From contig CAMDJM010000012.1 of assembly GCA_945900785.1 (NCBI GenBank), positions 21,610-85,609 of the forward strand: a DNA stretch of 64,000 nucleotides, given 5' to 3'. Under the pieces are notes generated by a model, which saw nothing but the letters and a program-made list of their open reading frames with translations, was not told where the DNA came from and did not search any database. Source of the DNA: Akkermansia muciniphila (lineage in GTDB: Bacteria > Verrucomicrobiota > Verrucomicrobiia > Verrucomicrobiales > V1-33). Below are positions 1 through 64,000 of this stretch, one piece after another (positions within the stretch are counted from its first letter, which is position 1; each line of letters opens with the position of its first letter). A program made the translations under genes and the position numbers.

Positions 1-1
1 C

Positions 2-142
2 ACCGTCGCCACTGGTGCCACCGAAGATGAAATCAAAGCACTCGCCCTCGCCTCCCCGCGTGTCCAGGAATTCACCGGCAGCGGCACCATCGTCAAAGTC
101 ATCGTCGTGCCGAAGAAGCTGGTGAACATCGTGGTCAAATAA
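2..142 (+). CDS. leuS: Leucyl-tRNA synthetase, C-terminal end (partial)
   Basis: The window opens inside a coding sequence that ends at a TAA at 140-142. The visible 46 residues end in a V-P-K-K-L-V-N-I-V-V-K string. Bacterial leucyl-tRNA synthetases typically finish with a VPGKLVNIV-like C-terminal domain, so this is read as the last part of leuS, the enzyme that charges tRNA-Leu in the cytoplasm. Only the tail is present, so no catalytic motif can be checked. The next gene, accD, follows on the same strand after about 140 bases. Confidence 0.75.
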   Translation, partial: TVATGATEDEIKALALASPRVQEFTGSGTIVKVIVVPKKLVNIVVK

Positions 143-284
143 CAGGGGCGGACGACCCAGGCATGCCATCTTCAACAATCTCCCGGCGGCCGGATCCGGA
201 CGTTTTGCCAGTTTGCCAAAGGGCATACTCTGCCTTGATTTGACCGGCGTCCCGGGCGATCCATATTTTCAATCCCCACCTGCC

Positions 285-1136
285 ATGTCCTTTTTCAAAA
301 AACTCTCCGTCGCCGCCTTTGGTGAAAAGAAGTCTGATATGCCGGAAGGCCAGTGGACCAAGTGCCCGGGTTGCAAGGTGATGTTGCATGAGATTGACCT
401 TGTGGAAAATCTCCGCACCTGCCCCAAATGCGGCCACCATAACCCGATGGACTCGGATACGCGCATTGCTTCCATTATTGATGGTGGCACGTGGCAGGCC
501 ATGGATGAAAATCTCCGCAGCCTCAATCCACTCGATTTCAAGGGCTACGCGGAAAAAGTGAACGCCAGCATCCAAAAAACGGAAATGAACGAAGCCGTGG
601 TGACTGGCCGGGGCAAGCTGCACGGGCATCCCGTCGCTTTGGCCGTGATGGACTTCCGCTTTCAGGGTGCGAGCATGGGCAGCGTCGTCGGGGAAAAAAT
701 CACCCGGGCCATCGAGACAGCCACCCGCGAGAGGCGCGGTCTGATCATTGTCGCCGCTTCCGGGGGAGCCCGCATGCACGAGGGCATCCTCAGCCTGATG
801 CAGATGGCGAAAACCAGCGGCGCCCTGGCACTGCACCACCAGGCCAATCTTCCTTTTATTTCCGTTCTGACCCATCCTACCTTCGGTGGCACCACCGCCA
901 GCTTTGCGGTATTGGGAGACATCAATCTTGCGGAACCCGGGACAGTGATTGGGTTTGCCGGTCCGGTGGTGATCAAGGAAACCACCCACCAGAAGCTGCC
1001 GCCGGGGTTCCAGACGGCGGAGTTCATGCTGGCCCATGGCCTGATCGACCGGATCGTGCCCCGCAAGGAATTGCGCGATACCCTGGGCCAATTCCTCGGC
1101 TACCTGATGCCAGCCCGCCAGGCGGGAGCCGCCTGA
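285..1136 (+). CDS. accD: Acetyl-CoA carboxylase carboxyltransferase subunit beta
   Basis: This is the 283-residue beta subunit of the carboxyltransferase that moves CO2 from biotin to acetyl-CoA, the first committed step of fatty acid synthesis. It pairs with AccA in the cytoplasm. An N-terminal four-cysteine zinc ribbon (CPGC at 27-30, CPKC at 46-49) is followed by the crotonase-fold domain with the SGGARM and GTTASFA segments expected for the oxyanion and CoA site. The ATG at 285 is chosen because the protein then begins MSFFKK and has the usual family length. The reading frame is open upstream to 213 but that part looks non-family. folC starts 12 bases downstream, the same accD-folC order as in many bacteria. 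Confidence 0.95.
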   Translation: MSFFKKLSVAAFGEKKSDMPEGQWTKCPGCKVMLHEIDLVENLRTCPKCGHHNPMDSDTRIASIIDGGTWQAMDENLRSLNPLDFKGYAEKVNASIQKTEMNEAVVTGRGKLHGHPVALAVMDFRFQGASMGSVVGEKITRAIETATRERRGLIIVAASGGARMHEGILSLMQMAKTSGALALHHQANLPFISVLTHPTFGGTTASFAVLGDINLAEPGTVIGFAGPVVIKETTHQKLPPGFQTAEFMLAHGLIDRIVPRKELRDTLGQFLGYLMPARQAGAA

Positions 1137-1148
1137 ATTTTTCCTGCC

Positions 1149-2417
1149 ATGGAATACGGGGAGGCGCTCAAGTGGCTCTACAGCGTGCAGCAGTTTGGCA
1201 TCAAGCCAGGCTTGGAAAACACACGCAAATTGCTGAAGGCGCTCCAGCTTCCTGGCACCGGACAGCGCTTTCTGCATGTCGCCGGCACCAATGGAAAGGG
1301 CAGCACCTGCGCCTTTATGGAAAGCGTGCTCCGCGCCGGCGGGGAACGCACCGCTCTCTTCACCTCTCCGCACCTCATCCAGTTCCGCGAACGCATCCAA
1401 GTGGGCGGCGTGATGATGCCGGAAGTGGAAATCGCCCGTAGCCTGACCCCGTTGCGGGATCTGGTCAGCTCCTGGGAGCCGCATCCGACTTTTTTCGAAC
1501 TCACTCTGGCCCTGGCGCTCGATTGGTTCGACCGCGCCGGGGCGGAGTTGGTGGTGCTGGAAACCGGCATGGGAGGCCGTCTGGATTCCACCAATGTGGT
1601 CAAGCCGGTGGTCAGTGTCATCACACCCATCGATCTGGATCACCAGCAGTGGCTGGGGGACACCATTGCGAAAATCGCCGCCGAGAAAGCCGGGATCATC
1701 AAGCCCGGCATCCCCGTAGTGTCCGCCCCGCAGCATCCGGATGCTGAGGCTGTGCTCCGTGCCGCCGCCGCCACGGTGGGAGCCCCGATTCATTTTATCA
1801 CGTCACCATGGGGCGGATCCCCTGAGGACGGCGGATATGCTGTCCTCCCGGGACAACAGAACGTCGACCCTCCGCAGCTCCCGCTGGCCGGCGGGCACCA
1901 GCAATGGAACGCGGCCCTGGCCCTCGCGGCCCTGGAAGCGGCGGGCGTTTTACCGAAGCCTCCCGCCATCGCGGCGGGTTTGGCCAACACCATCTGGCCA
2001 GCGCGGTTCCAAAGCCTGCAGGGCGGCCGGCTCATTCTCGATGGGGCGCACAATCCCCACAGCATGGCCCGCCTGGTCGCTACCTGGCAGCAGGTGTTTG
2101 CCCAGGAAAAGGCGCACCTCATTTTTGGGGCAGTGGCGGGGAAGGAACATGCGGCTTCCCTGCCCCTGCTGGAACCTATCGTTTCGGAGGTGACTTTTGT
2201 GACCGTGGACTCGCCCCGGGCAGTGCCGGCTGCGGAGCTTCAGAAAACCTGGCAGGCCGCGGTGCCCGGCGTGGCCAGCCGCACCGCAGACCGCCTGACG
2301 GAGGCGTTGCAGGATACAGGGAACGGTCCCCGGCGGTTGCTTTGCGGGTCGCTCTATCTGTGTGGGGAGGCGCTCAGCCTGGTGGAGGGCGGTGCTTTTG
2401 AAGCCAGCACGCAATGA
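1149..2417 (+). CDS. folC: Bifunctional folylpolyglutamate/dihydrofolate synthase
   Basis: This 422-residue Mur-ligase-type enzyme adds glutamate to folates, and in bifunctional forms also makes dihydrofolate from dihydropteroate. The ATP-binding loop GTNGKGST lies at residues 46-53. The GMGGRLDSTN segment and the C-terminal DGAHNPHS motif are typical of FolC. The ATG lies 12 bases after the accD stop, so the two are probably co-transcribed. An oddity is that residues about 224-243, a linker just before the conserved GGHQQWNAALAL segment, are encoded by DNA that is about 86% identical to a palindromic repeat upstream of rtcB (see 1820-1876). Length and core motifs look intact. Confidence 0.95.
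   Translation: MEYGEALKWLYSVQQFGIKPGLENTRKLLKALQLPGTGQRFLHVAGTNGKGSTCAFMESVLRAGGERTALFTSPHLIQFRERIQVGGVMMPEVEIARSLTPLRDLVSSWEPHPTFFELTLALALDWFDRAGAELVVLETGMGGRLDSTNVVKPVVSVITPIDLDHQQWLGDTIAKIAAEKAGIIKPGIPVVSAPQHPDAEAVLRAAAATVGAPIHFITSPWGGSPEDGGYAVLPGQQNVDPPQLPLAGGHQQWNAALALAALEAAGVLPKPPAIAAGLANTIWPARFQSLQGGRLILDGAHNPHSMARLVATWQQVFAQEKAHLIFGAVAGKEHAASLPLLEPIVSEVTFVTVDSPRAVPAAELQKTWQAAVPGVASRTADRLTEALQDTGNGPRRLLCGSLYLCGEALSLVEGGAFEASTQ
1820..1876 (+). repeat. Palindromic repeat copy inside folC coding sequence
   Basis: These 57 bases align with 9939-9994 upstream of rtcB with about 49 of 57 positions identical and one single-base gap. The intergenic copy is a perfect double hairpin, while this copy has drifted and its stems are imperfect. 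It is translated in frame as part of folC. The similarity was seen directly by eye alignment. That it is an inserted mobile palindrome, like the palindromic elements known inside Rickettsia genes, is inference. Confidence 0.75.
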
Positions 2418-2570
2418 AGGCCCGGTCCGGTTTTCCGGCTTCAAATCATCCCCCGCTTGTTCATAAAAATTGATTGGCCACCCGTATAAGTGGTCCTGCT
2501 GCCATCCAAACCGCCCTCCTCCCCGTAGGAAAAGCATCCTCTGACTTTCCATCTCCCGTTCTTCTCCCCC

Positions 2571-3833
2571 ATGTCCACCATCGCTATCATCGGCACCGGC
2601 ATCGCCGGTCTGGGTGCCGCCCACCATCTGCACCGGCACCACGGGATCACCCTTTTCGAGCAAAACGACTACCCGGGCGGGCACACCAATACCATCACGG
2701 TCGACGAGGCCGGACGCCCCGTGCCCATTGATACCGGGTTCATGGTTTTCAACCATGCCACCTATCCCAATCTCGTCCGCCTCTTCCAGGAACTTGATGT
2801 CGCGACGCAGCAGACGGACATGTCCTTCAGCGTGCAGCACGTGCCGGCAAACCTGGAATACAACGGCGGCTCGCTGAATCTTCTGTTCGGCCAGCGCCGC
2901 AATCTCCTGCGGCCCCGGCATTGGAAAATGCTCATGGCCATCAACCGCTTCAACGCCGGGGCGGTGGCCGCCCTCACCGATCCCCGGTGGGCAGAAATGT
3001 CCCTCCGCGAATACATTGATGCACGCGGCTATGGTGAAGACATGTTCCAGCGCTACCTCGTGCCCATGAGCAGCGCCGTCTGGAGCACCCCGCCGGAAAA
3101 AATGGAAGCCTTTCCCGCCCTGACGCTGCTGCGCTTCTGGCATAACCATGGCTTCCTCGGTCTCAGCACCCAGCACCAGTGGTGGACCGTGACCGGCGGC
3201 TCCCAAAGTTACGTCAGGAAAATCATTGCTCCCTTGGCGGACCGCCTCCATAAAAACCGCGCCGTCGTCCGCATCACCCGCACCGCCAGGGACGCCACCC
3301 TGCACTTCAGGGACGGAACGCCCCAGACCTTTGACAAGGTGATCCTCGCCTGCCATGGCGACCAAACCCTGCCCCTCCTCGCGGAACCCACCCCGCTGGA
3401 AACCCGCCTGCTTTCCAAATTCTCCTATCAACCCAACACGGCCACCCTGCACACGGACCCCTCCCTGATGCCCCGCACCCCCCGCTGTTGGGCCGCATGG
3501 AATTACCGCCTCGATCCCGGTCCGGACGGCGGAATCCTGCCCACGACCCACTATTGGATGAACCGCCTCCAGCGCGTCAGCGAAAAAGTAAATTACTTTG
3601 TCTCCCTGAACTGCCCGGACCGCATCGATCCCCAAAAAGTCCTCCGCCATATCGAATACGAACACCCGCTCTTTGACCTCGCTGCGATTAAAGCCCAGGA
3701 CGAACTTCCTTCGTTAAACCGCATTTCGCCGGACCAAACCACCTACTACGCTGGGGCCTGGTTCAAATACGGCTTCCACGAGGATGGCTACACCAGCGGC
3801 ATGGATTGCGCGAAGGCCATCCTCCAGCCATAA
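2571..3833 (+). CDS. FAD-dependent amine-oxidase-fold protein
   Basis: This 420-residue flavoprotein has an N-terminal Rossmann dinucleotide loop (GTGIAGLGAA, residues 8-17) and the second conserved FAD segment around PGGHTNT. Proteins of this type (NAD(P)/FAD-binding, amine oxidase superfamily) very often sit next to a DUF1365 gene and a cyclopropane-fatty-acyl-phospholipid synthase-like methyltransferase, in loci linked to membrane lipid modification. The DUF1365 gene follows here, but the third member is not seen in this window. The exact substrate is unknown. The start is the first ATG before the Rossmann strand. Confidence 0.85.
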   Translation: MSTIAIIGTGIAGLGAAHHLHRHHGITLFEQNDYPGGHTNTITVDEAGRPVPIDTGFMVFNHATYPNLVRLFQELDVATQQTDMSFSVQHVPANLEYNGGSLNLLFGQRRNLLRPRHWKMLMAINRFNAGAVAALTDPRWAEMSLREYIDARGYGEDMFQRYLVPMSSAVWSTPPEKMEAFPALTLLRFWHNHGFLGLSTQHQWWTVTGGSQSYVRKIIAPLADRLHKNRAVVRITRTARDATLHFRDGTPQTFDKVILACHGDQTLPLLAEPTPLETRLLSKFSYQPNTATLHTDPSLMPRTPRCWAAWNYRLDPGPDGGILPTTHYWMNRLQRVSEKVNYFVSLNCPDRIDPQKVLRHIEYEHPLFDLAAIKAQDELPSLNRISPDQTTYYAGAWFKYGFHEDGYTSGMDCAKAILQP

Positions 3834-3910
3834 CAAATCCTCTTCCGGTGCCGGGCAGAGGCCGCCATGACCCTTCCCATGCTCCCGTCCCAATGGCTCC
3901 TTTCTGCCAA

Positions 3911-4753
3911 ATGTCCCCACCAACCACTGGCCCCACCACCTGCCTCTATGAGTGCAGGGTCATGCACCGGCGTCTTTCCCCCAAGGTCCACCACTTCGAC
4001 TACCGCATCTTCCTGTTCTGCCTTGACCTTGATGAAATCGACGCCACCACCGCCCGCGTCCGGTTTTTCTCCCACAACTGCTGGAATCTATATAACTTCC
4101 GTGACCGCGACCACCTCACCCTCCCTGGCCTGGAGCAGGCTTCGCTCAAGGAAAACATCCTGACTTGGATCCTCACCCAGCCGGATCCGCCGGCCCTGCC
4201 CGCCGATCCCACCGAAATCGGCATTCACTTTGTCACTCTTCCCCGGGTGCTGGGCTACATTTTTAATCCGGTTTCATTCTACTTCCTGTCCGACCGCACC
4301 ACCGGCCAGCCTCTTTGCGCCGTCGTCCAGGTCGGCAATACCTTCCGGGAAATGAAACCCTATCTTCTGGGAGTGCCCACCACCAGCGAGGAAGCGCCGC
4401 CCATCCACCGCCTGATCACGCCCAAACTCTTCTACGTTTCCCCCTACAGCAGTCTCGATCTCCACTTCGACTTCAAACTTAAAATCCCCAGCGACTTTCT
4501 GGATATCCATATCGACGACCGCTCCGGACCGGATGGCCCCCAGGTGCTCCTGAGTGCCCTCACGGGAAAACGCCAGCCTCTCACCACCGGCCGCCTCCTC
4601 TGGCTCACTGCGAAATTTCCCTTCATCACGCTGAAGGTTATCTTCCTGATCCACTGGGAAGCCCTGCGCCTCTGGCTGAAAAAACTCCCCCTCCACCGGA
4701 AGGCCGCCAATGCCCACCTTCAGCAGCACGTGTTCAACCGGAGAGCAGATTAG
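3911..4753 (+). CDS. DUF1365 family protein
   Basis: This roughly 280-residue protein belongs to the DUF1365 family, recognised by the N-terminal CLYECRVMHRRL segment, the GYIFNPVSFYF motif and VSPYSSLDLHFDF. The family has no firmly established biochemical activity. It travels with the FAD-dependent protein just upstream (78 bases away) and is thought to act in unusual fatty acid or lipid formation. The start is uncertain: ATGs occur at 3893 and 3911, neither with a clear ribosome-binding site. The second is chosen because family members begin a few residues before CLYE. A hairpin terminator follows the gene. Confidence 0.85.
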   Translation: MSPPTTGPTTCLYECRVMHRRLSPKVHHFDYRIFLFCLDLDEIDATTARVRFFSHNCWNLYNFRDRDHLTLPGLEQASLKENILTWILTQPDPPALPADPTEIGIHFVTLPRVLGYIFNPVSFYFLSDRTTGQPLCAVVQVGNTFREMKPYLLGVPTTSEEAPPIHRLITPKLFYVSPYSSLDLHFDFKLKIPSDFLDIHIDDRSGPDGPQVLLSALTGKRQPLTTGRLLWLTAKFPFITLKVIFLIHWEALRLWLKKLPLHRKAANAHLQQHVFNRRAD

Positions 4754-4789
4754 CCCGATTTTTGTTATCCCTCCTGAAACCAGCAGGAG

Positions 4790-4815
4790 AACCGGCCCCG
4801 TAGCCGGGCCGGTTT
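4790..4815. terminator. Hairpin between convergent DUF1365 and pfkA genes
   Basis: A perfect 9-bp inverted repeat (AACCGGCCC / GGGCCGGTT) with a 7-base loop is followed by a short T run on the plus strand and preceded by A residues. It lies between two genes that point at each other, so it probably terminates from both sides. Confidence 0.6.
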
Positions 4816-4888
4816 GCGGGCATGGGCCAACGCGGCACGGGAATATTTCCGCTGGCGCTGGGGCGGGGGCGGGCTCTCCTTTTTTCAG

Positions 4889-5965
4889 CTACTTGTCGCC
4901 GAAGGAGATGCCTACGGCCCGGGCGGTGGAGACGATTTCGCCATCCGGCTCGACGAGGCGGACCGTGCTGACAGCATCGCCAATCGGCACGGAGTCCACG
5001 TGGTAGGCCTGATAGCTGACCATGTGGCCGTATTTGGCTTCTTCGATCAGCTTCACAGCCTTCACGCCGAAGCGGGTGCCGAGCATGCGGTCGAGCGCGG
5101 TGGGGCTGCCGCCGCGCTGGAGGTGACCGAGGGTGCAGGAGCGGGTTTCCTTGCCCGTCATCTCAGAAATCTTGTTGGCTACATAATCGCCGATCCCTCC
5201 GAGGCGGTGCTCGGAAAAGGCGCTCTTTTCCTTGGTCATGGCATCCCCACCAGGGAGATGGGCTCCTTCGGCGACCACGACCATGGTGCTGTGCAGGCCC
5301 TGGGCTTCCCGTTGACGGATGGCCTTGGCGACGTTTTCAAAGTTGAATTCGATTTCGGGAATGAGGATGATGTGGGCACCGCCCGCCATGCCGCCCCAGA
5401 GGGCGATCCAGCCGGCATTGCGGCCCATCACTTCAACGACCATGACGCGCTTGTGGCTGTCGGCCGTAGTGTGCAGGCGGTCGAGGGCGTCGACCACGGT
5501 GCTGACGGCGGAGTCAAAGCCGAAGGTCATCGCGGTTGCGGCGAGGTCGTTGTCGATGGTTTTGGGAACCCCGACGACCGGCAAGCCGTTCTTCATCAAC
5601 TGCATGCCCGTGGTGAGGGAGCCATCGCCTCCGACGACGATGAGAGCGCGGATTTCCAGCAGGCTGAGGGTGGTTTTAGCTTTGTCGATGACGTCCTGGG
5701 GGATTTCCGCGACATTGCCTTCGCCGATTTTGGCCGCGAAGTGGCCTTTGTTGGTGGTGCCCAGGATGGTGCCGCCCTGTTTCAGAATGCCGGCCATTCT
5801 TTCAGGCTCGAGGATCATGTAGTCGCCCGGGGGCAGGAGGCCTTCGAAGCCATCGCGGAAGCCGACGACTTCCCAACCGAGTTTGGCGGCAGCGCCGACG
5901 ACGCCGTAAATGACTGCATTCAGGCCGGGGCAATCGCCGCCGCTATTTAGGATTCCGATTCTCAT
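4889..5965 (-). CDS. pfkA: 6-phosphofructokinase
   Basis: This 358-residue phosphofructokinase phosphorylates fructose 6-phosphate to the 1,6-bisphosphate in glycolysis. The N-terminal SGGDCPGLNAVI segment, the GGDGSLTTG loop and the catalytic PKTIDND segment are all visible, together with MGRNAGW for substrate binding. A glycine in GGDGS favours ATP over pyrophosphate as donor. The lysine in PKTIDND is more usual in pyrophosphate enzymes and in the mixed group that includes actinobacterial ATP enzymes, so the donor should be tested. It lies downstream of the carboxypeptidase gene on the same strand. Confidence 0.93.
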   Translation of the reverse strand: MRIGILNSGGDCPGLNAVIYGVVGAAAKLGWEVVGFRDGFEGLLPPGDYMILEPERMAGILKQGGTILGTTNKGHFAAKIGEGNVAEIPQDVIDKAKTTLSLLEIRALIVVGGDGSLTTGMQLMKNGLPVVGVPKTIDNDLAATAMTFGFDSAVSTVVDALDRLHTTADSHKRVMVVEVMGRNAGWIALWGGMAGGAHIILIPEIEFNFENVAKAIRQREAQGLHSTMVVVAEGAHLPGGDAMTKEKSAFSEHRLGGIGDYVANKISEMTGKETRSCTLGHLQRGGSPTALDRMLGTRFGVKAVKLIEEAKYGHMVSYQAYHVDSVPIGDAVSTVRLVEPDGEIVSTARAVGISFGDK

Positions 5966-6079
5966 GGGTAGGATGGTGGGGAGATGGGTTGGGGGTATCA
6001 GATGGGTGGGACGGGTATGGGGAAAGTGAAAGCAGAATGTTGGCCGGATGGGATTTTCCAGCGATGGACCAGTTCAGCT

Positions 6080-7234
6080 TCAATACGTAGGCACGGGCTG
6101 GTAACCCCCACCGGAGGAGTAAGGAGTGGCCCCGGGATAGGCTGAAGGCTGCGGATAAGCTGGAGCCGCAGGCAACGGCGCGGCGGGAGCGGGTGCTGCC
6201 GGAACGGCGGCGGCAGGGGCAGGGGCAGAAGGGGCTACCCCCAGGTATTCCATGCTGCTGCCAGTGGGGCTGCCGGCGGCGCGCCAGCCATCGTAGCGGC
6301 TCCAGCCATCGGCAAGCAGCCGTGCGGCGGAGTTAAACCGGTCCGGGGCTCCGAGCGTGATAACCGTAAGGCGGTGGGGGATCACCAGAGTGCTGCCATC
6401 GGAGCGCTTGATGACGGTCGCGGGCTTCGCCGCCGTGATGGCGAGGCAGGGACCGGCGAGCGTGGTGGTCCCGGTTTTCCCGGCATCAATGCGGTTTTGG
6501 CCAATCAGTTCGTTTGTATTCCGCACGCTGATGGACTGGGCCTGACCTCCCCGGAGGAAAGCGATGCGGCGTTCCCGCTGGGAGCCGTAGAAGGTGAATC
6601 CAGCAGTGGTGATGGCGTGATTGAGCAAACGCGCGATGTCCGAGGCGCAGGAATAGCCGCTGGCATTGGGCAATTCCAGCCCGTGGGGGTTGGCAAAGCG
6701 GGTGTTCCGCAGGCTGAGCCTGCCGCTGAGGCCGTTCATCTGGGTGACAAAGGCGGAGAGGGGATTTCCTCCGAGGCCGGCTTGGGAAAGTTTGGCCCCA
6801 AAATGGGTGCCCAAGGTCTCGGCCGCGAAATTATCCGAAGCCATCATCGCCGCGTAAAGAGCGTCCCGCACGCTGATGCCGTCCCCCGGCTGCAGACCGA
6901 CCGGACTGGGCACTCCCAGCGTTTGCACGCTGGCGGGCACCACCATGACTTCGTTAATGTCCCCGGATGAGCCCCTCAGAAAGTCCAGCACGATCACCAC
7001 GGTGGCGATTTTCGTCAGGCTGGCCACGGAGCGTTTCTGATCCGGCTGATAGGAAAGCAGGACACGCCCGTCATTGGCATCCGCGACCACATAGGAGGCA
7101 ATTCCAGGATAAACTGGACCGATGCTCGCCACCCCATGCGGTGCACCGGCCCCGGACTGAAGGCCCGCACAGCCCGTAAAAAACGGCGCGATGGTGAGCC
7201 CCAGGGCAAGAGCAAGGAAGGAACGGGAATTCAT
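6080..7234 (-). CDS. D-alanyl-D-alanine carboxypeptidase, lipoprotein, S11 family
   Basis: This 384-residue penicillin-binding-protein-type serine peptidase trims the terminal D-Ala of peptidoglycan peptides. The three active-site motifs are SLTK (72-75), SDN (133-135) and KTG (253-255). The N-terminus is a hydrophobic signal with a TGC lipobox-like end (Cys22), suggesting a lipid-anchored protein rather than the usual C-terminal amphipathic helix anchor. The last 40 residues are Pro/Ala/Tyr-rich and low complexity. The gene diverges from the TROVE gene across a 360-base intergenic region. Confidence 0.9.
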   Translation of the reverse strand: MNSRSFLALALGLTIAPFFTGCAGLQSGAGAPHGVASIGPVYPGIASYVVADANDGRVLLSYQPDQKRSVASLTKIATVVIVLDFLRGSSGDINEVMVVPASVQTLGVPSPVGLQPGDGISVRDALYAAMMASDNFAAETLGTHFGAKLSQAGLGGNPLSAFVTQMNGLSGRLSLRNTRFANPHGLELPNASGYSCASDIARLLNHAITTAGFTFYGSQRERRIAFLRGGQAQSISVRNTNELIGQNRIDAGKTGTTTLAGPCLAITAAKPATVIKRSDGSTLVIPHRLTVITLGAPDRFNSAARLLADGWSRYDGWRAAGSPTGSSMEYLGVAPSAPAPAAAVPAAPAPAAPLPAAPAYPQPSAYPGATPYSSGGGYQPVPTY

Positions 7235-7595
7235 AGAACAGGATACACCGATGAAAAAAGGAGATGAGACGTAAGCAGGCCATCCCCCCGGCGCAACGTT
7301 GAATGTTGACGCCGGGAAGCATCGGTTAGCAGGCCGTGCGGCGGTTCCGGGGCCTCCGCCCGGCTCACTGCGGGCTGGGCACCATCCGGATTTATGGCAC
7401 GCCTCTTTTGGATAAACTCTTATCCTTGAAGATAAAAAAATGCGACTTCAGAGAAGATCCCGGAAACCCAAAAAGTTTTTTGAGATTTTAATTCTCTTAC
7501 ATTCAACAAGTTACAGCAACTCAAATTTTCCTGGATCAAGCTTGGCACGCTCAAAGCAATATCATCCTCCATCATCCAACAAAAGGAGGAACCCC
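7235..7595. other. Intergenic region between divergent carboxypeptidase and TROVE genes
   Basis: No convincing gene is seen in these 361 bases. The part near 7390-7560 is notably AT-rich and is expected to hold the promoter of the TROVE gene. A reading frame in phase with the TROVE gene begins at 7440, but its product is low complexity and has no ribosome-binding site. A small inverted repeat (GATAA/TTATC) lies near 7410-7423. No regulator site can be named with confidence. Confidence 0.5.
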
Positions 7596-9146
7596 ATGAA
7601 CCCGAACTTATTCAACACCCGGAACGCCCGACTGCCCGCCGCCGACACCCGCAACGAAGCGGGAGGAAAGGCTTACGCTTTCGGACCGCAACTGACCTTG
7701 GCGCAATATGCCGCGACTGGTTGCCTGAGCGGGACGTTTTATGCCAGTGCGGAAATGCAGTTGGAAACGCTCCTGAAAATGGCTTCGGACTGCGACGCAG
7801 CGTTCGTGGCCAAAACCGCCGTCTTTGCCCGCCAGCGCGGTTTCATGAAGGACGTGCCGGCGTTGCTGGCGGCCCATCTGGCGCAGCGCGATCCAGTGCT
7901 GCTCCGCCAGGTGTTCGACCGCGTGATCGACGACGGAAAAATGCTGCGCAACTTTGTCCAGATCATCCGCAGCGGCGTCACGGGCCGGAAGTCCCTCGGC
8001 ACCGCGCCGAAGCGCTTGGTCCAGCGTTGGCTGACGGCCCGCACGGACGACCAGCTGCTCCGCGCCAGTGTCGGCCAGAAGCCTTCGCTGGGGGACGTGG
8101 TGAAGATGGTCCACCCGAAGCCGAACTCGTCCCAGCGGCAGGCCCTCTACGGATGGCTGTGCAGCCGGAAGGTGGAAGCCCAACTGCTGCCGCCCCTCGT
8201 GCAGGCCTTCGAGGCCTTCAAGGAATCCCGCGAAGCCAACGCCCTGCCTGACGTGCCGTTCCAGATGCTCACCGCGCTGGATCTCGGCCCGGCGCACTGG
8301 GCGCAGATCGCCCGCACCGCGTCCTGGCAGACCACCCGCATGAACCTGAACACCTTTGCCCGTCATGGCGTCTTTGCCGATCCCGGCCTGACCCGTCTGA
8401 TCGTGGAACGGCTCCGCGATCCCGGCAAGGTGCGGAAGGCCCGCGTGTTTCCCTACCAACTGCTGGCCGCCTACGTCAATGTCTCGGCGGAGGTGCCAGG
8501 GGAAGTGAAGGAAGCGCTCCAGGATGCCATGGAAACGGCCACGCAAAACGTGCCATCCATCGCAGGCAAGGTGTGGATTCTTCCTGACGTGTCCGGTTCC
8601 ATGCAGTCGCCGGTCACCGGCTACCGCCCGGGATCCACCACAGCGGTGCGCTGCCTTGATGTCGCGTCCCTGGTCACGGCCTGCTTCCTGCGGAACAACC
8701 GCGGGGCGGAAGTCCTGCCCTTCACGGACCGGCTCGTCCCGGTGGTGCTGAACCCCCGTGACACCGTTCTGACCAACGCGGCCAAACTGGCGGCTTTGCC
8801 TCCCGGGGCGACCGATTGCTCGGTCCCACTGGCGGAGATGAACCGCCGGAAGGCCCAGGGTGATTTGGTCGTCATCGTCTCGGACAACGAATCCTGGGCT
8901 GGCCGCCAAACCGGTCCCGCCACCGCGCTGATGGTCCAGTGGGAAGCCTTCCGGAAGCGGAATCCCGGCGCGAAGCTGGTCTGTCTCGACATCCAGCCCA
9001 ACGCCAGCAGCCAGGCTCCGGAACGGGCGGACGTGATGAACATCGGCGGGTTTTCGGACTCCGTTTTTGAAATCATCGCCGCCTTCGCCGACGGCACCCT
9101 GCGGGCTGACCATTGGGTCGGCGTCATCGGAAAAACAGTGCTTTGA
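7596..9146 (+). CDS. rsr: Ro60-type TROVE domain RNA-binding protein
   Basis: This 516-residue Ro60 orthologue (Rsr in bacteria) is a ring of HEAT-like helices that binds the ends of misfolded RNAs and Y RNAs. Residues about 30-325 are the helical TROVE ring. The rest is a von Willebrand A-like domain whose metal site (MIDAS) is complete: DVSGSM at 331-336, GATDC around 404-408 and SDNES at 429-433. The start at 7596 is chosen because a strong GGAGG lies just upstream; the frame is open to 7440. It is followed by four Y RNA genes and rtcB, the arrangement expected for a Ro RNA-quality-control and RNA-repair locus. In other bacteria Ro-Y complexes work with exonucleases such as PNPase; no such gene is in this window. 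Confidence 0.93.
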   Translation: MNPNLFNTRNARLPAADTRNEAGGKAYAFGPQLTLAQYAATGCLSGTFYASAEMQLETLLKMASDCDAAFVAKTAVFARQRGFMKDVPALLAAHLAQRDPVLLRQVFDRVIDDGKMLRNFVQIIRSGVTGRKSLGTAPKRLVQRWLTARTDDQLLRASVGQKPSLGDVVKMVHPKPNSSQRQALYGWLCSRKVEAQLLPPLVQAFEAFKESREANALPDVPFQMLTALDLGPAHWAQIARTASWQTTRMNLNTFARHGVFADPGLTRLIVERLRDPGKVRKARVFPYQLLAAYVNVSAEVPGEVKEALQDAMETATQNVPSIAGKVWILPDVSGSMQSPVTGYRPGSTTAVRCLDVASLVTACFLRNNRGAEVLPFTDRLVPVVLNPRDTVLTNAAKLAALPPGATDCSVPLAEMNRRKAQGDLVVIVSDNESWAGRQTGPATALMVQWEAFRKRNPGAKLVCLDIQPNASSQAPERADVMNIGGFSDSVFEIIAAFADGTLRADHWVGVIGKTVL

Positions 9147-9151
9147 ATGCC

Positions 9152-9269
9152 GAAGGGAGCACGGGGCTCCGGCCCGTGTGTCTCTTTGTCTGGAACTATT
9201 CCCCCAAACGCATTCACCGCACCACATCAATAATCATAAACTCACGGGCCGGAGCCCCGTGCTCCCTTC
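9152..9269. repeat. Long inverted repeat downstream of rsr
   Basis: The arms at 9152-9178 and 9243-9269 are perfect 27-base reverse complements separated by 64 bases. A close copy of one arm occurs far away at 29219-29247. It is therefore a dispersed repeat rather than a gene-specific terminator, though its stem could affect the rsr transcript between the coding region and the Y RNAs. Confidence 0.8.
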
Positions 9270-9280
9270 TCCTTCCATTA

Positions 9281-9348
9281 TGGGCCGAATGCCTGCGGGG
9301 ACTACATTCCAAACCTGTAGAGTCTCCACAATCACCCTCGTCGGCCCA
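9281..9348 (+). ncRNA. Y RNA 1, minimal, without tRNA-like domain
   Basis: The ends TGGGCCGA (9281-9288) and TCGGCCCA (9341-9348) are perfect reverse complements. After an internal loop carrying the shared AATGCC on the 5' side, GGGGACT (9297-9303) pairs with AGTCTCC (9321-9327). This is the two-stem, internal-loop design of Ro-binding Y RNAs and matches the three neighbouring copies in the CGAATGCC and CTCGTCGG positions. Only about 17 bases cap it, so it lacks the tRNA mimic of the other copies. Confidence 0.7.
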
Positions 9349-9372
9349 CCAATTAACAATCTGAACCATTCC

Positions 9373-9501
9373 GTGGCGAATGCCCGGAGGAACTACATCG
9401 GAACATACGGTCGCGGGTTCGAATCCCGCCGCAGCCCTCACGGATTGCGTAGCTCAGCGGCAGAGCATGTGTCAACTTTTCTCCAAAAACCTTGTCGCCA
9501 C
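9373..9501 (+). ncRNA. Y RNA 2 with circularly permuted tRNA-like domain
   Basis: The closing stem is GTGGCGA (9373-9379) with TCGCCAC (9495-9501). A second stem pairs 9386-9392 with 9478-9484. Between them lies a permuted tRNA: a T arm (9413-9429) with the universal TTCGAAT loop, one acceptor strand (9430-9437), a 4-base loop TCAC, the other acceptor strand (9442-9449), TA, and a D arm (GCTC 9452-9455, GAGC 9463-9466). The order T arm, acceptor, D arm is the reverse of a tRNA gene and no anticodon arm is present. This matches the known tRNA-mimicking bacterial Y RNAs (YrlA type). Confidence 0.85.
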
Positions 9502-9533
9502 TCCCTTCCACGCCTCAGGCCAACCACCAATTA

Positions 9534-9675
9534 TGCGGCGAATGCCGGTGAAACTACATGTTACCCACATCCTGGTCGCGGGTTCGACTCCCGCTGCTCT
9601 GCCCCCGGCTCCGTGCTGGAGTGGAGTGTAGCTCAGAGGTAGAGCAGGCACGTTTCACCATCCCTTGTCGCCGCA
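9534..9675 (+). ncRNA. Y RNA 3 with circularly permuted tRNA-like domain
   Basis: The closing stem pairs 9534-9541 with 9668-9675 and the second stem GGTGAAAC (9547-9554) pairs with GTTTCACC (9652-9659). The tRNA-like part has a T arm at 9578-9594, a possible G-U-rich acceptor helix (9595-9602 with 9621-9628) and a D arm with GCTC (9631-9634) and GAGC (9642-9645). The loop joining the acceptor strands is longer than in copy 2. A run of T residues follows at 9677-9682. Confidence 0.85.
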
Positions 9676-9678
9676 CTT

Positions 9679-9792
9679 TTTTAACCGCGAATGAACGCGA
9701 ATAGATCGATGCCCAAAATCACCAGATGACGGGCGGGTAGCGTTATGCAGCTTTAAGGATTCGCGTCCATTGGCGTTCATTCGCGGTTAAAA
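9679..9792. repeat. MITE-like inverted repeat between Y RNA 3 and 4
   Basis: The terminal 20 bases at 9679-9698 and 9773-9792 are perfect reverse complements around a 74-base centre with no coding potential. The element splits the Y RNA array: the gap between copies 3 and 4 is 128 bases, while the other gaps are about 25-35 bases. It looks like a small non-autonomous mobile element inserted after the array formed. Confidence 0.75.
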
Positions 9793-9803
9793 CAATATCC
9801 TCC

Positions 9804-9932
9804 CGGCGAATGCCGGTGAAACTACAGTCATCCAAAACTGGATCGCGGGTTCGAATCCCGTCCGGCGCGCTTCGGCAGGCCGGTGGCCGAGTGGTCAAAA
9901 GCAACGCTGTTTCACCAAAATCCTTGTCGCCG
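9804..9932 (+). ncRNA. Y RNA 4 with class-II-like permuted tRNA domain
   Basis: The closing stem is CGGCGA (9804-9809) with TCGCCG (9927-9932). The second stem GGTGAAAC (9815-9822) pairs with GTTTCACC (9909-9916), the same as in copy 3. The T arm is at 9845-9861. The acceptor helix pairs CCGGC (9862-9866) with GCCGG (9879-9883) across a 12-base loop. The D region TGGCCGAGTGGTCAAAAGC resembles tRNA-Ser/Leu rather than the GCTC-type arms of copies 2 and 3, so the copies mimic different tRNA classes. The closest coding gene downstream is rtcB. Confidence 0.8.
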
Positions 9933-9938
9933 CACATT

Positions 9939-9994
9939 CCCTGAGGAGGGCGGACATTCTGTCCGCCCGGTCGACAGAATGTCGACCCTCCGCA
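9939..9994. repeat. Twin-hairpin palindromic element upstream of rtcB
   Basis: Two adjacent perfect hairpins are visible: GGGCGGACA/TGTCCGCCC with loop TTC, then GGTCGACA/TGTCGACC with loop GAA. GGAGGG and CCCTCC bracket the whole element. A diverged copy lies inside folC at 1820-1876. It sits between Y RNA 4 and the rtcB start codon, where it could influence read-through from the Y RNAs into rtcB. Confidence 0.8.
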
Positions 9995-10013
9995 ATTTAC
10001 TTCTATCCACTTT

Positions 10014-11504
10014 ATGAACCCGCCCACCATCCATTCCACCGGACTTGCCGAAGGCTTTATCCCGCTCCCTGAATCCCAGGGAAAACCCATCACCGTGATC
10101 GGCACCGATGCGATCCGCACTGGCTTCGATGTCAGTTGCCTGCAACAGGCGGTCAATTGCCGGATGGCTCCGGGTGTCACCGACGTGGTGTTGAATCCCG
10201 ACGCCCACTCCGGGTATGGTGCGCCGATTGGCTGTGTCATGGTCTCGCCGACGCATATCTATCCGGGCCCGGTGGGCGTGGATATCAAATGCTCCATGAG
10301 CCTGCTCCAATTGGACTTGCCGGAGGAACACATCATCGACCGCAAGGTGCGTCGCGCGTTGATCGATGCCATTGTGGAACGCACGCCGACCGGGGCAGGG
10401 CAGGGGCAGCGTTCCGCCAAAAAGTCGCGTCAGGTCAGCCGTGACCTGGGCTTTCAGGCTGTCACGGAAGGAGCCAGCGTGGCCGTCTGTGAAGCGCTGG
10501 GGATTCCGCCGGAGTGGGCGGCGTATTGTGAGGACTCCGCCCACGTGGGACACGATGGAACCGCCGGGGCCCTGGCGGAACGCATGGAATGGAATCTCGC
10601 GAACGACCGGATGCGGAACTTCGAGGATAAGATGCGCCAGTTGGGATCCTACGGCGGCGGCAACCACTTTGGTGAATGCGAAGCGGTGCGCCTGTCCGAT
10701 GACCCGAAGGTGCAGCGTGCCGCCGAAGTCTTCGGCCTGCGCGACCGCCACATCGCGTTCCTGAGCCACTGCGGATCGCGCGGGTTCGGCAATGTGCTGG
10801 CGCAGAACCAGTTCAAGGACCTCGAGCGCAAGTTCGAAAAGTGGAGCACCCCATTCCCGGCCAACGACAAAAAGCTGGTCTATGCGCCGCTCGGCACGCC
10901 GGAAGCGGACGCCTACATCAATGACATGTCGCTGGGCGCTAACTTCGCGACGGTGAACCATCTTTTGATCAATGCGCTGGTTCTGGAAGCCTTCCAGGAA
11001 GTGCTGCCAGGTGTGACGGGACGGCTGGTGTATTTCATCAGCCACAACATTGCGCGTCAGGAAATCGTGGAAAATCAAAAGGCCTGGGTCCACCGCAAGG
11101 GGGCCACCCGCGCCGTGCCGGGCGGGCACCACTCGCTGGCCGGCACGCCGTTTGCCGAAACCGGGCACCCGATCCTCCTGCCAGGAAATCCGCGCGATGG
11201 CTCAGTGGTCATGGTCGCCCAATCCGGCGCGTCGAAAAGCTGCTGGTCCGTCAACCACGGAGCCGGCCGCGCCATGGGCCGCAAAGCCGCCGCCCGCGCC
11301 CTCGACCAGAACATGGTCGATGCCGAAATGGACGCCTGCGACATCCTATCCAACTGCCGCCGTTACCCGATCGACGAATCGCCTGACGCCTACAAAAACT
11401 TCGCGGAAGTCCTGAAAAGCGTCGAACAAGCCGGCCTCGCCAAACCCGTGGCCACGCTGAAGGCACGGTTTGTCATCAAGGACAACGACAAGGCGGATGA
11501 TTGA
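10014..11504 (+). CDS. rtcB: RNA-splicing ligase RtcB
   Basis: This 496-residue GTP- and manganese-dependent RNA ligase joins 2',3'-cyclic-phosphate or 3'-phosphate ends to 5'-OH ends. The metal ligands are in place: GVDIKC (Asp90, Cys93), GGGNHFGE (His218), SHCGSRG (His252) and SHNIARQE (His344). The guanylated histidine is His415 in NHGAGR. VHRKGATRA is the usual nucleotide-binding stretch. No archease or RtcA gene is seen nearby. The location after rsr and the Y RNAs fits an RNA-repair locus. The start ATG has only a weak ribosome-binding site. Confidence 0.95.
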   Translation: MNPPTIHSTGLAEGFIPLPESQGKPITVIGTDAIRTGFDVSCLQQAVNCRMAPGVTDVVLNPDAHSGYGAPIGCVMVSPTHIYPGPVGVDIKCSMSLLQLDLPEEHIIDRKVRRALIDAIVERTPTGAGQGQRSAKKSRQVSRDLGFQAVTEGASVAVCEALGIPPEWAAYCEDSAHVGHDGTAGALAERMEWNLANDRMRNFEDKMRQLGSYGGGNHFGECEAVRLSDDPKVQRAAEVFGLRDRHIAFLSHCGSRGFGNVLAQNQFKDLERKFEKWSTPFPANDKKLVYAPLGTPEADAYINDMSLGANFATVNHLLINALVLEAFQEVLPGVTGRLVYFISHNIARQEIVENQKAWVHRKGATRAVPGGHHSLAGTPFAETGHPILLPGNPRDGSVVMVAQSGASKSCWSVNHGAGRAMGRKAAARALDQNMVDAEMDACDILSNCRRYPIDESPDAYKNFAEVLKSVEQAGLAKPVATLKARFVIKDNDKADD

Positions 11505-11617
11505 CAGCAAAACTGATTCTGGAAACGTCCCAACTTTTCTCCCAGTGGAAGCGTCAGGGTGATTTCCGGATTCGTGCTTGTTCCAGGCGTTGGATGTGAG
11601 GAATCTGGAGGACGATC

Positions 11618-12886
11618 ATGCCTGCTGAATTAAACCAAAAAAGTGAGGTGGTTTCTGCTGCCATCACAGCCCCCTGGGATTTGTGGGGGTGGGCCTTTCT
11701 GTCCTCTTTTGTGGCCGTCGGGTCATTGCTCTGGCTGGCTGGTCTTCGGTATAAGCGGATGCCGGACGGGACCCATTGGACAGAGCGGGCCAGGGCGCTG
11801 TTTCCAGTGAGGACCTCCTTCGCCCTGATGTCGGTCTGGGTGCCCCTGGGCATCGTGCTTGCTTCACGCGGGGATTGGCCGATGGAAGTATGGCCGTCCC
11901 TGGGGCTTGCTCTGACGGGTTGGCTGGGCTGTTTGTCAGGTGAATGGGCGGGGATGGCAGGTCTGAAACTCCCCCCGGCGGCTGACCGCCCCCGGATTGG
12001 AATCAGGGTGGCGAGAGGAATGCTGTTTATGCCGGAAGTGGTGGTTCTTCTGGCACTGATGTTTCGAAATACGGATCGTCCCCTCAACTGGGAAACGGTG
12101 GGCATCACTTTGCTGGGTTGCGGACTGCTGCTGGCCTGGCAGATGGGGCTGTGTGTGCAGGTTTGCCTTTGGTGCCGGATCATGAAACCGGTGAATCAGG
12201 AGATCCGGGAAATGGTGGACGGCATGAGTGCGAAACTGGGCATACCGGTCCGCCGGGTTTTTGAGATGGAGCTGGGCATGTGGAATGCCTTCGCGCTGAT
12301 CTGGACGCGGGACATGGCGTTCACCACTGGATTGCTGCATGGCCTGACGCGGGCGGAACTGGAAGCGGTGACCGCCCATGAACTGGGCCATCTGGCGGAA
12401 GGACCCCGGATGCGATGGATGCGGATGAGCAGAATTATCCCGTTGGGATTGATAGCGCTGTTTCCTGCTCTGGTGGTTTCCTTCGGTCTATTAGCTGGGT
12501 TTTTGGTGATGGCCGCAGCCTTCCAGGGGAGCCGCTATCTGGGCAAATGGCTGCGCCGTGCGGAGGTGGATGCGGATGCGGTGGCCGTTGGAATGGAATT
12601 CGATGCTGGATGCTACTCCAAAACGCTGGAACGGATCTACGAGGCAAATCTGGTGCCGGCCGTCCTGTCCCAGCGGAGCACGCATCCGGATCTCTATGAC
12701 CGCATGGTGGAGGCTGGTGTCACTCCGGATTTCCCCCGGCCTCTCCCGGGCAGCAAATTGCCGGCTATTGTTCTGGCACTACTGGCAGCGGCCACGGCAG
12801 CGGTGATTTTCATGAATGCCATCCCGGAACCACCGGCAAAAAGGTTGGGTCTGATTCAGGAGCCCGGCATTCACAAAAATAGCTAG
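11618..12886 (+). CDS. M48 family membrane metallopeptidase
   Basis: This 422-residue membrane-bound zinc peptidase is of the Ste24/HtpX type. The zinc site is HELGH at 254-258 with the third ligand probably Glu316 in the AEVDADA motif. Several membrane segments are visible (about 24-41, 68-83, 138-150, 160-182, 274-300, and a C-terminal one near 386-402). Such peptidases take part in membrane protein quality control or prenyl-protein processing. It is somewhat long in the N-terminal membrane part. A GGAGG lies a few bases before the ATG. It is probably not functionally tied to the neighbouring arg genes. Confidence 0.85.
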   Translation: MPAELNQKSEVVSAAITAPWDLWGWAFLSSFVAVGSLLWLAGLRYKRMPDGTHWTERARALFPVRTSFALMSVWVPLGIVLASRGDWPMEVWPSLGLALTGWLGCLSGEWAGMAGLKLPPAADRPRIGIRVARGMLFMPEVVVLLALMFRNTDRPLNWETVGITLLGCGLLLAWQMGLCVQVCLWCRIMKPVNQEIREMVDGMSAKLGIPVRRVFEMELGMWNAFALIWTRDMAFTTGLLHGLTRAELEAVTAHELGHLAEGPRMRWMRMSRIIPLGLIALFPALVVSFGLLAGFLVMAAAFQGSRYLGKWLRRAEVDADAVAVGMEFDAGCYSKTLERIYEANLVPAVLSQRSTHPDLYDRMVEAGVTPDFPRPLPGSKLPAIVLALLAAATAAVIFMNAIPEPPAKRLGLIQEPGIHKNS

Positions 12887-12989
12887 CTGCATGGGGCCGC
12901 AGCTGGAATGATGTCACGGCAGCAGCGCACACCCGGCAGCCACTGCGTTTCCCGTTTGCGGCCTGGGGTGCGGCGCGACAGGCTGGTGG

Positions 12990-14036
12990 ATGAACCGGAT
13001 CAAGATCGCCGTCATCGGTGCCAGTGGTTATTCAGGGATTGAACTCCTCAAAATTCTCGTGCGCCACCCCGGCGCGGAACTCGTTGCGGTCACCTCCCGC
13101 CAGTATGCCGGGAAAACCTTGGCGGACATTTTCCCGCGCTTCCGGGGCTGCGGTCCGGAGGCTGGGCTGGCCTTCATAGCGCCGGATGCCGATGCCGTCG
13201 CCGCGAGTGGAGCGCAGGTGGCCTTCCTTGCTTTGCCACATGGCGTGGCCTCGGAGTTTGCCATCGCCCTGCTCGACCGGGGCTTGAAAATCATCGACCT
13301 CAGCGCCGACTTCCGCCTTGATGACCCGGCGGTTTACGGGGAATTCTACGACCACCCGCACCCCGCCCCGGAATTGCTAAAAGAATCCGTCTATGGCTTG
13401 CCGGAGGTCCACGGTGCCGCGATCGCCGGGGCTCGGCTCATCGCCTCCCCGGGGTGTTATCCCACCAGCGTTCTCCTGCCGCTGATCCCTCTTTTGAAGG
13501 CCAAAGTCATCGACCCTGCCACCATCACCGTCTTCAGCATGAGCGGTGTCAGCGGAGCCGGGCGGAAGGAAGCCCTGCCGCTCCTTTTTTGTGAGTGCAA
13601 CGAAAGCCTGCGCCCCTACAGCGTGCCGAAACACCGCCACCTCAGCGAGGTCGAGCAGGAACTCACCCGCGCCGCCGGCCAGCCCGTGGTCATCACCTTC
13701 ACGCCGCACCTCGTGCCCGTCACCGCCGGCATGCTCACCACCACCTGTGTGTCGCCTGCCGCCGGGATGGGCCTGGCAGATCTGGATCAAATCTACGCGG
13801 ACGCCTACGGGGCGGAGCCCTTCATCCGCCTGCTGGGAAAAAATGGCACCCCTGACACCAAAAATGTCATCAGCACCAATTTTCTTGATCTGGGCTGGGC
13901 CTGGGACGCCCGCGCCGGCCGCTACGTGCTCATGAGCGCCATCGACAATCTGTGGAAAGGTGCCGCCTCCCAGGCCATCCAATCCTTCAATCTTCTTAAC
14001 CAATTTCCTGCGGTCACCGGCTTGCAATCTCTCTGA
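12990..14036 (+). CDS. argC: N-acetyl-gamma-glutamyl-phosphate reductase
   Basis: This 348-residue NADPH-dependent reductase makes N-acetylglutamate semialdehyde in arginine biosynthesis. GASGYSG (10-16) is the dinucleotide loop and Cys156 in SPGCYPTS is the catalytic cysteine. The SGVSGAG segment and the C-terminal NLWKGAASQA signature are present. It is followed 42 bases later by argJ, so the two probably form an arginine operon. Confidence 0.95.
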   Translation: MNRIKIAVIGASGYSGIELLKILVRHPGAELVAVTSRQYAGKTLADIFPRFRGCGPEAGLAFIAPDADAVAASGAQVAFLALPHGVASEFAIALLDRGLKIIDLSADFRLDDPAVYGEFYDHPHPAPELLKESVYGLPEVHGAAIAGARLIASPGCYPTSVLLPLIPLLKAKVIDPATITVFSMSGVSGAGRKEALPLLFCECNESLRPYSVPKHRHLSEVEQELTRAAGQPVVITFTPHLVPVTAGMLTTTCVSPAAGMGLADLDQIYADAYGAEPFIRLLGKNGTPDTKNVISTNFLDLGWAWDARAGRYVLMSAIDNLWKGAASQAIQSFNLLNQFPAVTGLQSL

Positions 14037-14078
14037 ATCCTCCCTACCTGGAGAGCTGCCCTTTTATCCTGCCGCGCC

Positions 14079-15323
14079 ATGTCCCTGAAGTCCAAATCCT
14101 ATAACGAAATCCCCGGCGGTATCACCGCTCCGGAAGGCTTCCTCTGCCACGCCGTCAGCGCCGGCATCAAGGACCCAAAAAACCCCCGGCTGGACATGGG
14201 CCTCATCTACTCCACTGCGCCCTGCGTCACTGCGGGTGCCTTTACCACCAACAAGGTCAAAGCCGCTCCGGTAAAAGTGTGTCAGGCCCACCTCAAGAGC
14301 AACGACATCCGCGCCATCATCGTCAACAGTGGCAACGCCAATGCCTGCACCGGCCCCCGCGGCATCCAGGACGCCAAAGCCATGGCCACCGCCACCGCCG
14401 ATGCCCTAGGCCTGAAGCCCACCCAGGTCATGGTCAACTCCACCGGCATCATCGGCCTGCCCATGCCTATCGCGCGCATCACCGCCCAGATCCCCGCCCT
14501 CGCTCAGGGCCTCGCCCGCGACCGCTTCGATGCCATCGCCCAAGCCATCATGACCAGCGATACCCGGCCGAAATCTCTCGCCATCGAAGTCCCCCTCGGT
14601 TCCAAAACCATCCGCCTCGCTGCCATCGCCAAAGGAGCCGGCATGATCTGCCCCAGCATGGGAACGATGTTATGCTTCATCACCACAGATGCCGCCATCG
14701 GCCTTTCCGACCTGAAAAAATGCACCAGCGCGGCCGTGGAAAGCACCTTCAACCGTATCTCCATCGACGGTGACACCAGCACCAATGACACCGTCATCGT
14801 CATGGCCAACGGCCAGGCCGGAAACCGCAAAATCGTCTCCGGCGGGCCCCAGGAGCTTATATTCAGCGAAGCCCTCGAATACCTCATGCGCCGCATGGCC
14901 CGCATGATCGTCAGGGATGGCGAACGCGTCACCAAGTTCGTCGAAATCGCTGTCCGCGGAGCCGCCACCCACATGGACGCCCGCAAGGTCGCCGAAACCG
15001 TCGCCAACTCCCTCCTCGTCAAATGCTCCTGGAATGGCAGCGATCCGAACTGGGGCCGCGTCATGCACGCCATCGGCTACAGCCGCGCTAAAATCCGCGA
15101 GGAACACATCGACATTTACTTCGATGGCCTCATCGCCACCCGGAACGGCATCTCCGCCGGCACCCCCCTGGAGGTGCTGCAAGCCGCCGTCGCCAAACCC
15201 GAATTCACCGTCACCATCGACCTGAACATCGGCAGTGCCACCTACACCGTTTACACCAGCGACCTCTCCCAGGAATACGTCGACTTTAATAAAGCCGAAT
15301 ACGCCGTCCGCATCGCTCCCTGA
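14079..15323 (+). CDS. argJ: Glutamate N-acetyltransferase / amino-acid acetyltransferase
   Basis: This 414-residue self-cleaving enzyme transfers acetyl from N-acetylornithine back to glutamate, recycling the acetyl group in arginine synthesis. It belongs to the Ntn-hydrolase-like ArgJ family. The autoproteolysis and nucleophile site is Thr196 in MICPSMGTMLCF, where most relatives have an A-T-M-L version; a glycine precedes the Thr here. NSGNANACTG near residues 83-92 is also typical. It follows argC directly. Confidence 0.95.
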   Translation: MSLKSKSYNEIPGGITAPEGFLCHAVSAGIKDPKNPRLDMGLIYSTAPCVTAGAFTTNKVKAAPVKVCQAHLKSNDIRAIIVNSGNANACTGPRGIQDAKAMATATADALGLKPTQVMVNSTGIIGLPMPIARITAQIPALAQGLARDRFDAIAQAIMTSDTRPKSLAIEVPLGSKTIRLAAIAKGAGMICPSMGTMLCFITTDAAIGLSDLKKCTSAAVESTFNRISIDGDTSTNDTVIVMANGQAGNRKIVSGGPQELIFSEALEYLMRRMARMIVRDGERVTKFVEIAVRGAATHMDARKVAETVANSLLVKCSWNGSDPNWGRVMHAIGYSRAKIREEHIDIYFDGLIATRNGISAGTPLEVLQAAVAKPEFTVTIDLNIGSATYTVYTSDLSQEYVDFNKAEYAVRIAP

Positions 15324-15372
15324 TTAAACCTGCCCGTTTTACCAAACCCCTTTTTAACAAGACCCCACCATC

Positions 15373-16473
15373 ATGCGCGATCCCCGGATTCCCCAACTTG
15401 CCCGCAATCTCATCAGCCACTCCGTTCAGCTCCAAGCCGGGGAAAAGATCCTCATCGACCTCTACGACACCCCGGCAGAGATGGGCATCGCCCTCATCCA
15501 GGCCGCGCGTGAGGCCGGAGGCGTCCCCTTTGTCAATATCCACGACGCCCGCATTTCCCGCGAACTCCAGCTCGCCGCCAATGAGATCCAATACGACATC
15601 CTCAGCGCCAGCCAGTTGGAATTCATGAAGCAAATGCAGGCCTACATCGCCATCCGCGGCAGCCTCAACATCACGGAATCCGCCGATGTCCCCAGCGAGC
15701 GCATGAAACTCGTCGCCGCCAAAATGCGCCCCGTCACCGACCAGCGCGTCAAACGCAGTAAATGGTGCGTCCTCCGCTGGCCCAACTCCAGCATGGCCCA
15801 GCTCGCCGGCATGAGCACCGAAGCCTTCGAGGACTTCTACTTCCGCGTCTGTCTCCTCGACTACGCCGCCCTCCAACCCGCCATGCAGGCCCTCCAGGAC
15901 CTCATGGACGCCACCAAACTCGTCCACCTCACCGGCCCCGGCACAGATTTGAAATTCAGCATCGAAGGCATCACCTCCGAATACTGCGGCGGCTCCAAAA
16001 ACATCCCCGATGGCGAATGTTATACCGCCCCGGTGCGCGACTCCGTCGAAGGAGTCATCAGCTACAACGCCCCCTCCATCTACCAGGGCATCGCCTTCGA
16101 TAACGTCAAATTCGAATTCTCCAAAGGCAAAATCATCAAAGCCACCTCCAACAACACCGAAGCCCTGAACCGTATCCTCGACTCCGACGAAGGCGCCCGC
16201 TACATCGGAGAATTCGCCATCGGCTTTAACCGCGAGATCATGCAGCCCATGCGCGACATCCTCTTCGACGAAAAGATCGCCGGCAGCTTCCACTTCACTC
16301 CCGGCCAGGCCTACGAAGGTGGCACCGACAACGGAAACAAGAGCCAGGTCCACTGGGACCTCGTCAACATTCAACGCCCCGACTACGGCGGCGGCGAAAT
16401 CCACTTCGACGGCAAGCTCATCCGCAAAGACGGCCAATTCCTTGTCCCCGAGCTGCAGCCGCTGAATTACTAG
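15373..16473 (+). CDS. M29 family aminopeptidase
   Basis: This 366-residue aminopeptidase of the thermophilic-metallopeptidase family (aminopeptidase T/PepS-like) is cytoplasmic and removes N-terminal residues. Conserved metal-site segments are visible as NIPDGE, the YIGEFAIGFN stretch, FHFTPG and SQVHWDLV near the C-terminus. Length matches the family. It lies 49 bases after argJ on the same strand, so it could be co-transcribed, but no functional link to arginine synthesis is implied. Confidence 0.88.
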   Translation: MRDPRIPQLARNLISHSVQLQAGEKILIDLYDTPAEMGIALIQAAREAGGVPFVNIHDARISRELQLAANEIQYDILSASQLEFMKQMQAYIAIRGSLNITESADVPSERMKLVAAKMRPVTDQRVKRSKWCVLRWPNSSMAQLAGMSTEAFEDFYFRVCLLDYAALQPAMQALQDLMDATKLVHLTGPGTDLKFSIEGITSEYCGGSKNIPDGECYTAPVRDSVEGVISYNAPSIYQGIAFDNVKFEFSKGKIIKATSNNTEALNRILDSDEGARYIGEFAIGFNREIMQPMRDILFDEKIAGSFHFTPGQAYEGGTDNGNKSQVHWDLVNIQRPDYGGGEIHFDGKLIRKDGQFLVPELQPLNY

Positions 16474-16532
16474 CTAGCAGGATCATCCGGGTTCCTTGAT
16501 TCCCCGGGGTTTGAATATCACACGCGCGGGTT

Positions 16533-16956
16533 TCAATCCGGCATCCGAATTTCTCCAGCCGCAATAAACCAATCGCGCTCCACGACCCGTGCGGGAGCAT
16601 TGATCTGAAGCAATTTTACCGTAACCCGGCCTATCGCCGTGAGCGGCAGAATCAGACAACCACGCAACTCAAAATGGTCAGTCCAGCGTTCCTTGCGGGG
16701 ATTGTATAACGGCACCAACAAACCTGATGCAAAATCAATAGAAGCTAAATCACTCCCCTTCGCCTGATTGCAAAAGATACAGGAAAACGCCAAATTGCCT
16801 CCTTCTGTCAAACCCCCATGTTTTTCAGCCACCACGTGATCCACCTGATGGGAATGAAAACTTAAGTGTTGGGGGTGCAAGGCAATATTCGCAGCGTTCA
16901 CCAGCGCGGGAACAGACCAGTCGACGCAATTTTGCAGAAACATAGGCTGTGCTCAT
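16533..16956 (-). pseudogene. HNH endonuclease, frameshifted near its N-terminus
   Basis: The reading frame from 16943 gives a protein with VDHVVAEKHGG, NLAFSCIFCNQAKGSDLASID and LYNPRKERW, which is a standard HNH nuclease with zinc-knuckle cysteines. Its N-terminus is wrong for the family. In another frame, an ATG at 16956 reads into KLRRLVCSRAGERCEYCLAPP, the expected start with the first CxxC pair. Removing one base from the CTTAAG at about 16861-16866 joins the two. The ATG at 16956 overlaps the stop of the upstream partner gene as ATGA, supporting the longer original gene. The cause may be real decay or a sequence error. Confidence 0.8.
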
Positions 16957-17318
16957 GCGGACTGGCCACGAGCTTTCAAAATCATGGCAGCTCTGGCTTT
17001 CGCCACCCGCATGACGTGTTCCAACTCTGCAATTTCATCCCATTCTGCCTGCTCTCTGGCGTTTAGATCCGCCGAGCGCTTCTTGGCCAATAGTTCTTCC
17101 GTCCGTTCCGCCAAGGCCTTTCCAGGCCTCAAAGCCAACACCTCCAAGGGTTCCGGTAAATTGGCGAGGAACCCGGTCACCTCTGCCAGCCGCTCCACTT
17201 GGTTGAGCTTAACACTCTTCCAGGTCCGCAACCCGGCGGTCATCACCGCCGCGATCTCTGCCTCCCCCACGGGAAGGAATGCTGCAAGTTCGTCAGGCAG
17301 TTGAAAGGTGAGAGTCAT
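16953..17318 (-). CDS. Small protein partnered with HNH endonuclease
   Basis: This protein of about 121 residues starts TLTFQLPDELAAFLP, is helix-rich, and ends in a charged C-terminal helix (AEWDEIAELEHVMRVAKARAAMILKARG). Similar small proteins often precede HNH nucleases of this type in cyanobacteria and other bacteria, but their role is not established; the layout resembles a toxin-antitoxin or regulatory pair. The ATG at 17318 is preferred over a TTG at 17354. Its stop overlaps the original HNH start by the ATGA sequence. Confidence 0.65.
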   Translation of the reverse strand: MTLTFQLPDELAAFLPVGEAEIAAVMTAGLRTWKSVKLNQVERLAEVTGFLANLPEPLEVLALRPGKALAERTEELLAKKRSADLNAREQAEWDEIAELEHVMRVAKARAAMILKARGQSA

Positions 17319-17354
17319 CTTGTGAAAAGTAGACCGGAAAAGCTTGGACGTCAA

Positions 17355-17588
17355 ACCTCAGGGCAATCTCGATGAGCGTCTTCAGCGCAGTCCGGCCCTT
17401 GGCCATAACGCCGGGAGTTTGCTTACAGTCAACCATGGCTTAGGGTTCCATAGCTGAAAGCCCGTTCCATCACGTGGACATGACGCGATAGGCCGGGCTT
17501 TCAGCCCTAAACCCCATAATCCCCGGTCTCCTGGGGCGTTGCCCCAGTCTGGAATCAAGCGTCTGACCCAAGCGTCCCGCCGGGCGGT
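17355..17588. repeat. Intergenic region with small palindromic repeats
   Basis: No gene is recognised. A perfect hairpin CTGGGGC/GCCCCAG with a 3-base loop lies at 17531-17547. A GAAAGCCC (17456-17463) and GGGCTTTC (17494-17501) pair forms a wider inverted repeat. These look like dispersed repeat sequences between the HNH and PIN gene pairs. Confidence 0.45.
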
Positions 17589-17975
17589 TCACCAAATCCT
17601 GGACGCGCCCAGTTCTGAAAGTGGAGTGTCCGGTGATAGAAGGGTCATACCGCATTCGATGGCCTGCGCCGCGAGCAGACGGTCAAATGGATCTGCATGA
17701 AGCCGGGGCAGTTCACCACTGCGGAAGATGGCGTTCTGTTCCAGAGGCAGCTGTTTCACTTGGAAAAAAGCCAAGCGTGAAGGCAACCACGAACGCGGCG
17801 CAGCGGGGAGCGGCAGCTTGCCGCTGGATTCCTTCAGGCAGATTTCCCAGACACTGACGTCACTGAAAAAAAGCGTGCTCGAATCCTCGTTGATCAGGCG
17901 GATCGCTTCAGCCGAGAGCTTGCCCTGAGGCAGGGCCAACCACAGGAAAGTGCAGGTATCGAGCAAAAGATTCAA
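17589..17975 (-). CDS. PIN-domain toxin (VapC-like)
   Basis: This 128-residue PIN-domain ribonuclease is the probable toxin of a type II toxin-antitoxin pair. The acidic active-site residues are seen in LLLDTCTFLWL (Asp6), SVWEICLKESSGKL and the HADPFDRLLAAQA segment, with a closing LLSPD. The start codon is a TTG at 17975, which overlaps the antitoxin stop as TTGA, so the two are translationally coupled. This family of PIN toxins usually pairs with Phd-type antitoxins, as here. Confidence 0.85.
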   Translation of the reverse strand: MNLLLDTCTFLWLALPQGKLSAEAIRLINEDSSTLFFSDVSVWEICLKESSGKLPLPAAPRSWLPSRLAFFQVKQLPLEQNAIFRSGELPRLHADPFDRLLAAQAIECGMTLLSPDTPLSELGASRIW

Positions 17976-18214
17976 AGCCCCCAGCCCTCCAATTCCGTTT
18001 TGGAAAGTGGAGCGAATGCTGAGTCCGGAATCTTCCAGTCAGGGTCGAGGGTTTCTCCCACTTTTGGCCGGGGGGGATTCTCTTCCTGTGGGATCGGCAC
18101 CAGCATCGCCACTTTTTTGTTTCCACGGGCAATGATGAACCGGGCTCCCTGCTCCACATCCGCCAGATAACGGGACAGATGCGTCTTGGCCTCATGTGTC
18201 GTGATGGTATCCAT
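17972..18214 (-). CDS. Phd/YefM-type antitoxin
   Basis: This small protein of about 80 residues begins MDTITTHEAKTHLSRYL and continues GARFIIARGNKKVAMLVPI, the DNA-binding half of the Phd/YefM family. Its C-terminal half, which should bind the toxin, is acidic and proline-rich and includes the DPDWKIPDSAF stretch. The frame is open to 18232, but the ATG at 18214 matches the family start. Such antitoxins repress their own promoter. It ends within the PIN toxin start codon. Confidence 0.85.
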   Translation of the reverse strand: MDTITTHEAKTHLSRYLADVEQGARFIIARGNKKVAMLVPIPQEENPPRPKVGETLDPDWKIPDSAFAPLSKTELEGWGL

Positions 18215-18505
18215 ACCGGAAACATTAAACAAAAACCGGCTTAGTCAACCTGGTTCACTTGCCTGCGTCCGCTATTTCGCCATGCCTTGACCGAGAAAGT
18301 CTCGTCTTTGCGGTCGGTGGACTACCTGCGCCAGCGTGCCTCGCAGGCTAAAATGGAAGACTTCGACCGTCTGCCCGCTATGGTTCCCAGTGCTGAACCT
18401 GACAGGAACGTCCGCATGAGGAGAAAAGTATACCCAAAAACCCGGACGTCCCACCCTGCCAAAAGGCTTGCTGTGCTACCGCCTTTCAGCCAAGGTATCA
18501 CTGCC

Positions 18506-21127
18506 ATGACTGCACGTCTGTTTCCCACCGCCCTGCTGCTCGCCCTGCCACTATTTCCGGCCCATGGGGCGGAACCGGTTCCGCCATCGCTTTTCACCCT
18601 GTCCGATCCGGATCTGGAGGTCACCGTCTGGGCGCATTCTCCCCTGTTTTACAATCCGACCAATATCGACATCGACAAGGACGGCTGCGTCTGGGTGGCG
18701 GAGGGCGTGAACTACCGGATGCATTTCAACCGCAAGCCGGAGGGCGACCGCATCATGGTGCTGCGCGACAACGATGGCGATGGGAAGGCAGACGAATCCT
18801 GGCCGTTTGTGCAGGAGCCGTTTTTGCGCGCGCCGCTGGGTGTGGCGGTGATCGGGAACAAGGTAGTCGTGAGCATGGCCCCGGATCTGGTGGTTTACAC
18901 GGACAAGGACGGCGACAAGCATTTCGACCCCGCCAAGGGCGATACCCGCGAGGTGCTCCTCACTGGATTCAATGGCCGGAACCACGACCACAGCCTGCAC
19001 AGCGTGACGGTGGGGCCGGACGGAAAATGGTATTTCAGCGCGGGGAATTGTGGGGCGAAATTCACCGATAAATCCGGCAAAACCTTCCGTATCGGGTCGA
19101 AGCAGAATACCTCGTGGTGGCCGAAGGATCCGAACCTGCCGGACGGCGATCCCAACGAATATGCCGGGCAGAAAAGCGACGACGGTAAAGTGTATGTCGG
19201 CGGCTTCATCGCCCGCATGAACCCTGACGGGACGAACGTGGAAATCCTCGCGCACAACCTGCGCAATTCCTACGAGAACTGCGTCACCAGCTTCGGCGAC
19301 ATCTTCGCCAGCGACAACGACGACCAGCCCGCCTGCCGCGTCTTCGGCGTGCTGGAGGGCGGGAACTACGGATTTGCCAGCGCGGATGGAACCCGCACCT
19401 GGCAGGCTGACCGCCGGCCCGGCCAGGACATCAAAACCGCCACCTGGCGTCAGGAAGATCCCGGCGTGGCTCCCGCCGGCGACGTCTACGGCGGCGGCGC
19501 TCCCACGGGCTGTGTGTTCTACGAAAACGGCGCACTGGGCGAAAAACACGAAGGCACCCTGCTCGTCTGCGAAAGCGCCCGGAACACCATCTTCGGTTAC
19601 AAACCCCAACCAGACGGCGCGGGCTGGAAGCTGGAGCGCTTCGATTTCCTCACCACTAACAAGGAAGGCAAAATCATCGGCACTGACTCCACCGGCGGCA
19701 ATCAAACCGCCCAAGCCGATGACACCAAAACCCTCTTCCGCCCCTCCGACATCGCGGTTGGCCCGGATGGCGCGCTCTACATTTCCGACTGGTTCGATCC
19801 CCGCACCGGCGGGCACGCCGACATGGACGACAGCATGTCAGGAACCATCTACCGCGTCGCGCCCAAGGGGTTTAAATCCGTGGTGCCGAAGTTTGATGTG
19901 GCGACGGTGGAGGGGGCGATCGAGGCGCTGAAAAGCCCGGCGGTGAATTTGCGGGCGCTGGGGGCGGATAAGCTTCGCGCTTTGGATTATTCTGTTCGTG
20001 AAGAGCGGCTCGGCACTTTGGCTTCCATTCCTAATTCAGCGATGACCCCATATGATGTAACGCTCGCGTTAAATTCCCCACGTGACCATGGACGAATGGA
20101 AATTAGCAGGCAAAAGCTTGTTGCCCGAAGGTTTTCCGCCGTTCTTCCGCGTGACCGCTTTTTCTACCAAAGAATGGATCCAAGTTCTATCAGCGGTGAC
20201 CCCTCATCAACATTTTGGGTGAATTCCTTAGGGTGGTCCAGAAAACTTTTATACGAGCCCAGTGAATTTCAATCGGGCGAATACTATGATATTCTTGGAC
20301 GGAAGCTTGGTGATCCCGACTCCCTAAAATGGTCCCAGCAATTTACCAATATTGCCTGGCTCCTCCACCCACCCCAAAGCATCCCCGCCTTCAAAACCCG
20401 CGCTGTTTCCGCAGCCCTGCCGTTAAAGGCGCGGAAGGACGCGCTGACGGCGATTGGTTATAACACCGGAGCGGACGCGGCGCAGGCGATGCTGGCTATC
20501 GTGGAATCGCTGGGGGCCGCCGTGACCCCCAACTCCCCTGAAGCGGCGGTGAAGGATTCTGCGCTGTGGTGGTTGCTGAACCGGAAGGATAACGTCTGGA
20601 AGGACCACGGCCTGGCCTCCGCCTTGAAGGAAAAGGGGATTTACGATCCGGACAAGGTCGTCCTCACGGCGGTGAGCCTGCCGGATCCGCTGCCCGCCGC
20701 CTTCACGGTGGAGGACGCGCTGAAGCTGGGCGGCGATGCCACCCGGGGTGAAGCCACCAGCCAGCGTTGTTACCTGTGCCATCAGATCGGGAAAAACGGC
20801 GCGGAATTCGGCCCGGAGCTGACGACCTGGGGCCCCACCCAGGGCACGGAAGTCATCCTGCGCAGCCTGATCCAGCCCAGCGCCGATATCGCCCACGGCT
20901 TCGAAGGCACCCGGATCGAAACCACGGACCACCTCGTGATCGACGGTCTCCTTCTCACCGATGCCGACCCCGTAGTCATCCGCAGCATGGGCGGCCTGAC
21001 CCAGACCGTGCCCAAAGCCAGGATCAAATCCAAAAAACCCCTTGGCCGCAGCCTGATGATGAGCGCGACCCAACTCGGCCTCACCGCCCAGGAGTGCGCG
21101 GACCTCGCGGCATTTTTACGCCAATAG
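18506..21127 (+). CDS. PVC-type secreted dehydrogenase with haem-binding domain
   Basis: This 873-residue exported protein has a signal peptide ending AHG-AEP. The first about 400 residues form a beta-propeller of the putative membrane-bound dehydrogenase type common in Planctomycetes and Verrucomicrobia (sugar/sorbosone dehydrogenase-like, with DNDGDGKADE and DKDGDKHF calcium-like loops). A middle HEAT-like helical region follows. The C-terminus is a short cytochrome-like domain with CYLCH at 755-759. It is likely a periplasmic electron-transferring oxidoreductase, with unknown substrate. The ATG at 18506 is chosen for the signal peptide; the frame is open further upstream. The third quarter (about 20000-20350) has less GC-rich codon use than its flanks. 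Confidence 0.88.
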   Translation: MTARLFPTALLLALPLFPAHGAEPVPPSLFTLSDPDLEVTVWAHSPLFYNPTNIDIDKDGCVWVAEGVNYRMHFNRKPEGDRIMVLRDNDGDGKADESWPFVQEPFLRAPLGVAVIGNKVVVSMAPDLVVYTDKDGDKHFDPAKGDTREVLLTGFNGRNHDHSLHSVTVGPDGKWYFSAGNCGAKFTDKSGKTFRIGSKQNTSWWPKDPNLPDGDPNEYAGQKSDDGKVYVGGFIARMNPDGTNVEILAHNLRNSYENCVTSFGDIFASDNDDQPACRVFGVLEGGNYGFASADGTRTWQADRRPGQDIKTATWRQEDPGVAPAGDVYGGGAPTGCVFYENGALGEKHEGTLLVCESARNTIFGYKPQPDGAGWKLERFDFLTTNKEGKIIGTDSTGGNQTAQADDTKTLFRPSDIAVGPDGALYISDWFDPRTGGHADMDDSMSGTIYRVAPKGFKSVVPKFDVATVEGAIEALKSPAVNLRALGADKLRALDYSVREERLGTLASIPNSAMTPYDVTLALNSPRDHGRMEISRQKLVARRFSAVLPRDRFFYQRMDPSSISGDPSSTFWVNSLGWSRKLLYEPSEFQSGEYYDILGRKLGDPDSLKWSQQFTNIAWLLHPPQSIPAFKTRAVSAALPLKARKDALTAIGYNTGADAAQAMLAIVESLGAAVTPNSPEAAVKDSALWWLLNRKDNVWKDHGLASALKEKGIYDPDKVVLTAVSLPDPLPAAFTVEDALKLGGDATRGEATSQRCYLCHQIGKNGAEFGPELTTWGPTQGTEVILRSLIQPSADIAHGFEGTRIETTDHLVIDGLLLTDADPVVIRSMGGLTQTVPKARIKSKKPLGRSLMMSATQLGLTAQECADLAAFLRQ

Positions 21128-21199
21128 CCTACCACCCTGTAACAAGGCCATTCCGGGTTTGGGCTGGGGGATCCTGCGCGGAGAGCATGTCCGCCTCCC

Positions 21200-22774
21200 T
21201 CAAGGAGCCACCACCCGCCGGGGCAGCTCGAAGCAGATCGCCTCGCGGTCGTTTCTAACCAGCAGCAGATTCCCCGCGAGACAGGCGTTGTTCCAGGTCT
21301 TGCTGGTGAGAGCGGGAATGCGGGCGAGGACTTCCTCTCCGGTTCTGGAGGCTTTCACGACGACAATTGCTCCCTTCTCACTTTGGATGATCAGGGTGTC
21401 CCCGGCTCCCATGACCTGTCCGTGACCATAGCTGGAGCCGCGCCAGACCTGTTCGCCGGTTCCGAGGTTGAGGCAACTGAGACGGCCTTCATCCAAGCCC
21501 CAGGCCAGTTCGCCACGCACCACGAGGTTGGTGAACTTTGGCTTCATCTTCATGGTCTGCCACTCGATGTGATAGGGCCATGCGGTGGGAGTGCGCGTCG
21601 CGGGATCGAATTTGATGAGGGTGGAGCCTACGCCATAACCAATCGAAATCAGGACGCCGGCCTTGCCGATGGCAAGGGGATTGGCCACATTGGCGGGAGC
21701 GCTTTTGAAGCCATCCTTCCATTCCCAGAGGGTGGCTCCGGTGGCCGGATCATAACCGCCCGCGCTTTTGCCGGAAATGGCGAGGATCTGACGGACGCCG
21801 GCGATTTCCGCCAGCACGGGCGTGCCATAGCCGGCATCATCCGCCCCACCCCGCCACACGGGTTCGCCCGTCGCGGCACGGAAGGCCGCGAGGCTTTTTT
21901 CGCCTTTGCCCAGGGTGACGATGATCAGGTCATCGACCAGGATGGGGCTGCTGCTTTTGGCCCACATCAGGTTTTGGTGGCCAGCTTCCTTCAGGGTATC
22001 GCGCATCCAGATCAGGCGACCGGTTTTCCCATCAAGGCAGTTGAGCAGGCCGGTGGCTCCCAGGGTCCACACCTTGTCAGCAGAGGACAGGGGAGTGGTG
22101 CGCGGGCCGGTGCCCCCCATGTCTTCCTCAAAGCGCGCCTTGTCCTGGTGACTCCACAGGACACCCCCACTCCGCACGTCCCGGGCGACCACCGCTTCAT
22201 TTTCTCCCCGTTGCTCCAAGGTGATCGCATAGTCCCCGGCGACGATGAATCCTCCCCATCCGAGGCCGATTTCGCTGCGCCAAAGTTCTTTCGGCATCTG
22301 TTGATACCAGTTTTCGGCCAGCCCACCAGCCTCCTGATCATTCCGCCCGCCCGGGCCGAGGAAGCGGGGGAAGTCCCCGGGCTGATCGGTCGTGAAGCGA
22401 TGGCTCCCGGCATCTGCCACCGGGGCCAGAGCGGGCAATTGTTCGCCCGGTTTTTTCATCCAGCGGAAAGAAAGCTGCGGTAAAAAATCTCCCATGTGTC
22501 CATCTTTCCGGATCATTCCCAACGTCGCCCCCAGTGCGAGCAGCAAACCGAGCAGAGGCTTCCACCTTGCCCCCCAGGGGAGGCGGCTGAAGGCCAGCAG
22601 CCACAAGGCCACCAACAGAAGGGAAACCAGGATGGCACCGATGGTGGCGAAGGTCTGGGTAAAACTAAAGCGATCCAAGGCTGGCAGGTTCTTCAGAAGA
22701 AAAATCCCTGCCCATGGGAGGACCAGTAAAACACAGAGCAGAGTCCAGCGGGGTTTTTTCGGGGTGGGATGCAT
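21200..22774 (-). CDS. PQQ-like beta-propeller membrane protein
   Basis: This 524-residue protein has three N-terminal hydrophobic segments (about 11-27, 40-62, 70-86) followed by a beta-propeller of PQQ-enzyme/BamB-type repeats. The repeats show as recurring G-x-x-LWSH, GRLIWMRD, GEPVWRGG, GATLWEW and GEQVWRG blades. DFPRFLGPGG just before the first blade is typical of PVC proteins of this kind. No quinone-enzyme active-site residues can be assigned, so catalysis is uncertain. The gene converges with the dehydrogenase gene. Confidence 0.8.
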   Translation of the reverse strand: MHPTPKKPRWTLLCVLLVLPWAGIFLLKNLPALDRFSFTQTFATIGAILVSLLLVALWLLAFSRLPWGARWKPLLGLLLALGATLGMIRKDGHMGDFLPQLSFRWMKKPGEQLPALAPVADAGSHRFTTDQPGDFPRFLGPGGRNDQEAGGLAENWYQQMPKELWRSEIGLGWGGFIVAGDYAITLEQRGENEAVVARDVRSGGVLWSHQDKARFEEDMGGTGPRTTPLSSADKVWTLGATGLLNCLDGKTGRLIWMRDTLKEAGHQNLMWAKSSSPILVDDLIIVTLGKGEKSLAAFRAATGEPVWRGGADDAGYGTPVLAEIAGVRQILAISGKSAGGYDPATGATLWEWKDGFKSAPANVANPLAIGKAGVLISIGYGVGSTLIKFDPATRTPTAWPYHIEWQTMKMKPKFTNLVVRGELAWGLDEGRLSCLNLGTGEQVWRGSSYGHGQVMGAGDTLIIQSEKGAIVVVKASRTGEEVLARIPALTSKTWNNACLAGNLLLVRNDREAICFELPRRVVAP

Positions 22775-22915
22775 CGCGGACTATGCCCGGTTCTGCCGCT
22801 GGGATCAAGCACCTGTGGACAGAAAAGTCCTGTGGGAACGGGTTTTCATTTTTCACACAATACTTCCCGGATAACGCAGACCAACCTAACTCAATTCAGG
22901 TTCCAAGGCGGTGCT

Positions 22916-23830
22916 TCAGGGGGAAGCCACTCCATCCAGGGTGGCATCGTGGAAGGATGCCGGGTCTTCGATGGGTTCCAGGTGGGTGGTGACGTGCAGC
23001 CGGTCCACCGCGGCGCGCAGGGCAGCTTCGACTTCTTCTGCGACATCATGGCCGCGCTGCACGGTCCATTCCCCCGGCACGAGAAGGTGCAGAGACATGA
23101 AACGGCGGGCGCCCGCCTCCCGGGTGCGCAGGGCATGCCAATGCAGGCCTTTCGCTTCATAGCTGGCCAGCACGGCTTTGATCCGGGCCAGGTCTTCCGG
23201 CGGCAGGCCGGTATCCATCAGGCCCAGCATGGATTGGTGGACCAGCTTTACGCCGGTAAAGACAATGTGGCAGGCGAGGAGCAGGCCCAGCGCCGGATCC
23301 AGCCATGGCCAGCCCGTTAGTTTCACCAGCAGCAGTCCCGCAACCGCCGCCACAGAGGTCCACACATCGGTCATGAGGTGCTGCCCATCCGCTTCCAGCG
23401 CGACGCTGTGATAGCGGCGGGCCGCCCCGAGCAACAGCCGGGCGACGAGCAGATTGATCGCCGAGGCGACCACGGAAATGCCGAGGCCCGCCGCAAAACC
23501 AGTTAGGGGAACCGGGTGAAAAAATCGCTCCACGGCATTCCAGCCGATGCCCACCGCCGCCACCAGGATCAGCGCGCCCTCTACTCCTCCTGCAAAATAC
23601 TCCACTTTGGTATGGCCATAGGCGTGTTCCTCATCCGCCGGCCGGGCGGAGACCGTCACGGAGGCCACGGCCACGAGGGCCGCTGCCAGGTTAGCCACGG
23701 ATTCCAGGGCATCCGATAGCAAAGTCACCGAGCCGGTGAGGTGCCAAGCCACCAGTTTCAGCACGAAGGTAACGACCGCCGCTGCCACGGAGAGCAGAGC
23801 GAAGCGGGTTACCGGGGAGGAAGGCAGCAT
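22916..23830 (-). CDS. Cation diffusion facilitator (CDF) transporter
   Basis: This 304-residue metal-cation/proton antiporter has six membrane helices and a cytoplasmic C-terminal domain. LLSDALESVAN in helix 2 and DGQHLMTDVWTS in helix 5 mark the metal site. The C-terminal domain carries HWHALRTREAGARRFMSLHL, common in this family. A GGAGGAGG ribosome-binding site precedes the ATG at 23830, although the frame is open far upstream. It follows the sulfatase gene by 65 bases on the same strand. The transported metal cannot be told from sequence. Confidence 0.9.
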   Translation of the reverse strand: MLPSSPVTRFALLSVAAAVVTFVLKLVAWHLTGSVTLLSDALESVANLAAALVAVASVTVSARPADEEHAYGHTKVEYFAGGVEGALILVAAVGIGWNAVERFFHPVPLTGFAAGLGISVVASAINLLVARLLLGAARRYHSVALEADGQHLMTDVWTSVAAVAGLLLVKLTGWPWLDPALGLLLACHIVFTGVKLVHQSMLGLMDTGLPPEDLARIKAVLASYEAKGLHWHALRTREAGARRFMSLHLLVPGEWTVQRGHDVAEEVEAALRAAVDRLHVTTHLEPIEDPASFHDATLDGVASP

Positions 23831-23895
23831 GGGGAATCCTCCTCCGGGGTCAGCCAGCCGCAAGCCAGCATTCCCGTCCTTGCCTTTCCCGTTTC

Positions 23896-25308
23896 TCAAG
23901 GCCAGTCCACCAAGGCAGGCGGGCGCTGGCCCCGGCCCCTGGTTTGCGTCAGGGCATCGCCCAGCTCCCCGCGGGCGGCTTGCGCCAGCGCGGAAAGCCG
24001 GGCCACCACGGCGGGCTCGGCGGAAGCCTGGTTCCGGGTCTCCCCCGGGTCCTGCTCCAGGTGATACAGTTCCAGCCCTATCACCGCCTTGCCGTGCAGG
24101 CCGGTCAGGCCATCCGCGCCCAGGCGTTCGATGGTGCGGTAGGCGTGCGGCAGCATCAGCTTCCACGGCCCGCTGCGCAGAGCCTGGAGTTCGTTCTTTC
24201 CGTAATAAAAGAGCAGGGAATCATGTGGGGACTCCGCACCCGCCACGCCGCGCAGCAAGGGGCTGATATCCATCCCGTCAATTTTCTTTTCCGGCAATGG
24301 GGCTCCTGTCAGGGCCGCCACGGTAGGCAGGATATCGATCGTCCCGGCCATTTTCCGGCAGACGCTGCCGGCGGGAATCTGGCCCGGCCAGCGCATCAGA
24401 CAAGGCACACGGATGCCCCCTTCCCAGCAGGTTCCCTTGGATTCCCGGAAGGGGCCCGGGCTGCCCGCATGGTTCCCATAAATGCTCCACGGGCCATTAT
24501 CGCTGGCGAAGATGACGAGCGTATTCCCGTCCAGCCCGCTCTGCTTCAAAGCGCCCATGATTTCCCCCACCGCCCAGTCAATCTCTTCGATCACATCCCC
24601 ATACAAGCCCTGGGCGGATTTACCTTTGAACTTCCCGCTGACAAAAAGCGGCACATGTGGCATGGAGGGAGCGACATAGAGAAAAAACGGAGCCGCCTGG
24701 TGCTGACGGATGAACTGCACCGCCCGCTCCGCATAACGTGTGGTCAGGCTGGCCTGCACCTCTGCCGTCACCTGCGGCACGGCGGCCTGGGCACCCTCCA
24801 GCAGCGGCAGGGGCGGATAAGATCCTGCCCGGGCCTTCGGATTTTCCGGCCACATGTCATTTGAATACGGCAGGCCCAGGTATTCATCAAACCCCTGCTT
24901 CAGCGGCAGCAAATCCGGGTGATCCCCGAGGTGCCACTTGCCAAACATGGCCGTGGCATAACCTTTCGCCTTCAGCATCTCCGCCAGGGTCATTTCGTCC
25001 GGGTTCAGCCCGGTTTTGCTTTTCGGCCCCAGCGCCCCATGGATCCCCACCCGGGGCGGATAACATCCCGTGAGCAGGGCCGCGCGCGAGGCGGAGCACA
25101 CCGGTGCCGCCACATAGAAATCCGTAAAGCGCATCCCCTCCGCCGCCATCCTATCCAGGTGCGGCGTGGCAAAACCCTTCGCTCCCTGCACCCCCAGATC
25201 GCCGTAGCCCATGTCATCCACGTAGATCATCACCACATTCGGCCCCGCAGCAGCCCGCGCGGCCAGCAGCAGACAGAAACACGTCAGGGAGAGTAGCTTA
25301 AATTTCAT
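23896..25308 (-). CDS. Secreted sulfatase
   Basis: This 470-residue arylsulfatase-family enzyme has a signal peptide (about 1-20). The metal site begins with YVDDMGYGDLG. The formylglycine motif is CSASR with Cys71, which needs a maturation enzyme; none is in this window. The C-terminal FYYGKNELQALRSGPWKLMLP block is typical of family S1 sulfatases. It probably removes sulfate from algal or host polysaccharides in the periplasm, a trait common in Verrucomicrobiota and Planctomycetes. It starts 19 bases after the small Zn-ribbon gene. Confidence 0.92.
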   Translation of the reverse strand: MKFKLLSLTCFCLLLAARAAAGPNVVMIYVDDMGYGDLGVQGAKGFATPHLDRMAAEGMRFTDFYVAAPVCSASRAALLTGCYPPRVGIHGALGPKSKTGLNPDEMTLAEMLKAKGYATAMFGKWHLGDHPDLLPLKQGFDEYLGLPYSNDMWPENPKARAGSYPPLPLLEGAQAAVPQVTAEVQASLTTRYAERAVQFIRQHQAAPFFLYVAPSMPHVPLFVSGKFKGKSAQGLYGDVIEEIDWAVGEIMGALKQSGLDGNTLVIFASDNGPWSIYGNHAGSPGPFRESKGTCWEGGIRVPCLMRWPGQIPAGSVCRKMAGTIDILPTVAALTGAPLPEKKIDGMDISPLLRGVAGAESPHDSLLFYYGKNELQALRSGPWKLMLPHAYRTIERLGADGLTGLHGKAVIGLELYHLEQDPGETRNQASAEPAVVARLSALAQAARGELGDALTQTRGRGQRPPALVDWP

Positions 25309-25327
25309 GGTGGGAACAGTTAATTTG

Positions 25328-25570
25328 TTAGAGATCCAAAACCGCCTGCCGTTCCACAAGCCGGCCACAGGCGGGGCAGGTGACCACCGTATCCGCCCGG
25401 GCAGGATCTTCAAAGACCTGCCCGCAAACCGCACACACCACCTGGTGCCGGGTCCGGGCGCGTTCCCGGCGGCGTTCCCGCCACACCCGCACCGTCCATA
25501 GCACGGTCAGCCCGCCCAGCACAGCAGCGAGATTGAGCACGATGAGATTGGATAGACTGGTGCGGATCAC
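25328..25570 (-). CDS. Small membrane protein with zinc ribbon
   Basis: This is an 80-residue protein with a GTG start. Residues about 8-28 form one membrane helix, followed by an arginine-rich stretch and a C-terminal zinc ribbon with CAVC and CPAC pairs. The function is unknown. It sits in a same-strand series between the pyrophosphatase (52 bases upstream) and the sulfatase, so it is probably part of one transcript. The paired cysteines and the membrane helix are seen directly. Confidence 0.6.
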   Translation of the reverse strand: MIRTSLSNLIVLNLAAVLGGLTVLWTVRVWRERRRERARTRHQVVCAVCGQVFEDPARADTVVTCPACGRLVERQAVLDL

Positions 25571-25622
25571 CCTGATGCTTCCGCCAGTGCAGTCCCCGCC
25601 GCAATGCGGAACCTGCCGGCCG

Positions 25623-27314
25623 TCACGCGGGTGGCGTCAATTTCGCGACGACACGGCTCAGGCTGGGGAAGAGCTGCTTTTTCCGGCTGACGACGCCCTG
25701 CATTTCAAAAAGCCCGGGGTGCAGCTCCGGGTAGGTGATGGCATCCGTAATGCGCTCATTGCCTGCCGTGAGGAGGACGCTATAGTGTTCCGTGATATCG
25801 GTGACCATGAGGCAGGCAAAGTGGGCGTGCTTTTCCCAGCAGACATTTTCCAGCGCCACCCGCAGCTCCGGGGCGCGTTTCCAAAACTCGCCCAGGCCCA
25901 ATTCCTCGATCTGGCTGATGCTCAGCCGCCAGCCGTTTTCCTCAAAGTCCTTGCGGTCGCTTTCCACCGCATCTGCCGCATTGCAGCCACGCAGCATGGA
26001 GCCGGCGGCAAAGAAATCCCTGACAAAATCCTCCTCCCGGATCCCCGCCAGCCCGGCCAGCCACGGCAGGATCTCGCGGTCCGTGCTGGTGGTGGTGGGG
26101 GAGGTCAGATTCAGGGTATCACTGATCATCCCAGCGCAGAGGCAAAGGGCGCTGGCCTTGTCAGGTGTGAGCCCCCGCATGCGGAACATGAGAGCCACGA
26201 TGGTGCTGGTGCTGCCCACCGGCTCGTTGATATAACGCAAGGGCTCACGGGTGCGCAGATTCCCACTGAGCCGGTGGTGATCAATCACTTCCAGGATGTC
26301 CGCTTCATCGGCCCCGGTGACAGCCTGGGAAAATTCGTTATGATCCACCAGCACCAGTTTCCGGCGCGGCACATCCACGAGATCGGATTTGGAAAACACC
26401 CCTTCCAGCCGCCGCGTTTTTTCATCCACTACCGGGAAAAGCGGCTGGTGGGAGGCGGCCACCGCATGCTTCAACTCCGCCAGAGGGGTCTGCGGGTAAA
26501 AACTCAGGAAGTCGCCGGTCAGCGCTTCCCCAATCGCCCGGGAAAAGTGAATCAGCTGCGCCGTGGTAGCAGTATCATGCGGCGAAACCATGATCACCAC
26601 CCCGCGCTCCCGGGCCCGTGCCTGGACATCCGGGTGGGGTGCCATGCCGCTGGTGGTGATGAGGCAGCGCACGCACAGCTCTACCGCCAGGTCCGGCACC
26701 TGGGGGCGATCCCCCGTCACAATCACAATTTGATCCAACGGATAGGCGGCCGCCCGCTGGCGCATCGTATCTAGGCTGGAAGCCGCGACCACCAGCATCA
26801 ATTCCTCAAAGTGGCCAGGATCCGGGCAATCCCCCAGCACCTTGCCCTCCAGCACGGACAGAATGTTTTTCAGGCTGGTGTAGACGCTGCGCAATCCTTT
26901 GCGTGGGGCCGCGTGGTCCTCTGCCGGCAGCAGCAGAGCGGCGAAATCCTGAAGCGTGGGAATACCCAGCAACCGGCCCTCCGCATCCACCACCGGGAGA
27001 GCCCGGAGATGATGCGCCATCATGCGCCGGTAAACGGCGAGAAACGTTTCATCCGGAGCCGCCGTCAGGATATCCTGCCGGGCAATCGTGGCGGCAGTGG
27101 GCCTCACGTCCATGATGAGTTCCGGCACCGGCAGCCCCGCCTGCTCCAGCACCCAGGCCGTGCGCACCGTCAGATCCCCGCAGCACGCCGGCCGCGCATC
27201 CACCCCGGGCCGCGTCGCCCGCAGGAAAGCCGCGTAACCGATCGCCGAGCAAATCGCGTCGGTATCCGGGTTCTTGTGGCCGATGACATTTATCGTGGAG
27301 GGATCGTAAGGCAT
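25623..27314 (-). CDS. Manganese-dependent inorganic pyrophosphatase with CBS/DRTGG insert
   Basis: This is a 563-residue family II pyrophosphatase, which splits pyrophosphate to phosphate in the cytoplasm. GHKNPDTDA (12-20), LVDHNE and DHH in VIDHHRL are the DHH-type metal motifs. Between the first motif and the rest lie two CBS domains (about 70-130 and 245-310) separated by a DRTGG-like domain, the layout of nucleotide-regulated CBS-pyrophosphatases. Adenine nucleotides probably tune its activity. The ATG at 27314 is preferred to a GTG two codons earlier. It follows mutY by 55 bases. Confidence 0.9.
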   Translation of the reverse strand: MPYDPSTINVIGHKNPDTDAICSAIGYAAFLRATRPGVDARPACCGDLTVRTAWVLEQAGLPVPELIMDVRPTAATIARQDILTAAPDETFLAVYRRMMAHHLRALPVVDAEGRLLGIPTLQDFAALLLPAEDHAAPRKGLRSVYTSLKNILSVLEGKVLGDCPDPGHFEELMLVVAASSLDTMRQRAAAYPLDQIVIVTGDRPQVPDLAVELCVRCLITTSGMAPHPDVQARARERGVVIMVSPHDTATTAQLIHFSRAIGEALTGDFLSFYPQTPLAELKHAVAASHQPLFPVVDEKTRRLEGVFSKSDLVDVPRRKLVLVDHNEFSQAVTGADEADILEVIDHHRLSGNLRTREPLRYINEPVGSTSTIVALMFRMRGLTPDKASALCLCAGMISDTLNLTSPTTTSTDREILPWLAGLAGIREEDFVRDFFAAGSMLRGCNAADAVESDRKDFEENGWRLSISQIEELGLGEFWKRAPELRVALENVCWEKHAHFACLMVTDITEHYSVLLTAGNERITDAITYPELHPGLFEMQGVVSRKKQLFPSLSRVVAKLTPPA

Positions 27315-27369
27315 GAGCACGATCTATAAAGCGGATGGCAGGCCAGCCAAGCGCATCAGTGCAGGAAAA

Positions 27370-28572
27370 TTATCCGTTGGGGTGCAACAATTGATTCAGC
27401 GCCTTCCGGTAGGGACCCGGCATAGGCAATTCCGCCAGATCCGCCAGAGAATGCCAACTCTCGCCCGCCCGGGCGTCCGCCGCCGGCGCAGCGTGCACAT
27501 GCAGGGTCACGCGATGGTGGGTGATGGCGTAAGTCATGGTCAGGATTTCCGGCAGGCTGGAGGTCTCAGCAGCGGGGCGCTCGGGCAGTTTCCAGAGCCC
27601 CTGACGGCGCTTGCCGGATTCCTGATGCAGCAGAATCTTCCCCTCCTTCCGGGCAAAGAGAGCGTGCTCCACCACCAATACCGTAGCACGGGCGGGAGAT
27701 TTTTTCGGGCGGCTGGCCGCGCTAGGGCCTGCCGATGCGCAAACCGATTGCACCGGACAAATCAGACAGGCCGGGGAGCGCGGCGTGCAGATCCGTTGCC
27801 CGAGTTCCATCAAGGCGCTGTTATAGCGCCGTGGCTCATCCGGGCTCAGCAAAGCGGCCGCCCAGTCCCAGAGTTGTTGTTGGACCGCAGGACGGTCGAT
27901 CGGTTCATCGCAGGCCATCAGCCGGGTAAAGACCCTCGCCACATTGCCATCCACCAGCGGCGCTGGCAAATTCCACGCGAAGGACGCCACCGCCCCCGCC
28001 GTGTAACGCCCGATGCCGGGCAAGCTGAGCAGTCCGGCGACACTGCGGGGAAAGCTGCCGCCATGATCCGTCAGGACAGCCCGGGCGGCCTTCTGGAGAT
28101 TCCGCGCCCGGCTGTAATACCCCAACCCTTCCCAAACCCGCAAAATGTCAGGCTCCGACGCCGCCGCGAGCACCGCCACATCAGGAAAGGCGTTCATCCA
28201 GCGCTGATAGTAACCCCGCCCCAAAACCGTCGCGATCTGCGTCTGCTGCAGCATCATCTCGGAGACCAGAATGGCATAAGGATCTTCCGTCCGCCGCCAG
28301 GGATAATCCCGGCCCTCCGCCTGGAACCACGTCAAAAGCGCCGCCCGGAAGGTGGCAGCCCAGGGAATTCCGGAGTGGGAGACGTTGGAAGTGTTAACAT
28401 CGAACGTTGAACGTTGAACATTGAACGTCGAAAGACCAGGACTGTGGGTCCGGGCCGGCGCACTAATAATTCCGTTTGATTTTAGTTTTTCCAGAACAGC
28501 CTTCTCTTCCCCGCCCCACAAAACCATGCCAAGTGCGGCTTCGTTGATTCTTTCCTCCAGCTCCGGATCCAT
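27370..28572 (-). CDS. mutY: A/G-specific adenine DNA glycosylase with repeat-derived N-terminal extension
   Basis: This MutY-type enzyme removes adenine mispaired with 8-oxoguanine. The catalytic Glu is in SEMMLQQTQ, the helix-hairpin-helix is LPGIGRYTAG, the catalytic Asp is in LVDGNV, and the iron-sulfur cluster motif is C-x6-C-x2-C-x5-C after QRI. A C-terminal NUDIX-like 8-oxoG recognition domain follows. Oddly, about 70 residues precede the normal MutY start. They contain an acidic helical segment and then a stretch translated from a dispersed repeat (28400-28433). No alternative start codon lies between the repeat and the MutY domain, so the extension is probably made. It starts 8 bases after a lipoprotein gene. 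Confidence 0.9.
   Translation of the reverse strand: MDPELEERINEAALGMVLWGGEEKAVLEKLKSNGIISAPARTHSPGLSTFNVQRSTFDVNTSNVSHSGIPWAATFRAALLTWFQAEGRDYPWRRTEDPYAILVSEMMLQQTQIATVLGRGYYQRWMNAFPDVAVLAAASEPDILRVWEGLGYYSRARNLQKAARAVLTDHGGSFPRSVAGLLSLPGIGRYTAGAVASFAWNLPAPLVDGNVARVFTRLMACDEPIDRPAVQQQLWDWAAALLSPDEPRRYNSALMELGQRICTPRSPACLICPVQSVCASAGPSAASRPKKSPARATVLVVEHALFARKEGKILLHQESGKRRQGLWKLPERPAAETSSLPEILTMTYAITHHRVTLHVHAAPAADARAGESWHSLADLAELPMPGPYRKALNQLLHPNG
28400..28433. repeat. AACGTTGAAC-type repeat inside the mutY reading frame
   Basis: A short tandem pattern (three near-copies of an AACGTTGA/AACATTGA unit) lies in the mutY frame upstream of the glycosylase domain. A related short string occurs in the intergenic DNA near 7293-7308. 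Patterns like this are normally intergenic in related genomes (recollection, not checked here). Confidence 0.55.
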
Positions 28573-28580
28573 GGCAGCAG

Positions 28581-29120
28581 CTATTTTGCTTGCTCCCCTT
28601 CCTTCACTGGCATGCCGTCCTGATTGCGCGTGGCGATGGGGATTTCTTCGATCTGGCGGATCTCGAAGCTGTTGTCAGATTTGGGGAGAACGCGGAGTTT
28701 GAAACGCTGGGCCTTGTCCTTCCACGCCCAGGCGGCAACGGCTTCGAAATTGGCTGGATTGGCTGGTTCCGGGGTGAGGGAGGTGATCTGCAGCAGGATG
28801 GGAGCCTGGTTGGTGCTGCCATCGAAGATGCGCACTTCTCCATTCACCGCCCCGGCCACGAGGCGGCGGGCGGGGGTAACGGTGAGTTTGGTATCGGCAA
28901 ATTTATTCTCAAATCCAGTGCTGGCAGAGTTTTGGAGCGGGCCCAGCACGATGGTCAGTTGCTTGGCTTCGGTCACGTGGGGGCAGAGGGCCAGGACATG
29001 GCGGAGCACGGCCTCGCCAGCCGGGGACTCGAGATCGCTATGGGAAGCGCCGGGGGTTTCCCCGCTGGAACAGGCAGCTAAAACAAGGGCGGAGAGCAGG
29101 AGCAGGAAACGGGATAACAT
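28581..29120 (-). CDS. Putative lipoprotein of unknown function
   Basis: This 179-residue protein begins with a signal peptide ending in LVLAAC (lipobox, Cys17), so it should be lipid-anchored. The remainder has no recognised motif. It contains TKLTVTPARRLVAGAVNGEVRIFDG and a C-terminal part with alternating strands, suggestive of a small beta-rich domain. It lies 8 bases upstream of mutY on the same strand. No function is assigned. Confidence 0.7.
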   Translation of the reverse strand: MLSRFLLLLSALVLAACSSGETPGASHSDLESPAGEAVLRHVLALCPHVTEAKQLTIVLGPLQNSASTGFENKFADTKLTVTPARRLVAGAVNGEVRIFDGSTNQAPILLQITSLTPEPANPANFEAVAAWAWKDKAQRFKLRVLPKSDNSFEIRQIEEIPIATRNQDGMPVKEGEQAK

Positions 29121-29218
29121 GTGGGGTGATGAAGAAAGGTGTCCCGGCTGGCCTCAGACGGGTAGGAAAGATGGAGCGGAAGCAGCGGGATGAAATGGGA
29201 TATGTTCCGGAAGAAACG

Positions 29219-29247
29219 AACGGGCCGGAACCCCGTGCTCCCTTCCT
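29219..29247. repeat. Single arm of the dispersed inverted repeat seen after rsr
   Basis: This stretch matches one arm of the 9152-9269 inverted repeat with one clear substitution (GGAACCCC instead of GGAGCCCC). Only one arm is evident here. It lies between the lipoprotein and OmpA-like genes. Confidence 0.65.
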
Positions 29248-30611
29248 TAAAAATCGAGGTAAATTTCCGTGCGGCGGTTGCGCGAGCGGCCTTCCGGATT
29301 GTCGGTGCCATCACTTTGTTTGTTGGGGTCCAGGGGTGCCGTCGCCCCGAAGCCCAGGGTTTCGATCTGGGAGGGGTTGACGCCCAGGCTGTGAAGGTGC
29401 TCCCGGACATTTTTGGCCCGGGCGGCAGAGAGTTTGTAATTGTAATCATCGGTCCCCACATCATCGGCGTGGCCGGATATGCGGAGCTTCTTCGCGGGAT
29501 CCGTGGCCAGCAGACCCGCCACGATTTTGAGCTGGGCGATGGCCCGCGGCACCAGCCCGGCGGTGCCAAAATCGAAGTAAACCACGAGGCTTTCGCCGCC
29601 CTGCGGGGACTTGACGATGGGGCTGTAGAACACTTTGCCCGCACCGGATTTCTGCACGTAGGATTCCAGCAGGCGGCTGAAATCCAAGGCTTGGATGCTC
29701 CAGGCGCCATCGGTGCCGGGGTGCAGGGTGATGCCGATTTCAGCGTCCGAGTTCATTTTGTCAGAATGCACCCGGACCAGCGCAATGGCGGCCTCCTTGG
29801 AGGCGGCGGTTACCACAATGGGGCGTTCTTTGGCGAGTTGATAATCCCCTTCCTCAAAGACGATGCAGAGCCCGGCCAGCTTTTCCTGCGCGATTTTCTG
29901 CTTGTCCGTGAGGAGCCGTGCCGCGCGGAAATCGCGACCGAGCACCCCGGCCAGAAAATCATGCGCCGAGGTAAGGGGATCCGGGGGAGCCGCTAGCTTT
30001 TCCGGACCCGGAATGACGCCATTGCGGCGGAGTTCCGCGAGGCCCTGATTGAGGAGTTTGGGCGAAATAATAACATCCGTAAGTTTCCATGAGCCACTGA
30101 TGCGGTCCCGGGCGGCATTGACCCACAAGGGTCCTGCCAGCGGGGGCGCAGAAGGCGCGGCGGGTTCCAGGGTCACGGCGTAGCGGGCGACCTGACCCAT
30201 CGCACCGGCATCCGTAAAGACCGGGCCATCCGCCGGGACCCGGTATCCCGCTTTTGTCAGGAGAAGCTTCAGGAAATTCGTGCCCGGCAGCACCGCAAAA
30301 TCGCTTCCTCCCAGCTTCATGGCATTTTCAAGATCGCCCGCGTGCAGTTCAGCCGTCATCGCCGCGAAAAGTTGATCCGGCTTGCCGAAGACCGCTGGAA
30401 CCGCCGCTGGCTTTTTGGGAGCGGGTGGCTTGACCGGAACGCCCTTCGGCAGGGCCGCTGTGCCCGGGGCCGCCGGAGCCGCCGCCTGCTTCAGGCTGGC
30501 GAATGGAATCCGTCCCGTGAAAAGCAGAAAAAAGACCGCACTCAGGCCCACGATTCCAAGAAAAACGAGGATCGGGGTGCAGCTGGAGCCTGTAGTGAAT
30601 CGACGGTTCAT
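29247..30611 (-). CDS. OmpA-family protein with N-terminal membrane anchor
   Basis: This 454-residue protein has one membrane helix near residues 16-34, then an Ala/Pro/Lys-rich spacer, a long middle region and a C-terminal OmpA-like peptidoglycan-binding domain. The domain is marked by LRISGHADDVGTDDYN, LSAARAKNVREHL and ETLGFGATAPL. It probably tethers the envelope to peptidoglycan. The middle region (about 80-330) contains two similar halves that look like repeated DUF-type folds, not identified. The ATG at 30611 is chosen since the preceding 10 codons lie outside the predicted signal anchor. Confidence 0.85.
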   Translation of the reverse strand: MNRRFTTGSSCTPILVFLGIVGLSAVFFLLFTGRIPFASLKQAAAPAAPGTAALPKGVPVKPPAPKKPAAVPAVFGKPDQLFAAMTAELHAGDLENAMKLGGSDFAVLPGTNFLKLLLTKAGYRVPADGPVFTDAGAMGQVARYAVTLEPAAPSAPPLAGPLWVNAARDRISGSWKLTDVIISPKLLNQGLAELRRNGVIPGPEKLAAPPDPLTSAHDFLAGVLGRDFRAARLLTDKQKIAQEKLAGLCIVFEEGDYQLAKERPIVVTAASKEAAIALVRVHSDKMNSDAEIGITLHPGTDGAWSIQALDFSRLLESYVQKSGAGKVFYSPIVKSPQGGESLVVYFDFGTAGLVPRAIAQLKIVAGLLATDPAKKLRISGHADDVGTDDYNYKLSAARAKNVREHLHSLGVNPSQIETLGFGATAPLDPNKQSDGTDNPEGRSRNRRTEIYLDF

Positions 30612-30766
30612 GACGCTGTTAATTTTTACCCTGGACGACAATCAGAACCAGGGAAACCGCAGAAAGCACGCCGGGAGCCTCTGCTTGCATCCCCCCGGTG
30701 TCCTGTTTTCAATGAGTCAGCGCGCCAGTGAGGTCAGTGCGGCCGGGCCTGTCCCATCCTGCTTGT

Positions 30767-30859
30767 TTCTACTTTGTTAAGTTCCCCGTGGCGCAGGCTT
30801 CCAGCCTGTGCGGCCAGCGGGCTTCCAGCCCGCTGATTCCCCAACTTAACAAAGTAGAA
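30767..30859. repeat. MITE-like element with 17-bp terminal inverted repeats
   Basis: The terminal 17 bases at 30767-30783 and 30843-30859 are perfect reverse complements. Inside are two further hairpins: GCGCAGGC..GCCTGTGC (30791-30811) and CAGCGGGC..GCCCGCTG (30815-30835), both with a TTCCA core. It carries no gene and lies downstream of the CotH gene, where its stems might also terminate transcription. Confidence 0.8.
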
Positions 30860-30909
30860 TTAACCAGGAAAGGATCCTGCCGGCACCAGCTGAGCGCGGT
30901 TTTTCAGGC

Positions 30910-33900
30910 CTACGGGAGGTCAGAGCGGACACGGTAGAAGCGTTTGCTGCCGCCGGGGAGGGTAATAGGAACGATGGCTGCCTGGGCGATGTTGAAGGGG
31001 CCGATGGTGGAATGCAGGGTCCAGGTTTGCAGGTCCGGGCTTTCGTCGATCTGATAGAGCAGGTTGCGGGCGGCGGGGAAGGTGATCGCGGGGGCAGCGG
31101 TGGCCTGCACTTCGAAGCGGCTGCCGGGATCGCGGGGGTCGGAGCCGAAGTTTGCTTCATAACTGTCAGACTGGCCATCGCCATCGCTGTCCTGTGGGGT
31201 GGCAGGCTCCGGGCCTCCGGGACTGCCGCGCCATCCATAGCTGGGACGCCACTGGGTTTTGCTGTCCCAGGCCCCAGGCAGGGCGTTTTCGTTGACCACG
31301 ACCAGGCTGCAGCCGCGGCCGTCTGTTGAGGGATGCCAATCGTCCTCATAGTCGAAGCCCAGAATATTCTCCCCGATGGCATCAATCAACTGCAGGTCCT
31401 CGCCACTGTTGGCGAGGCTGCCTGTCCAGGTGCCGCCAATGGGGACGCCAGGGTAGGCGATGGAAAAATTGAGCGGATCATTTACCAGGACGGTGTAGGC
31501 CCCTGGGGCGAGACTGGCGGCCGGGTCGGTCCATTCGAAGCTGACCCCGTTCGTAAAACGCACGCCATCCAGGGGGATGGGCACGCTGCCGGTGTTCTTC
31601 AGCTCGATGTATTCCACAAAGTCACCGGGCGCGTGATACATGATTTCGGTGATGCGCAGGGATTGCTGGGCCGGGCTGGGGGTGCCGTTCCAGGAGGTGG
31701 TGGCAACGACCCGCCCGGTGGGATTGGTCAGGGTCAGACTGCCGCCCCGGGCGCTGAGTTGACCCTTGTAGGGACCCTGGACAAAGCGGCTCTCAAAGCC
31801 CCGGGGGGAAGTCAGGCGGGCGCGGAAGGAGACGGAATCCGGGCTCAGGTAAAGGCTTTCGCCGGCGGGGATCACGGTGCCGGGCTTCAGGGTTTGACGG
31901 ACATCGCCGGAAACCGTCCAGCCTGACACATCAACGGAGGTGGTGCCGGGATTGGTCAGGATAAAATATTCCCCATCCTGGGTGCCGGTGCCGGGATCAT
32001 AAACCACGCTGCCAAAGGAGACGCTGGCATCCGGCAACTGTTCCCCGGGATTGGTGGTGAGCACGCCATTGATGGTTCTGCCACGCAGATAGGCGGGCCG
32101 GCGGGCCGGGGCGAGGTATTCGTTGCGGATGCGGTTATTGGCGGACAGCAGGGTGTAGGTGTTGCCAGGAAAAAAAGTATCGGCACCCCAGCGGGTTCTG
32201 TCGGCGGCAACATCAGCGGTGAGGAGCGGCACGAGGGTATTGATCCGTGAGGTAAAATACTTGGTGCCGAGGAATTGATCCGTCAGGGTGCGGATACGGC
32301 GCAGCAGCATGGCCTTGCCACGCGGGGTGGCGATGAGGGCTTCAAACAAACGCTGGTATTTTCCGCCGTGCAGCATCCAGGGCCGGACGCCGATGAAAGG
32401 ATGGCTGGCGGCGGCAGGGCTCACGGCATCCTGCTGATTGTAGACGATGTTATCCGTATTCAGGGCATCCGGGCCAAAGGAAAGATCCAGATCCCATGGC
32501 AGGATGCGCCATTCGCGGGTGCCTTCGGTGTCGCGGTAGAGGAAGTGGTTTTTATCGGTGCCATCAATGTTCTGCGCGACGGCCATGCAGGCCATGAAGT
32601 TGATCACAGCAGGGACGTCAATGTTATCAAAGGTGAAGCGCTCCAGGGCGGTGCCGCTCTGGCCGATGCCGGTAATGAGGCTTTGCAGGTCGGCGAAGCC
32701 TTCGGCATCGCGGTTTTTCTTTTCGTAGCCGGCCAGGCTGTCGCCATTCGCGCCCGGTCCGCCCTTGTAGAGCGCTCCCTTGGGATCGAGGCCGGTGCGT
32801 TCCAGGAAATCACCATCAGGCTGTTCGGTGTAGAGGGTGACGCTGTAGAAGGTGCCATTGCGCCGCAGGTGGGCGTGGAAGGTTTCCGGTGAGGGCAGGC
32901 CGGCATCACGGTTCAGCTCGGTGTGGAGCACGGCGCGGTTGTAGGATTTATCCGTGTAGGTGGTATTGAAGTCGAACTCATCCACCGTATGCCCGGAAGC
33001 GAGCTGGAATTTATAGCCGTCGTTGAACTCGATTTTATAGCTCTTTTTGGGCCAACTGATGGAAGTGCCGCCCCGGATCCGGCAGAAGATGTTGTCGTAG
33101 AGGGTGCCGTTATGGAAAAGGGAACAGCGCGTGCCGGTGGAGGTTTCAGCATTGCCGGTGCTTTGCACCCACCAATGGAAAACAGGCAAAGGCGAGGTGA
33201 TCGCCGGGTCCGTCACCACGGTGCCCTGGTATTGGGGTTGTGTCAGGGAGTCAAGGTATTGGGGAAAGCGGGAACTGCGTCCGGCGGTGTCGGTGGCGGT
33301 GATGAAATAGCGCACCAGTTGTCCCGGATTGGCCGCCGCCGCCGGCACGCTGGCGGTCCAGGTATTTGCGGGGCCCGGCGTCATGGGCACCGCGATTTCC
33401 GCATTGAAATTGATCCGGTAACGCATTTCCACCGAAGCCACTGGAGCGAGGGCTGGGGCCACTGTGGCCGTGATGCTCAGGTCATCCGCATTGGCAGGCC
33501 GCAGTGGAGCATGAGTCAGGTCATTCACCAATGGCCCGAGGGCGGGGGTGCCGCTGGCATTCAATTCCCCCGGAGTGGGCGAGCGGTAATAGCGCATCAG
33601 GGCGATGAAGCCTTCACTGCCGGGGGGCTCGGCTTCGCTGGGAGGCCGGGCGAGGCCGAACGAGACATTGCTCATCTGCGGAGGATAGGCCGGCGCGTAG
33701 GCGGAGGAAATGCTGCGGTCCGGGCGCACCAGGGCGAGGTATTCGCCGGTGGTGGATAACTTGAAATTGGTATGGAGCGGCAGGCCGGGGGTGGCGCGGT
33801 CATTTTCGGAAGCAAAGACGATGAGGTATTGTTTGGCCCCGAGAACGACCGCCGGGAATTTCCATTTCCGCAGGTTGCCGGCATCATCCGTCAGGGACCA

Positions 33901-35706
33901 GTTCTCCAGATTCACCGGACTGTCGCCGCCGTTGTAAATTTCGATCCAGTCAGGAGACGTCTGGTCTTCATCCTTCAGCCCGCCGGTGTTGGAAGCGAGG
34001 AACTCAGTAATCACGACCCCGCCGGCCGGGCTGGAATCGACTTCGCCGAGGCTTTGACCATTCAGCCCTCCGGCGTAGATCGCGTTGATTTCGCCTGCTC
34101 CCAGCGCCCGCGACCAAACGGCGACGTCATCCAGTTTGCCGGCCCAATAGCCCGGCGCACTGGTATCCGCCGCAGTCCCGGCGGCGTTCAGTTTCGCACC
34201 GATGCCCAGTGGACTGATGAAGGGAAGGTTGAGATTTTGCGTGTAGGGGGCGCTGGCGATGAGGGCTCCGTTCCGGTAAAGGCGGAGCGTGGTGCCATCG
34301 CCGGAAAAGGCAGTGTGTTGCCAGGAGCCGAGGGGAAAGGGGATCAGATCCCGCGCGGAGGCCTGGGTGGCGCTGGGGTTCAGGAAATTGCTGAGCCGCC
34401 CGGTGCTGCCTTCCAGCCCGAAGCTGAAAAGAGCAGGATTCTGGTAGGTTTTGGCGATACTGGCAGAGGCGGGGCGGGAATCCGCCCAGGCCCAGGCGCT
34501 GACCGTCAGCGGTCCGCGCGGGATGAGGTATCCCGCAACCCTGACATAATCTTGGGCAGCCCCGCCCTGGAATTGCAGCGCCCCGCCGGCGCGGCCTGCC
34601 ACCCAGGCGGTGCCCTCCACCGGGAAGTTATTCAGCAGGCCTTGGTTGTGATATGCCGAGGAGTCTGCGGCGGTGCTGCCGCTGGTTTCGTCGAATTTCC
34701 ACCAGCCGCGCAGGTTTTTCAAAAGACCGGCCGGCTGGGGACTGATGGTGAGGGTGGCCGGATCACTGGTGACGGAGCCGAGGGTGCTGGTGGCTTGCAG
34801 GGTGTAGGTTCCGTTGTCCGATTCAGCCAGGGAAGGGAAGTCCAGCACAGGCCGGGTGGCCCCGGGCAGGGGATCGCTGCCTTTAAACCATTGCAGTGTG
34901 GGCGTGGGGAAACCCGTCACCTGCGCCGTCAGGCTGCCGGCATCCTGCACCATGCGGGAAAAACCCTGGGGCTGCTGCACGATGGCAGGGGCCGCTGGCG
35001 TAGTGTCCACCTTCATGATGGCCAAGGCATTCAGATAGGGATTGATGTCCGCAGAGACGGAAGCATCGCCCGGGCTGGTGAGGATGCGGATCCTGCCCCC
35101 GGCATCCACCGTGGCTTCGAACTGGGCGATGGCGGAAAACGGCACCGTTCCGGCCGGGGGAGGATTGAAGTTATCAAACGCCAGGGTGCCATCCACTGTC
35201 AGGTCAAAATTCCGCCCCCTGCCGGCCGTGAAACCTTCCGTGCACAGCAACTGCACGCGCCAGCGGTCCCCTGGGGTCAGCCCAGTCAGATCGATATACC
35301 AGCCGTTGGAGCCAGCGAAGCCGGTGTTGGCAATGGAATTCCGGGCCGAAGCATCGCCGGTGGTATTAAAGCTGATCGCGCTGCCGGAGTTCGCCACCAC
35401 GGGAGCCAGGGGGCCCGTGGAGAGGCTGAGCCAAGTCAGGCCGGCCAGTCCGGTGGTGCTCACCACCTGGGTGCCCCCGGCTGGCAGGTTGATCGTGACC
35501 ACGGTGCCGCCGAAATTTGCCGCCCGGCGGGTGCCGGTGACGCTGCCGGATTGAAAACCTACGCCACAAAAGTCAGGAAAGCCATTGCCCTGGTTTCCCG
35601 TGCGGATTTGTTGGACAGAGGTGGGGTCCAATGCCGCCGGTAAAGGAACCACGGCTCCCGCCAGACCCATCACCAGGAGACAAGAAAAACGGAAACACTG
35701 CTTCAT
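30910..35706 (-). CDS. Giant secreted CotH-kinase / LamG / lamin-tail protein
   Basis: This 1598-residue exported protein has, in order: signal peptide (1-25), an N-terminal beta domain, an Ig-like domain (about 240-322), a LamG/concanavalin-like domain (about 329-552), a lamin-tail domain starting VVITEFLASN (about 565), a CotH kinase domain (about 860-1170, with NRDAEGFADLQ and the WDLDLSFG metal-binding motif near 1072), a second lamin-tail domain (LRITEIMYHAPGDF, about 1352) and a calcium-binding DSDGDGQSD stretch near 1505. CotH proteins phosphorylate secreted or spore-coat proteins in other bacteria. Here the target is unknown. Multi-domain CotH proteins of this type are common in Verrucomicrobiota. 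Confidence 0.85.
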   Translation of the reverse strand: MKQCFRFSCLLVMGLAGAVVPLPAALDPTSVQQIRTGNQGNGFPDFCGVGFQSGSVTGTRRAANFGGTVVTINLPAGGTQVVSTTGLAGLTWLSLSTGPLAPVVANSGSAISFNTTGDASARNSIANTGFAGSNGWYIDLTGLTPGDRWRVQLLCTEGFTAGRGRNFDLTVDGTLAFDNFNPPPAGTVPFSAIAQFEATVDAGGRIRILTSPGDASVSADINPYLNALAIMKVDTTPAAPAIVQQPQGFSRMVQDAGSLTAQVTGFPTPTLQWFKGSDPLPGATRPVLDFPSLAESDNGTYTLQATSTLGSVTSDPATLTISPQPAGLLKNLRGWWKFDETSGSTAADSSAYHNQGLLNNFPVEGTAWVAGRAGGALQFQGGAAQDYVRVAGYLIPRGPLTVSAWAWADSRPASASIAKTYQNPALFSFGLEGSTGRLSNFLNPSATQASARDLIPFPLGSWQHTAFSGDGTTLRLYRNGALIASAPYTQNLNLPFISPLGIGAKLNAAGTAADTSAPGYWAGKLDDVAVWSRALGAGEINAIYAGGLNGQSLGEVDSSPAGGVVITEFLASNTGGLKDEDQTSPDWIEIYNGGDSPVNLENWSLTDDAGNLRKWKFPAVVLGAKQYLIVFASENDRATPGLPLHTNFKLSTTGEYLALVRPDRSISSAYAPAYPPQMSNVSFGLARPPSEAEPPGSEGFIALMRYYRSPTPGELNASGTPALGPLVNDLTHAPLRPANADDLSITATVAPALAPVASVEMRYRINFNAEIAVPMTPGPANTWTASVPAAAANPGQLVRYFITATDTAGRSSRFPQYLDSLTQPQYQGTVVTDPAITSPLPVFHWWVQSTGNAETSTGTRCSLFHNGTLYDNIFCRIRGGTSISWPKKSYKIEFNDGYKFQLASGHTVDEFDFNTTYTDKSYNRAVLHTELNRDAGLPSPETFHAHLRRNGTFYSVTLYTEQPDGDFLERTGLDPKGALYKGGPGANGDSLAGYEKKNRDAEGFADLQSLITGIGQSGTALERFTFDNIDVPAVINFMACMAVAQNIDGTDKNHFLYRDTEGTREWRILPWDLDLSFGPDALNTDNIVYNQQDAVSPAAASHPFIGVRPWMLHGGKYQRLFEALIATPRGKAMLLRRIRTLTDQFLGTKYFTSRINTLVPLLTADVAADRTRWGADTFFPGNTYTLLSANNRIRNEYLAPARRPAYLRGRTINGVLTTNPGEQLPDASVSFGSVVYDPGTGTQDGEYFILTNPGTTSVDVSGWTVSGDVRQTLKPGTVIPAGESLYLSPDSVSFRARLTSPRGFESRFVQGPYKGQLSARGGSLTLTNPTGRVVATTSWNGTPSPAQQSLRITEIMYHAPGDFVEYIELKNTGSVPIPLDGVRFTNGVSFEWTDPAASLAPGAYTVLVNDPLNFSIAYPGVPIGGTWTGSLANSGEDLQLIDAIGENILGFDYEDDWHPSTDGRGCSLVVVNENALPGAWDSKTQWRPSYGWRGSPGGPEPATPQDSDGDGQSDSYEANFGSDPRDPGSRFEVQATAAPAITFPAARNLLYQIDESPDLQTWTLHSTIGPFNIAQAAIVPITLPGGSKRFYRVRSDLP

Positions 35707-35865
35707 GGCAAAGAATTTGACAGATTCACCGGTCCTGCGCCAATGAAATTACCGCCCAATCCAGCCACAAAAGCTTCACACAATGCTGTAAAAATAGCAG
35801 TCGCCGCTCAATTAGAAGGGAAACGCCCCCGCAGGGAATTTCCCCAGCTTCCAGGCTGGGCGTTC

Positions 35866-36555
35866 TCACCAGGGGATCACCTGCCGGTCTTTAATGAATT
35901 GTCCCCGCAGGCTGTGGGGGGCATCAAGGGCCAGCCATGTCAGGGTATCCGCCCCTTCCTCCGGGGAGCGCGGGGCTCCGGCACCGCCCATTTCCGTGCG
36001 GCACCAGCCAGGACACATGGAATTCACCATCATGCCAGGCAGCGCAGCCGTGAATTGCTGGGTGAGCATGTTCAGGGCGGTTTTACTGATGCAATAGGCG
36101 GGAGCCCAGGCCTGGGGTTCACCATCCAGCTGTCCTGCGCCGCTGGAAACGTTGATGATACGTGGCGCAGGCGCTTTCCGTAAAAGAGGCACCAGCGCCT
36201 GGGTCAGACGGAGGGGGCCAACGACATTGGTCAGCAGGGTCTCCGTCAGAAGAGCGGGATCCAGCTCTGTCAGGCTCTGATAGTGATCCAACAGCACCGC
36301 GCCATTATTGACCATGGCATCCAGCTGCGGATGGCGGCCCTGGAGGCAAGCCACGGCGGCAGAGACGCTGGCGGCATCGGTCACATCCAGTTCCAGGGCG
36401 GTGGCTCCCTGACCGATTTTGCGGGCGGCCGCTTCAGCCCGTGCGCCATCGCGGCTGCTCAGGATCACCTGGGCACCACGCGCCGCCAGTTGAGCGGCAG
36501 CGGCGAATCCAATGCCACGGGTGGCTCCAGTGATGAGGATGACGGGGGAGGACAT
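35866..36555 (-). CDS. Short-chain dehydrogenase/reductase (SDR)
   Basis: This 229-residue classical SDR is a cytoplasmic NAD(P)H-dependent oxidoreductase. The cofactor loop GATRGIG is at 10-16, NNGAVL follows for adenine binding, and the catalytic Ser and Tyr-x-x-x-Lys appear as NVSSGAG and AYCISKTALN. An arginine after the loop's second strand (SSRDG) suggests NADP preference. The substrate cannot be told. It reads away from the lipocalin gene through a gap without a clear gene. Confidence 0.9.
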   Translation of the reverse strand: MSSPVILITGATRGIGFAAAAQLAARGAQVILSSRDGARAEAAARKIGQGATALELDVTDAASVSAAVACLQGRHPQLDAMVNNGAVLLDHYQSLTELDPALLTETLLTNVVGPLRLTQALVPLLRKAPAPRIINVSSGAGQLDGEPQAWAPAYCISKTALNMLTQQFTAALPGMMVNSMCPGWCRTEMGGAGAPRSPEEGADTLTWLALDAPHSLRGQFIKDRQVIPW

Positions 36556-36833
36556 GGCTGGAATAGCTGGAGGTGGCTTGAGAGGATCAGGGCCGGCTGC
36601 GGATCATTTGGCAGGCTGTGGAAGAGCGTCCGGCTTGGATTCGGGGACAGCGTCAGAGGCTTCTCCCTGCGGCATCATCCCCATGCCGGCAAGGCGTGGC
36701 TGGCAGCGTTTTGGGCCACGATGGGAGCGCCCTTGGGGGCCAGGAGATAATCTCCCGTGGCACCCAGGAGGCTGCCTGCGGCGAAGGTGGGGACGGCGGT
36801 CCGGTTTATGGAATGAAGGGCTCCGTGGAGGGG
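36556..36833. other. Gap between SDR and lipocalin with possible gene remnant
   Basis: No intact gene is supported. On the minus strand, just after the lipocalin stop, an open stretch without a start codon encodes AGSLLGATGDYLLAPKGAP and ends at about 36676. It is followed by a 26-codon frame beginning MGMMPQGEAS. The two might be pieces of one decayed small membrane protein. This is weak evidence. Confidence 0.3.
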
Positions 36834-37457
36834 TCAGGCTCCAGGTTTGGTTTTGCGGGGGGCGGTTTTGCGGAGCGCAGCCAAGCCGGGCGGGGCGGAC
36901 GCTTCCGGCAGGAGCCGGGTAATATCAAATCCGAGGCTTTTCGCCTGAGTCTTCAGTTGCAGGTAAACTGGATAGGGCAGCTGGGGTTGGCGGGCCAGCA
37001 TCCAGAGAAACTTCCGGTCCGGGGTGCCGACCATGGCCCAGCGGTATTGGGGATCGAGGGCGATGACCCAATAATTCCCCTTCTCCGGGACGGGAGCCAA
37101 GGAGGCGAGTCCCCCAAATTTGACTTTTAGTCTGGCATTGCCTGACCCCTCCACCGGGGTCGCGGTGCCGGTGACGCTGCTGGTGCGGCCCTTGGCTTTA
37201 TAACAGGTATTCCGCACCTGCACCGTGCCATCCGGCAGTGCGGTGTATTCTGCCATGGAGCGCACACAGGATTTTTGGAAAAAGTTCGGCAGCCGGGAGA
37301 CTTCAAACCAGGAGCCGGCATATTTTGCGAGATCCACCTTCGCCACCGTGGGCAGGGGCGGATGCGGCACCGCTGGCGCTGGGGACAGACTGCGGCAGGA
37401 AGGCAGGAAGCAGAGGACGCCGGAAATCAGTAAAAGCAGGAGGGAAGGCAGTTTCAT
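36834..37457 (-). CDS. blc: Outer membrane lipocalin lipoprotein
   Basis: This 207-residue Blc/apolipoprotein D-like lipocalin has a signal peptide ending in FLPSC (lipobox, Cys21) that would anchor it in the outer membrane. The lipocalin signature appears as YAGSWFEVSRLPNFFQ, where relatives have GTWYEIARLPN. The barrel motifs NYWVIALDPQYRWAMVGTP and LWMLARQP follow. Bacterial Blc proteins bind lysophospholipids or fatty acids. The C-terminus has a Lys-rich tail beyond the usual barrel. The ATG at 37457 is chosen for the signal peptide. Confidence 0.92.
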   Translation of the reverse strand: MKLPSLLLLLISGVLCFLPSCRSLSPAPAVPHPPLPTVAKVDLAKYAGSWFEVSRLPNFFQKSCVRSMAEYTALPDGTVQVRNTCYKAKGRTSSVTGTATPVEGSGNARLKVKFGGLASLAPVPEKGNYWVIALDPQYRWAMVGTPDRKFLWMLARQPQLPYPVYLQLKTQAKSLGFDITRLLPEASAPPGLAALRKTAPRKTKPGA

Positions 37458-37609
37458 ACGGGCAATCTGGCAGCATCGCCCGCCTTTGCCAATCAGGAAC
37501 ATCCTGCCGGCAGGGCTGCCTGGAATACAACAGGATCGATGGATTGACCGCCGCGCTTTGCGGGGCATAGTAGGGATACTCCGCCCGCCTAACTTTACAT
37601 CACCCCACC

Positions 37610-38284
37610 ATGACTTCCGCTATCATTGTCGCCGCCGGCAGCGGCTCCCGCATGGGATTTGACAAACTGATGGCCCGGCTTGGCGGGGCCCCAGTGATCC
37701 TGCGCACCCTGGAAGCCTTTCAGGTCTGCCCGGAAATTGATGAGATCATCCTCGTCTGCCCGCCAGACCGGGCGGAGGTGATCCAACGGATAGCGGATGA
37801 TGGGGAGATGCGGAAAATCCGCCGGATTGTGCCGGGAGGGGCTGAGCGCCATCTGTCCGTTTGGGCAGGACTGCAGGCGGTGTCCGCCGGCAGCAGCTAC
37901 GTGGCCGTGCACGACGGGGCCCGCCCGCTGATCCATCCGGCTCAAATCAGCCGCTGTCTGGCCCGGGCCCGGGAAACCGGAGCGGCCGCCAGTGCCCGCC
38001 CCGTTTCAGAAACCCTGAAGCAGGCCGACCCCTCCGGACGTGTTACGGGCAGCGTAAACCGGGATGGACTGTGGATCATGGAAACTCCCCAGGTTTTCGC
38101 TAAATCATTGATCATCAGCGCCTACGAGGCCGTTTTGCGCGATGGTCTGCTGGTCGCGGACGAAGTCTCCGCTTTGGGGCACATCGGCCATGAGGTCTGG
38201 CTGGTGGACAATCCCACGCCCAATCCCAAAATCACCTGGCCGCCGGATCTGGCCCTTGCGGAGCGGCTGCTCTCCCCTACCTGA
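37610..38284 (+). CDS. ispD: 2-C-methyl-D-erythritol 4-phosphate cytidylyltransferase
   Basis: This 224-residue enzyme of the non-mevalonate isoprenoid pathway couples CTP to methylerythritol phosphate. It has the N-terminal AAGSGSRMG nucleotide loop, the VHDGARPLI motif and the C-terminal DEVSALG segment. It lies on the plus strand between lipocalin (opposite strand) and the M16 peptidase gene, with which it might share a transcript (64-base gap). Confidence 0.95.
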   Translation: MTSAIIVAAGSGSRMGFDKLMARLGGAPVILRTLEAFQVCPEIDEIILVCPPDRAEVIQRIADDGEMRKIRRIVPGGAERHLSVWAGLQAVSAGSSYVAVHDGARPLIHPAQISRCLARARETGAAASARPVSETLKQADPSGRVTGSVNRDGLWIMETPQVFAKSLIISAYEAVLRDGLLVADEVSALGHIGHEVWLVDNPTPNPKITWPPDLALAERLLSPT

Positions 38285-38348
38285 TTTCCGGCCCCAGGCC
38301 CGGCTCCGGCCTTCCCTCGCGGCACCGGGGCTTCCGAACTAATTATCG

Positions 38349-39629
38349 ATGACAAAGTATCAACAATTCCACCTCCCTTCCGGCACCCCGGTCTGCGTCG
38401 CCGAAATGCCCTGGATGGAAAGCGTCAGCACCGGCATCTGGGCCGCCGTGGGCGGGCGGCATGATCCTGTCAGGCTGACTGGCCTGGCGCATTTTGTGGA
38501 GCACATGGTCTTCCAGGGCACCACGCGCCGCAGCGCCCGGCGGCTCAACCGCGAGGTCGAAAGCGCGGGCGGATCCATGGATGCCTACACTTCGGAAGAC
38601 CACACGGCCTTCTTCGTCCGCGGCCCGGGGGAAAACTTCGGCGGCTTCATGGATGTCCTCCTCGATCTCTATCAAAACTCCATCTTTGATCCAAACGTGA
38701 TCTTGAAGGAGCGCGATGTCATTGCCGAGGAAATCAGCATGTATCGCGAGCAGCCCAGCCAGCACGTGGAAGATCTGCTTTGCCGCAATGTCTGGCCGCA
38801 GCACCCCCTGGGTCAACCCATCGCCGGCACGGAAAAGACCATCGAACGCATCGAGGCAGGCGTCCTGATGAATCATGCGGCGAAGTATTTTGGAGCCCGG
38901 AACTCTGTTATCAGCGTGGCTGGCCGTATCACCACGGAACAAGTCGAAAAAGTCCTCACCCGGCTGCTGCCCGACGGCCTGCCCCGCGATGTCCGGCCCA
39001 CCCACCGGCCCTTCGCTATCCCGCCCCGGCGCCTCCCCACCGTGGTGTCCGAGACCCGCGATATCGACCAGGTGCAACTCGCCCTTGCTTTCCACGCCCC
39101 GGGCCGCCTGCATCCCATCCAGCCCGCGCTCCGCCTGCTCAACGTCATGCTGGGAGAAAACACCAGTTCCCGCCTCTGGAGCGAGCTGCGGGAAAAACGT
39201 GGGCTTTGTTATGATGCCGGATCCGATCTCACCGCCCTCCAGGAAACCGGCCTGATCCACATCTATGCCGGTATTGATCCTGACAAATACCCGCAGGTGC
39301 TGAAAGTCATCTTTACCGAGCTGCAACGGCTCGCCACCAAAGCCGTCAGCCCCGCCACCCTGCGGGCCGCCGTCGATTTTTCCATCGCCTCCGGCCGCAT
39401 GGCGCTGGAAAGCACCTCCCACCAGATGACCATGATGGCCGAGTGCCTGCTGCTCTATGGCCGCCCCATCGAACTCGAGGCCGTGCACCGCCGCCTGCGC
39501 GCCGTCACTCCGGAACAGGTGCGCCGCATCGCCGCCACCATCTTCCGCCCCGGCCGCCTCACTGCGGCCACCGTCGGCCCGGAGATTGATTCCCAACAGA
39601 TCACCCGCGCTGCGGCAGCGCTCCGCTGA
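38349..39629 (+). CDS. M16 family zinc peptidase
   Basis: This 426-residue M16B peptidase has the inverted zinc motif HFVEH at 48-52, with additional Glu in the EEISMYRE helix about 75 residues later. It is the size of single-chain bacterial processing peptidases (mitochondrial processing peptidase beta-like), which degrade short peptides. The second half carries LREKRGLCYD, the typical R/Y loop of M16. It probably acts in the cytoplasm since no signal peptide is present. Confidence 0.92.
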   Translation: MTKYQQFHLPSGTPVCVAEMPWMESVSTGIWAAVGGRHDPVRLTGLAHFVEHMVFQGTTRRSARRLNREVESAGGSMDAYTSEDHTAFFVRGPGENFGGFMDVLLDLYQNSIFDPNVILKERDVIAEEISMYREQPSQHVEDLLCRNVWPQHPLGQPIAGTEKTIERIEAGVLMNHAAKYFGARNSVISVAGRITTEQVEKVLTRLLPDGLPRDVRPTHRPFAIPPRRLPTVVSETRDIDQVQLALAFHAPGRLHPIQPALRLLNVMLGENTSSRLWSELREKRGLCYDAGSDLTALQETGLIHIYAGIDPDKYPQVLKVIFTELQRLATKAVSPATLRAAVDFSIASGRMALESTSHQMTMMAECLLLYGRPIELEAVHRRLRAVTPEQVRRIAATIFRPGRLTAATVGPEIDSQQITRAAAALR

Positions 39630-39671
39630 TCAGGCGGGAGACTGGCCCGCAGCTCAGCCTGCTTGGGAAAA

Positions 39672-39807
39672 TGACGGGCCACGGATGGCAGGATGATACT
39701 GAGCGTCACTGATTTATGGGAACTGAACGATTCACCCTCCGGGTGACTTTCCTACTTTTCCCAAATCCGTGACCATCAGTTCTATCAATGCCATCCGTGG
39801 CCCGTCA
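39672..39807. repeat. MITE-like element with 19-bp terminal inverted repeats
   Basis: The ends at 39672-39690 and 39789-39807 are perfect 19-base reverse complements, and the interior is an imperfect palindrome as well. The left half is repeated at 41766-41817. The element sits between two convergent genes and could also end transcription. Confidence 0.8.
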
Positions 39808-39821
39808 GCATCCTTTTTAGC

Positions 39822-40910
39822 TCAGGGGCTGAGGGCGGGGACCTTCCATTCGTAGACTTTGTCGCCGGGGCGCAGGGTAGCCGCCTGGGGGTTGGCGCCG
39901 AAGTCGGCGATGATTTTGGAGCCTTCGAGGCGGGTGACGCGCAGGTTGATGATGGTTTCGGGATGGTCGGCGGCGACGGCGAAAAGAGCGGTGCCAGCGG
40001 GCAGGGGGCGGGGGTTTTTCCAAGCGATGGTGCAGAAGGACCAGTTGAGATCGAGTTCGTTGATGCGGCCAATCAGGCTGGGCTCGGCAGAGACGGCGCT
40101 GGGGGAGGCTCCTTCGCGGAGCATCCGTTTGGTGGCTTCGATGGCGGCCAGTTTGGCCGGGGAAATATTCGCGAGGGCTTTTGGGGCGGTGGCGATTTCC
40201 TGCTCGCTGACCGGCGGGACGGGTGCCGCGGGCGGCGGTGGCGGGGTGGGATGATCGATAATGGTGGGGCCGGTGTGGACGCGGGGCACGGGGGGGCGGG
40301 GTGGGATGAGGCGGAAGGCGTGGTTGTCTGCCAGAGCGAAGAGGCCTTTGAGGCCGGTGGAGGTTTTTTCGTGGATGATGGCAATGATTTTTCCGTCAGG
40401 AATTTGAATTTCCCTCAAAGTGAGGCGGAATTCGTTGCCGATGCCGATCACAGTGGGAAGCACGACGAGATCCGCCCCGATAGCTTTGCCGGCGGCGACG
40501 ACGCTCTGGGCAGGGGGCGGAGCAGGGGCAGTCCGCCCGGGAAGGGCCGGCAGGGGTTCTGTGAGGTTGGAAATGGCGGTGACCGTTTTCCCTGGCGTCG
40601 GCGGGGCAGCAGCGGAATCCAGGGCGGCGGGCTCCGGATCCGGGGTGAGGGTGCTGGTGTCCAGGAGTTCGATGCTGGAGTTGAGGAGGAGGCGGGCGTT
40701 GATGATGTCAGAGAGGGATTGGCCGAGATCGGGACGCGGCAGGCCATTCACCGTGATCCTGGCAGGGAGGATGGCGATTTTTGGCTTGCCTGGGGGGACG
40801 GGAAGGGCCGGAGCGGGATTCTGGGCCTGGAGGCCTGGCCACGCCAGCAGGGTGAAAATCAGGGCGTGGCAGCAGGCTGGGAGGCGGTTGGTTTTCACGG
40901 TCAGTTTCAT
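39822..40910 (-). CDS. Secreted protein with possible CsgG-like N-terminal fold
   Basis: This 362-residue protein has an N-terminal signal sequence (LPACCHALIFTLLAWPGLQAQ). The following IAILPARITVNG and LSDIINARLLL segment resembles the nucleotide-like fold of CsgG/FlgT-type periplasmic proteins. A Pro-rich linker (about 220-240) precedes a C-terminal part with DKVYEWKVP, SH3-like in pattern. No function is claimed. Its ATG overlaps the stop of the L,D-transpeptidase gene as ATGA, which fixes the start at 40910 and suggests a shared operon. Confidence 0.6.
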   Translation of the reverse strand: MKLTVKTNRLPACCHALIFTLLAWPGLQAQNPAPALPVPPGKPKIAILPARITVNGLPRPDLGQSLSDIINARLLLNSSIELLDTSTLTPDPEPAALDSAAAPPTPGKTVTAISNLTEPLPALPGRTAPAPPPAQSVVAAGKAIGADLVVLPTVIGIGNEFRLTLREIQIPDGKIIAIIHEKTSTGLKGLFALADNHAFRLIPPRPPVPRVHTGPTIIDHPTPPPPPAAPVPPVSEQEIATAPKALANISPAKLAAIEATKRMLREGASPSAVSAEPSLIGRINELDLNWSFCTIAWKNPRPLPAGTALFAVAADHPETIINLRVTRLEGSKIIADFGANPQAATLRPGDKVYEWKVPALSP

Positions 40911-41707
40911 GGCGCGGGTGGTGGGCGGGGGGATTGGAAAGGCGCTGGCAAATTCCATGCCTGCCGGAGGTTTTGGTAGGCCTGGCGGGGCAATAGGACA
41001 TAGTGGGGATTGGCCCGGGCATCAAGCCAACGGAGGAGTTTGACCAGATCCGGACGGGCCATGGTGGTGCAGCCGTGGCTGGGGGTGGCAGGGCCGCGGC
41101 GGATGTGGAAGAAGATGGCGCTGCCCTGGCGAGGGAGGACCGGGTCGGTGTTATGGCCGACTTCGAGGAGGAATTCGTAAGCGAAATCCCCCAGCCGCAT
41201 GCGCTGTTTGGCATACCAGGGCGGAGGGTTGGCGGGGTCTACCACGACGTGGCGGTTGTAGTCGGGGGAGGTGACGTCATCGATCCAGCAATCCTGGGCA
41301 GTGACGCGGTGGGTGGGCAGGCGGAGTCCGGGCAGAGAGTCCGGCTGGTAGCCGTAAAGGGTGCCGATGCGGAAGAGACCGGCTGGGGCGCGCTGGTCTT
41401 TTTCGCGTTTGGAGGGCACGCCGGGCTGGCCGTGGGGCACGGGCAGGGCTCCATTCCCCCAGGCGAGGCCGGCTTTCCCCAGCATCACGGGACAGGCCTG
41501 AGCCCAGGCAGGCTGCCATGGGGCAGCGGGCGAGACGCGGGAAAAAGCCATCAATTGAGCCCGCGGGCTATTCCAGTCCGGGGCAATGCCGACAATGAGT
41601 TGCGCGACGGAATCCGGCACGCGGGGCGCAGGACCGGCCGCCTGCGCAGACAGGACGCCAGGCAGGCTGAGTCCGGTGAGGAGTTGGAGAAAATGCTTCC
41701 GCTGCAT
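40907..41707 (-). CDS. L,D-transpeptidase (YkuD family)
   Basis: This 266-residue exported enzyme has a signal peptide ending about LSAQA and the YkuD catalytic motif: His201 in FFHIRRG and the SHGC block at 210-213 (Cys213). YkuD proteins crosslink peptidoglycan at L-D-centres or attach lipoproteins to it. This one, with its DYNRHVVVDPANPPP and CWIDDV segments, is of the longer secreted murein L,D-transpeptidase group. It is translationally coupled to the downstream secreted protein. Confidence 0.88.
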   Translation of the reverse strand: MQRKHFLQLLTGLSLPGVLSAQAAGPAPRVPDSVAQLIVGIAPDWNSPRAQLMAFSRVSPAAPWQPAWAQACPVMLGKAGLAWGNGALPVPHGQPGVPSKREKDQRAPAGLFRIGTLYGYQPDSLPGLRLPTHRVTAQDCWIDDVTSPDYNRHVVVDPANPPPWYAKQRMRLGDFAYEFLLEVGHNTDPVLPRQGSAIFFHIRRGPATPSHGCTTMARPDLVKLLRWLDARANPHYVLLPRQAYQNLRQAWNLPAPFQSPRPPPAP

Positions 41708-41765
41708 GATCAGGGGTTAGGGTTGGGCTCGCTGGGCGGAAGTATCACCCTCCTGAAAAGGACGC

Positions 41766-41817
41766 TGACGGGCCACGGATTGCACGGATATGACTGATAA
41801 TCACAGATTTATGGGAA
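41766..41817. repeat. Half copy of the 39672-39807 element
   Basis: The first 15 bases (TGACGGGCCACGGAT) and the later GATTTATGGGAA block match the left half of the element at 39672 in the same order. The matching right arm is missing. It lies in the gap between the L,D-transpeptidase and SH3-like genes. Confidence 0.65.
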
Positions 41818-41844
41818 TAGATGCACTCACCCGCAGAGTAACGA

Positions 41845-43008
41845 TCAGATTTGGGCGGGAACTTCGCATGTTACTGATTTTGTGTCCTTCGCGTCCTTCT
41901 GTTCAAATTCTACTGCCGTTTTTAGGATCACCGGCACGGCGGTGGGATCTGGTGGGCTGGGGCTGGGTGGTGTGGGTTCGGCGGGTGGAGTGACGGGCGT
42001 GGATTCGGCGGGCGGAGTGGCGGGTGTGGGTTCGGAAGCCGGGGCCGGGGCTGGTTCCGCCGGGGCTGGGGCTGGGGCGGGTTTGGGGGCTTCCTCCAAA
42101 TTGAGGGAAGGCACGGGCTCAGGAACCGGGTTGGGCAAGGTATCGCCGGGTTTCAGCACCGGATCACCGGGCAGAATGAGCGAAGTTTTTTTCAGTTCGG
42201 TGCCTTCAAATTCCAGCGGGGGGAGCAGGAGTTGGGAATTCTCCGCGCCAGGCATGGAGGGGAGGTCCGGCTGATCGGGGGGGGCTGCGCCGGGGGACCA
42301 GGCTGCGGGCAGGGATCCGGCAGCCAATTGCGGCAGAACGACGATTTTAGGTGGGGCAAAATCACTCTCCATGGCCTGGCGCATTTGATCAGTGCCGATG
42401 TATCCGGAGCGGCCCCCCTCCAGTTCCACCTGTGCCCAGCCCCGGCTGGCTTTGCCCAGTTTGAGGACTTGACCCCGGGCCAGCCGGAGGTCTGGCCCGC
42501 TGGCTTGGCTGGGGCCATATTCGTAAAAGGCGGTGCTGTCCTCGGTAATGACCCAGCGGTCTTTCCAATCGGAGGGGCGTTCTGGTTTTTCAGCTTCGGG
42601 CAGAGCGTCGGGGTCGCGGTCCAGCTTGGCTTTGAGGCGGGAAAAGAAGCCGGGCTTTTTGGGTTCTGCCGGAGCGGGCGGGGGCACCGCTGCCTGGGGC
42701 TTTGGCAGAGCAGCCGGCTTGGAGGGAGCCGCAGGCGGGCGCATTGCTGGCACAGTCTTGGCCGGGGCGGATTTTTTTGAATTTTCCGCCGGTGCCGGGG
42801 CTGGAGCGGGCGGCGGCGGCGGGTCCTTTTTCCGGAAGGGGTTCAGTTTTTGCAGCAGGCTGGGCTTGGGGGCCGGCGGGGAAGGAGGCACCGTAGCGGC
42901 AGGAGGGGATTTTTTCGCGGGGGCCGCTGTTACCGGCAGCGGAGTCGCGAGCACCAGGCAAAAAGCCAAAGGCACCATGAGGAGGGAAAGAGAGCGCGGG
43001 GAGGGCAT
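41845..43008 (-). CDS. Secreted Pro/Ala-rich protein with SH3-like domain
   Basis: This 387-residue exported protein has a signal peptide ending LPVTAA. Long Pro/Ala/Lys-rich low-complexity regions flank a central bacterial SH3-like segment (about 160-215; ITEDSTAFYEYGP, RGWAQVELEGGRSGYIG). The C-terminal half is again Pro/Ala/Glu-rich. It is probably a cell-wall-associated structural protein. The last about 18 residues (KDAKDTKSVT and on) are encoded by DNA that looks like a dispersed intergenic repeat, so the true end may have changed. The ATG at 43008 is preferred to the GTG at 43026. Confidence 0.7.
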   Translation of the reverse strand: MPSPRSLSLLMVPLAFCLVLATPLPVTAAPAKKSPPAATVPPSPPAPKPSLLQKLNPFRKKDPPPPPAPAPAPAENSKKSAPAKTVPAMRPPAAPSKPAALPKPQAAVPPPAPAEPKKPGFFSRLKAKLDRDPDALPEAEKPERPSDWKDRWVITEDSTAFYEYGPSQASGPDLRLARGQVLKLGKASRGWAQVELEGGRSGYIGTDQMRQAMESDFAPPKIVVLPQLAAGSLPAAWSPGAAPPDQPDLPSMPGAENSQLLLPPLEFEGTELKKTSLILPGDPVLKPGDTLPNPVPEPVPSLNLEEAPKPAPAPAPAEPAPAPASEPTPATPPAESTPVTPPAEPTPPSPSPPDPTAVPVILKTAVEFEQKDAKDTKSVTCEVPAQI

Positions 43009-43131
43009 CGGAGGAAAGGATGTCACATCATGCCGGATTAAGGGGAATTCACAACAAAATTTCCTGGCGCAGAAAAACTTTCAAAAAGAACGGCGGGTTG
43101 CAGGCGGAGGTGGATGCAGCGAAGGTGACGG

Positions 43132-43542
43132 ATGATTGGACGAGATAGCATAAGGCAGATCCTGATGCGGATGGGGTCATTGGGTGTGGCGCGGGAGGAT
43201 TTGGAGGAAAGCTTCGTGCGCGGACGGGGGAATGGCGGGCAAAAAATCAACAAGACCAGCTCCACCGTGCGCCTGCGGCATCTGCCCACCGGCCTGGAGG
43301 TGATCTGCCAGGAGCAGCGCAGCCTTTCCCAAAACCGCTACCAGGCGCGGGTGCTGCTCTGTGACAAGCTGGAGCAGCGCCGGCAGGCCGGCCACCAGGC
43401 CCGCCAGGCGGCAGTATCCAGGGCCCGGGCTCAAAAGGGAAAGCGCAGCGCCGGATTGAAGCGCCAGATGATCAAAACCAAGCGCCTGCGCAGCCAGATC
43501 AAAGCCGGCCGCAAATCCCCCGGGCGCGGGGAGGACTCCTGA
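43132..43542 (+). CDS. Release-factor-like GGQ protein (ArfB/PrfH type)
   Basis: This 136-residue protein has the class-I release factor catalytic loop GRGNGGQKINKTSS (GGQ at residues 35-37), which triggers peptidyl-tRNA hydrolysis in the ribosome. It lacks the stop-codon recognition domains of RF1/RF2. The C-terminal tail is very basic (KRSAGLKRQ, KTKRLRSQIKAGRK), like the ribosome-rescue factor ArfB. It may free stalled ribosomes, or pair with an RNA-repair ligase as PrfH does in other bacteria. The rtcB gene in this window is about 32 kb away, so no link is claimed. Confidence 0.8.
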   Translation: MIGRDSIRQILMRMGSLGVAREDLEESFVRGRGNGGQKINKTSSTVRLRHLPTGLEVICQEQRSLSQNRYQARVLLCDKLEQRRQAGHQARQAAVSRARAQKGKRSAGLKRQMIKTKRLRSQIKAGRKSPGRGEDS

Positions 43543-43732
43543 CCTGCGCCGGATTTGGTGCGCTGCCGGACTATCTGGAGACCGCAGGCAGCTCCCTGAC
43601 TGAGTCGTCGTGGCGCTGTAACTGCTTAAAAAGCTGTGATCAGTGAAATCCGTGGCGCCTTCTCCCTAATTTTGGTTTTTAAATTTTTTTATTGAAATTG
43701 CCTTTTTCTATGGTAGTTTATCAATTAAAATT
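43543..43732. other. Intergenic region before prepilin-like giant gene
   Basis: No gene is seen. The stretch from about 43670 is strongly AT-rich (T runs around 43676-43692) and probably carries the promoter of the giant gene. A short match to the 39672-type repeat (ATCAGTGAAATCCGTGGCG) lies at about 43634-43652. Confidence 0.45.
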
Positions 43733-46700
43733 ATGAAAACTGTGAAATTTACCTCCAGAAATCCTGATGGACCTTGCGCCTCCGGTGGGTTTAGTTTTAT
43801 GGAAGTGCTGGTTGTTATTGCCGGTCTGGCGTTGGTGGTGGCGGTGGGTTTGATCTGTTCTCAACGCGAATAATGCGGCCAGGGAAACAAAATTGAGGCA
43901 GGATGTGGCCTCGTTGAACCGGGCAGTCCAGACCTATCATATGAGTGGAGGTAATCTTTCCACCGCCACCAATGCCACGGAGGTGATCGCCAAGCTCAAA
44001 ACGACCATGCGAAACAGTGAACGCTCTACCATGGCCGGCTTGCGAAGCAGCATGATTGATGCCCGCCTGACCGGCCTGTCGGCCACCAAAGGGGAGCTGC
44101 GTGCGGTATGGGATGGGAACAGGCAGTCGTTTGTGGTCGCGGCTGATGGCGCAGGCTTCAAGGAATTTGTGTTGGACCGCAGCGCGGTTCCCCCGGTGCC
44201 GGTGGAAGAATCCCGCGCCACCGTCATGAAGTTGAGCAATACTGATAAATGGATTTGGGGATACAACCAAGCGGACCCCAGTCTGGATCGGATGCAGTCG
44301 TCACCCTCCTTCGGGACCGGGCCTCTCCTTCCTACTGCAGGGGACGTATTGACCCTGTCTTTGGCCCCACCAATTTTCAGCGTTGCGGGAGGGCAATACA
44401 ATCTCTTTTGGTTTCCAAAGGAACTGGCGCTTTCCCCCGGCACCAGCAACCCTCCTCTCTCGTCGGAGATCTTCTATAATATCAATGGTGCCGCCTGGCA
44501 AAAATACAGTGGCCCTTTCTCCATTACCGACCCGGGTATATCGGTAAATGCCAAGTCCGTTTCTCTGGATGTCGATGCCTACACGGACAGTGTGGACGCC
44601 ACTGCCCTCTACTCCTCCACCCCAGTGACTTTGGATCCCGCCACCACCCTGCAAACGACCTACACTTACGCCGGGTTGGGGGGTCCCCTGGCTCCAGGCT
44701 CCCTTGCACCCACCCTCGCTCCTTCGGCCCGCCTTATCCTGAACAATGCCAATGAAATCCCCGGCTCCTACCAGCGGGATACCGCGTTTCAGTCCTTCTG
44801 GACGTGGGATGGCACCAACCCATCCGTTACCGGAGCAGGGCGGATCTCAGGCATCAATTCCTTTTCCAATGGCTATCCTGGGGACCCGCTTAATTTGACG
44901 ATCGCCAGCTTCGCGGGCAGCAGCTCCTTAACCCTTAAATACGTTATGCTGTCCAAAAACAGCAACTTGGTGTCCTCCGCCGTTAAAACAGCCACCGCAG
45001 TCATCACCACCACCCGCTTGTTGCCCCCGCTGGTTTCCCCAGGCAAGACCAGTCTTACTGGTGCGGAGAAAGTCACGCTGGCCCTTGATGTTTCCGCATC
45101 CAGCACTCCGGCCAATGCCCGGATTTTTTACCGGACGGATGGCGTGGATCCCGGCGATGTGAATGGCGAGCCGGCCGCAGGTGCCATCCTTTACACGGCC
45201 CCCATCCAGCTGGAATCGATCGGCCGGCCCACCGTGAATCTGGTGGCCCGGGTTTACTCTCCTACGGCCTACAAGTCATGGTTTACCCCCAGCCAGCCCC
45301 TCAGTCAAAGTTATTATCTGCCCTACGCGGGAGGAGAAGTCTACGCGGTGACCGGCGGTGACCGCCTCATTTACAGCCTGAGCCCTTCCACCGGAGCCAA
45401 CATCGTGTTGAGCGACACTGCGGGCTATAACATCAGCTCCATCGCCCTTGATGTGGACAAAGCCCGCATCTACTATGTGGAGAACGGCAGCAGCACTTCC
45501 GGCTGGAGGCTGGGCTACTATGATTACATTACCACCCAACACACCACGTTGGGCAATCTGAAAGCCAACTGGTCCTACTCCCCTGCGGCCACCCCCGGCA
45601 ACCTCGCTTTTTTCAAGGGAAGCCTGTATTTTGTGCCCCCATCCACCGATGATCTGGTCCGTATCACCCTCAACGCGGCCGCCACCGCCATCACGGCGGT
45701 CAGCAAAGCCGCCGATCTGCGCGCTAACAACAATTGGACAACAGTAGGCGATCTCGCGGTGACTGAGACCGGGCTGATGTTCTTTGTGGATTCCGGGAAA
45801 AAATATCATCGCTTCAATCTGAACACCATGAGCGGCTATCTGGAAGTGGGCAGCACCGCCGATTTCCTGGTGGGTCTCACCTTTTACCAGGGCCGGCTGT
45901 TTGGCACTAAAAGTGGTGCCACCAACATCCAAAATCTCAATCCCGGATCCGGCAAGCTCATTTCCAGTGTGAACGCCGCCAACTCCAAAATGTTCACCGA
46001 CCTCGCGGCCCCGACCCCGGCTGCTCCCGTGACGGACGTCCAATCGCTCTGGGCCGTGGATGATCAGTCCGATGGAGCCCATTTGATCGAATTCCGCAAC
46101 AACTACCGCAACCCGCTGACCTCCACCGCCGTGGACTACGGCGTGCTTCTGGCGGATGGCACTGCGATTCCCCGGAATGACCGCTTCGGGATCCGGGCTC
46201 TCGCAATTTCCAACAGTGGAACCGCCTATTTCGTTTATAACAAAAAAATCAGAGTCGGAGGAAAGGACCAGTTCCGTCCCCTCATGAGCCTCAATCTGGC
46301 CCAATTGAAGCTCGGAGACAATCTCTCCGTAGTCTCCATGGGCGATCTGTCGCCTGCTCTTCAACCCGTCGCCGGAACCATTGATCCTGACGACGTTATC
46401 ACTGGCCTCACCCTTTCCCCGGCGGGGACGCTTTACGGCGTGCTGAAGGAGGGTGCCTCTTCCGGTGCCGGCAGCGCGGATTATCTTTTCAAATGCACCC
46501 AGCCCGCCACTGCCATGACCGGTTCCACCATTGCGGTGGCTGGCCTCGGACGCACCATCTCCGCCTCCGGGCTCTCCTCGGACAGTGAGGACCTCGCCTT
46601 CACCACCGATGGCCGCCTCCAGGTGTTCGATGGGTATGACAATGAGCTGCTCGAAATCAGCCCCGAAAACGGCACTGTCCTCTCCACGCGGAGCAGTGGA

Positions 46701-49040
46701 GCCGGGAACTATCATGGTATCGCGGTGGACCCCGGAGACGGCCGGACCGTCGTGTCGGATGTCGGTGGCATCGGCAGCACCCCGGACAGCTTCCTGATGC
46801 TTAACGGTGGAACCAACAACACGGAATACTTCCTTAATTACAACACGCAGTGGGGCTACAGTAAAATCGAAGCCATTTCCTTTTTCCAGGCCCCCTTTGT
46901 CCTGCTCGGCAACCAACTGGACCTCTTCGCTGCCGACGGCACCCGGACGATCTATGGGCTTAACCTGTCCAGCGGCCAGACCGCCCCGGTCACAGATGCC
47001 CCCTGGCCGGTGCGGAACCTCGCCTTCGACCTCGTGAAGCGCGAAGTTTTCTACCTGCGGGGCGACAGTTCTTCCTTCACCCTCGGATCCTTCAACCGCG
47101 ATACCTATGGCCACCAGGTTTATGGAGACCTCAAAACGGCCGGCTTTGAGTATGTCCCTGCCCAATTGCCCGACAACCTGATGTATTACAGTGGGTCACT
47201 CTGGTATGTAGAGCCCGATACCGATAATCTTGTCAGAATCCAGACCGGAACCAATACCATCACCTCCCAGAAAAAAGTTTACAGTTTCACCGGCGGCACG
47301 ATGCCCTTTGATCTGATAGGGGATCTGGCGATGACGCCGGACGGCTGGGTCTATTTCTCAGCCGTGCGGACGGACGGGCAACGTTTTTGCCGCTTCAACA
47401 TCAATACAATGTCCAGGTTCGAAGTCCTCTCCGGTCCCACCCCTCCGCCGGTCCTCAATGCAGACGGCGGGCCATACCGCGGAACTTGGTTTGACGCCCT
47501 GGCCCTCAGCCCTACCAACGCCGTAAGCACTCCTACCCTTTACTGTGCTTATCCCACCATCCCTTCGCCGCTGCATACGGTGAATCCTCTCAACGGCGCA
47601 ACTACGTTCGCCCGGAACGTGACTTCCCGGCTGGGATTGATTGATTTCTCCGACAACCACCCCGGTGACATCGGCAGTGGCCCTGTGGTCACGCTCCGTC
47701 CCTTGCTGCAATTAAACAATCTGCAGTCCTCCTATACCTATGCCGAGGTTGGCGGACCCTTCCTTACCGGGCTCAATCTCCCCCCTCCTGCCGATGCGGG
47801 CCCCACGGCCGTGCTGAACAACCCTTACGAATTCCCGCTCAACCAGCAAAACAGTAACTACTTCCAGGTGCGTTGGAGCTACGATGGGGTAAGTCCCTTG
47901 TCCAGTCCGGCTGCTTCCGTGACCGGAGCTTTCAGTGGGGGCTTCCCCGGCCAGCAGCTCGGGATCGGCTACAGTCTCTGGGGGACCCGCTCAACCCTGC
48001 CCCTCAAGGTTATCGCCAAATCGCTCAGAACCGATGTGATGGGGAACTCGCCGGTCCTGGCCCCTGTCATCACGGCAGAACGCATGGTGCTGGATGCTCC
48101 CCTGATCACGGAGGTGACGGCGGTGAAAACCGTGCGTCAGATTGAGATCCGCCCCAATGTGGACGGTGGAGCCATCCCTCCCGGCACCCGGATTTACTAC
48201 ACCACAAACGGGAGTGATCCCGGCGTGGTGCGGGATGCCAATGGACTGGACTCCGCTGCTACCGGCACCCTCTATACCACGACCATTCCCGTGCCCTCCA
48301 CGCTTCCCAACGGCCAAACGCACTTCGTTATCACGGCGCGGCTCTACCCTCCTGGCAATCTCGGCCAATGGTTTGCCTCCAGTGAAGAAGCCTATCTGGA
48401 CACCCCGATGGGCCTGGTGGCAGGTCACATGGATGTGGACACCTCCTCCTTGCTTTACCCCTTCCGCCGGGGCAGCACGGATGCCCACATCCACGAGTAT
48501 GACAAAAAATACAATGTCGTCGGTGCCTCCTTTTTCAGCTTCGCAGGCAGTAGTCTGCGCAACCTGCCCCAGAATGTCCCCGCCGGGACCCGCTTCAAAA
48601 TCATTGTGGCGAATGCGAGCCTCTCCCCGGGAGGCCGCCTCGTCATCAACAAAACTTATAACCCCGCAGACAATGCCACTTGGAACAATGTGACCACCTA
48701 TGATGAAATCTTGCCCGCCAACCTGCCTATTTACAGCCTCGAAGGCCTGCCCGGCACCGCTAAACTCACCCAATTCGGACTGTATTTTGATACCAATGCC
48801 ATTGGCTCCGGCACCCTCATCTCCACGGAGACCTCATATGTCAAAAGCAATACTCCCGGCCTCCTGGGCGAGTGGCGCAATGGAGCGCTAACGATTCAGG
48901 TCGTCAAAGATCCGGATGGTTCGGACGCGTTCGCCGTCAACACCGCCTGGAGTAATGGCGGTGTCCAAGGGGTCGCCACCTCGGGGTTGCTCTGGGAAAC
49001 TACCTTCTTCAGCCACGGCAAAACCGCTTACGGCAAGTGA
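43733..49040 (+). CDS. Giant prepilin-type protein with chitobiase-like repeats (frameshift at about 43856)
   Basis: The ATG at 43733 opens a type IV prepilin leader: GGFSFMEVLVVIAGLALVVAVGLI, with cleavage after Gly19 and Glu at +5. This frame stops soon after. Deleting one base near 43856 continues it as VLNANNAARETKLRQDV into a 1,700-residue frame ending at 49040. The merged protein of about 1,768 residues has two tandem modules, each a beta-propeller (about 45340-46000 and 46900-47450) flanked by a chitobiase/hexosaminidase C-terminal-like repeat (YRTDGVDPGD near codon 465, YTTNGSDPG near codon 1488). It is probably surface-exposed. The frameshift may be real or a sequence error. Confidence 0.7.
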
Positions 49041-49409
49041 ACGATGGTTCCCGTCCCATACCGCATCGGCTCCGGCATTTTGACACGCGAAGCGCGGGGG
49101 TGGATCGGCGATCCGCGCTCCGCGCGGGCATCGCGAGGTTTTGCTGGATGAGTCCGGGCCGTGGGCTGAAGGGGGCACCAGACGGTGGGGATCTGATATG
49201 ATACTCCATGTTTGCCGATGGCCTTCAGAAGCGCCGGCACGCCCGGGGCGGCTACGGCAGCTTGGCCTCAGGCTTGCCTGCTACGATGCCTGGGGCAGTT
49301 GCTGAAAGCGCGGCGTCGCCGCAGGCTGAAGTCCCGGCCCCGGTGAGTGCTGCCAGCAAACTTTGCCGGGGCGGGAAGCTGAGGCGCAGAAAGGCAATGA
49401 GGCCAAGCC
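49041..49409. other. Gap between giant gene and kinase gene
   Basis: No gene is supported in this 369-base stretch. Short open frames on both strands overlap each other and lack recognisable motifs. GC-rich palindromic words (GCGCTCCGCGC near 49108-49118, GATCGGCGATC near 49101) are present, but without a T run they are not called a terminator. Confidence 0.4.
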
Positions 49410-49440
49410 AAAAAAGCCCGGCCTTGCTTGGCAAGGCCGC
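49410..49440 (-). terminator. Terminator after the kinase gene
   Basis: On the minus strand a perfect hairpin CGGCCTTGC/GCAAGGCCG with a 3-base loop (49419-49439) is followed, after CCGGGC, by a run of six T residues (49410-49415 read on the minus strand). It lies just after the kinase stop and would end the export operon. Confidence 0.75.
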
Positions 49441-49462
49441 GTCCCATGGCGGTGCTCCACCA

Positions 49463-50689
49463 TCAGCCGGCGGCCGCCAGCTTTTCAGGCCTGCTCCCGC
49501 TTGCGGAGCGTTTCCCAAGGGCCGGCAGGGCCGGGGTGGGATACCTTAACCACGCGCCATCAACTTCGGAACGGCGGGCCGGATCCAGATGGCAAAGCGT
49601 GCCGATGATTTGAGCAAAGCGCTGCACCTCCACCGCTGGAAGCTGAGGGGCTTCGGCGTGGAGGCGGGAGGCGCAGGATTCAGGCACCGTTCGCCCTCCC
49701 GCCTGGCGGAAGCGGCCCTCCGGGGTGAAAAAGGAAGTGCGGAAAGTGCCCGACAGGATCAATGCCGGAGGCAGGGGGCCGAACATCCGGTCGATCTGCA
49801 GCAGATGCTCATGATTCAGCGCCAGATCCCGCAGGTCGTCCGCGCCTTTTTCTTTTTGCCAGACCCGTTGCGGAAGCGGTCCGCCAGCTGCGGCCTGCTT
49901 CAGGCTTTCCTGCTCACAGCAGTGTTTCCATAAAGTGTCATAACTGCCATCCAGGGTCACCTCCGGGTGAACGGTCAGGGCCGCCCAGACGGTGCCATAC
50001 CGGCCCTGTCCCAATTCTTTCTGAAGCTGGTATTTCCCCGCGATCAAATCCCCCGCCAGATATTGCTCGGCTGCTTCCTCCGCTTCGTCCGCCGCCACGG
50101 ATTCATGCAGGTCGTCCTCCGGCACATCATCCCCGGTAAAGTAAAATTCCTGGTATTTTCCGGCCGCGAGGCTGCGCGGATCAAACAGCAAACCGCCCGT
50201 GAGCATCTCAAAAACAGTGCAGCCCAGTGACCAATAGTCGATCGCCGGAGTGGGCGGTGCGCCCAACAAAACTTCCGGCGGGGTAAACTCCCGGGTGCAG
50301 AGCGAATCTCCCGCTGACAGTTTGCTGGAAGCACTGCCCAAATCGGCCAGTTTGGCTTTTCCGGTGCGGCGGTCGTAGAGAATGTTGTCCGGTTTAACAT
50401 CGGTATGGGCGAAACCCGCCGCATGAAGATGCCGCAGGGCCGCCAGCATTTGGCGCGTGACGGAGAGGGTCTGACGGACCGTCAGGGGACGCTGGCTGAT
50501 TTCGTCATCCAGGGAACGCCCGTGGATTCCGTATGCGAGGCAGAAGTGGCCATCATGGAAAAAGGCTTCCTTCAATTCAATGATCGACCCGCAGGCCCCG
50601 TGCCGCCCCACCGCCTTGACGATCCCAATTTCATTGATGGCGGAACGGGGGGAACGCCGCCGTTGGATTTTAAGAGCGATCTGATTCAT
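49463..50689 (-). CDS. SRPK-like serine/threonine kinase with permuted glycine-rich loop
   Basis: This 408-residue eukaryotic-type kinase begins within the N-lobe: the catalytic lysine is in QIALKIQ (Lys7), the alpha-C Glu is Glu20, the catalytic loop is HTDVKPDN (95-102), the metal Asp is in DLGSAS (116-121), and EVLLG and DYWSLGCTVFEMLTGG are SRPK-like. The glycine-rich loop that should precede Lys7 is absent. It occurs instead at residues 224-236 (KELGQGRYGTVWA) inside an insert between LLFDP and the SRPK-like NHEHLLQID. The ATG follows the HlyD stop by 4 bases, leaving no room for a normal start. SR-protein kinases phosphorylate Ser in basic-Ser repeats. A peptide with KS repeats is encoded upstream, so it may be the substrate (inference). 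Confidence 0.85.
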   Translation of the reverse strand: MNQIALKIQRRRSPRSAINEIGIVKAVGRHGACGSIIELKEAFFHDGHFCLAYGIHGRSLDDEISQRPLTVRQTLSVTRQMLAALRHLHAAGFAHTDVKPDNILYDRRTGKAKLADLGSASSKLSAGDSLCTREFTPPEVLLGAPPTPAIDYWSLGCTVFEMLTGGLLFDPRSLAAGKYQEFYFTGDDVPEDDLHESVAADEAEEAAEQYLAGDLIAGKYQLQKELGQGRYGTVWAALTVHPEVTLDGSYDTLWKHCCEQESLKQAAAGGPLPQRVWQKEKGADDLRDLALNHEHLLQIDRMFGPLPPALILSGTFRTSFFTPEGRFRQAGGRTVPESCASRLHAEAPQLPAVEVQRFAQIIGTLCHLDPARRSEVDGAWLRYPTPALPALGKRSASGSRPEKLAAAG

Positions 50690-50693
50690 CGGG

Positions 50694-52037
50694 TTATCTG
50701 GTCTGGGCGAAGGCTTTCCGGATTTCATTGAAAACACGTCCGATGAGCCGGACATCCTCGGTGACGATGCCCGCCTCGCCCGTCATCTGCTGCTTGAAGG
50801 GCACCGGCCTGCCGTAGCTGCTGGTCAGCGGGTAAGCGATTTCCACCAGCACGATGTGGGAACTGTCCCGGGCTACCATGGAAATGGATTCCACGCGGCC
50901 GTCCACCAATCCAAATTCCTTGTAGGGGAAATCCTGCAGCTTGATGCGGACGGGCTGGCCTTTGATGATTTTTCCGGCCCCGCTCTGATTTACCGACATG
51001 CGGCCGATCAGGCGGGTGGTCTCCGGCACAATCAGGAATACTACCTGACCCGCCGTGACGTATTGCTGGTCGCTCCAAAAATCATGGAAGGCCACCACCC
51101 CATCCGAGGAGGCACGCAGGAGATAGTCCGCCTGCCACAGATCGATCTGCGCCCGGAGGAGGTTCAACGCATCCTGCAATTTATAACGGGCGAGGCGGAG
51201 GCTTTCCTCACGCTGGTGGCGCTGGTCGGCCATTTCCTTCTCAAGGGTGGCCAGAGCGATTTTTTCCTCCGCCAGATTTTTCCGGGCTGTTTCGCGGACG
51301 CGTTCGCCCCCGATGAACTGCTGTTCCGCCTCCTGCACTTGCGAGCTGCTGATGGAGTCCCGCTGATGGAGCGCTTTCATCCGGGCGAACTTTTCGGTTT
51401 CGAGGGCACGTTCCCGGTCGGCCATGAGGGACTGTTTTTCCATGCCGGTGATCTGGGCCTGCTTTTGCACGGTCTGGCCTTCCAGAATCCGGGCGGTCTT
51501 CGCCGCATAGTTGTCGTCCCTCACCGTTTGATAGGAACTCCAGGCACTGGCAAAGGCCGCGTAACCGGGCTGGATCTGACCCAGGCCCTCCGCCGGTTTG
51601 AAGTCCTGCGCCGGCAGGTTTTGCCCGGAGCCGAGCAGAGCCCCCAGGGGAGCGAGGCGTTCTGTCAGCGCCAGCACGGCCGCCGCATCTGCGGGACTGC
51701 TGATAATCGCAAGGATATCGCCGCTTTTTACAGCCTGCATTTCCTTCACCTTCAGACTGGCGAGGTGTCCGCTTTGCCGGGCCACCACGTCCACGACCGG
51801 GGAACTGCCCATCAGAGTGATTTTCCCACTGATCATATCGGGATAGCGGATAAACCAACCGAGAAGCAGCAGCACCATGACCCCGCCCATGAGGAGGCTG
51901 GTGCCGGAGCGCAGCAGCCATGACGGCGGACGGCTCATGATGTCCTTCACCTCATCGCTCCACTCCGCCGGTGCGGGCTGGGGGATGACGAGAGGTGCAG
52001 CGGGAGGGTGGGCGCGCTCAGCGGTAGGCGACGGCAT
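50694..52037 (-). CDS. HlyD-family secretion adaptor
   Basis: This 447-residue periplasmic adaptor bridges an ABC transporter to an outer-membrane channel. One membrane helix (about 48-66) is followed by a lipoyl/barrel part (VVARQSGHLASLKV), a long coiled coil (about 150-260) and the second lipoyl and barrel half (RASSDGVVAFHDFWSDQQYVTAGQ). The ATG at 52037 lies 20 bases inside the end of the ABC transporter gene, showing translational coupling. The kinase starts 4 bases after its stop. Together these genes form a type I secretion system. Confidence 0.88.
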   Translation of the reverse strand: MPSPTAERAHPPAAPLVIPQPAPAEWSDEVKDIMSRPPSWLLRSGTSLLMGGVMVLLLLGWFIRYPDMISGKITLMGSSPVVDVVARQSGHLASLKVKEMQAVKSGDILAIISSPADAAAVLALTERLAPLGALLGSGQNLPAQDFKPAEGLGQIQPGYAAFASAWSSYQTVRDDNYAAKTARILEGQTVQKQAQITGMEKQSLMADRERALETEKFARMKALHQRDSISSSQVQEAEQQFIGGERVRETARKNLAEEKIALATLEKEMADQRHQREESLRLARYKLQDALNLLRAQIDLWQADYLLRASSDGVVAFHDFWSDQQYVTAGQVVFLIVPETTRLIGRMSVNQSGAGKIIKGQPVRIKLQDFPYKEFGLVDGRVESISMVARDSSHIVLVEIAYPLTSSYGRPVPFKQQMTGEAGIVTEDVRLIGRVFNEIRKAFAQTR

Positions 52038-54255
52038 GGTCCTGTTCCAGTTCGAGTTGATTACGGACGAGATTGAAATAAGCCCCGCCCCTTGCGACGA
52101 GGTCCTCGTGGGCGCCAATCTCCACGATCTTTCCCCCATGCAGGACCACGATTTGATCTGCATCCCGCACCGTGCTGAGACGGTGGGCAATCACCACTAC
52201 CGTGCGCCCCTGAATGTAGTTCCGCAGGTGGCCCAGAATGGTGCTTTCGTTATTGGCATCAAGGGCGCTGGTGGCCTCATCAAGGAAAAGAAATTCGGGA
52301 TTCCGGTAGAGCGCCCGGGCGATCAGGATGCGCTGTTTTTGGCCGCCGGAAAGTCCCTGACCTTCGGGACCGATCCGGGTCTCCGTCCCAAGAGGCAGGG
52401 TGGCAACATAGTCCCCCAGGTTGGCCAGCCAAATCGCCCCCTCCAATCTGATCGGGTCGATCCGGCTCCGGCCTGGAGCAATATTGCGGGCGAGGGATGC
52501 GGAAAAAATGACTCCATCCTGCATGACCGAACCACAGCGGGTGCGCCATGTATCCATATCAAACCCTTCGAGCGGGAGGTGGCCGATGTAGATCCCCCCG
52601 GCAGTGGGTTTGTAAAGACCGAGCATCAATTTCAGCAAAGTGGTTTTTCCGCTGCCGCTGGATCCAACGATGGCGGTGACTTTGCCCTCCGGAATGGTCA
52701 GGTTGATGCCGGATAAAACATCGGTTTGTCCGGCTCCGGGATACCGGAAGGAAAGCTGGTGCAGGGTCAGGATGCGCGATGCGGGATAGGGCACATGACC
52801 CGGCGCGTTTGACAGTTCCTCGCCATCGTCCTTCTGGCCGTAAATCTCCTGCATGCGCTCCAGGCTGAGCCGGGCGTCCTGACCACTGTGGAGGAAATCG
52901 ATCAGGCGCGTAATGGGCGAATTCAGCTGACCGACGATGTATGTCGTGGCCAGCATCATTCCAAGCGTCATCTCACCGCCGATGACGGCGCTCGCGGCGA
53001 TAAAGTTGATGAAGATATTGCGCAGGTTGTTGATAAAGAAGGTGCCGATGCGCTGGAACTGCCGCAGTGAAAGGCTGCTGCGCTCCAGCCGGTAATTGCG
53101 CACGCCCAGTTCCTCCCAGTCCCAGCGTTTATCGCGCTGGATTCCCTGGGTCTTGATCTCCTGCATGGAGCTGACAATTTCGTAGAGGGTATCCCGCTCC
53201 TTGGCTTCGAGAGTGAAGCGCTTGTAGTCCAGCATCCGGCGCTTTTTCAAAAAGAGGCAGAGCCACCCGACCGACAGCGCCGTCATGATCAAAAACACGG
53301 CAAGGATTTTCAGGCTGTAGAGCGCCAGCACGCCCCCAAAAACCACGAAGGAGAGCAGGGAAAAAACAATATCCAATGAGGACGACATCAGAAAGCTCTT
53401 GACGCGGCGGTGGTCGCTGACGCGCTGCATGATATCACCCGCCGTGCGGCTGTCGAAAAATGGCAGGGGCAGGCGCAGCAGCTTGTGCAGAAAATCCGAG
53501 ATCATCGAAATGCTGATGCGCGATCCGATGTGGAGCAGCAGCCAGCTCCGGATCATATCCGCAGCCGTCTGGCTGACAGACAGCACGAGCTGGGCCGCCA
53601 GCAGCACGTAGATGAACTGGAGATCCAGATTGCCAATACCGTAATCCACCACCGCCTGGGAGAGAAAAGGCAGGATCAGTTCCAGCATCAGCCCTACCAG
53701 CATCCCCAGGATCAGTTGCACCAGCAGCTTGCGGTGGGGCTTCAAATAGGAATAGAAAAAGAGCAGGCCGCGCCGGGTGTCCTCATTTTCCACCTGGCCG
53801 GACGAATTCCGCTGGTGAAGCTCGGGGGTTGCTTCGAGGAGAAGGAAAATACCGGGAGTCGCGGCTGTCTCCGGCCCCCCGGGAATCGAAGTGCCGGCGA
53901 TGAATTCCTCATGGGTATAATCCACCAGACCGTGGGCGGGGTCCGCCACCCTGACTTTGCGCCGCGTCACTTCGTAAACCACGACAAAGTGGTCATGCTG
54001 CCAGTGGGCGATACAAGGCAAGGGGGCTTCCTCCCGGAACCGCCCGAAGGGCAAGCGCACCGCGAGGCAGCGGAACCCTATCTTTTCAGCGGCCTCTGAA
54101 ATGCCCAGAATGGAAACACCGCCTTTCCCGATTTCGCAGAGTTCCCGGATCCAGGACTGGGAAAACTGCCGGTCATGATACGCGCAAATCATCCGCAGGC
54201 AGGCGGGACCACAGTCCATTCCGTCCAACTGGGCAAAAAAGGGGAAGGTGCTCAT
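52018..54255 (-). CDS. Peptidase-containing ABC transporter (C39, double-glycine leader processing)
   Basis: This 745-residue ABC exporter has an N-terminal C39 cysteine peptidase (catalytic Cys15 in MDCGPACL, His in HFVVVYEV, Asp in DPAHG), a membrane domain with about six helices, and an ATPase with GSSGSGKTT Walker A, LSGGQKQR signature and FLFLDEATSALD. C39 transporters cut leaders after a double glycine and export the core. A candidate substrate with an ITGG leader lies upstream. The ATG at 54255 starts 5 bases after the channel gene stop. It is the heart of this secretion locus. Confidence 0.92.
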   Translation of the reverse strand: MSTFPFFAQLDGMDCGPACLRMICAYHDRQFSQSWIRELCEIGKGGVSILGISEAAEKIGFRCLAVRLPFGRFREEAPLPCIAHWQHDHFVVVYEVTRRKVRVADPAHGLVDYTHEEFIAGTSIPGGPETAATPGIFLLLEATPELHQRNSSGQVENEDTRRGLLFFYSYLKPHRKLLVQLILGMLVGLMLELILPFLSQAVVDYGIGNLDLQFIYVLLAAQLVLSVSQTAADMIRSWLLLHIGSRISISMISDFLHKLLRLPLPFFDSRTAGDIMQRVSDHRRVKSFLMSSSLDIVFSLLSFVVFGGVLALYSLKILAVFLIMTALSVGWLCLFLKKRRMLDYKRFTLEAKERDTLYEIVSSMQEIKTQGIQRDKRWDWEELGVRNYRLERSSLSLRQFQRIGTFFINNLRNIFINFIAASAVIGGEMTLGMMLATTYIVGQLNSPITRLIDFLHSGQDARLSLERMQEIYGQKDDGEELSNAPGHVPYPASRILTLHQLSFRYPGAGQTDVLSGINLTIPEGKVTAIVGSSGSGKTTLLKLMLGLYKPTAGGIYIGHLPLEGFDMDTWRTRCGSVMQDGVIFSASLARNIAPGRSRIDPIRLEGAIWLANLGDYVATLPLGTETRIGPEGQGLSGGQKQRILIARALYRNPEFLFLDEATSALDANNESTILGHLRNYIQGRTVVVIAHRLSTVRDADQIVVLHGGKIVEIGAHEDLVARGGAYFNLVRNQLELEQDHAVAYR

Positions 54256-54260
54256 GCCGG

Positions 54261-55849
54261 TCAGAGGACAAGGCCGTGACGCCCGATGATGGAGCCATCC
54301 AGTTGGGACAAGGCGGACCAACCGGCGAACAGACTGAGGCGCGCCTGCTGCTCCCGCACCTCCGCCGCAGAGAGTTCCTCCCCGGATTCACGGAGATCCC
54401 GCACCGGGACCAAGCCGTCCTTGTGCCGCCGCAGTTGCTCATCCCATTTTAAACGGTTCACTTGCGCCGTCCGGGTGGCGGCCCCCAATGTGGCGCGTCC
54501 AGCCTCAATCCCACGGCACAACTCGAAGATCCGCTGTTTCAGGCGCTGGGTCGCTTCTTCCTGCGCGGTCACACTCTTATCCAACCCGGCCTGGGCGGAT
54601 GCCAGTTGCGCCTTTCCGGCACGCAAGCCCCAGGGAATGTTGAACCGGAGCAGGGCCACTCCTTCCCAGTCACTGCCCCCTTTGGTGGGATGATCCGCCG
54701 TGGCAGCACTGACTTCAGCATCCAGTCTGGGCAGGACCTGATTTTTAGCCCGCAACAGCTCGATCTCCCGGCGCTGCACTTCATTGATCAGCAAAATCGC
54801 CGTGGGGGCGGTTTGCATGGCTCTCGCAAAGGATTTGGCCCCGTCGGGAGTTTCCCCAGGCAGGGCCTTATCCGATAAATCCGTGAAAGATACCTCAGGC
54901 AGTTTTTCCGCGAGGGGAGCCCCCAAAACCAACCACAGTTCTCCGATGCGGTCCCCCGCAGATTTCCTGGCTTCCACCAGCCGCTCCTGCGCTGCGGAAA
55001 GGGCCACTTCCGCCTCCAATTCGTCAATTTGGGAAGCGGCTCCAGCGGCCCGGCGGACCTTGACGTCTGCCATCAACTGCTGCGCCCGCGCCAGGCTGGT
55101 GTGCTGGTTTTTTTCCACCAGGGCCGCCACCGCCGCCGCGTAATAGGCCGTTTCAGCGGACCGCAGGGTCTCGAGTAAATCCGCTGTCACCGTGGCGCTG
55201 GCCTGCTCATTCAAAAGTTCGCTGACCCGGATGGCCGCCAGATTGGCCTCCATGCCCCATCCCCGGAGCAGCGGTTGCCGCACGTTGATCGCTCCCCCTG
55301 CAGGATTGGACTGTAAATAATCATCCCGGAAGTCTCCGGTTCTGTTGGCAATATTGCCCCCTTCCAGCTCCACTTCTGTTCCGGTGGCGAAACGTTTCGT
55401 CACGCCTCCGGAAAACTCCGTATTGCCGGAAGCCCCGCCCGCCGGTCGGTCCGCCCGCACCGAGCCGAAAAGCTGCGGGTCAAAATCGGATTTTTGGACC
55501 TCCACCGCAGCCCGCGCCTGCCGGGCCGCTTCCAGCGATTGCCGGATAGAGAAGTTATGTTCAATCGCAAAATCGATACAGGTCTGCAGATTCAGCGCGG
55601 ATCCTCCGCTGGCGAGGACTCTTGGGCCCTTCGGGACCGCTCCCGGACTTATTGGGCGTTCCTGTGATACAGCGGAAGAAACAGGGATAGCAGGAGATTT
55701 TACTTCAGGAGTTGTCCGCGCCGGGGCAGGGGAGCCCCCTGCACTTCACGGGAAGACCAGTGCCCCCGGGGCAGGGCACATCCGGAAACAAAAACCAAAA
55801 AAAGCCCCAGCCCCAATAATGATGCGTAGGCTTTAAACTTAGGAAACAT
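54261..55849 (-). CDS. TolC-like outer membrane channel lipoprotein (frameshift in a G run)
   Basis: The ATG at 55849 opens a signal peptide with VSGC lipobox (Cys24). That frame soon ends (GAPLPRRGQLLK, stop). The TolC-type frame, with CIDFAIEHNFSIRQSLEAARQ, RQPLLRG and a C-terminal TolC repeat, is open upstream but has no start codon. One more G in the five-G run (complement of 55735-55739) would join the two as a lipoprotein-anchored TolC-like channel of about 529 residues. The gene starts the export operon and ends 5 bases before the C39 transporter. The shorter frame from 55505 lacks the conserved N-terminal part. Confidence 0.75.
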
Positions 55850-55974
55850 GATTAGGATAATAATCGTGATTTCCATAATTTCAAGTCCCTTTTCGCGAAC
55901 CCACTCCAATCCGCGATTCTTTTCCATGCAAAACCCGGCGCAAGCCGTGGAAATTCTCCCTGCGGAAAACGATA

Positions 55975-56002
55975 AAGGGGAGAAGCCTAAGCTTCTCCCC
56001 TT
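55975..56002 (-). terminator. Hairpin between peptide gene and export operon
   Basis: A perfect 12-bp stem (AAGGGGAGAAGC/GCTTCTCCCCTT) with a 4-base CTAA loop lies between the peptide stop (56043) and the channel start (55849). On the minus strand it is followed by TTTATCGTTTT. It may partially stop transcription so that the peptide is made in excess over the exporters, as is common in bacteriocin loci. Confidence 0.65.
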
Positions 56003-56042
56003 CTGTTTTGTCCCAGGGATGGGAATATCCAAAGGCAGATGC

Positions 56043-56252
56043 TTACCATTTCGGAACAATGGGCTCACAAATGCTGGCCCCTGATCTGCTCTTGGTGCTC
56101 TTGGTGCTCTTGGCGGATTTGGCGGACTTGCCACACTTCGCGCTCTTTTTTTTGCTCTTTGACTTGGCTTTGCACTTGCCACCCCCGGTGATCATGGCGG
56201 GGGAGTTGATGGCGTCGGCGGCGAAGGCTTCAAGGATGCTAATTTTGTTCAT
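56043..56252 (-). CDS. Double-glycine-leader precursor peptide with Lys/Ser repeats
   Basis: This 69-residue peptide has a leader MNKISILEAFAADAINSPAM followed by ITGG (Gly23-Gly24), the site expected for C39 peptidase cleavage. The core of about 45 residues is extremely basic: 14 Lys and 1 Arg against 1 Glu, with 10 Ser and three Cys (27, 40, 62). Its middle is a Lys-Ser-x triplet repeat (KSAKSAKSTKSTKSRS). Such KS repeats resemble substrates of SR-protein-type kinases, and an SRPK-like kinase is encoded in the same cluster. The peptide is probably exported by the adjacent transporter after leader removal. It is not a close match to any family I recognise. No ribosome-binding site is obvious. 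Confidence 0.8.
   Translation of the reverse strand: MNKISILEAFAADAINSPAMITGGGKCKAKSKSKKKSAKCGKSAKSAKSTKSTKSRSGASICEPIVPKW
56086..56130 (-). repeat. Five 9-base tandem repeats coding the KSx core
   Basis: Five consecutive 9-base units (plus strand CTGCTCTTG, GTGCTCTTG, GTGCTCTTG, GCGGATTTG, GCGGACTTG) encode the KSAKSAKSTKSTKS-type triplets on the minus strand. Two adjacent units are identical, so the core can expand or contract by slippage. Confidence 0.8.
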
Positions 56253-56275
56253 AGTGTTTGGAGTAGGTTGAGTGA

Positions 56276-56304
56276 ATCACCGCAATGAGAATTATTGCAG
56301 TGAT
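56276..56304. promoter_or_regulatory. Inverted repeat upstream of the precursor peptide gene
   Basis: ATCACCGCAAT (56276-56286) and ATTGCAGTGAT (56294-56304) are reverse complements with one mismatch, spaced by 7 bases. They lie 24-52 bases upstream of the peptide ATG (56252) in an AT-rich region. The position suits an operator or the 5' end of the transcript. No regulator gene is present nearby. Confidence 0.45.
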
Positions 56305-56571
56305 GAGACACAATTACCAGAATTTAAAATGCGCGCAAGTTTTTCCAAAAAATTCGTATTTTCCATACTTTACTAATTTCCATAAGCATTCAAGGGTGCT
56401 TAAATTTTTGAGCCGCAAACCCCGCGAAGAACTGAATTCGCCACGCGTTTTCCCACCAACGGACCGACCCGCCGGTTGAATCAAGGAGGAAACAATCCTT
56501 TGGGGAGGCGGTTTCCGGTCGGTTGAAATTGGACAGGAGCTGGGCCTGTTTTATCCGGCTGATGATTATTA
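56305..56571. other. AT-rich gap between peptide gene and ABC-2 permease
   Basis: No gene is seen. The first about 100 bases next to the peptide are AT-rich, in contrast to the rest of the window, and likely include its promoter. The part near 56540-56575, after the permease stop, contains small palindromic words (CTGATGATTATTATCAG, about 56559-56575) that could end permease transcription. Confidence 0.4.
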
Positions 56572-57387
56572 TCAGGCATCGCCAAACACCCGCTTCCGCA
56601 GCAGGCGGAGATCCAGGGGAATCAATACCAGCAGCATGAGCAGGCTCAGGCCGGCGGCGGCGGGGAGGTGCCAGGTGAGTTCGCCCCGGAGGAGAAGCCA
56701 GCGAAGGCCTTCTGAGAGGTGGTGCAGCGGGTTCACCTGCACCATGGCTTCCAGCCATGGCACGGGCGGCAGGGGAAAATAGGTGCTGCTGGCAAAACCC
56801 AGTGGCAGGATGACGAGGAAAAACGGCAGTCCCATGTGATCGATACTGGGCAGCGTAGCGGTGAACAGCAGGCCCAGGGCGGAGAAAGCGAGGGACGCCA
56901 GAAATAACAAGGGAATAGCCAGAGGCAGCCATCCCCAATGCAGGGTGAGAGCCCCCGCCATGCCAAATCCAGTGAGGACCAGACAGACGAGGAGGGCGTA
57001 GCTGGTGGACAGGGTAGCGGCCCAGAGGGCTTCTCCCCAGACCACGTGTTCGAGCCGGACCTGGGTGGTAAGCTGGCCTTCCCAGGATTTTTGGTAGTGC
57101 ATCCGCATGTAGGCGGAAAACAAGGACTGGAAAAACGCGGTCATGAAGACGGTATAGGCCAGGATGCCCGGGGCGAGGTAGTTCAGATAACTGATGGGGC
57201 CCCCGCCCCATTCCAACTGGTTGATCTGACGCCCGAGACCGACGCCAAAGGCGAGGAGCATCACCAGTGGTTCACACACGGGGGGCAAAGCGGCAGTGTG
57301 CCAATTCCGCAAATGCACGCGCAGGTGCCGCAGCAGCACGGCGCGGCTTTGCCAATCAAAGGCGGGGAGATAGCTGGCGGGACTCAT
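56572..57387 (-). CDS. ABC-2 type transporter permease
   Basis: This 271-residue inner-membrane permease has about six helices and the typical C-terminal ABC-2 signature region (PLGFASSTYFPLPPVPWLEAMVQ, then NPLHHLSEGLRW). It belongs to the NodJ/DrrB-like group of exporters for drugs, polysaccharides or lipids. Its start overlaps the ATPase stop as ATGA, so the two form one transporter. The substrate is unknown. It is upstream of, but probably not part of, the peptide export cluster. Confidence 0.88.
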   Translation of the reverse strand: MSPASYLPAFDWQSRAVLLRHLRVHLRNWHTAALPPVCEPLVMLLAFGVGLGRQINQLEWGGGPISYLNYLAPGILAYTVFMTAFFQSLFSAYMRMHYQKSWEGQLTTQVRLEHVVWGEALWAATLSTSYALLVCLVLTGFGMAGALTLHWGWLPLAIPLLFLASLAFSALGLLFTATLPSIDHMGLPFFLVILPLGFASSTYFPLPPVPWLEAMVQVNPLHHLSEGLRWLLLRGELTWHLPAAAGLSLLMLLVLIPLDLRLLRKRVFGDA

Positions 57388-58310
57388 GGGGATTCGCTGC
57401 CGAGAGCGAGGAAAAGATCATCCAGGGTGGGCGGGCGGACTTCGTAGCGCAGGGTGGGAAAGGCGGCGACGAAGGCGGCCAACTGAATGGCTTCCAGGGC
57501 AATGTGCCAGTCCTCCAGCACGCGGGCCGGTTTGTTATGGTGCTGCTGGAGCCAGGGTTCGACTTCTGAAAATCCGGGTGTGTTAGCCGGAATCACAACA
57601 ATGTGATCCCCGACGACATCGCCCAGCAGGGAGCGGGTGGTGCCGGTGGCGCGGACTTTGCCGGATTGCAGCAGGATGAGGCGGTCGGAAAGCCGCTCCG
57701 CTTCATCCATGTAATGGGTGGTCAGCACCACCGCCATGCCGGCGGCGCGGAGGTTGGAGACGAGTTCCCACACACCCATGCGGGCCTGGGGATCGAGTCC
57801 GGTGGTGGGTTCATCCAGGAAGACCACCTGTGGCTGATGGACCACGGCGCGGGCGATCATGAGGCGCCGCTTGTAGCCGCCGGAGAGAGTGTCCGGTTTT
57901 TTGTCAGCATATTCCGTCAGGCCGAATTGATCCAGCAGGGCCGCGATCCGGCGGGTCAGGTCCGGCAACAGCGGCCGGTAGTAGCGGGCGGTTTGCTCCA
58001 GATTTCCCCGCACCGTGAAGTCGGTGTCGAAGGTATCGTCCTGGGTGCAAACCCCGAGGGCACGGCGCGCCGCATCCCCATCCGTAGTGAGATCATGCCC
58101 CGCGATCCGGATGGTGCCGGCATCCGGCCGGAGGAACCCGTAGCACATTTTCAGCGAGGTGGTTTTCCCCGCGCCATTGGGGCCCAGCAATCCGATGACC
58201 TCCCCGGCATGGCACATCAGATCCACGCCATCGACGACGAGTTTGCCACCAAGGGTTTTTTTCAGCCCCCGCACATCAAGCAGGGGTTGGGGGGGAGCGG
58301 AAATGGACAT
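57384..58310 (-). CDS. ABC transporter ATP-binding protein
   Basis: This 308-residue ATPase has GPNGAGKTT Walker A, the LSGGYKRRL signature and VVFLDEPTTGLD Walker B, with HYMDEAERL after it. It is the NodI/DrrA type and works with the overlapping ABC-2 permease. The ATG at 58310 is chosen; the frame is open further upstream with no family match. The C-terminal part (FSEVEPWLQQHHNK and PTLDDLFLAL) is typical of this group. Confidence 0.92.
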   Translation of the reverse strand: MSISAPPQPLLDVRGLKKTLGGKLVVDGVDLMCHAGEVIGLLGPNGAGKTTSLKMCYGFLRPDAGTIRIAGHDLTTDGDAARRALGVCTQDDTFDTDFTVRGNLEQTARYYRPLLPDLTRRIAALLDQFGLTEYADKKPDTLSGGYKRRLMIARAVVHQPQVVFLDEPTTGLDPQARMGVWELVSNLRAAGMAVVLTTHYMDEAERLSDRLILLQSGKVRATGTTRSLLGDVVGDHIVVIPANTPGFSEVEPWLQQHHNKPARVLEDWHIALEAIQLAAFVAAFPTLRYEVRPPTLDDLFLALGSESP

Positions 58311-58348
58311 TTTCGAGCCGATAGGCGCAATCCTCCGGCGTGGCAACT

Positions 58349-58885
58349 TCAATTGACGGCGGGGGATTCCACGAGGGTTTTGAGGGAGGTGAGTCCTTTG
58401 GTGAATTGGGGTCCACACATTTTTTCGCAGCCGATGAAGAAGTCCATCACTTTGGCAATGAAGGGCTGGGGACCATACATGATCCAGGAGACAAGGGTGT
58501 TGGCGCCCTGGGGTTCGAGGGTGAATTCGACGGTGTTGGTGGCGGCGAAGGGTTTACGGAATTCCATGCGCACGCGGACCAATTGATCCGGCGTGGTTTC
58601 GGTGATGATCATGGTGCCTTCACCGACCTTGCGGTTGCCGGACCAGGTGTAGCTGGCACCCGGGCCGCTGTCCGGCCCGCTGTAGGTTAGCACACTGGAG
58701 GGATCTTCGCTGGCCCAGGGGTTCCAGGACTGGAATTTGTGCAAGTCCTGGAGCCACGGGTAGATCACGGCAGGGCTGGCGCCGATGGCGATGCTGCGGG
58801 TGTAGCGGAAAGTGTCCGGTTTTCTGGAGATGACGATGAGGAGCGTGATCAACAGCAGAGCAAGAACGATCAGAGCAGGAATCAT
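58349..58885 (-). CDS. SRPBCC-family protein with membrane anchor
   Basis: This 178-residue protein has one N-terminal membrane helix (about 4-20) and a SRPBCC/polyketide-cyclase-like domain (IAIGASPAVIYPWLQDLHKFQSWNPW, YTWSGN, FTLEPQGANTLVSWIM). SRPBCC proteins form a deep hydrophobic pocket for lipids or other small molecules. The function here is unknown. The start at 58885 gives the standard domain. It lies upstream of the ABC genes on the same strand (38-base gap). Confidence 0.8.
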   Translation of the reverse strand: MIPALIVLALLLITLLIVISRKPDTFRYTRSIAIGASPAVIYPWLQDLHKFQSWNPWASEDPSSVLTYSGPDSGPGASYTWSGNRKVGEGTMIITETTPDQLVRVRMEFRKPFAATNTVEFTLEPQGANTLVSWIMYGPQPFIAKVMDFFIGCEKMCGPQFTKGLTSLKTLVESPAVN

Positions 58886-58998
58886 GGCGCGGTTTTTGGT
58901 TTGGGTGGATTGGTTTGGATGAAAGATCACGGCGCAGGAGATGAGCCATGGGTGACAATCCATTCCTTGCGCACCGGATCGCGGAGCGGACCGGACCT

Positions 58999-59799
58999 TC
59001 AGAGTTTGAAGCGGGGGTTCTGGCTGAGGAATTCCAGGGGGTTTTGATAGAGAATGCGGTCGATGAAAGTGGCGTCGTAGCCTCGGTGGCGCATTTGCAG
59101 GGCGGTGCGGGGGACGGCGAGGGGATCGCTGTGGCCCCAGTCGCAGGCGCTGTTCAGCCAGATGTTCTGGTGACCGTAGAGTTCCAGCATATCGATGGCA
59201 CGGTTCGGCGTGGCTTTGCTTTCCGGATAGAGGGTGATGCCGGCCCAGAAGCCGCGGTCCAGCACGAGGGGGGCGGTGTGTTCCTCCACGTGGTCGATGA
59301 TGACGCGCTCCGGGCGGAGGGTGCTGAAGTTTTGGATGGCATCCAGGATGAGCCGGGTGCCTTTCAGCTTATCCTCGAGGTGCGGGGTGTGCACGAGGAC
59401 GAGTTGATCGTGATCGGCCGCCAGTTGAAGGTGTTTTTCGAGAATGAGGAGTTCGTTGCGGCTGTTTTTATTCAGGCCGATCTCGCCGATCCCGAGGACG
59501 TTCGGCTTGGCAAGGAGATCCGGGATGAGGGCGATGACATCATCGGCCAGGGCGGTGTCTTCGGATTCCTTGGGGTTGATGCAGAGCCAGGTGTAGTGCG
59601 GGAGATGATATTTGGCCGCGCGCCGGGGCTCGTATTCAGTGAGTTGCAGGAAGTAGTCGTAAAAACCGTGGGCGTTTTTCCGGTCGTAGCCGGCCCAGAA
59701 GGCGGGCTCGCAGACGGCAGCGCAGCCGGCGGTGACCATGGCGGCATAGTCATCGGTGGTGCGGCTGACCATGTGTCCGTGGGGTTCGATGTAGCGCAT
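58999..59799 (-). CDS. TatD-family metal-dependent hydrolase (EboB-like)
   Basis: This 266-residue TIM-barrel hydrolase has metal-binding PHGHM near the N-terminus and HTPHLED in the middle. SRTTDDY, CEPAFWAGYD and the C-terminal SACDWGHSDPLAVP are shared with EboB of the ebo (edge/eustigmatophyte-bacteria operon) clusters. EboB function is not known in detail; ebo genes are linked to transport or modification of secondary metabolites in cyanobacteria and others. Other ebo genes are not clearly seen here. A small conserved-looking protein gene precedes it on the same strand. Confidence 0.8.
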   Translation of the reverse strand: MRYIEPHGHMVSRTTDDYAAMVTAGCAAVCEPAFWAGYDRKNAHGFYDYFLQLTEYEPRRAAKYHLPHYTWLCINPKESEDTALADDVIALIPDLLAKPNVLGIGEIGLNKNSRNELLILEKHLQLAADHDQLVLVHTPHLEDKLKGTRLILDAIQNFSTLRPERVIIDHVEEHTAPLVLDRGFWAGITLYPESKATPNRAIDMLELYGHQNIWLNSACDWGHSDPLAVPRTALQMRHRGYDATFIDRILYQNPLEFLSQNPRFKL

Positions 59800-59890
59800 G
59801 GTGGGGAAAAGGTTTCGATGTTCAGTGGACCTTTTTCAGCAGGGCCAAAGGGAAGAAATGAGGCGGGCCGGCCGCCCGCTTCGGCTGGGC

Positions 59891-60160
59891 TTAGCTGATT
59901 TTAGGTTCTTTTTTCGGGGCCCCCAAGGCTCCCTGGATGGTGGCGGCGGGGATCGGTTCCTGGCTTTGATCGCTGAGGGATTCCAGGATGCGGCGGGCGC
60001 GGTGGGGCCCGGTGCTTAGCAGGATGGGCAAGGCCTCCCGCAAGGCCTCCAGCCGGTAATCCCCGTCCTGACCGTGACGTTGCACACGATCCAGGAAGGA
60101 GGCCAGATCAAGGAGGCTGGCGCGGGCGGCGATGAATTGGAGGTCCGGCAGGGAAGGCAT
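59891..60160 (-). CDS. Small helical protein upstream of EboB-like gene
   Basis: This 89-residue protein is rich in helices (FIAARASLLDLASFLDRVQRHG, YRLEALREALPILL) and has a Lys/Pro-rich tail. I do not recognise the family with certainty. It lies 91 bases upstream of the EboB-like gene on the same strand and may belong with it. It has no signal peptide or membrane helix. Confidence 0.55.
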   Translation of the reverse strand: MPSLPDLQFIAARASLLDLASFLDRVQRHGQDGDYRLEALREALPILLSTGPHRARRILESLSDQSQEPIPAATIQGALGAPKKEPKIS

Positions 60161-60231
60161 AGGGGAAGGATTCCGGATACGGAGGGTGCCGGGTGGCTCT
60201 TTCCCGGGAGCTGCGGCGCCGGGGATTTTGG

Positions 60232-61080
60232 CTAGTAACTGCCGGGAGTGAACAGATTCATCGGCACCATGGTGGCTTCCGCAGAGGCCAATCCAGGACC
60301 AGGAGCCCGGCCGCTGCCCATGGCGATGAGCTGGCTGACGGTGACGAAGCGGTAGCCCCGGGACAGCAGGCCATCCAGCGTGGCAGGCATGGCATCCACA
60401 CTCGGCGGATGGATGTCATGGACAAGGATGATGCCGCCGGGGTTTGTCTGCCCCAGAATGCGGCTGGTGATGACCGCCGGGCCGGGGCGCTTCCAGTCTT
60501 CCGGATCGACGGACCAGAGAATGGTGGGATAGCCGTATTCGCTCATGATGAGCTGTTTCTGACGGGCGGTAATGGCTCCGTAAGGCGGGCGATACATGCG
60601 TGGGGCGGTGCCAGTGATACCCACGATGCCGGCCGTGGCGCGGTCGAGTTCGCTGCGGATGCCGCTGTCGCTCAAACCGGACATTTTTGCATGGGTCCAG
60701 GTGTGGTTGGCCATCTCATGGCCATCGGCGACGATGCGGCGGACGATATTGGGATAGCGGGCCACATTGGTGCCGACGCAGAAGAAGGTGGCTCTGATGC
60801 CCCGGCTGGCCAGCATGTCGAGGAGCCGGGGGGTATTGGAGGCGTGCGGTCCATCATCAAAAGTGATGGCGATGAAGGGGTTGCTGATGCCTTTTACACT
60901 GCTGTAGCTGAGTTGGGTGCCGGGAGGGAGGCTGCCTGTGGGCATGTTCACCCCTTGATTCTTCAAGCCGGGCCGGGAAATCGGCGGTGGCGCAGCCACG
61001 GTGTGGCCCGCTTTTTTACGCTGACAGCCCGTCTGGGTGAAGGCGAAGGCCACGAGACAGAGCAAAGGGAAAAGCTTCAT
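60232..61080 (-). CDS. Polysaccharide deacetylase lipoprotein
   Basis: This 282-residue NodB-type deacetylase has a lipoprotein signal peptide (TQTGC, Cys19). The metal and catalytic motifs are TFDDGP (73-78), HTWTH with His126 and His130, RPPYG, and SVDPEDW. It likely removes acetyl groups from peptidoglycan or another extracellular glycan. The ATG at 61080 is chosen for the signal peptide over an upstream frame. Confidence 0.9.
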   Translation of the reverse strand: MKLFPLLCLVAFAFTQTGCQRKKAGHTVAAPPPISRPGLKNQGVNMPTGSLPPGTQLSYSSVKGISNPFIAITFDDGPHASNTPRLLDMLASRGIRATFFCVGTNVARYPNIVRRIVADGHEMANHTWTHAKMSGLSDSGIRSELDRATAGIVGITGTAPRMYRPPYGAITARQKQLIMSEYGYPTILWSVDPEDWKRPGPAVITSRILGQTNPGGIILVHDIHPPSVDAMPATLDGLLSRGYRFVTVSQLIAMGSGRAPGPGLASAEATMVPMNLFTPGSY

Positions 61081-61297
61081 AGGAATGAGAAATGCAGGGA
61101 GTTTCACGATCATCATGCCGGACAGTAAGTCACCGGTCAAGTGCGGGACGGGTTCCCTGCGGATGGGGTGCCGGACAAAAAAGAGCAGTGCTGTCCGGGC
61201 GGCGTTTCTGCTGGTCTGATTTCAACGGGTTGGAAGCCCACGGGCCGGCACGGGCGGGAAATCTGCACATGGAATGACCAGCAACGCGGCAGGGGGA

Positions 61298-63124
61298 TCA
61301 GTCCTCAAGATAGAACAAAATATCGCTGAGTGTTTCTGTGAGGGCCTGGAGGGTAGTCCAGGATCGGGATTGGATGGCGGAGGCGATGGCTTCGAGGTTG
61401 CTGGCGATATCAGAGGCGTCTTTTTCACTGAGACCGCCGGCGGTGAGGGCTTCGGCGCGTTGGCGCAGGGTTTTGGCGCTGGCGAGGAGACCGGGGGGCG
61501 CCGGGGTTGCTTTACCGGTTGGCCCGGGAGGGGTTCCGGAGGGTTTGCTGGCGTCTTCGTCTTCGTCTGCGGCGTCCCCGTCGTCTTCGTATTCCTCTTC
61601 GTCACCGTGATCATCATCGAAGTCAGGATCGTCCGCGAAGAGGGCCGCCAGGTTGGCGCGGGCGGCATCAAGGTTAAGGCGGTGCTGGCCGTGGGTGTCG
61701 ATGGTGAGGGTTTCGGAGCGGCCGGTTAGTTTTTCAATGCCGGTGACAGTGAGGAGTCCATTCAAGTCGAGCTGGAATTGAACGACGATGGGGCTGTTGC
61801 TGGGTTGTGGGGTGAGATTTTCGAGGGCGAATTCTCCCAGAAGCGTGTTTTGTTCCGGGGTGGGTGCTTCGCCTTGGTGGACTGATATCTCGACGCGCTC
61901 CTGGTTGTCAACGTTGGTGTAGTAAACTTCGGCGCGGCGGACGGGGAGGGGCGTGCCGCGGGGGATCAGGGGAGCGGAAATGAGCTGCCAATCCGCGAGG
62001 ACGGCGGTGCTGTAGGTGTGGGCGGTGATGTCAATGAGGATGGCGGGAGCCGGGGCTCCGGCCAGGGCAGATCCCTGGATGGCGGCTCCCATGGCGACCA
62101 CCAGGTCGGGGTTGATTTCGTGCCGCGGGACTTTGCCGAGGCTGGCCCGGAGCAGTTCGTGGACAAAAGGGGTGCGGGTGGCTCCGCCCACGAGCATGAT
62201 CCGGTCAATTTGCCGGGCGGTGACGCCACCATCGCTGAGGGCGCGGCGGACGCAGTCGATCGTTTTAGTCAAAAAGGTGAGGATGATTTCCTCATAAGTG
62301 GTGCGGGCCACTTCGGTGATGAGGTGGTGTTTTTCCGTTAGATAATCCTCCTGGACGTTGGTGAAAGGGTCGCTGCTGAGGCGGATTTTGGCTTGTTCCA
62401 TGACGCCCTTGAGACGGCGGCGGGCGGCTGCGGGGAGAGCGGGTGCCCCGGGCTGGGCGGCGAAGCGCCCGGCGGCGAGTTCAACGAGCGCGTCGTCGAA
62501 GTCGTCGCCGCCGAGGTGGGTGTCGCCGTGGCTGGCTTTGACTTCGACGATGCCTTTTTCCACGCAGACGAGGGAGACATCGAAGGTGCCGCCGCCGAGA
62601 TCGTAGACGAGCATGGTCTCGCCTTCGCGGTCGCCGTCCGGGTCGCCGGCACCATAGGCGAGGGCGGCGGCGGTGGGTTCGTTGAGGATGCGGAGGACTT
62701 CCAGCCCGGCGAGGGCACCGGCGGTTTGGGTGGCTTTGCGCTGGGCTTCGTTGAAGAAGGCGGGAACGGTGATCACGGCCTGGGTGACGGGCTGGCCGAG
62801 GTGGGCTTCGGCGGCGCGCTTGAGTTCGCCCAGGATGAGGGCGCTGATTTCTTCCGGTGAGTAGGAACGCTCACCCAGGGTTTCCGTGTGGGCGGTGCCC
62901 ATGTGGCGCTTGATGGAAAGAATGGTGTTCTCCGGTGAGGAGATTTGCTGGTTTTTCGCGGCCTGGCCGATGATGAGTTTCCCGGCAGGATCAAGGCCGA
63001 CGGCGCTGGGCATGGTAGGCTGGCCAGCCACAGGGATCACAGTTAGGGTGCCGTCAATGACGACGGCAATGGCGGAATTGGTAGTGCCGAGGTCAATGCC
63101 GGCGACGATGGGAAGGGGTTTCAT
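61298..63124 (-). CDS. DnaK/Hsp70-family chaperone, acidic-linker paralogue
   Basis: This 608-residue Hsp70 has the ATPase-domain motifs GIDLGTTNSAIAV, EPTAAALAYG, VYDLGGGTFDVSL and VGGATRTP. The substrate-binding beta domain is short (ENLTPQPSNSPIVVQFQLDLNG), and a strongly acidic linker (DFDDDHGDEEEYEDDGD) follows before a final helical part. Housekeeping DnaK lacks such a linker. The GrpE-like gene just upstream on the same strand suggests a dedicated co-chaperone. It is probably a specialised Hsp70 rather than the main one. Confidence 0.88.
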   Translation of the reverse strand: MKPLPIVAGIDLGTTNSAIAVVIDGTLTVIPVAGQPTMPSAVGLDPAGKLIIGQAAKNQQISSPENTILSIKRHMGTAHTETLGERSYSPEEISALILGELKRAAEAHLGQPVTQAVITVPAFFNEAQRKATQTAGALAGLEVLRILNEPTAAALAYGAGDPDGDREGETMLVYDLGGGTFDVSLVCVEKGIVEVKASHGDTHLGGDDFDDALVELAAGRFAAQPGAPALPAAARRRLKGVMEQAKIRLSSDPFTNVQEDYLTEKHHLITEVARTTYEEIILTFLTKTIDCVRRALSDGGVTARQIDRIMLVGGATRTPFVHELLRASLGKVPRHEINPDLVVAMGAAIQGSALAGAPAPAILIDITAHTYSTAVLADWQLISAPLIPRGTPLPVRRAEVYYTNVDNQERVEISVHQGEAPTPEQNTLLGEFALENLTPQPSNSPIVVQFQLDLNGLLTVTGIEKLTGRSETLTIDTHGQHRLNLDAARANLAALFADDPDFDDDHGDEEEYEDDGDAADEDEDASKPSGTPPGPTGKATPAPPGLLASAKTLRQRAEALTAGGLSEKDASDIASNLEAIASAIQSRSWTTLQALTETLSDILFYLED

Positions 63125-63188
63125 AATAGTGAAGGTAAAATGATTTCTCGAAGGGAAATGGTGCTGGACAGGGGGTGATGGTTTTTTG

Positions 63189-63905
63189 TCAGGGCAGCCG
63201 GGAGACTTTGACGTGGGCCGTGCGGATGACGCGTCGGTTGGAAGTGAGCCGCCAGCCGCTGAGGAGTTCGGCCAGGACGGTGTGGTCTGGCAGGGAGGCA
63301 TCGGTGTGGACCTCCACAGCCGTCATGGTGGCAGGGTCAAAGGCGGTGCCCGCAGCGGTGATGCGCTCCAAGCCGGCGCGGGTGAGGAGGGTGTCCATGT
63401 GGCTGCTGAGGATGAAGTGGGCGTCTTTTTGGGAATCCCAGGCGGCCTGCCATGGGGCGAGGGCGGCACGGGCCCCGGGCCACCAGGTGGAAGGGGTGGC
63501 GGGTGGGGTGCGGAAGGCGGTGGCCGCACGCGTCAGGCGGTCGGCCATTTCGATGAGCGGGAGGAGCAGGGCTTCACTGTCCGATGCGGATGCGGCGGTG
63601 GGCGCGGTGGTGCGGGCGGCGGTGTGGAGATCGCGCACCATGTTGCCGACTGCGGAGATGGAGGTGCCGAACTCCTTTAAAATCTCCATCTGGCGGCGGG
63701 CCGTGCGGCGGGACTCAGCCCCGGCGGCGGCCAGTTCCTCACGGATTTCAAGGAAAGGGTCTTCTGGTTCTGGTTCTTCGTATTCGTCTTCTGCCTCTGC
63801 TTCCGCTTCCGCTTCCCCGTGATCTTCTGCTTCAACAGCGTCTCCGGGCTTCATGGTTCCGGCAGGTGTTGGGGCCGGTGCGGTGGGGGATGCTGCTTCC
63901 ATCAT
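63189..63905 (-). CDS. GrpE-like nucleotide exchange factor (N-terminus possibly beyond window)
   Basis: The C-terminal part (LERITAAGTAFDPATMTAVEV, then LLSGWRLTSNRRVIRTAHVKVS) matches the GrpE beta domain that releases ADP from DnaK. Upstream are a long helix and an acidic low-complexity N-terminus rich in Glu (EAEAEAEDEYEEPEPED). GrpE domains of this type are usually shorter. The frame has no stop to the window edge, so a longer N-terminus beyond 64000 is possible; the ATG at 63905 is one candidate start. It ends 64 bases before the DnaK-like gene. Confidence 0.75.
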   Translation of the reverse strand: MMEAASPTAPAPTPAGTMKPGDAVEAEDHGEAEAEAEAEDEYEEPEPEDPFLEIREELAAAGAESRRTARRQMEILKEFGTSISAVGNMVRDLHTAARTTAPTAASASDSEALLLPLIEMADRLTRAATAFRTPPATPSTWWPGARAALAPWQAAWDSQKDAHFILSSHMDTLLTRAGLERITAAGTAFDPATMTAVEVHTDASLPDHTVLAELLSGWRLTSNRRVIRTAHVKVSRLP

Positions 63906-64000
63906 TCCCGCAACTTCACCGGAATGAATGCTGGTCCCGCTGGAGTTGGCCTCCGCAGGAAGATCCGGGACCGGTGGGGCATCCGGGCCGGTGGGGCTGT

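Follow-up and report, generated by a model that had tools for sequence, protein, structure and literature searches.

A bacterial SRPK-like kinase with a transposed glycine-rich loop, encoded beside a Lys/Ser-repeat peptide and a double-glycine exporter

What would a Ser/Thr kinase do in a bacterial gene set that otherwise encodes a small peptide and its exporter? This question is raised by a locus within a 64,000-nucleotide stretch of DNA, hereafter the window, from a draft genome of 172 contigs; the locus host is a relative of Verrucomicrobiaceae. The initial annotation had placed on one strand, in order, a peptide gene, a hairpin, a TolC-like channel, a C39 transporter, an HlyD adaptor, a kinase and a terminator, and each of these elements was found again close to or exactly where it had first been placed, all of them on the minus strand, which confirms that observation. 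The precursor peptide (56043..56252, minus strand; 69 aa) has a double glycine (GG) at residues 23-24, with the leader MNKISILEAFAADAINSPAMITGG at 56181-56252 and the Lys/Ser-rich core GKCKAKSKSKKKSAKCGKSAKSAKSTKSTKSRSGASICEPIVPKW at 56046-56180, both on the minus strand; the core has a net charge of +14 and contains 10 Ser residues. A stem-loop (~55974..56003, minus strand; minimum energy -29.2 kcal/mol for a 50-nt stretch) lies in the gap between the peptide and TolC genes, and stems that follow the peptide gene elsewhere are clean in three loci (L063, L064 and L091) and imperfect in L065. The stem-loop 3' of the peptide stop could be a terminator or attenuator, by which the peptide would be made in excess. 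An Rfam search of positions 49300-56700 gave no match at gathering scores.

The exporter genes are closely packed. The channel gene has a lipoprotein-type start (signal plus SGC; ~55700..55848, minus strand) whose frame differs from the rest of the gene, which encodes a TolC-like outer-membrane efflux channel (OEP; 54261..55505, minus strand, GTG start; PF02321, 76.1 bits, 4.1e-21); the open frame of this ORF extends further upstream, and its TIGR01844 match (41 bits) is below cut-off. Both parts of the lipoprotein TolC-like channel first described are present, but they lie in separate frames, which indicates that the gene is broken in the window. The C39-peptidase ABC transporter (52018..54255, minus strand; ORF to 54321), which likely starts at the ATG at 54255, matches Peptidase_C39 (PF03412, 109.6 bits), PF00664 and PF00005, all above cut-off, and is predicted to cleave the leader and export the peptide. 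The HlyD-type periplasmic adaptor (50694..~52037, minus strand; open from 52190) matches HlyD_3 (PF13437, 55.9 bits, 8e-15), with TIGR01843 below cut-off at 92.5 bits. With starts as chosen, the coordinates place the C39 start 5 nt past the TolC stop, an overlap of 20 nt between HlyD and the end of the C39 gene, and the kinase ATG 4 nt past the HlyD stop, in agreement with the tight packing or overlap claimed for the last three genes; a terminator of the Rho-independent type (~49410..49439, minus strand; GC stem and T run) lies 3' of the kinase gene. The Pfam domains above cut-off bear out the proposed C39/HlyD/TolC set, which together with the GG leader makes up a double-glycine export system. 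NHLP peptide export was considered and rejected (TIGR03796, 411.9 bits against a curated cut-off of 853.3), and no immunity gene was recognised on reading the listed ORFs. The export part alone is of a known kind, sharing with other C39/HlyD/TolC systems the GG motif, present in 89 of 89 peptide relatives, and the C39, HlyD and OEP domains. What differs from the usual GG peptides of such systems is the Lys/Ser-repeat core and the dedicated kinase gene; the novelty lies in the kinase and in its being paired with such a peptide.

We examined the core across the 89 peptide relatives in databases, in which the leader is conserved and the core variable. At least five basic-Ser dipeptides occur in 83 of these peptides and fewer in six; the outliers P0193 and P0208 have two and none, respectively, and the core of P0208 is out of frame. 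The Ser count is at least half of the Lys plus Arg count in 76 of the 89. Across 94 cores, 586 [KR]S dipeptides were observed against 285 +/- 12 in shuffles, 746 of 887 Ser residues adjoin Lys or Arg, and only 26 of 4097 residues are acidic. Because of this excess over shuffled cores, and because the gene set occurs in four other genera, we conclude that the Lys/Arg-Ser core is not due to chance, and the GG-leader precursor with a Lys-Ser repeat core proposed by the initial annotation stands. The cores also hold Cys residues, three in 42 and five in 25 of the 94. A conserved leader, a variable core and a kinase encoded close by in five of five loci are RiPP traits, which suggests a RiPP class with dense Ser phosphorylation as the predicted modification.

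The kinase gene (49463..~50689, minus strand; open from 50755) encodes 408 aa from the ATG of MNQIALKI and matches Pkinase (PF00069) at 112.7 bits and 2.6e-32. A database search in which 7997 candidates were scored yielded at least 117 family members among the 120 matches listed of 131; members score at least 228 bits, the next match (142 bits) is a fish kinase, and P0118-P0120 were left out of the family. Against solved structures, the kinase profile matched Sky1 best (208 bits), followed by SRPK2 (193), SRPK1 (192.6), CLK3 (165) and DYRK2 (157); the A2 profile alignments inspected were those to the best two PDB sequences. Sky1 was again first in a single-sequence search (82 bits), and SRPK chains head the fold list. 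The kinase shares with SRPKs the HTDxKPxN, DLG and TREYxxPEVLLG motifs, which together with the best solved match in both searches supports its kinship with the SRPK family. Among rows with letters, the VAIK Lys is kept in 116 of 116, a Glu aligned with the alphaC Glu in 117 of 117, and the catalytic Asp, the Asp of DLG and the Glu of PPE/APE each in 121 of 121. AF2 models of the window kinase (pLDDT 92.6, pTM 0.90) and of a 32%-identical member (pLDDT 87.5, pTM 0.87) predict a complete kinase fold. SRPKs have a long spacer between the catalytic loop and DLG, whereas only 14 residues separate N124 from D138 in the window kinase. An acidic residue at the IIELLG position, which we take to be part of the SRPK1 docking groove, is not kept, Sky1 reading IIELLG and the profile iaallG. 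A defence kinase was also considered and rejected, since the MAD6 and PD-T4-6 matches are confined to the kinase core and the neighbours are an exporter; NF047741 (MAD6) scores 69.4 bits against a curated cut-off of 460, and the PADLOC mad6 match of 125 bits covers residues 7-173 only.

Gene context covers five kinase members from five genera, most of the 117 being on metagenome contigs: the window, L063 (genome G009), L064 (G053), L065 (G083) and L091 (G551). A GG K/R-S peptide, C39 and HlyD lie near the kinase in all five, and TolC in four (broken in the window); no TolC was present among the ORFs listed in the 14 kb of L064. Separate kinase and peptide searches of a class draw matched the same two of 384 genomes, with the two draws taken as the same genomes from their equal size and listing order. 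The co-occurrence of peptide, kinase and C39 transporter proposed as a check on the initial annotation was thus found. Among 141 relatives, every genome gave some kinase match at E<=0.001, and four gave one at E<=1e-59, the level taken for members, with the next at 1.4e-16. Peptide matches at E<=1 occurred in 106 of these genomes and at E<=1e-3 in only two (the window's own and G009); the G053 (0.069) and G083 (0.18) peptides were accepted because they have the leader and lie beside the kinase, and the remaining weak matches were left out of the count. Exporter relatives at E<=1e-120 were found in seven of the 141 genomes (seven candidates scored per genome), of which four have the kinase and a K/S core and three lack the kinase. 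Basic-Ser repeats are absent from the GG peptides of G032 and G038, and reading G056 as far as the contig end revealed no peptide. Exporters without the kinase pair with GG peptides of another kind in two of three relatives, which suggests that the kinase tracks the core and not the pump. This pattern bears on a reading in which an active kinase targets the transporter, adaptor or a regulator to time the pump, and the peptide is exported unmodified. Control of transport by kinases is commonplace, and the HlyD and kinase genes adjoin in four of five loci. However, the kinase gene of L064 precedes the peptide gene, apart from HlyD, and the closest relatives of solved structure, Sky1 and the SRPKs, act on basic-Ser repeats; with the exporter-only relatives also against it, we consider regulation of the pump unlikely.

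The SRPK-like assignment of the initial annotation is upheld by the Sky1 match, but a rearrangement of the chain had gone unnoticed. The window kinase begins at the VAIK strand, and its Gly loop lies about 210 residues past the VAIK Lys, with none before. The beta1/glycine-rich loop/beta2 segment, residues 217-240, AGKYQLQKELGQGRYGTVWAAL... (49970..50041, minus strand), is recognised by its profile match to Sky1 and by AF2 strands at 220-228 and 232-239, and relative to Sky1 it is placed between alphaF and alphaG: profile positions 3-175 align with Sky1 45-239, and 220-243 with Sky1 20-43. Matched to Sky1 by itself, the moved segment gives a weak score of 14.9 bits with the profile and 1.6 bits with the single sequence. 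The canonical SRPK order, with the Gly loop ahead of the VAIK lysine, was sought among the 117 members and found in none; the loop is C-terminal to HxDxK in 115 and was not found in two short ones, and VAIK falls within residues 2-26 in 111. The loop glycines, though transposed, are kept in 119 of 120 at both positions. The L064 kinase opens with MSEKFPEVALKI, and no loop lies upstream in frame. An assembly or gene-calling artefact might be suspected in a draft genome with one neighbouring gene broken in frame, but 115 of 117 database proteins, drawn from several sources, share the order, as do five of five loci, and none shows the reverse, which leaves an artefact with practically no chance. 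The moved segment is modelled as a beta hairpin, which, judging by homology and by the pTM and pLDDT values, would sit over the ATP site. The family thus differs from SRPKs in being bacterial, in its chain starting at the VAIK strand, in the loop segment between alphaF and alphaG, in the short gap from catalytic loop to DLG, and in its presumed target, a secreted peptide. More than 100 database proteins carry eukaryotic-type kinase motifs in this altered chain order, which would offer a natural test of how far the N-lobe can be rewired.

Ahead of the transposed loop is an acidic linker (residues 183-216; 50042..50143, minus strand) with a net charge of -12. Together with the rearranged chain, it could point to a non-catalytic role, in which the kinase fold, as a pseudokinase or chaperone, would bind the polycation by its linker and bring it to the pump. 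An acidic linker is not universal in the family, with charges from -16 to +1 and a median of -5 among 113 members, and the catalytic residues and both loop glycines, needless for a pure binder, are near-invariant in up to 121 rows, which makes an escort role improbable.

Phosphorylation could also initiate lanthionine or dehydroalanine chemistry, in which phosphoserine is eliminated and Cys adds to it. Kinase domains are at work in class III/IV lanthipeptide synthetases, the cores hold Cys, and the kinase has matches to the LanL and LanKC models, although both fall well short of cut-off (52 bits against 650 and 28.9 against 575, respectively). Those synthetases combine a lyase with a LanC-type cyclase, and neither was found with the present kinase: no lyase or cyclase domain matched the kinase itself, none was noticed among neighbouring ORFs read by eye, and LANC_like was found in none of the five genomes. 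The lanthionine route was rejected on these grounds; the initial annotation, which saw no cyclase, had likewise found a stable phosphopeptide the simpler prediction. There are moreover about nine Ser for every three to five Cys, so that most Ser would be left over, and we regard this chemistry as very unlikely.

We return to phosphorylation of the peptide itself. The gene set and its recurrence, the leader, the basic-Ser core, the SRPK kinship, the catalytic motifs and the transposed loop are established at the level of sequence, and on them we base our preferred reading, that the kinase probably phosphorylates core serines in the cytoplasm, after which the C39 transporter, with HlyD and TolC, would remove the leader and export the phosphopeptide. 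The overall interpretation of the initial annotation is supported by the recurrence, by the two of three exporter-only relatives without basic-Ser peptides and by the SRPK kinship. Each phosphate would take about two charges off a core of +13 to +14, so that about seven would neutralise it, and a polycation neutralised in this way would not bind intracellular membranes or nucleic acid. Outside, the peptide would be zwitterionic or acidic. If confirmed, phosphorylation ahead of export would be a new bacterial route to secreted peptides, and a ribosomal peptide class with predicted dense Ser phosphorylation and its own exporter encoded alongside is directly testable. That bacteria encode an SRPK relative next to Lys/Arg-Ser repeats suggests a pairing of enzyme and substrate class, shared with SRPKs if the substrate reading holds, that works outside splicing. 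In listings of open-licence PMC papers, we found no report of such an SRPK relative in bacteria, of Lys-Ser GG peptides with a kinase, or of any kinase whose glycine loop is transposed or permuted.

Parts of this arrangement have parallels. As far as the available portions of the source describe, the CotH kinase gene of Bacillus spores is clustered with genes for the Ser/Lys/Arg-repeat proteins CotB and CotG, which CotH polyphosphorylates; the repeat region of CotB is reported to carry 30 phosphoserines (PMC7821199). CotH differs in its atypical fold, distantly akin to Fam20C, and in its substrates, spore-coat proteins without a leader, and no C39 export appears in those portions of its description (PMC7821199). 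Lasso-peptide clusters encode the dedicated kinases PadeK, ThcoK, SyanK and PsmK, and PadeK phosphorylates the precursor prior to maturation; in the excerpts available, these differ in a C-terminal Ser phosphate, a catalytic His-Lys-Asp-Asp motif and the lasso scaffold (PMC9266682). Diatom silaffins are Lys/Ser-rich, zwitterionic secreted peptides, with evidence for phosphate on all Ser of silaffin-1A and a kinase that prefers basic substrates; they are likened here by features and not homology, their system being, in the sections at hand, eukaryotic, ER-routed and marked by polyamine-modified lysines (PMC4557024). By analogy, the Cys-containing phosphopeptide might serve outside as surface or matrix material like CotB/CotG and silaffins, and not as a classical bacteriocin, which is our most speculative suggestion. 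We only tentatively extend this, at somewhat less than even confidence, to a re-plumbed SRPK, its chain starting at beta3 and its Gly hairpin brought back from the C-lobe, that is dedicated to dense phosphorylation of secreted Lys-Ser peptides. Bacteria would then have their own counterparts of silaffins and CotB/CotG, in which phosphorylation renders a polycation harmless in the cytoplasm and export delivers it as a zwitterionic, Cys-linked material for the surface or for mineral binding. For the rearranged N-lobe, the nearest precedent within open-licence PMC, as far as the accessible text goes, is the WNG kinases of Toxoplasma, which are active with a reorganised N-lobe, including a TgBPK1 structure with changed N-lobe strand order (PMC6442604). 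WNG kinases lost the loop and beta1 and have a helical lid instead, as told in that text, whereas the present family retains the loop elsewhere in the chain (PMC6442604).

Wider searches added little. A phylum draw with A1 (four candidates scored per genome) matched one of 387 genomes, the window's own, and G551 stood alone among 40 genomes of its family and 213 of its order. A pattern search of viral contigs gave 45 matching stretches, none of which encoded a relative. A contig scan gave 22 loci, three strong (apparently G009, G053 and G083) and 19 weaker. The lists of 117 kinases and 89 peptides have five longest-contig values in common, which is a hint of linkage on metagenome contigs and not proof.

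The cluster lies on the minus strand of the window and opens with the gene for a precursor peptide of 69 residues (56043-56252), which is followed by a strong stem-loop at about 56003-55974. Next come a TolC-like gene (54261-55848) and genes for a C39-peptidase ABC transporter (52018-54255), for an HlyD adaptor (50694 to about 52037) and, last, for a Ser/Thr kinase (49463 to about 50689); a terminator-like stem with a T run lies 3' of the kinase gene and closes the cluster. This same-strand order, proposed in the initial annotation, is borne out by the open reading frames, the stem-loops and the C39, ABC membrane, ABC ATPase, HlyD_3, OEP and Pkinase domains, which all passed curated Pfam cut-offs. 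The proposed lipoprotein TolC-like channel held in part: the lipoprotein start (about 55848-55700) and the OEP domain are present, but the channel part lies in a different frame, which may reflect a sequencing error or a genuine break. An ABC-2 permease and ABC ATPase pair (56575-58307, minus strand) adjoins the cluster upstream.

The leader of the window peptide terminates in GG and is followed by the core GKCKAKSKSKKKSAKCGKSAKSAKSTKSTKSRSGASICEPIVPKW. Using a profile built from five precursors (E<=0.001, with only the 7983 best-sharing candidates scored), we found 89 related proteins, all of which contain the GG motif. Their leaders are conserved, of the SILxxFAxDAINAPAxVTGG or SIxKFAxAGITGLxxVTGG type, and their cores are variable. 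At least five KS, RS, SK or SR dipeptides occur in 83 of the 89; relative P0193 carries two, and P0208, owing to an out-of-frame core, lacks them altogether. Core statistics were taken over 94 cores, namely the 89 relatives and the five precursors, with some sequences shared between the sets. These cores comprise 28.9% Lys and 21.6% Ser, include 26 acidic residues among 4097, and have a median net charge of +13. Ser touches Lys or Arg in 746 of 887 cases, and [KR]S occurs 586 times compared with 285 +/- 12 in shuffles, which together with the window core upholds the annotated Lys-Ser repeat. Ser residues spaced 2 or 3 apart are about twice as frequent as expected, directly adjacent Ser are depleted, and 67 of the 94 cores contain three or five Cys. 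P0127, a near-identical allele of the window peptide, has one TKS unit fewer, which indicates that core repeat number differs between close relatives.

Searching 141 related genomes with the kinase, we counted matches at E<=1e-59 as members and obtained four, from its own genome, G009, G053 and G083 (the next match was at 1.4e-16); on all four contigs, a GG K/R-S peptide, C39 and HlyD lie near the kinase. A class-wide search, run with a profile built from a second group of the kinases, brought in G551, from another family (f109) of the same class, which has the window's order of peptide, TolC, C39, HlyD and kinase. The G053 locus (L064) is ordered kinase, peptide, C39, HlyD, with TolC absent among its listed ORFs, and its core holds a plain SKSKSKSKSRSRSGSR. 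The predicted co-occurrence of peptide and SRPK-like kinase near C39 was therefore found in 5/5 loci whose context was read, most family members being known from contigs without readable context, and homologous clusters do not consistently lack either partner. In a class draw of 384 genomes, separate kinase and peptide searches matched the same two genomes, its own and G551. The stem-loop 3' of the peptide gene is clean in four of the five loci and may hold the peptide in excess of pump and kinase.

The C39 transporter was detected at E<=1e-120 in seven of the 141 relatives (seven candidates scored per genome), four of which are the kinase genomes. Among the relatives with the exporter and without the kinase, G032 encodes GG peptides with ordinary cores (MSIEAFADEAIDKSDKVIGGSARQYYKDNYKEC...) and G038 two Tyr/Ser/Gly-rich GG peptides with few basic residues; in G056, the contig ends 0.8 kb upstream of TolC, and no peptide turned up within that stretch. 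Thus, within these seven exporter genomes, a small number, the kinase follows basic-Ser cores rather than the exporter itself, and Ser without basic residues seems not to suffice. At locus L102, two GG-leader peptides with barely basic Tyr/Ser/Gly-rich cores (7233-7544 and 7589-7909) lie beside C39/HlyD without the kinase and are perhaps another peptide class using the same export route. At L101, two alike GG-leader peptides (IEAFADEAIDxSxKVIGG; 647-829 and 4229-4414) with non-repeat cores flank a large ORF, with a C39/HlyD pair in the vicinity.

A kinase profile from 93 family members, searched against PDB, matched Sky1 first (208 bits, 1.5e-60), followed by SRPK2 (193), SRPK1 (192.6), CLK3 (165) and DYRK2 (157), and the window kinase alone also matched Sky1 first (82 bits), as the annotated SRPK kinship predicts. 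The family has at least 117 members at >=228 bits among the matches listed, followed by a fish kinase at 142 bits; other bacterial kinases in the loci reach at most 99.8 bits with this profile, except a two-kinase protein (145 in total), a rough comparison since scoring runs differ. SRPKs have a long spacer between the catalytic loop and DLG. Judged by sequence, the window kinase resembles SRPKs, also in its proposed substrate logic, but differs in chain order and in this spacer, and for these reasons we call it SRPK-like rather than an SRPK. The PADLOC mad6 defence kinase model matches its residues 7-173 (window 49463-50689, minus strand) with 125 bits, and the bacterial relatives of the SRPK/CMGC group may also include MAD6.

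The profile aligned to Sky1 in three blocks of changed order: 220-243 with Sky1 20-43 (the Gly loop), 3-175 with 45-239, and 294-385 with 248-339. The first two blocks adjoin in Sky1, whereas the bacterial kinase begins at the VAIK strand; its Gly loop sits between alphaF (LFDP) and alphaG, approximately 210 residues further along. VAIK lies within residues 2-26 in 111 of 117 members, and the loop motif follows HxDxK in 115 and precedes it in none, with no loop detected in two short proteins. Across 121 rows (117 members and four locus rows, some identical), Lys (116/116), Glu (117/117), HxD Asp and DLG Asp (each 121/121) and both loop glycines (119/120 each) are near-invariant. By itself, the moved block gives low scores against Sky1, 14.9 bits with the profile and 1.6 with the single sequence. 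An acidic linker that precedes this block could grip a cationic substrate; the linker's charge is -12 in the window kinase and, over 113 members, spans -16 to +1 with a median of -5.

With the gene set, its recurrence, the leader and core, the kinase motifs and the loop transposition established at the sequence level, we propose that the kinase phosphorylates core Ser ahead of export, C39 would cut behind GG, and HlyD and TolC would complete the route. The kinase is taken as cytoplasmic because its chain starts at the VAIK strand, leaving no space for a signal peptide. Across the 89 peptides, the median K+R is 14, so approximately seven phosphates would neutralise a core; median Ser is 9, and Ser would suffice in 76/89, which fits core phosphorylation. 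As described for CotB/CotG (PMC7821199) and silaffins (PMC4557024), polyphosphorylated Lys-Ser repeats can act as surface or mineral-forming material.

The export part is of a known kind; judged against open-licence PMC papers, mostly as listed in searches, what is new is the kinase together with the way it is paired with the peptide. A lanthipeptide synthetase, already disfavoured for want of a cyclase, is made unlikely by the lack of a LanC match in the five genomes. The lasso-peptide kinases described in PMC9266682 are the nearest precedent for a kinase dedicated to a peptide, but, in that account, modify a C-terminal Ser and have a His-Lys-Asp-Asp motif. WNG kinases, as described in PMC6442604, have a reorganised N-lobe and have lost the Gly loop, which the window family has instead moved.

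A very large protein lies near the cluster in three of the five kinase loci (window 43893-49040, plus strand; L063:305-5614, in G009; L064:10743-12809) and was absent among the ORFs listed for L091 (G551) and L065 (G083). The window copy (1715 aa) matches Fn3_assoc and CHB_HEX_C_1, and the L063 and L064 copies have a prepilin-type start inside; the protein is possibly a surface fibre tied to the peptide.
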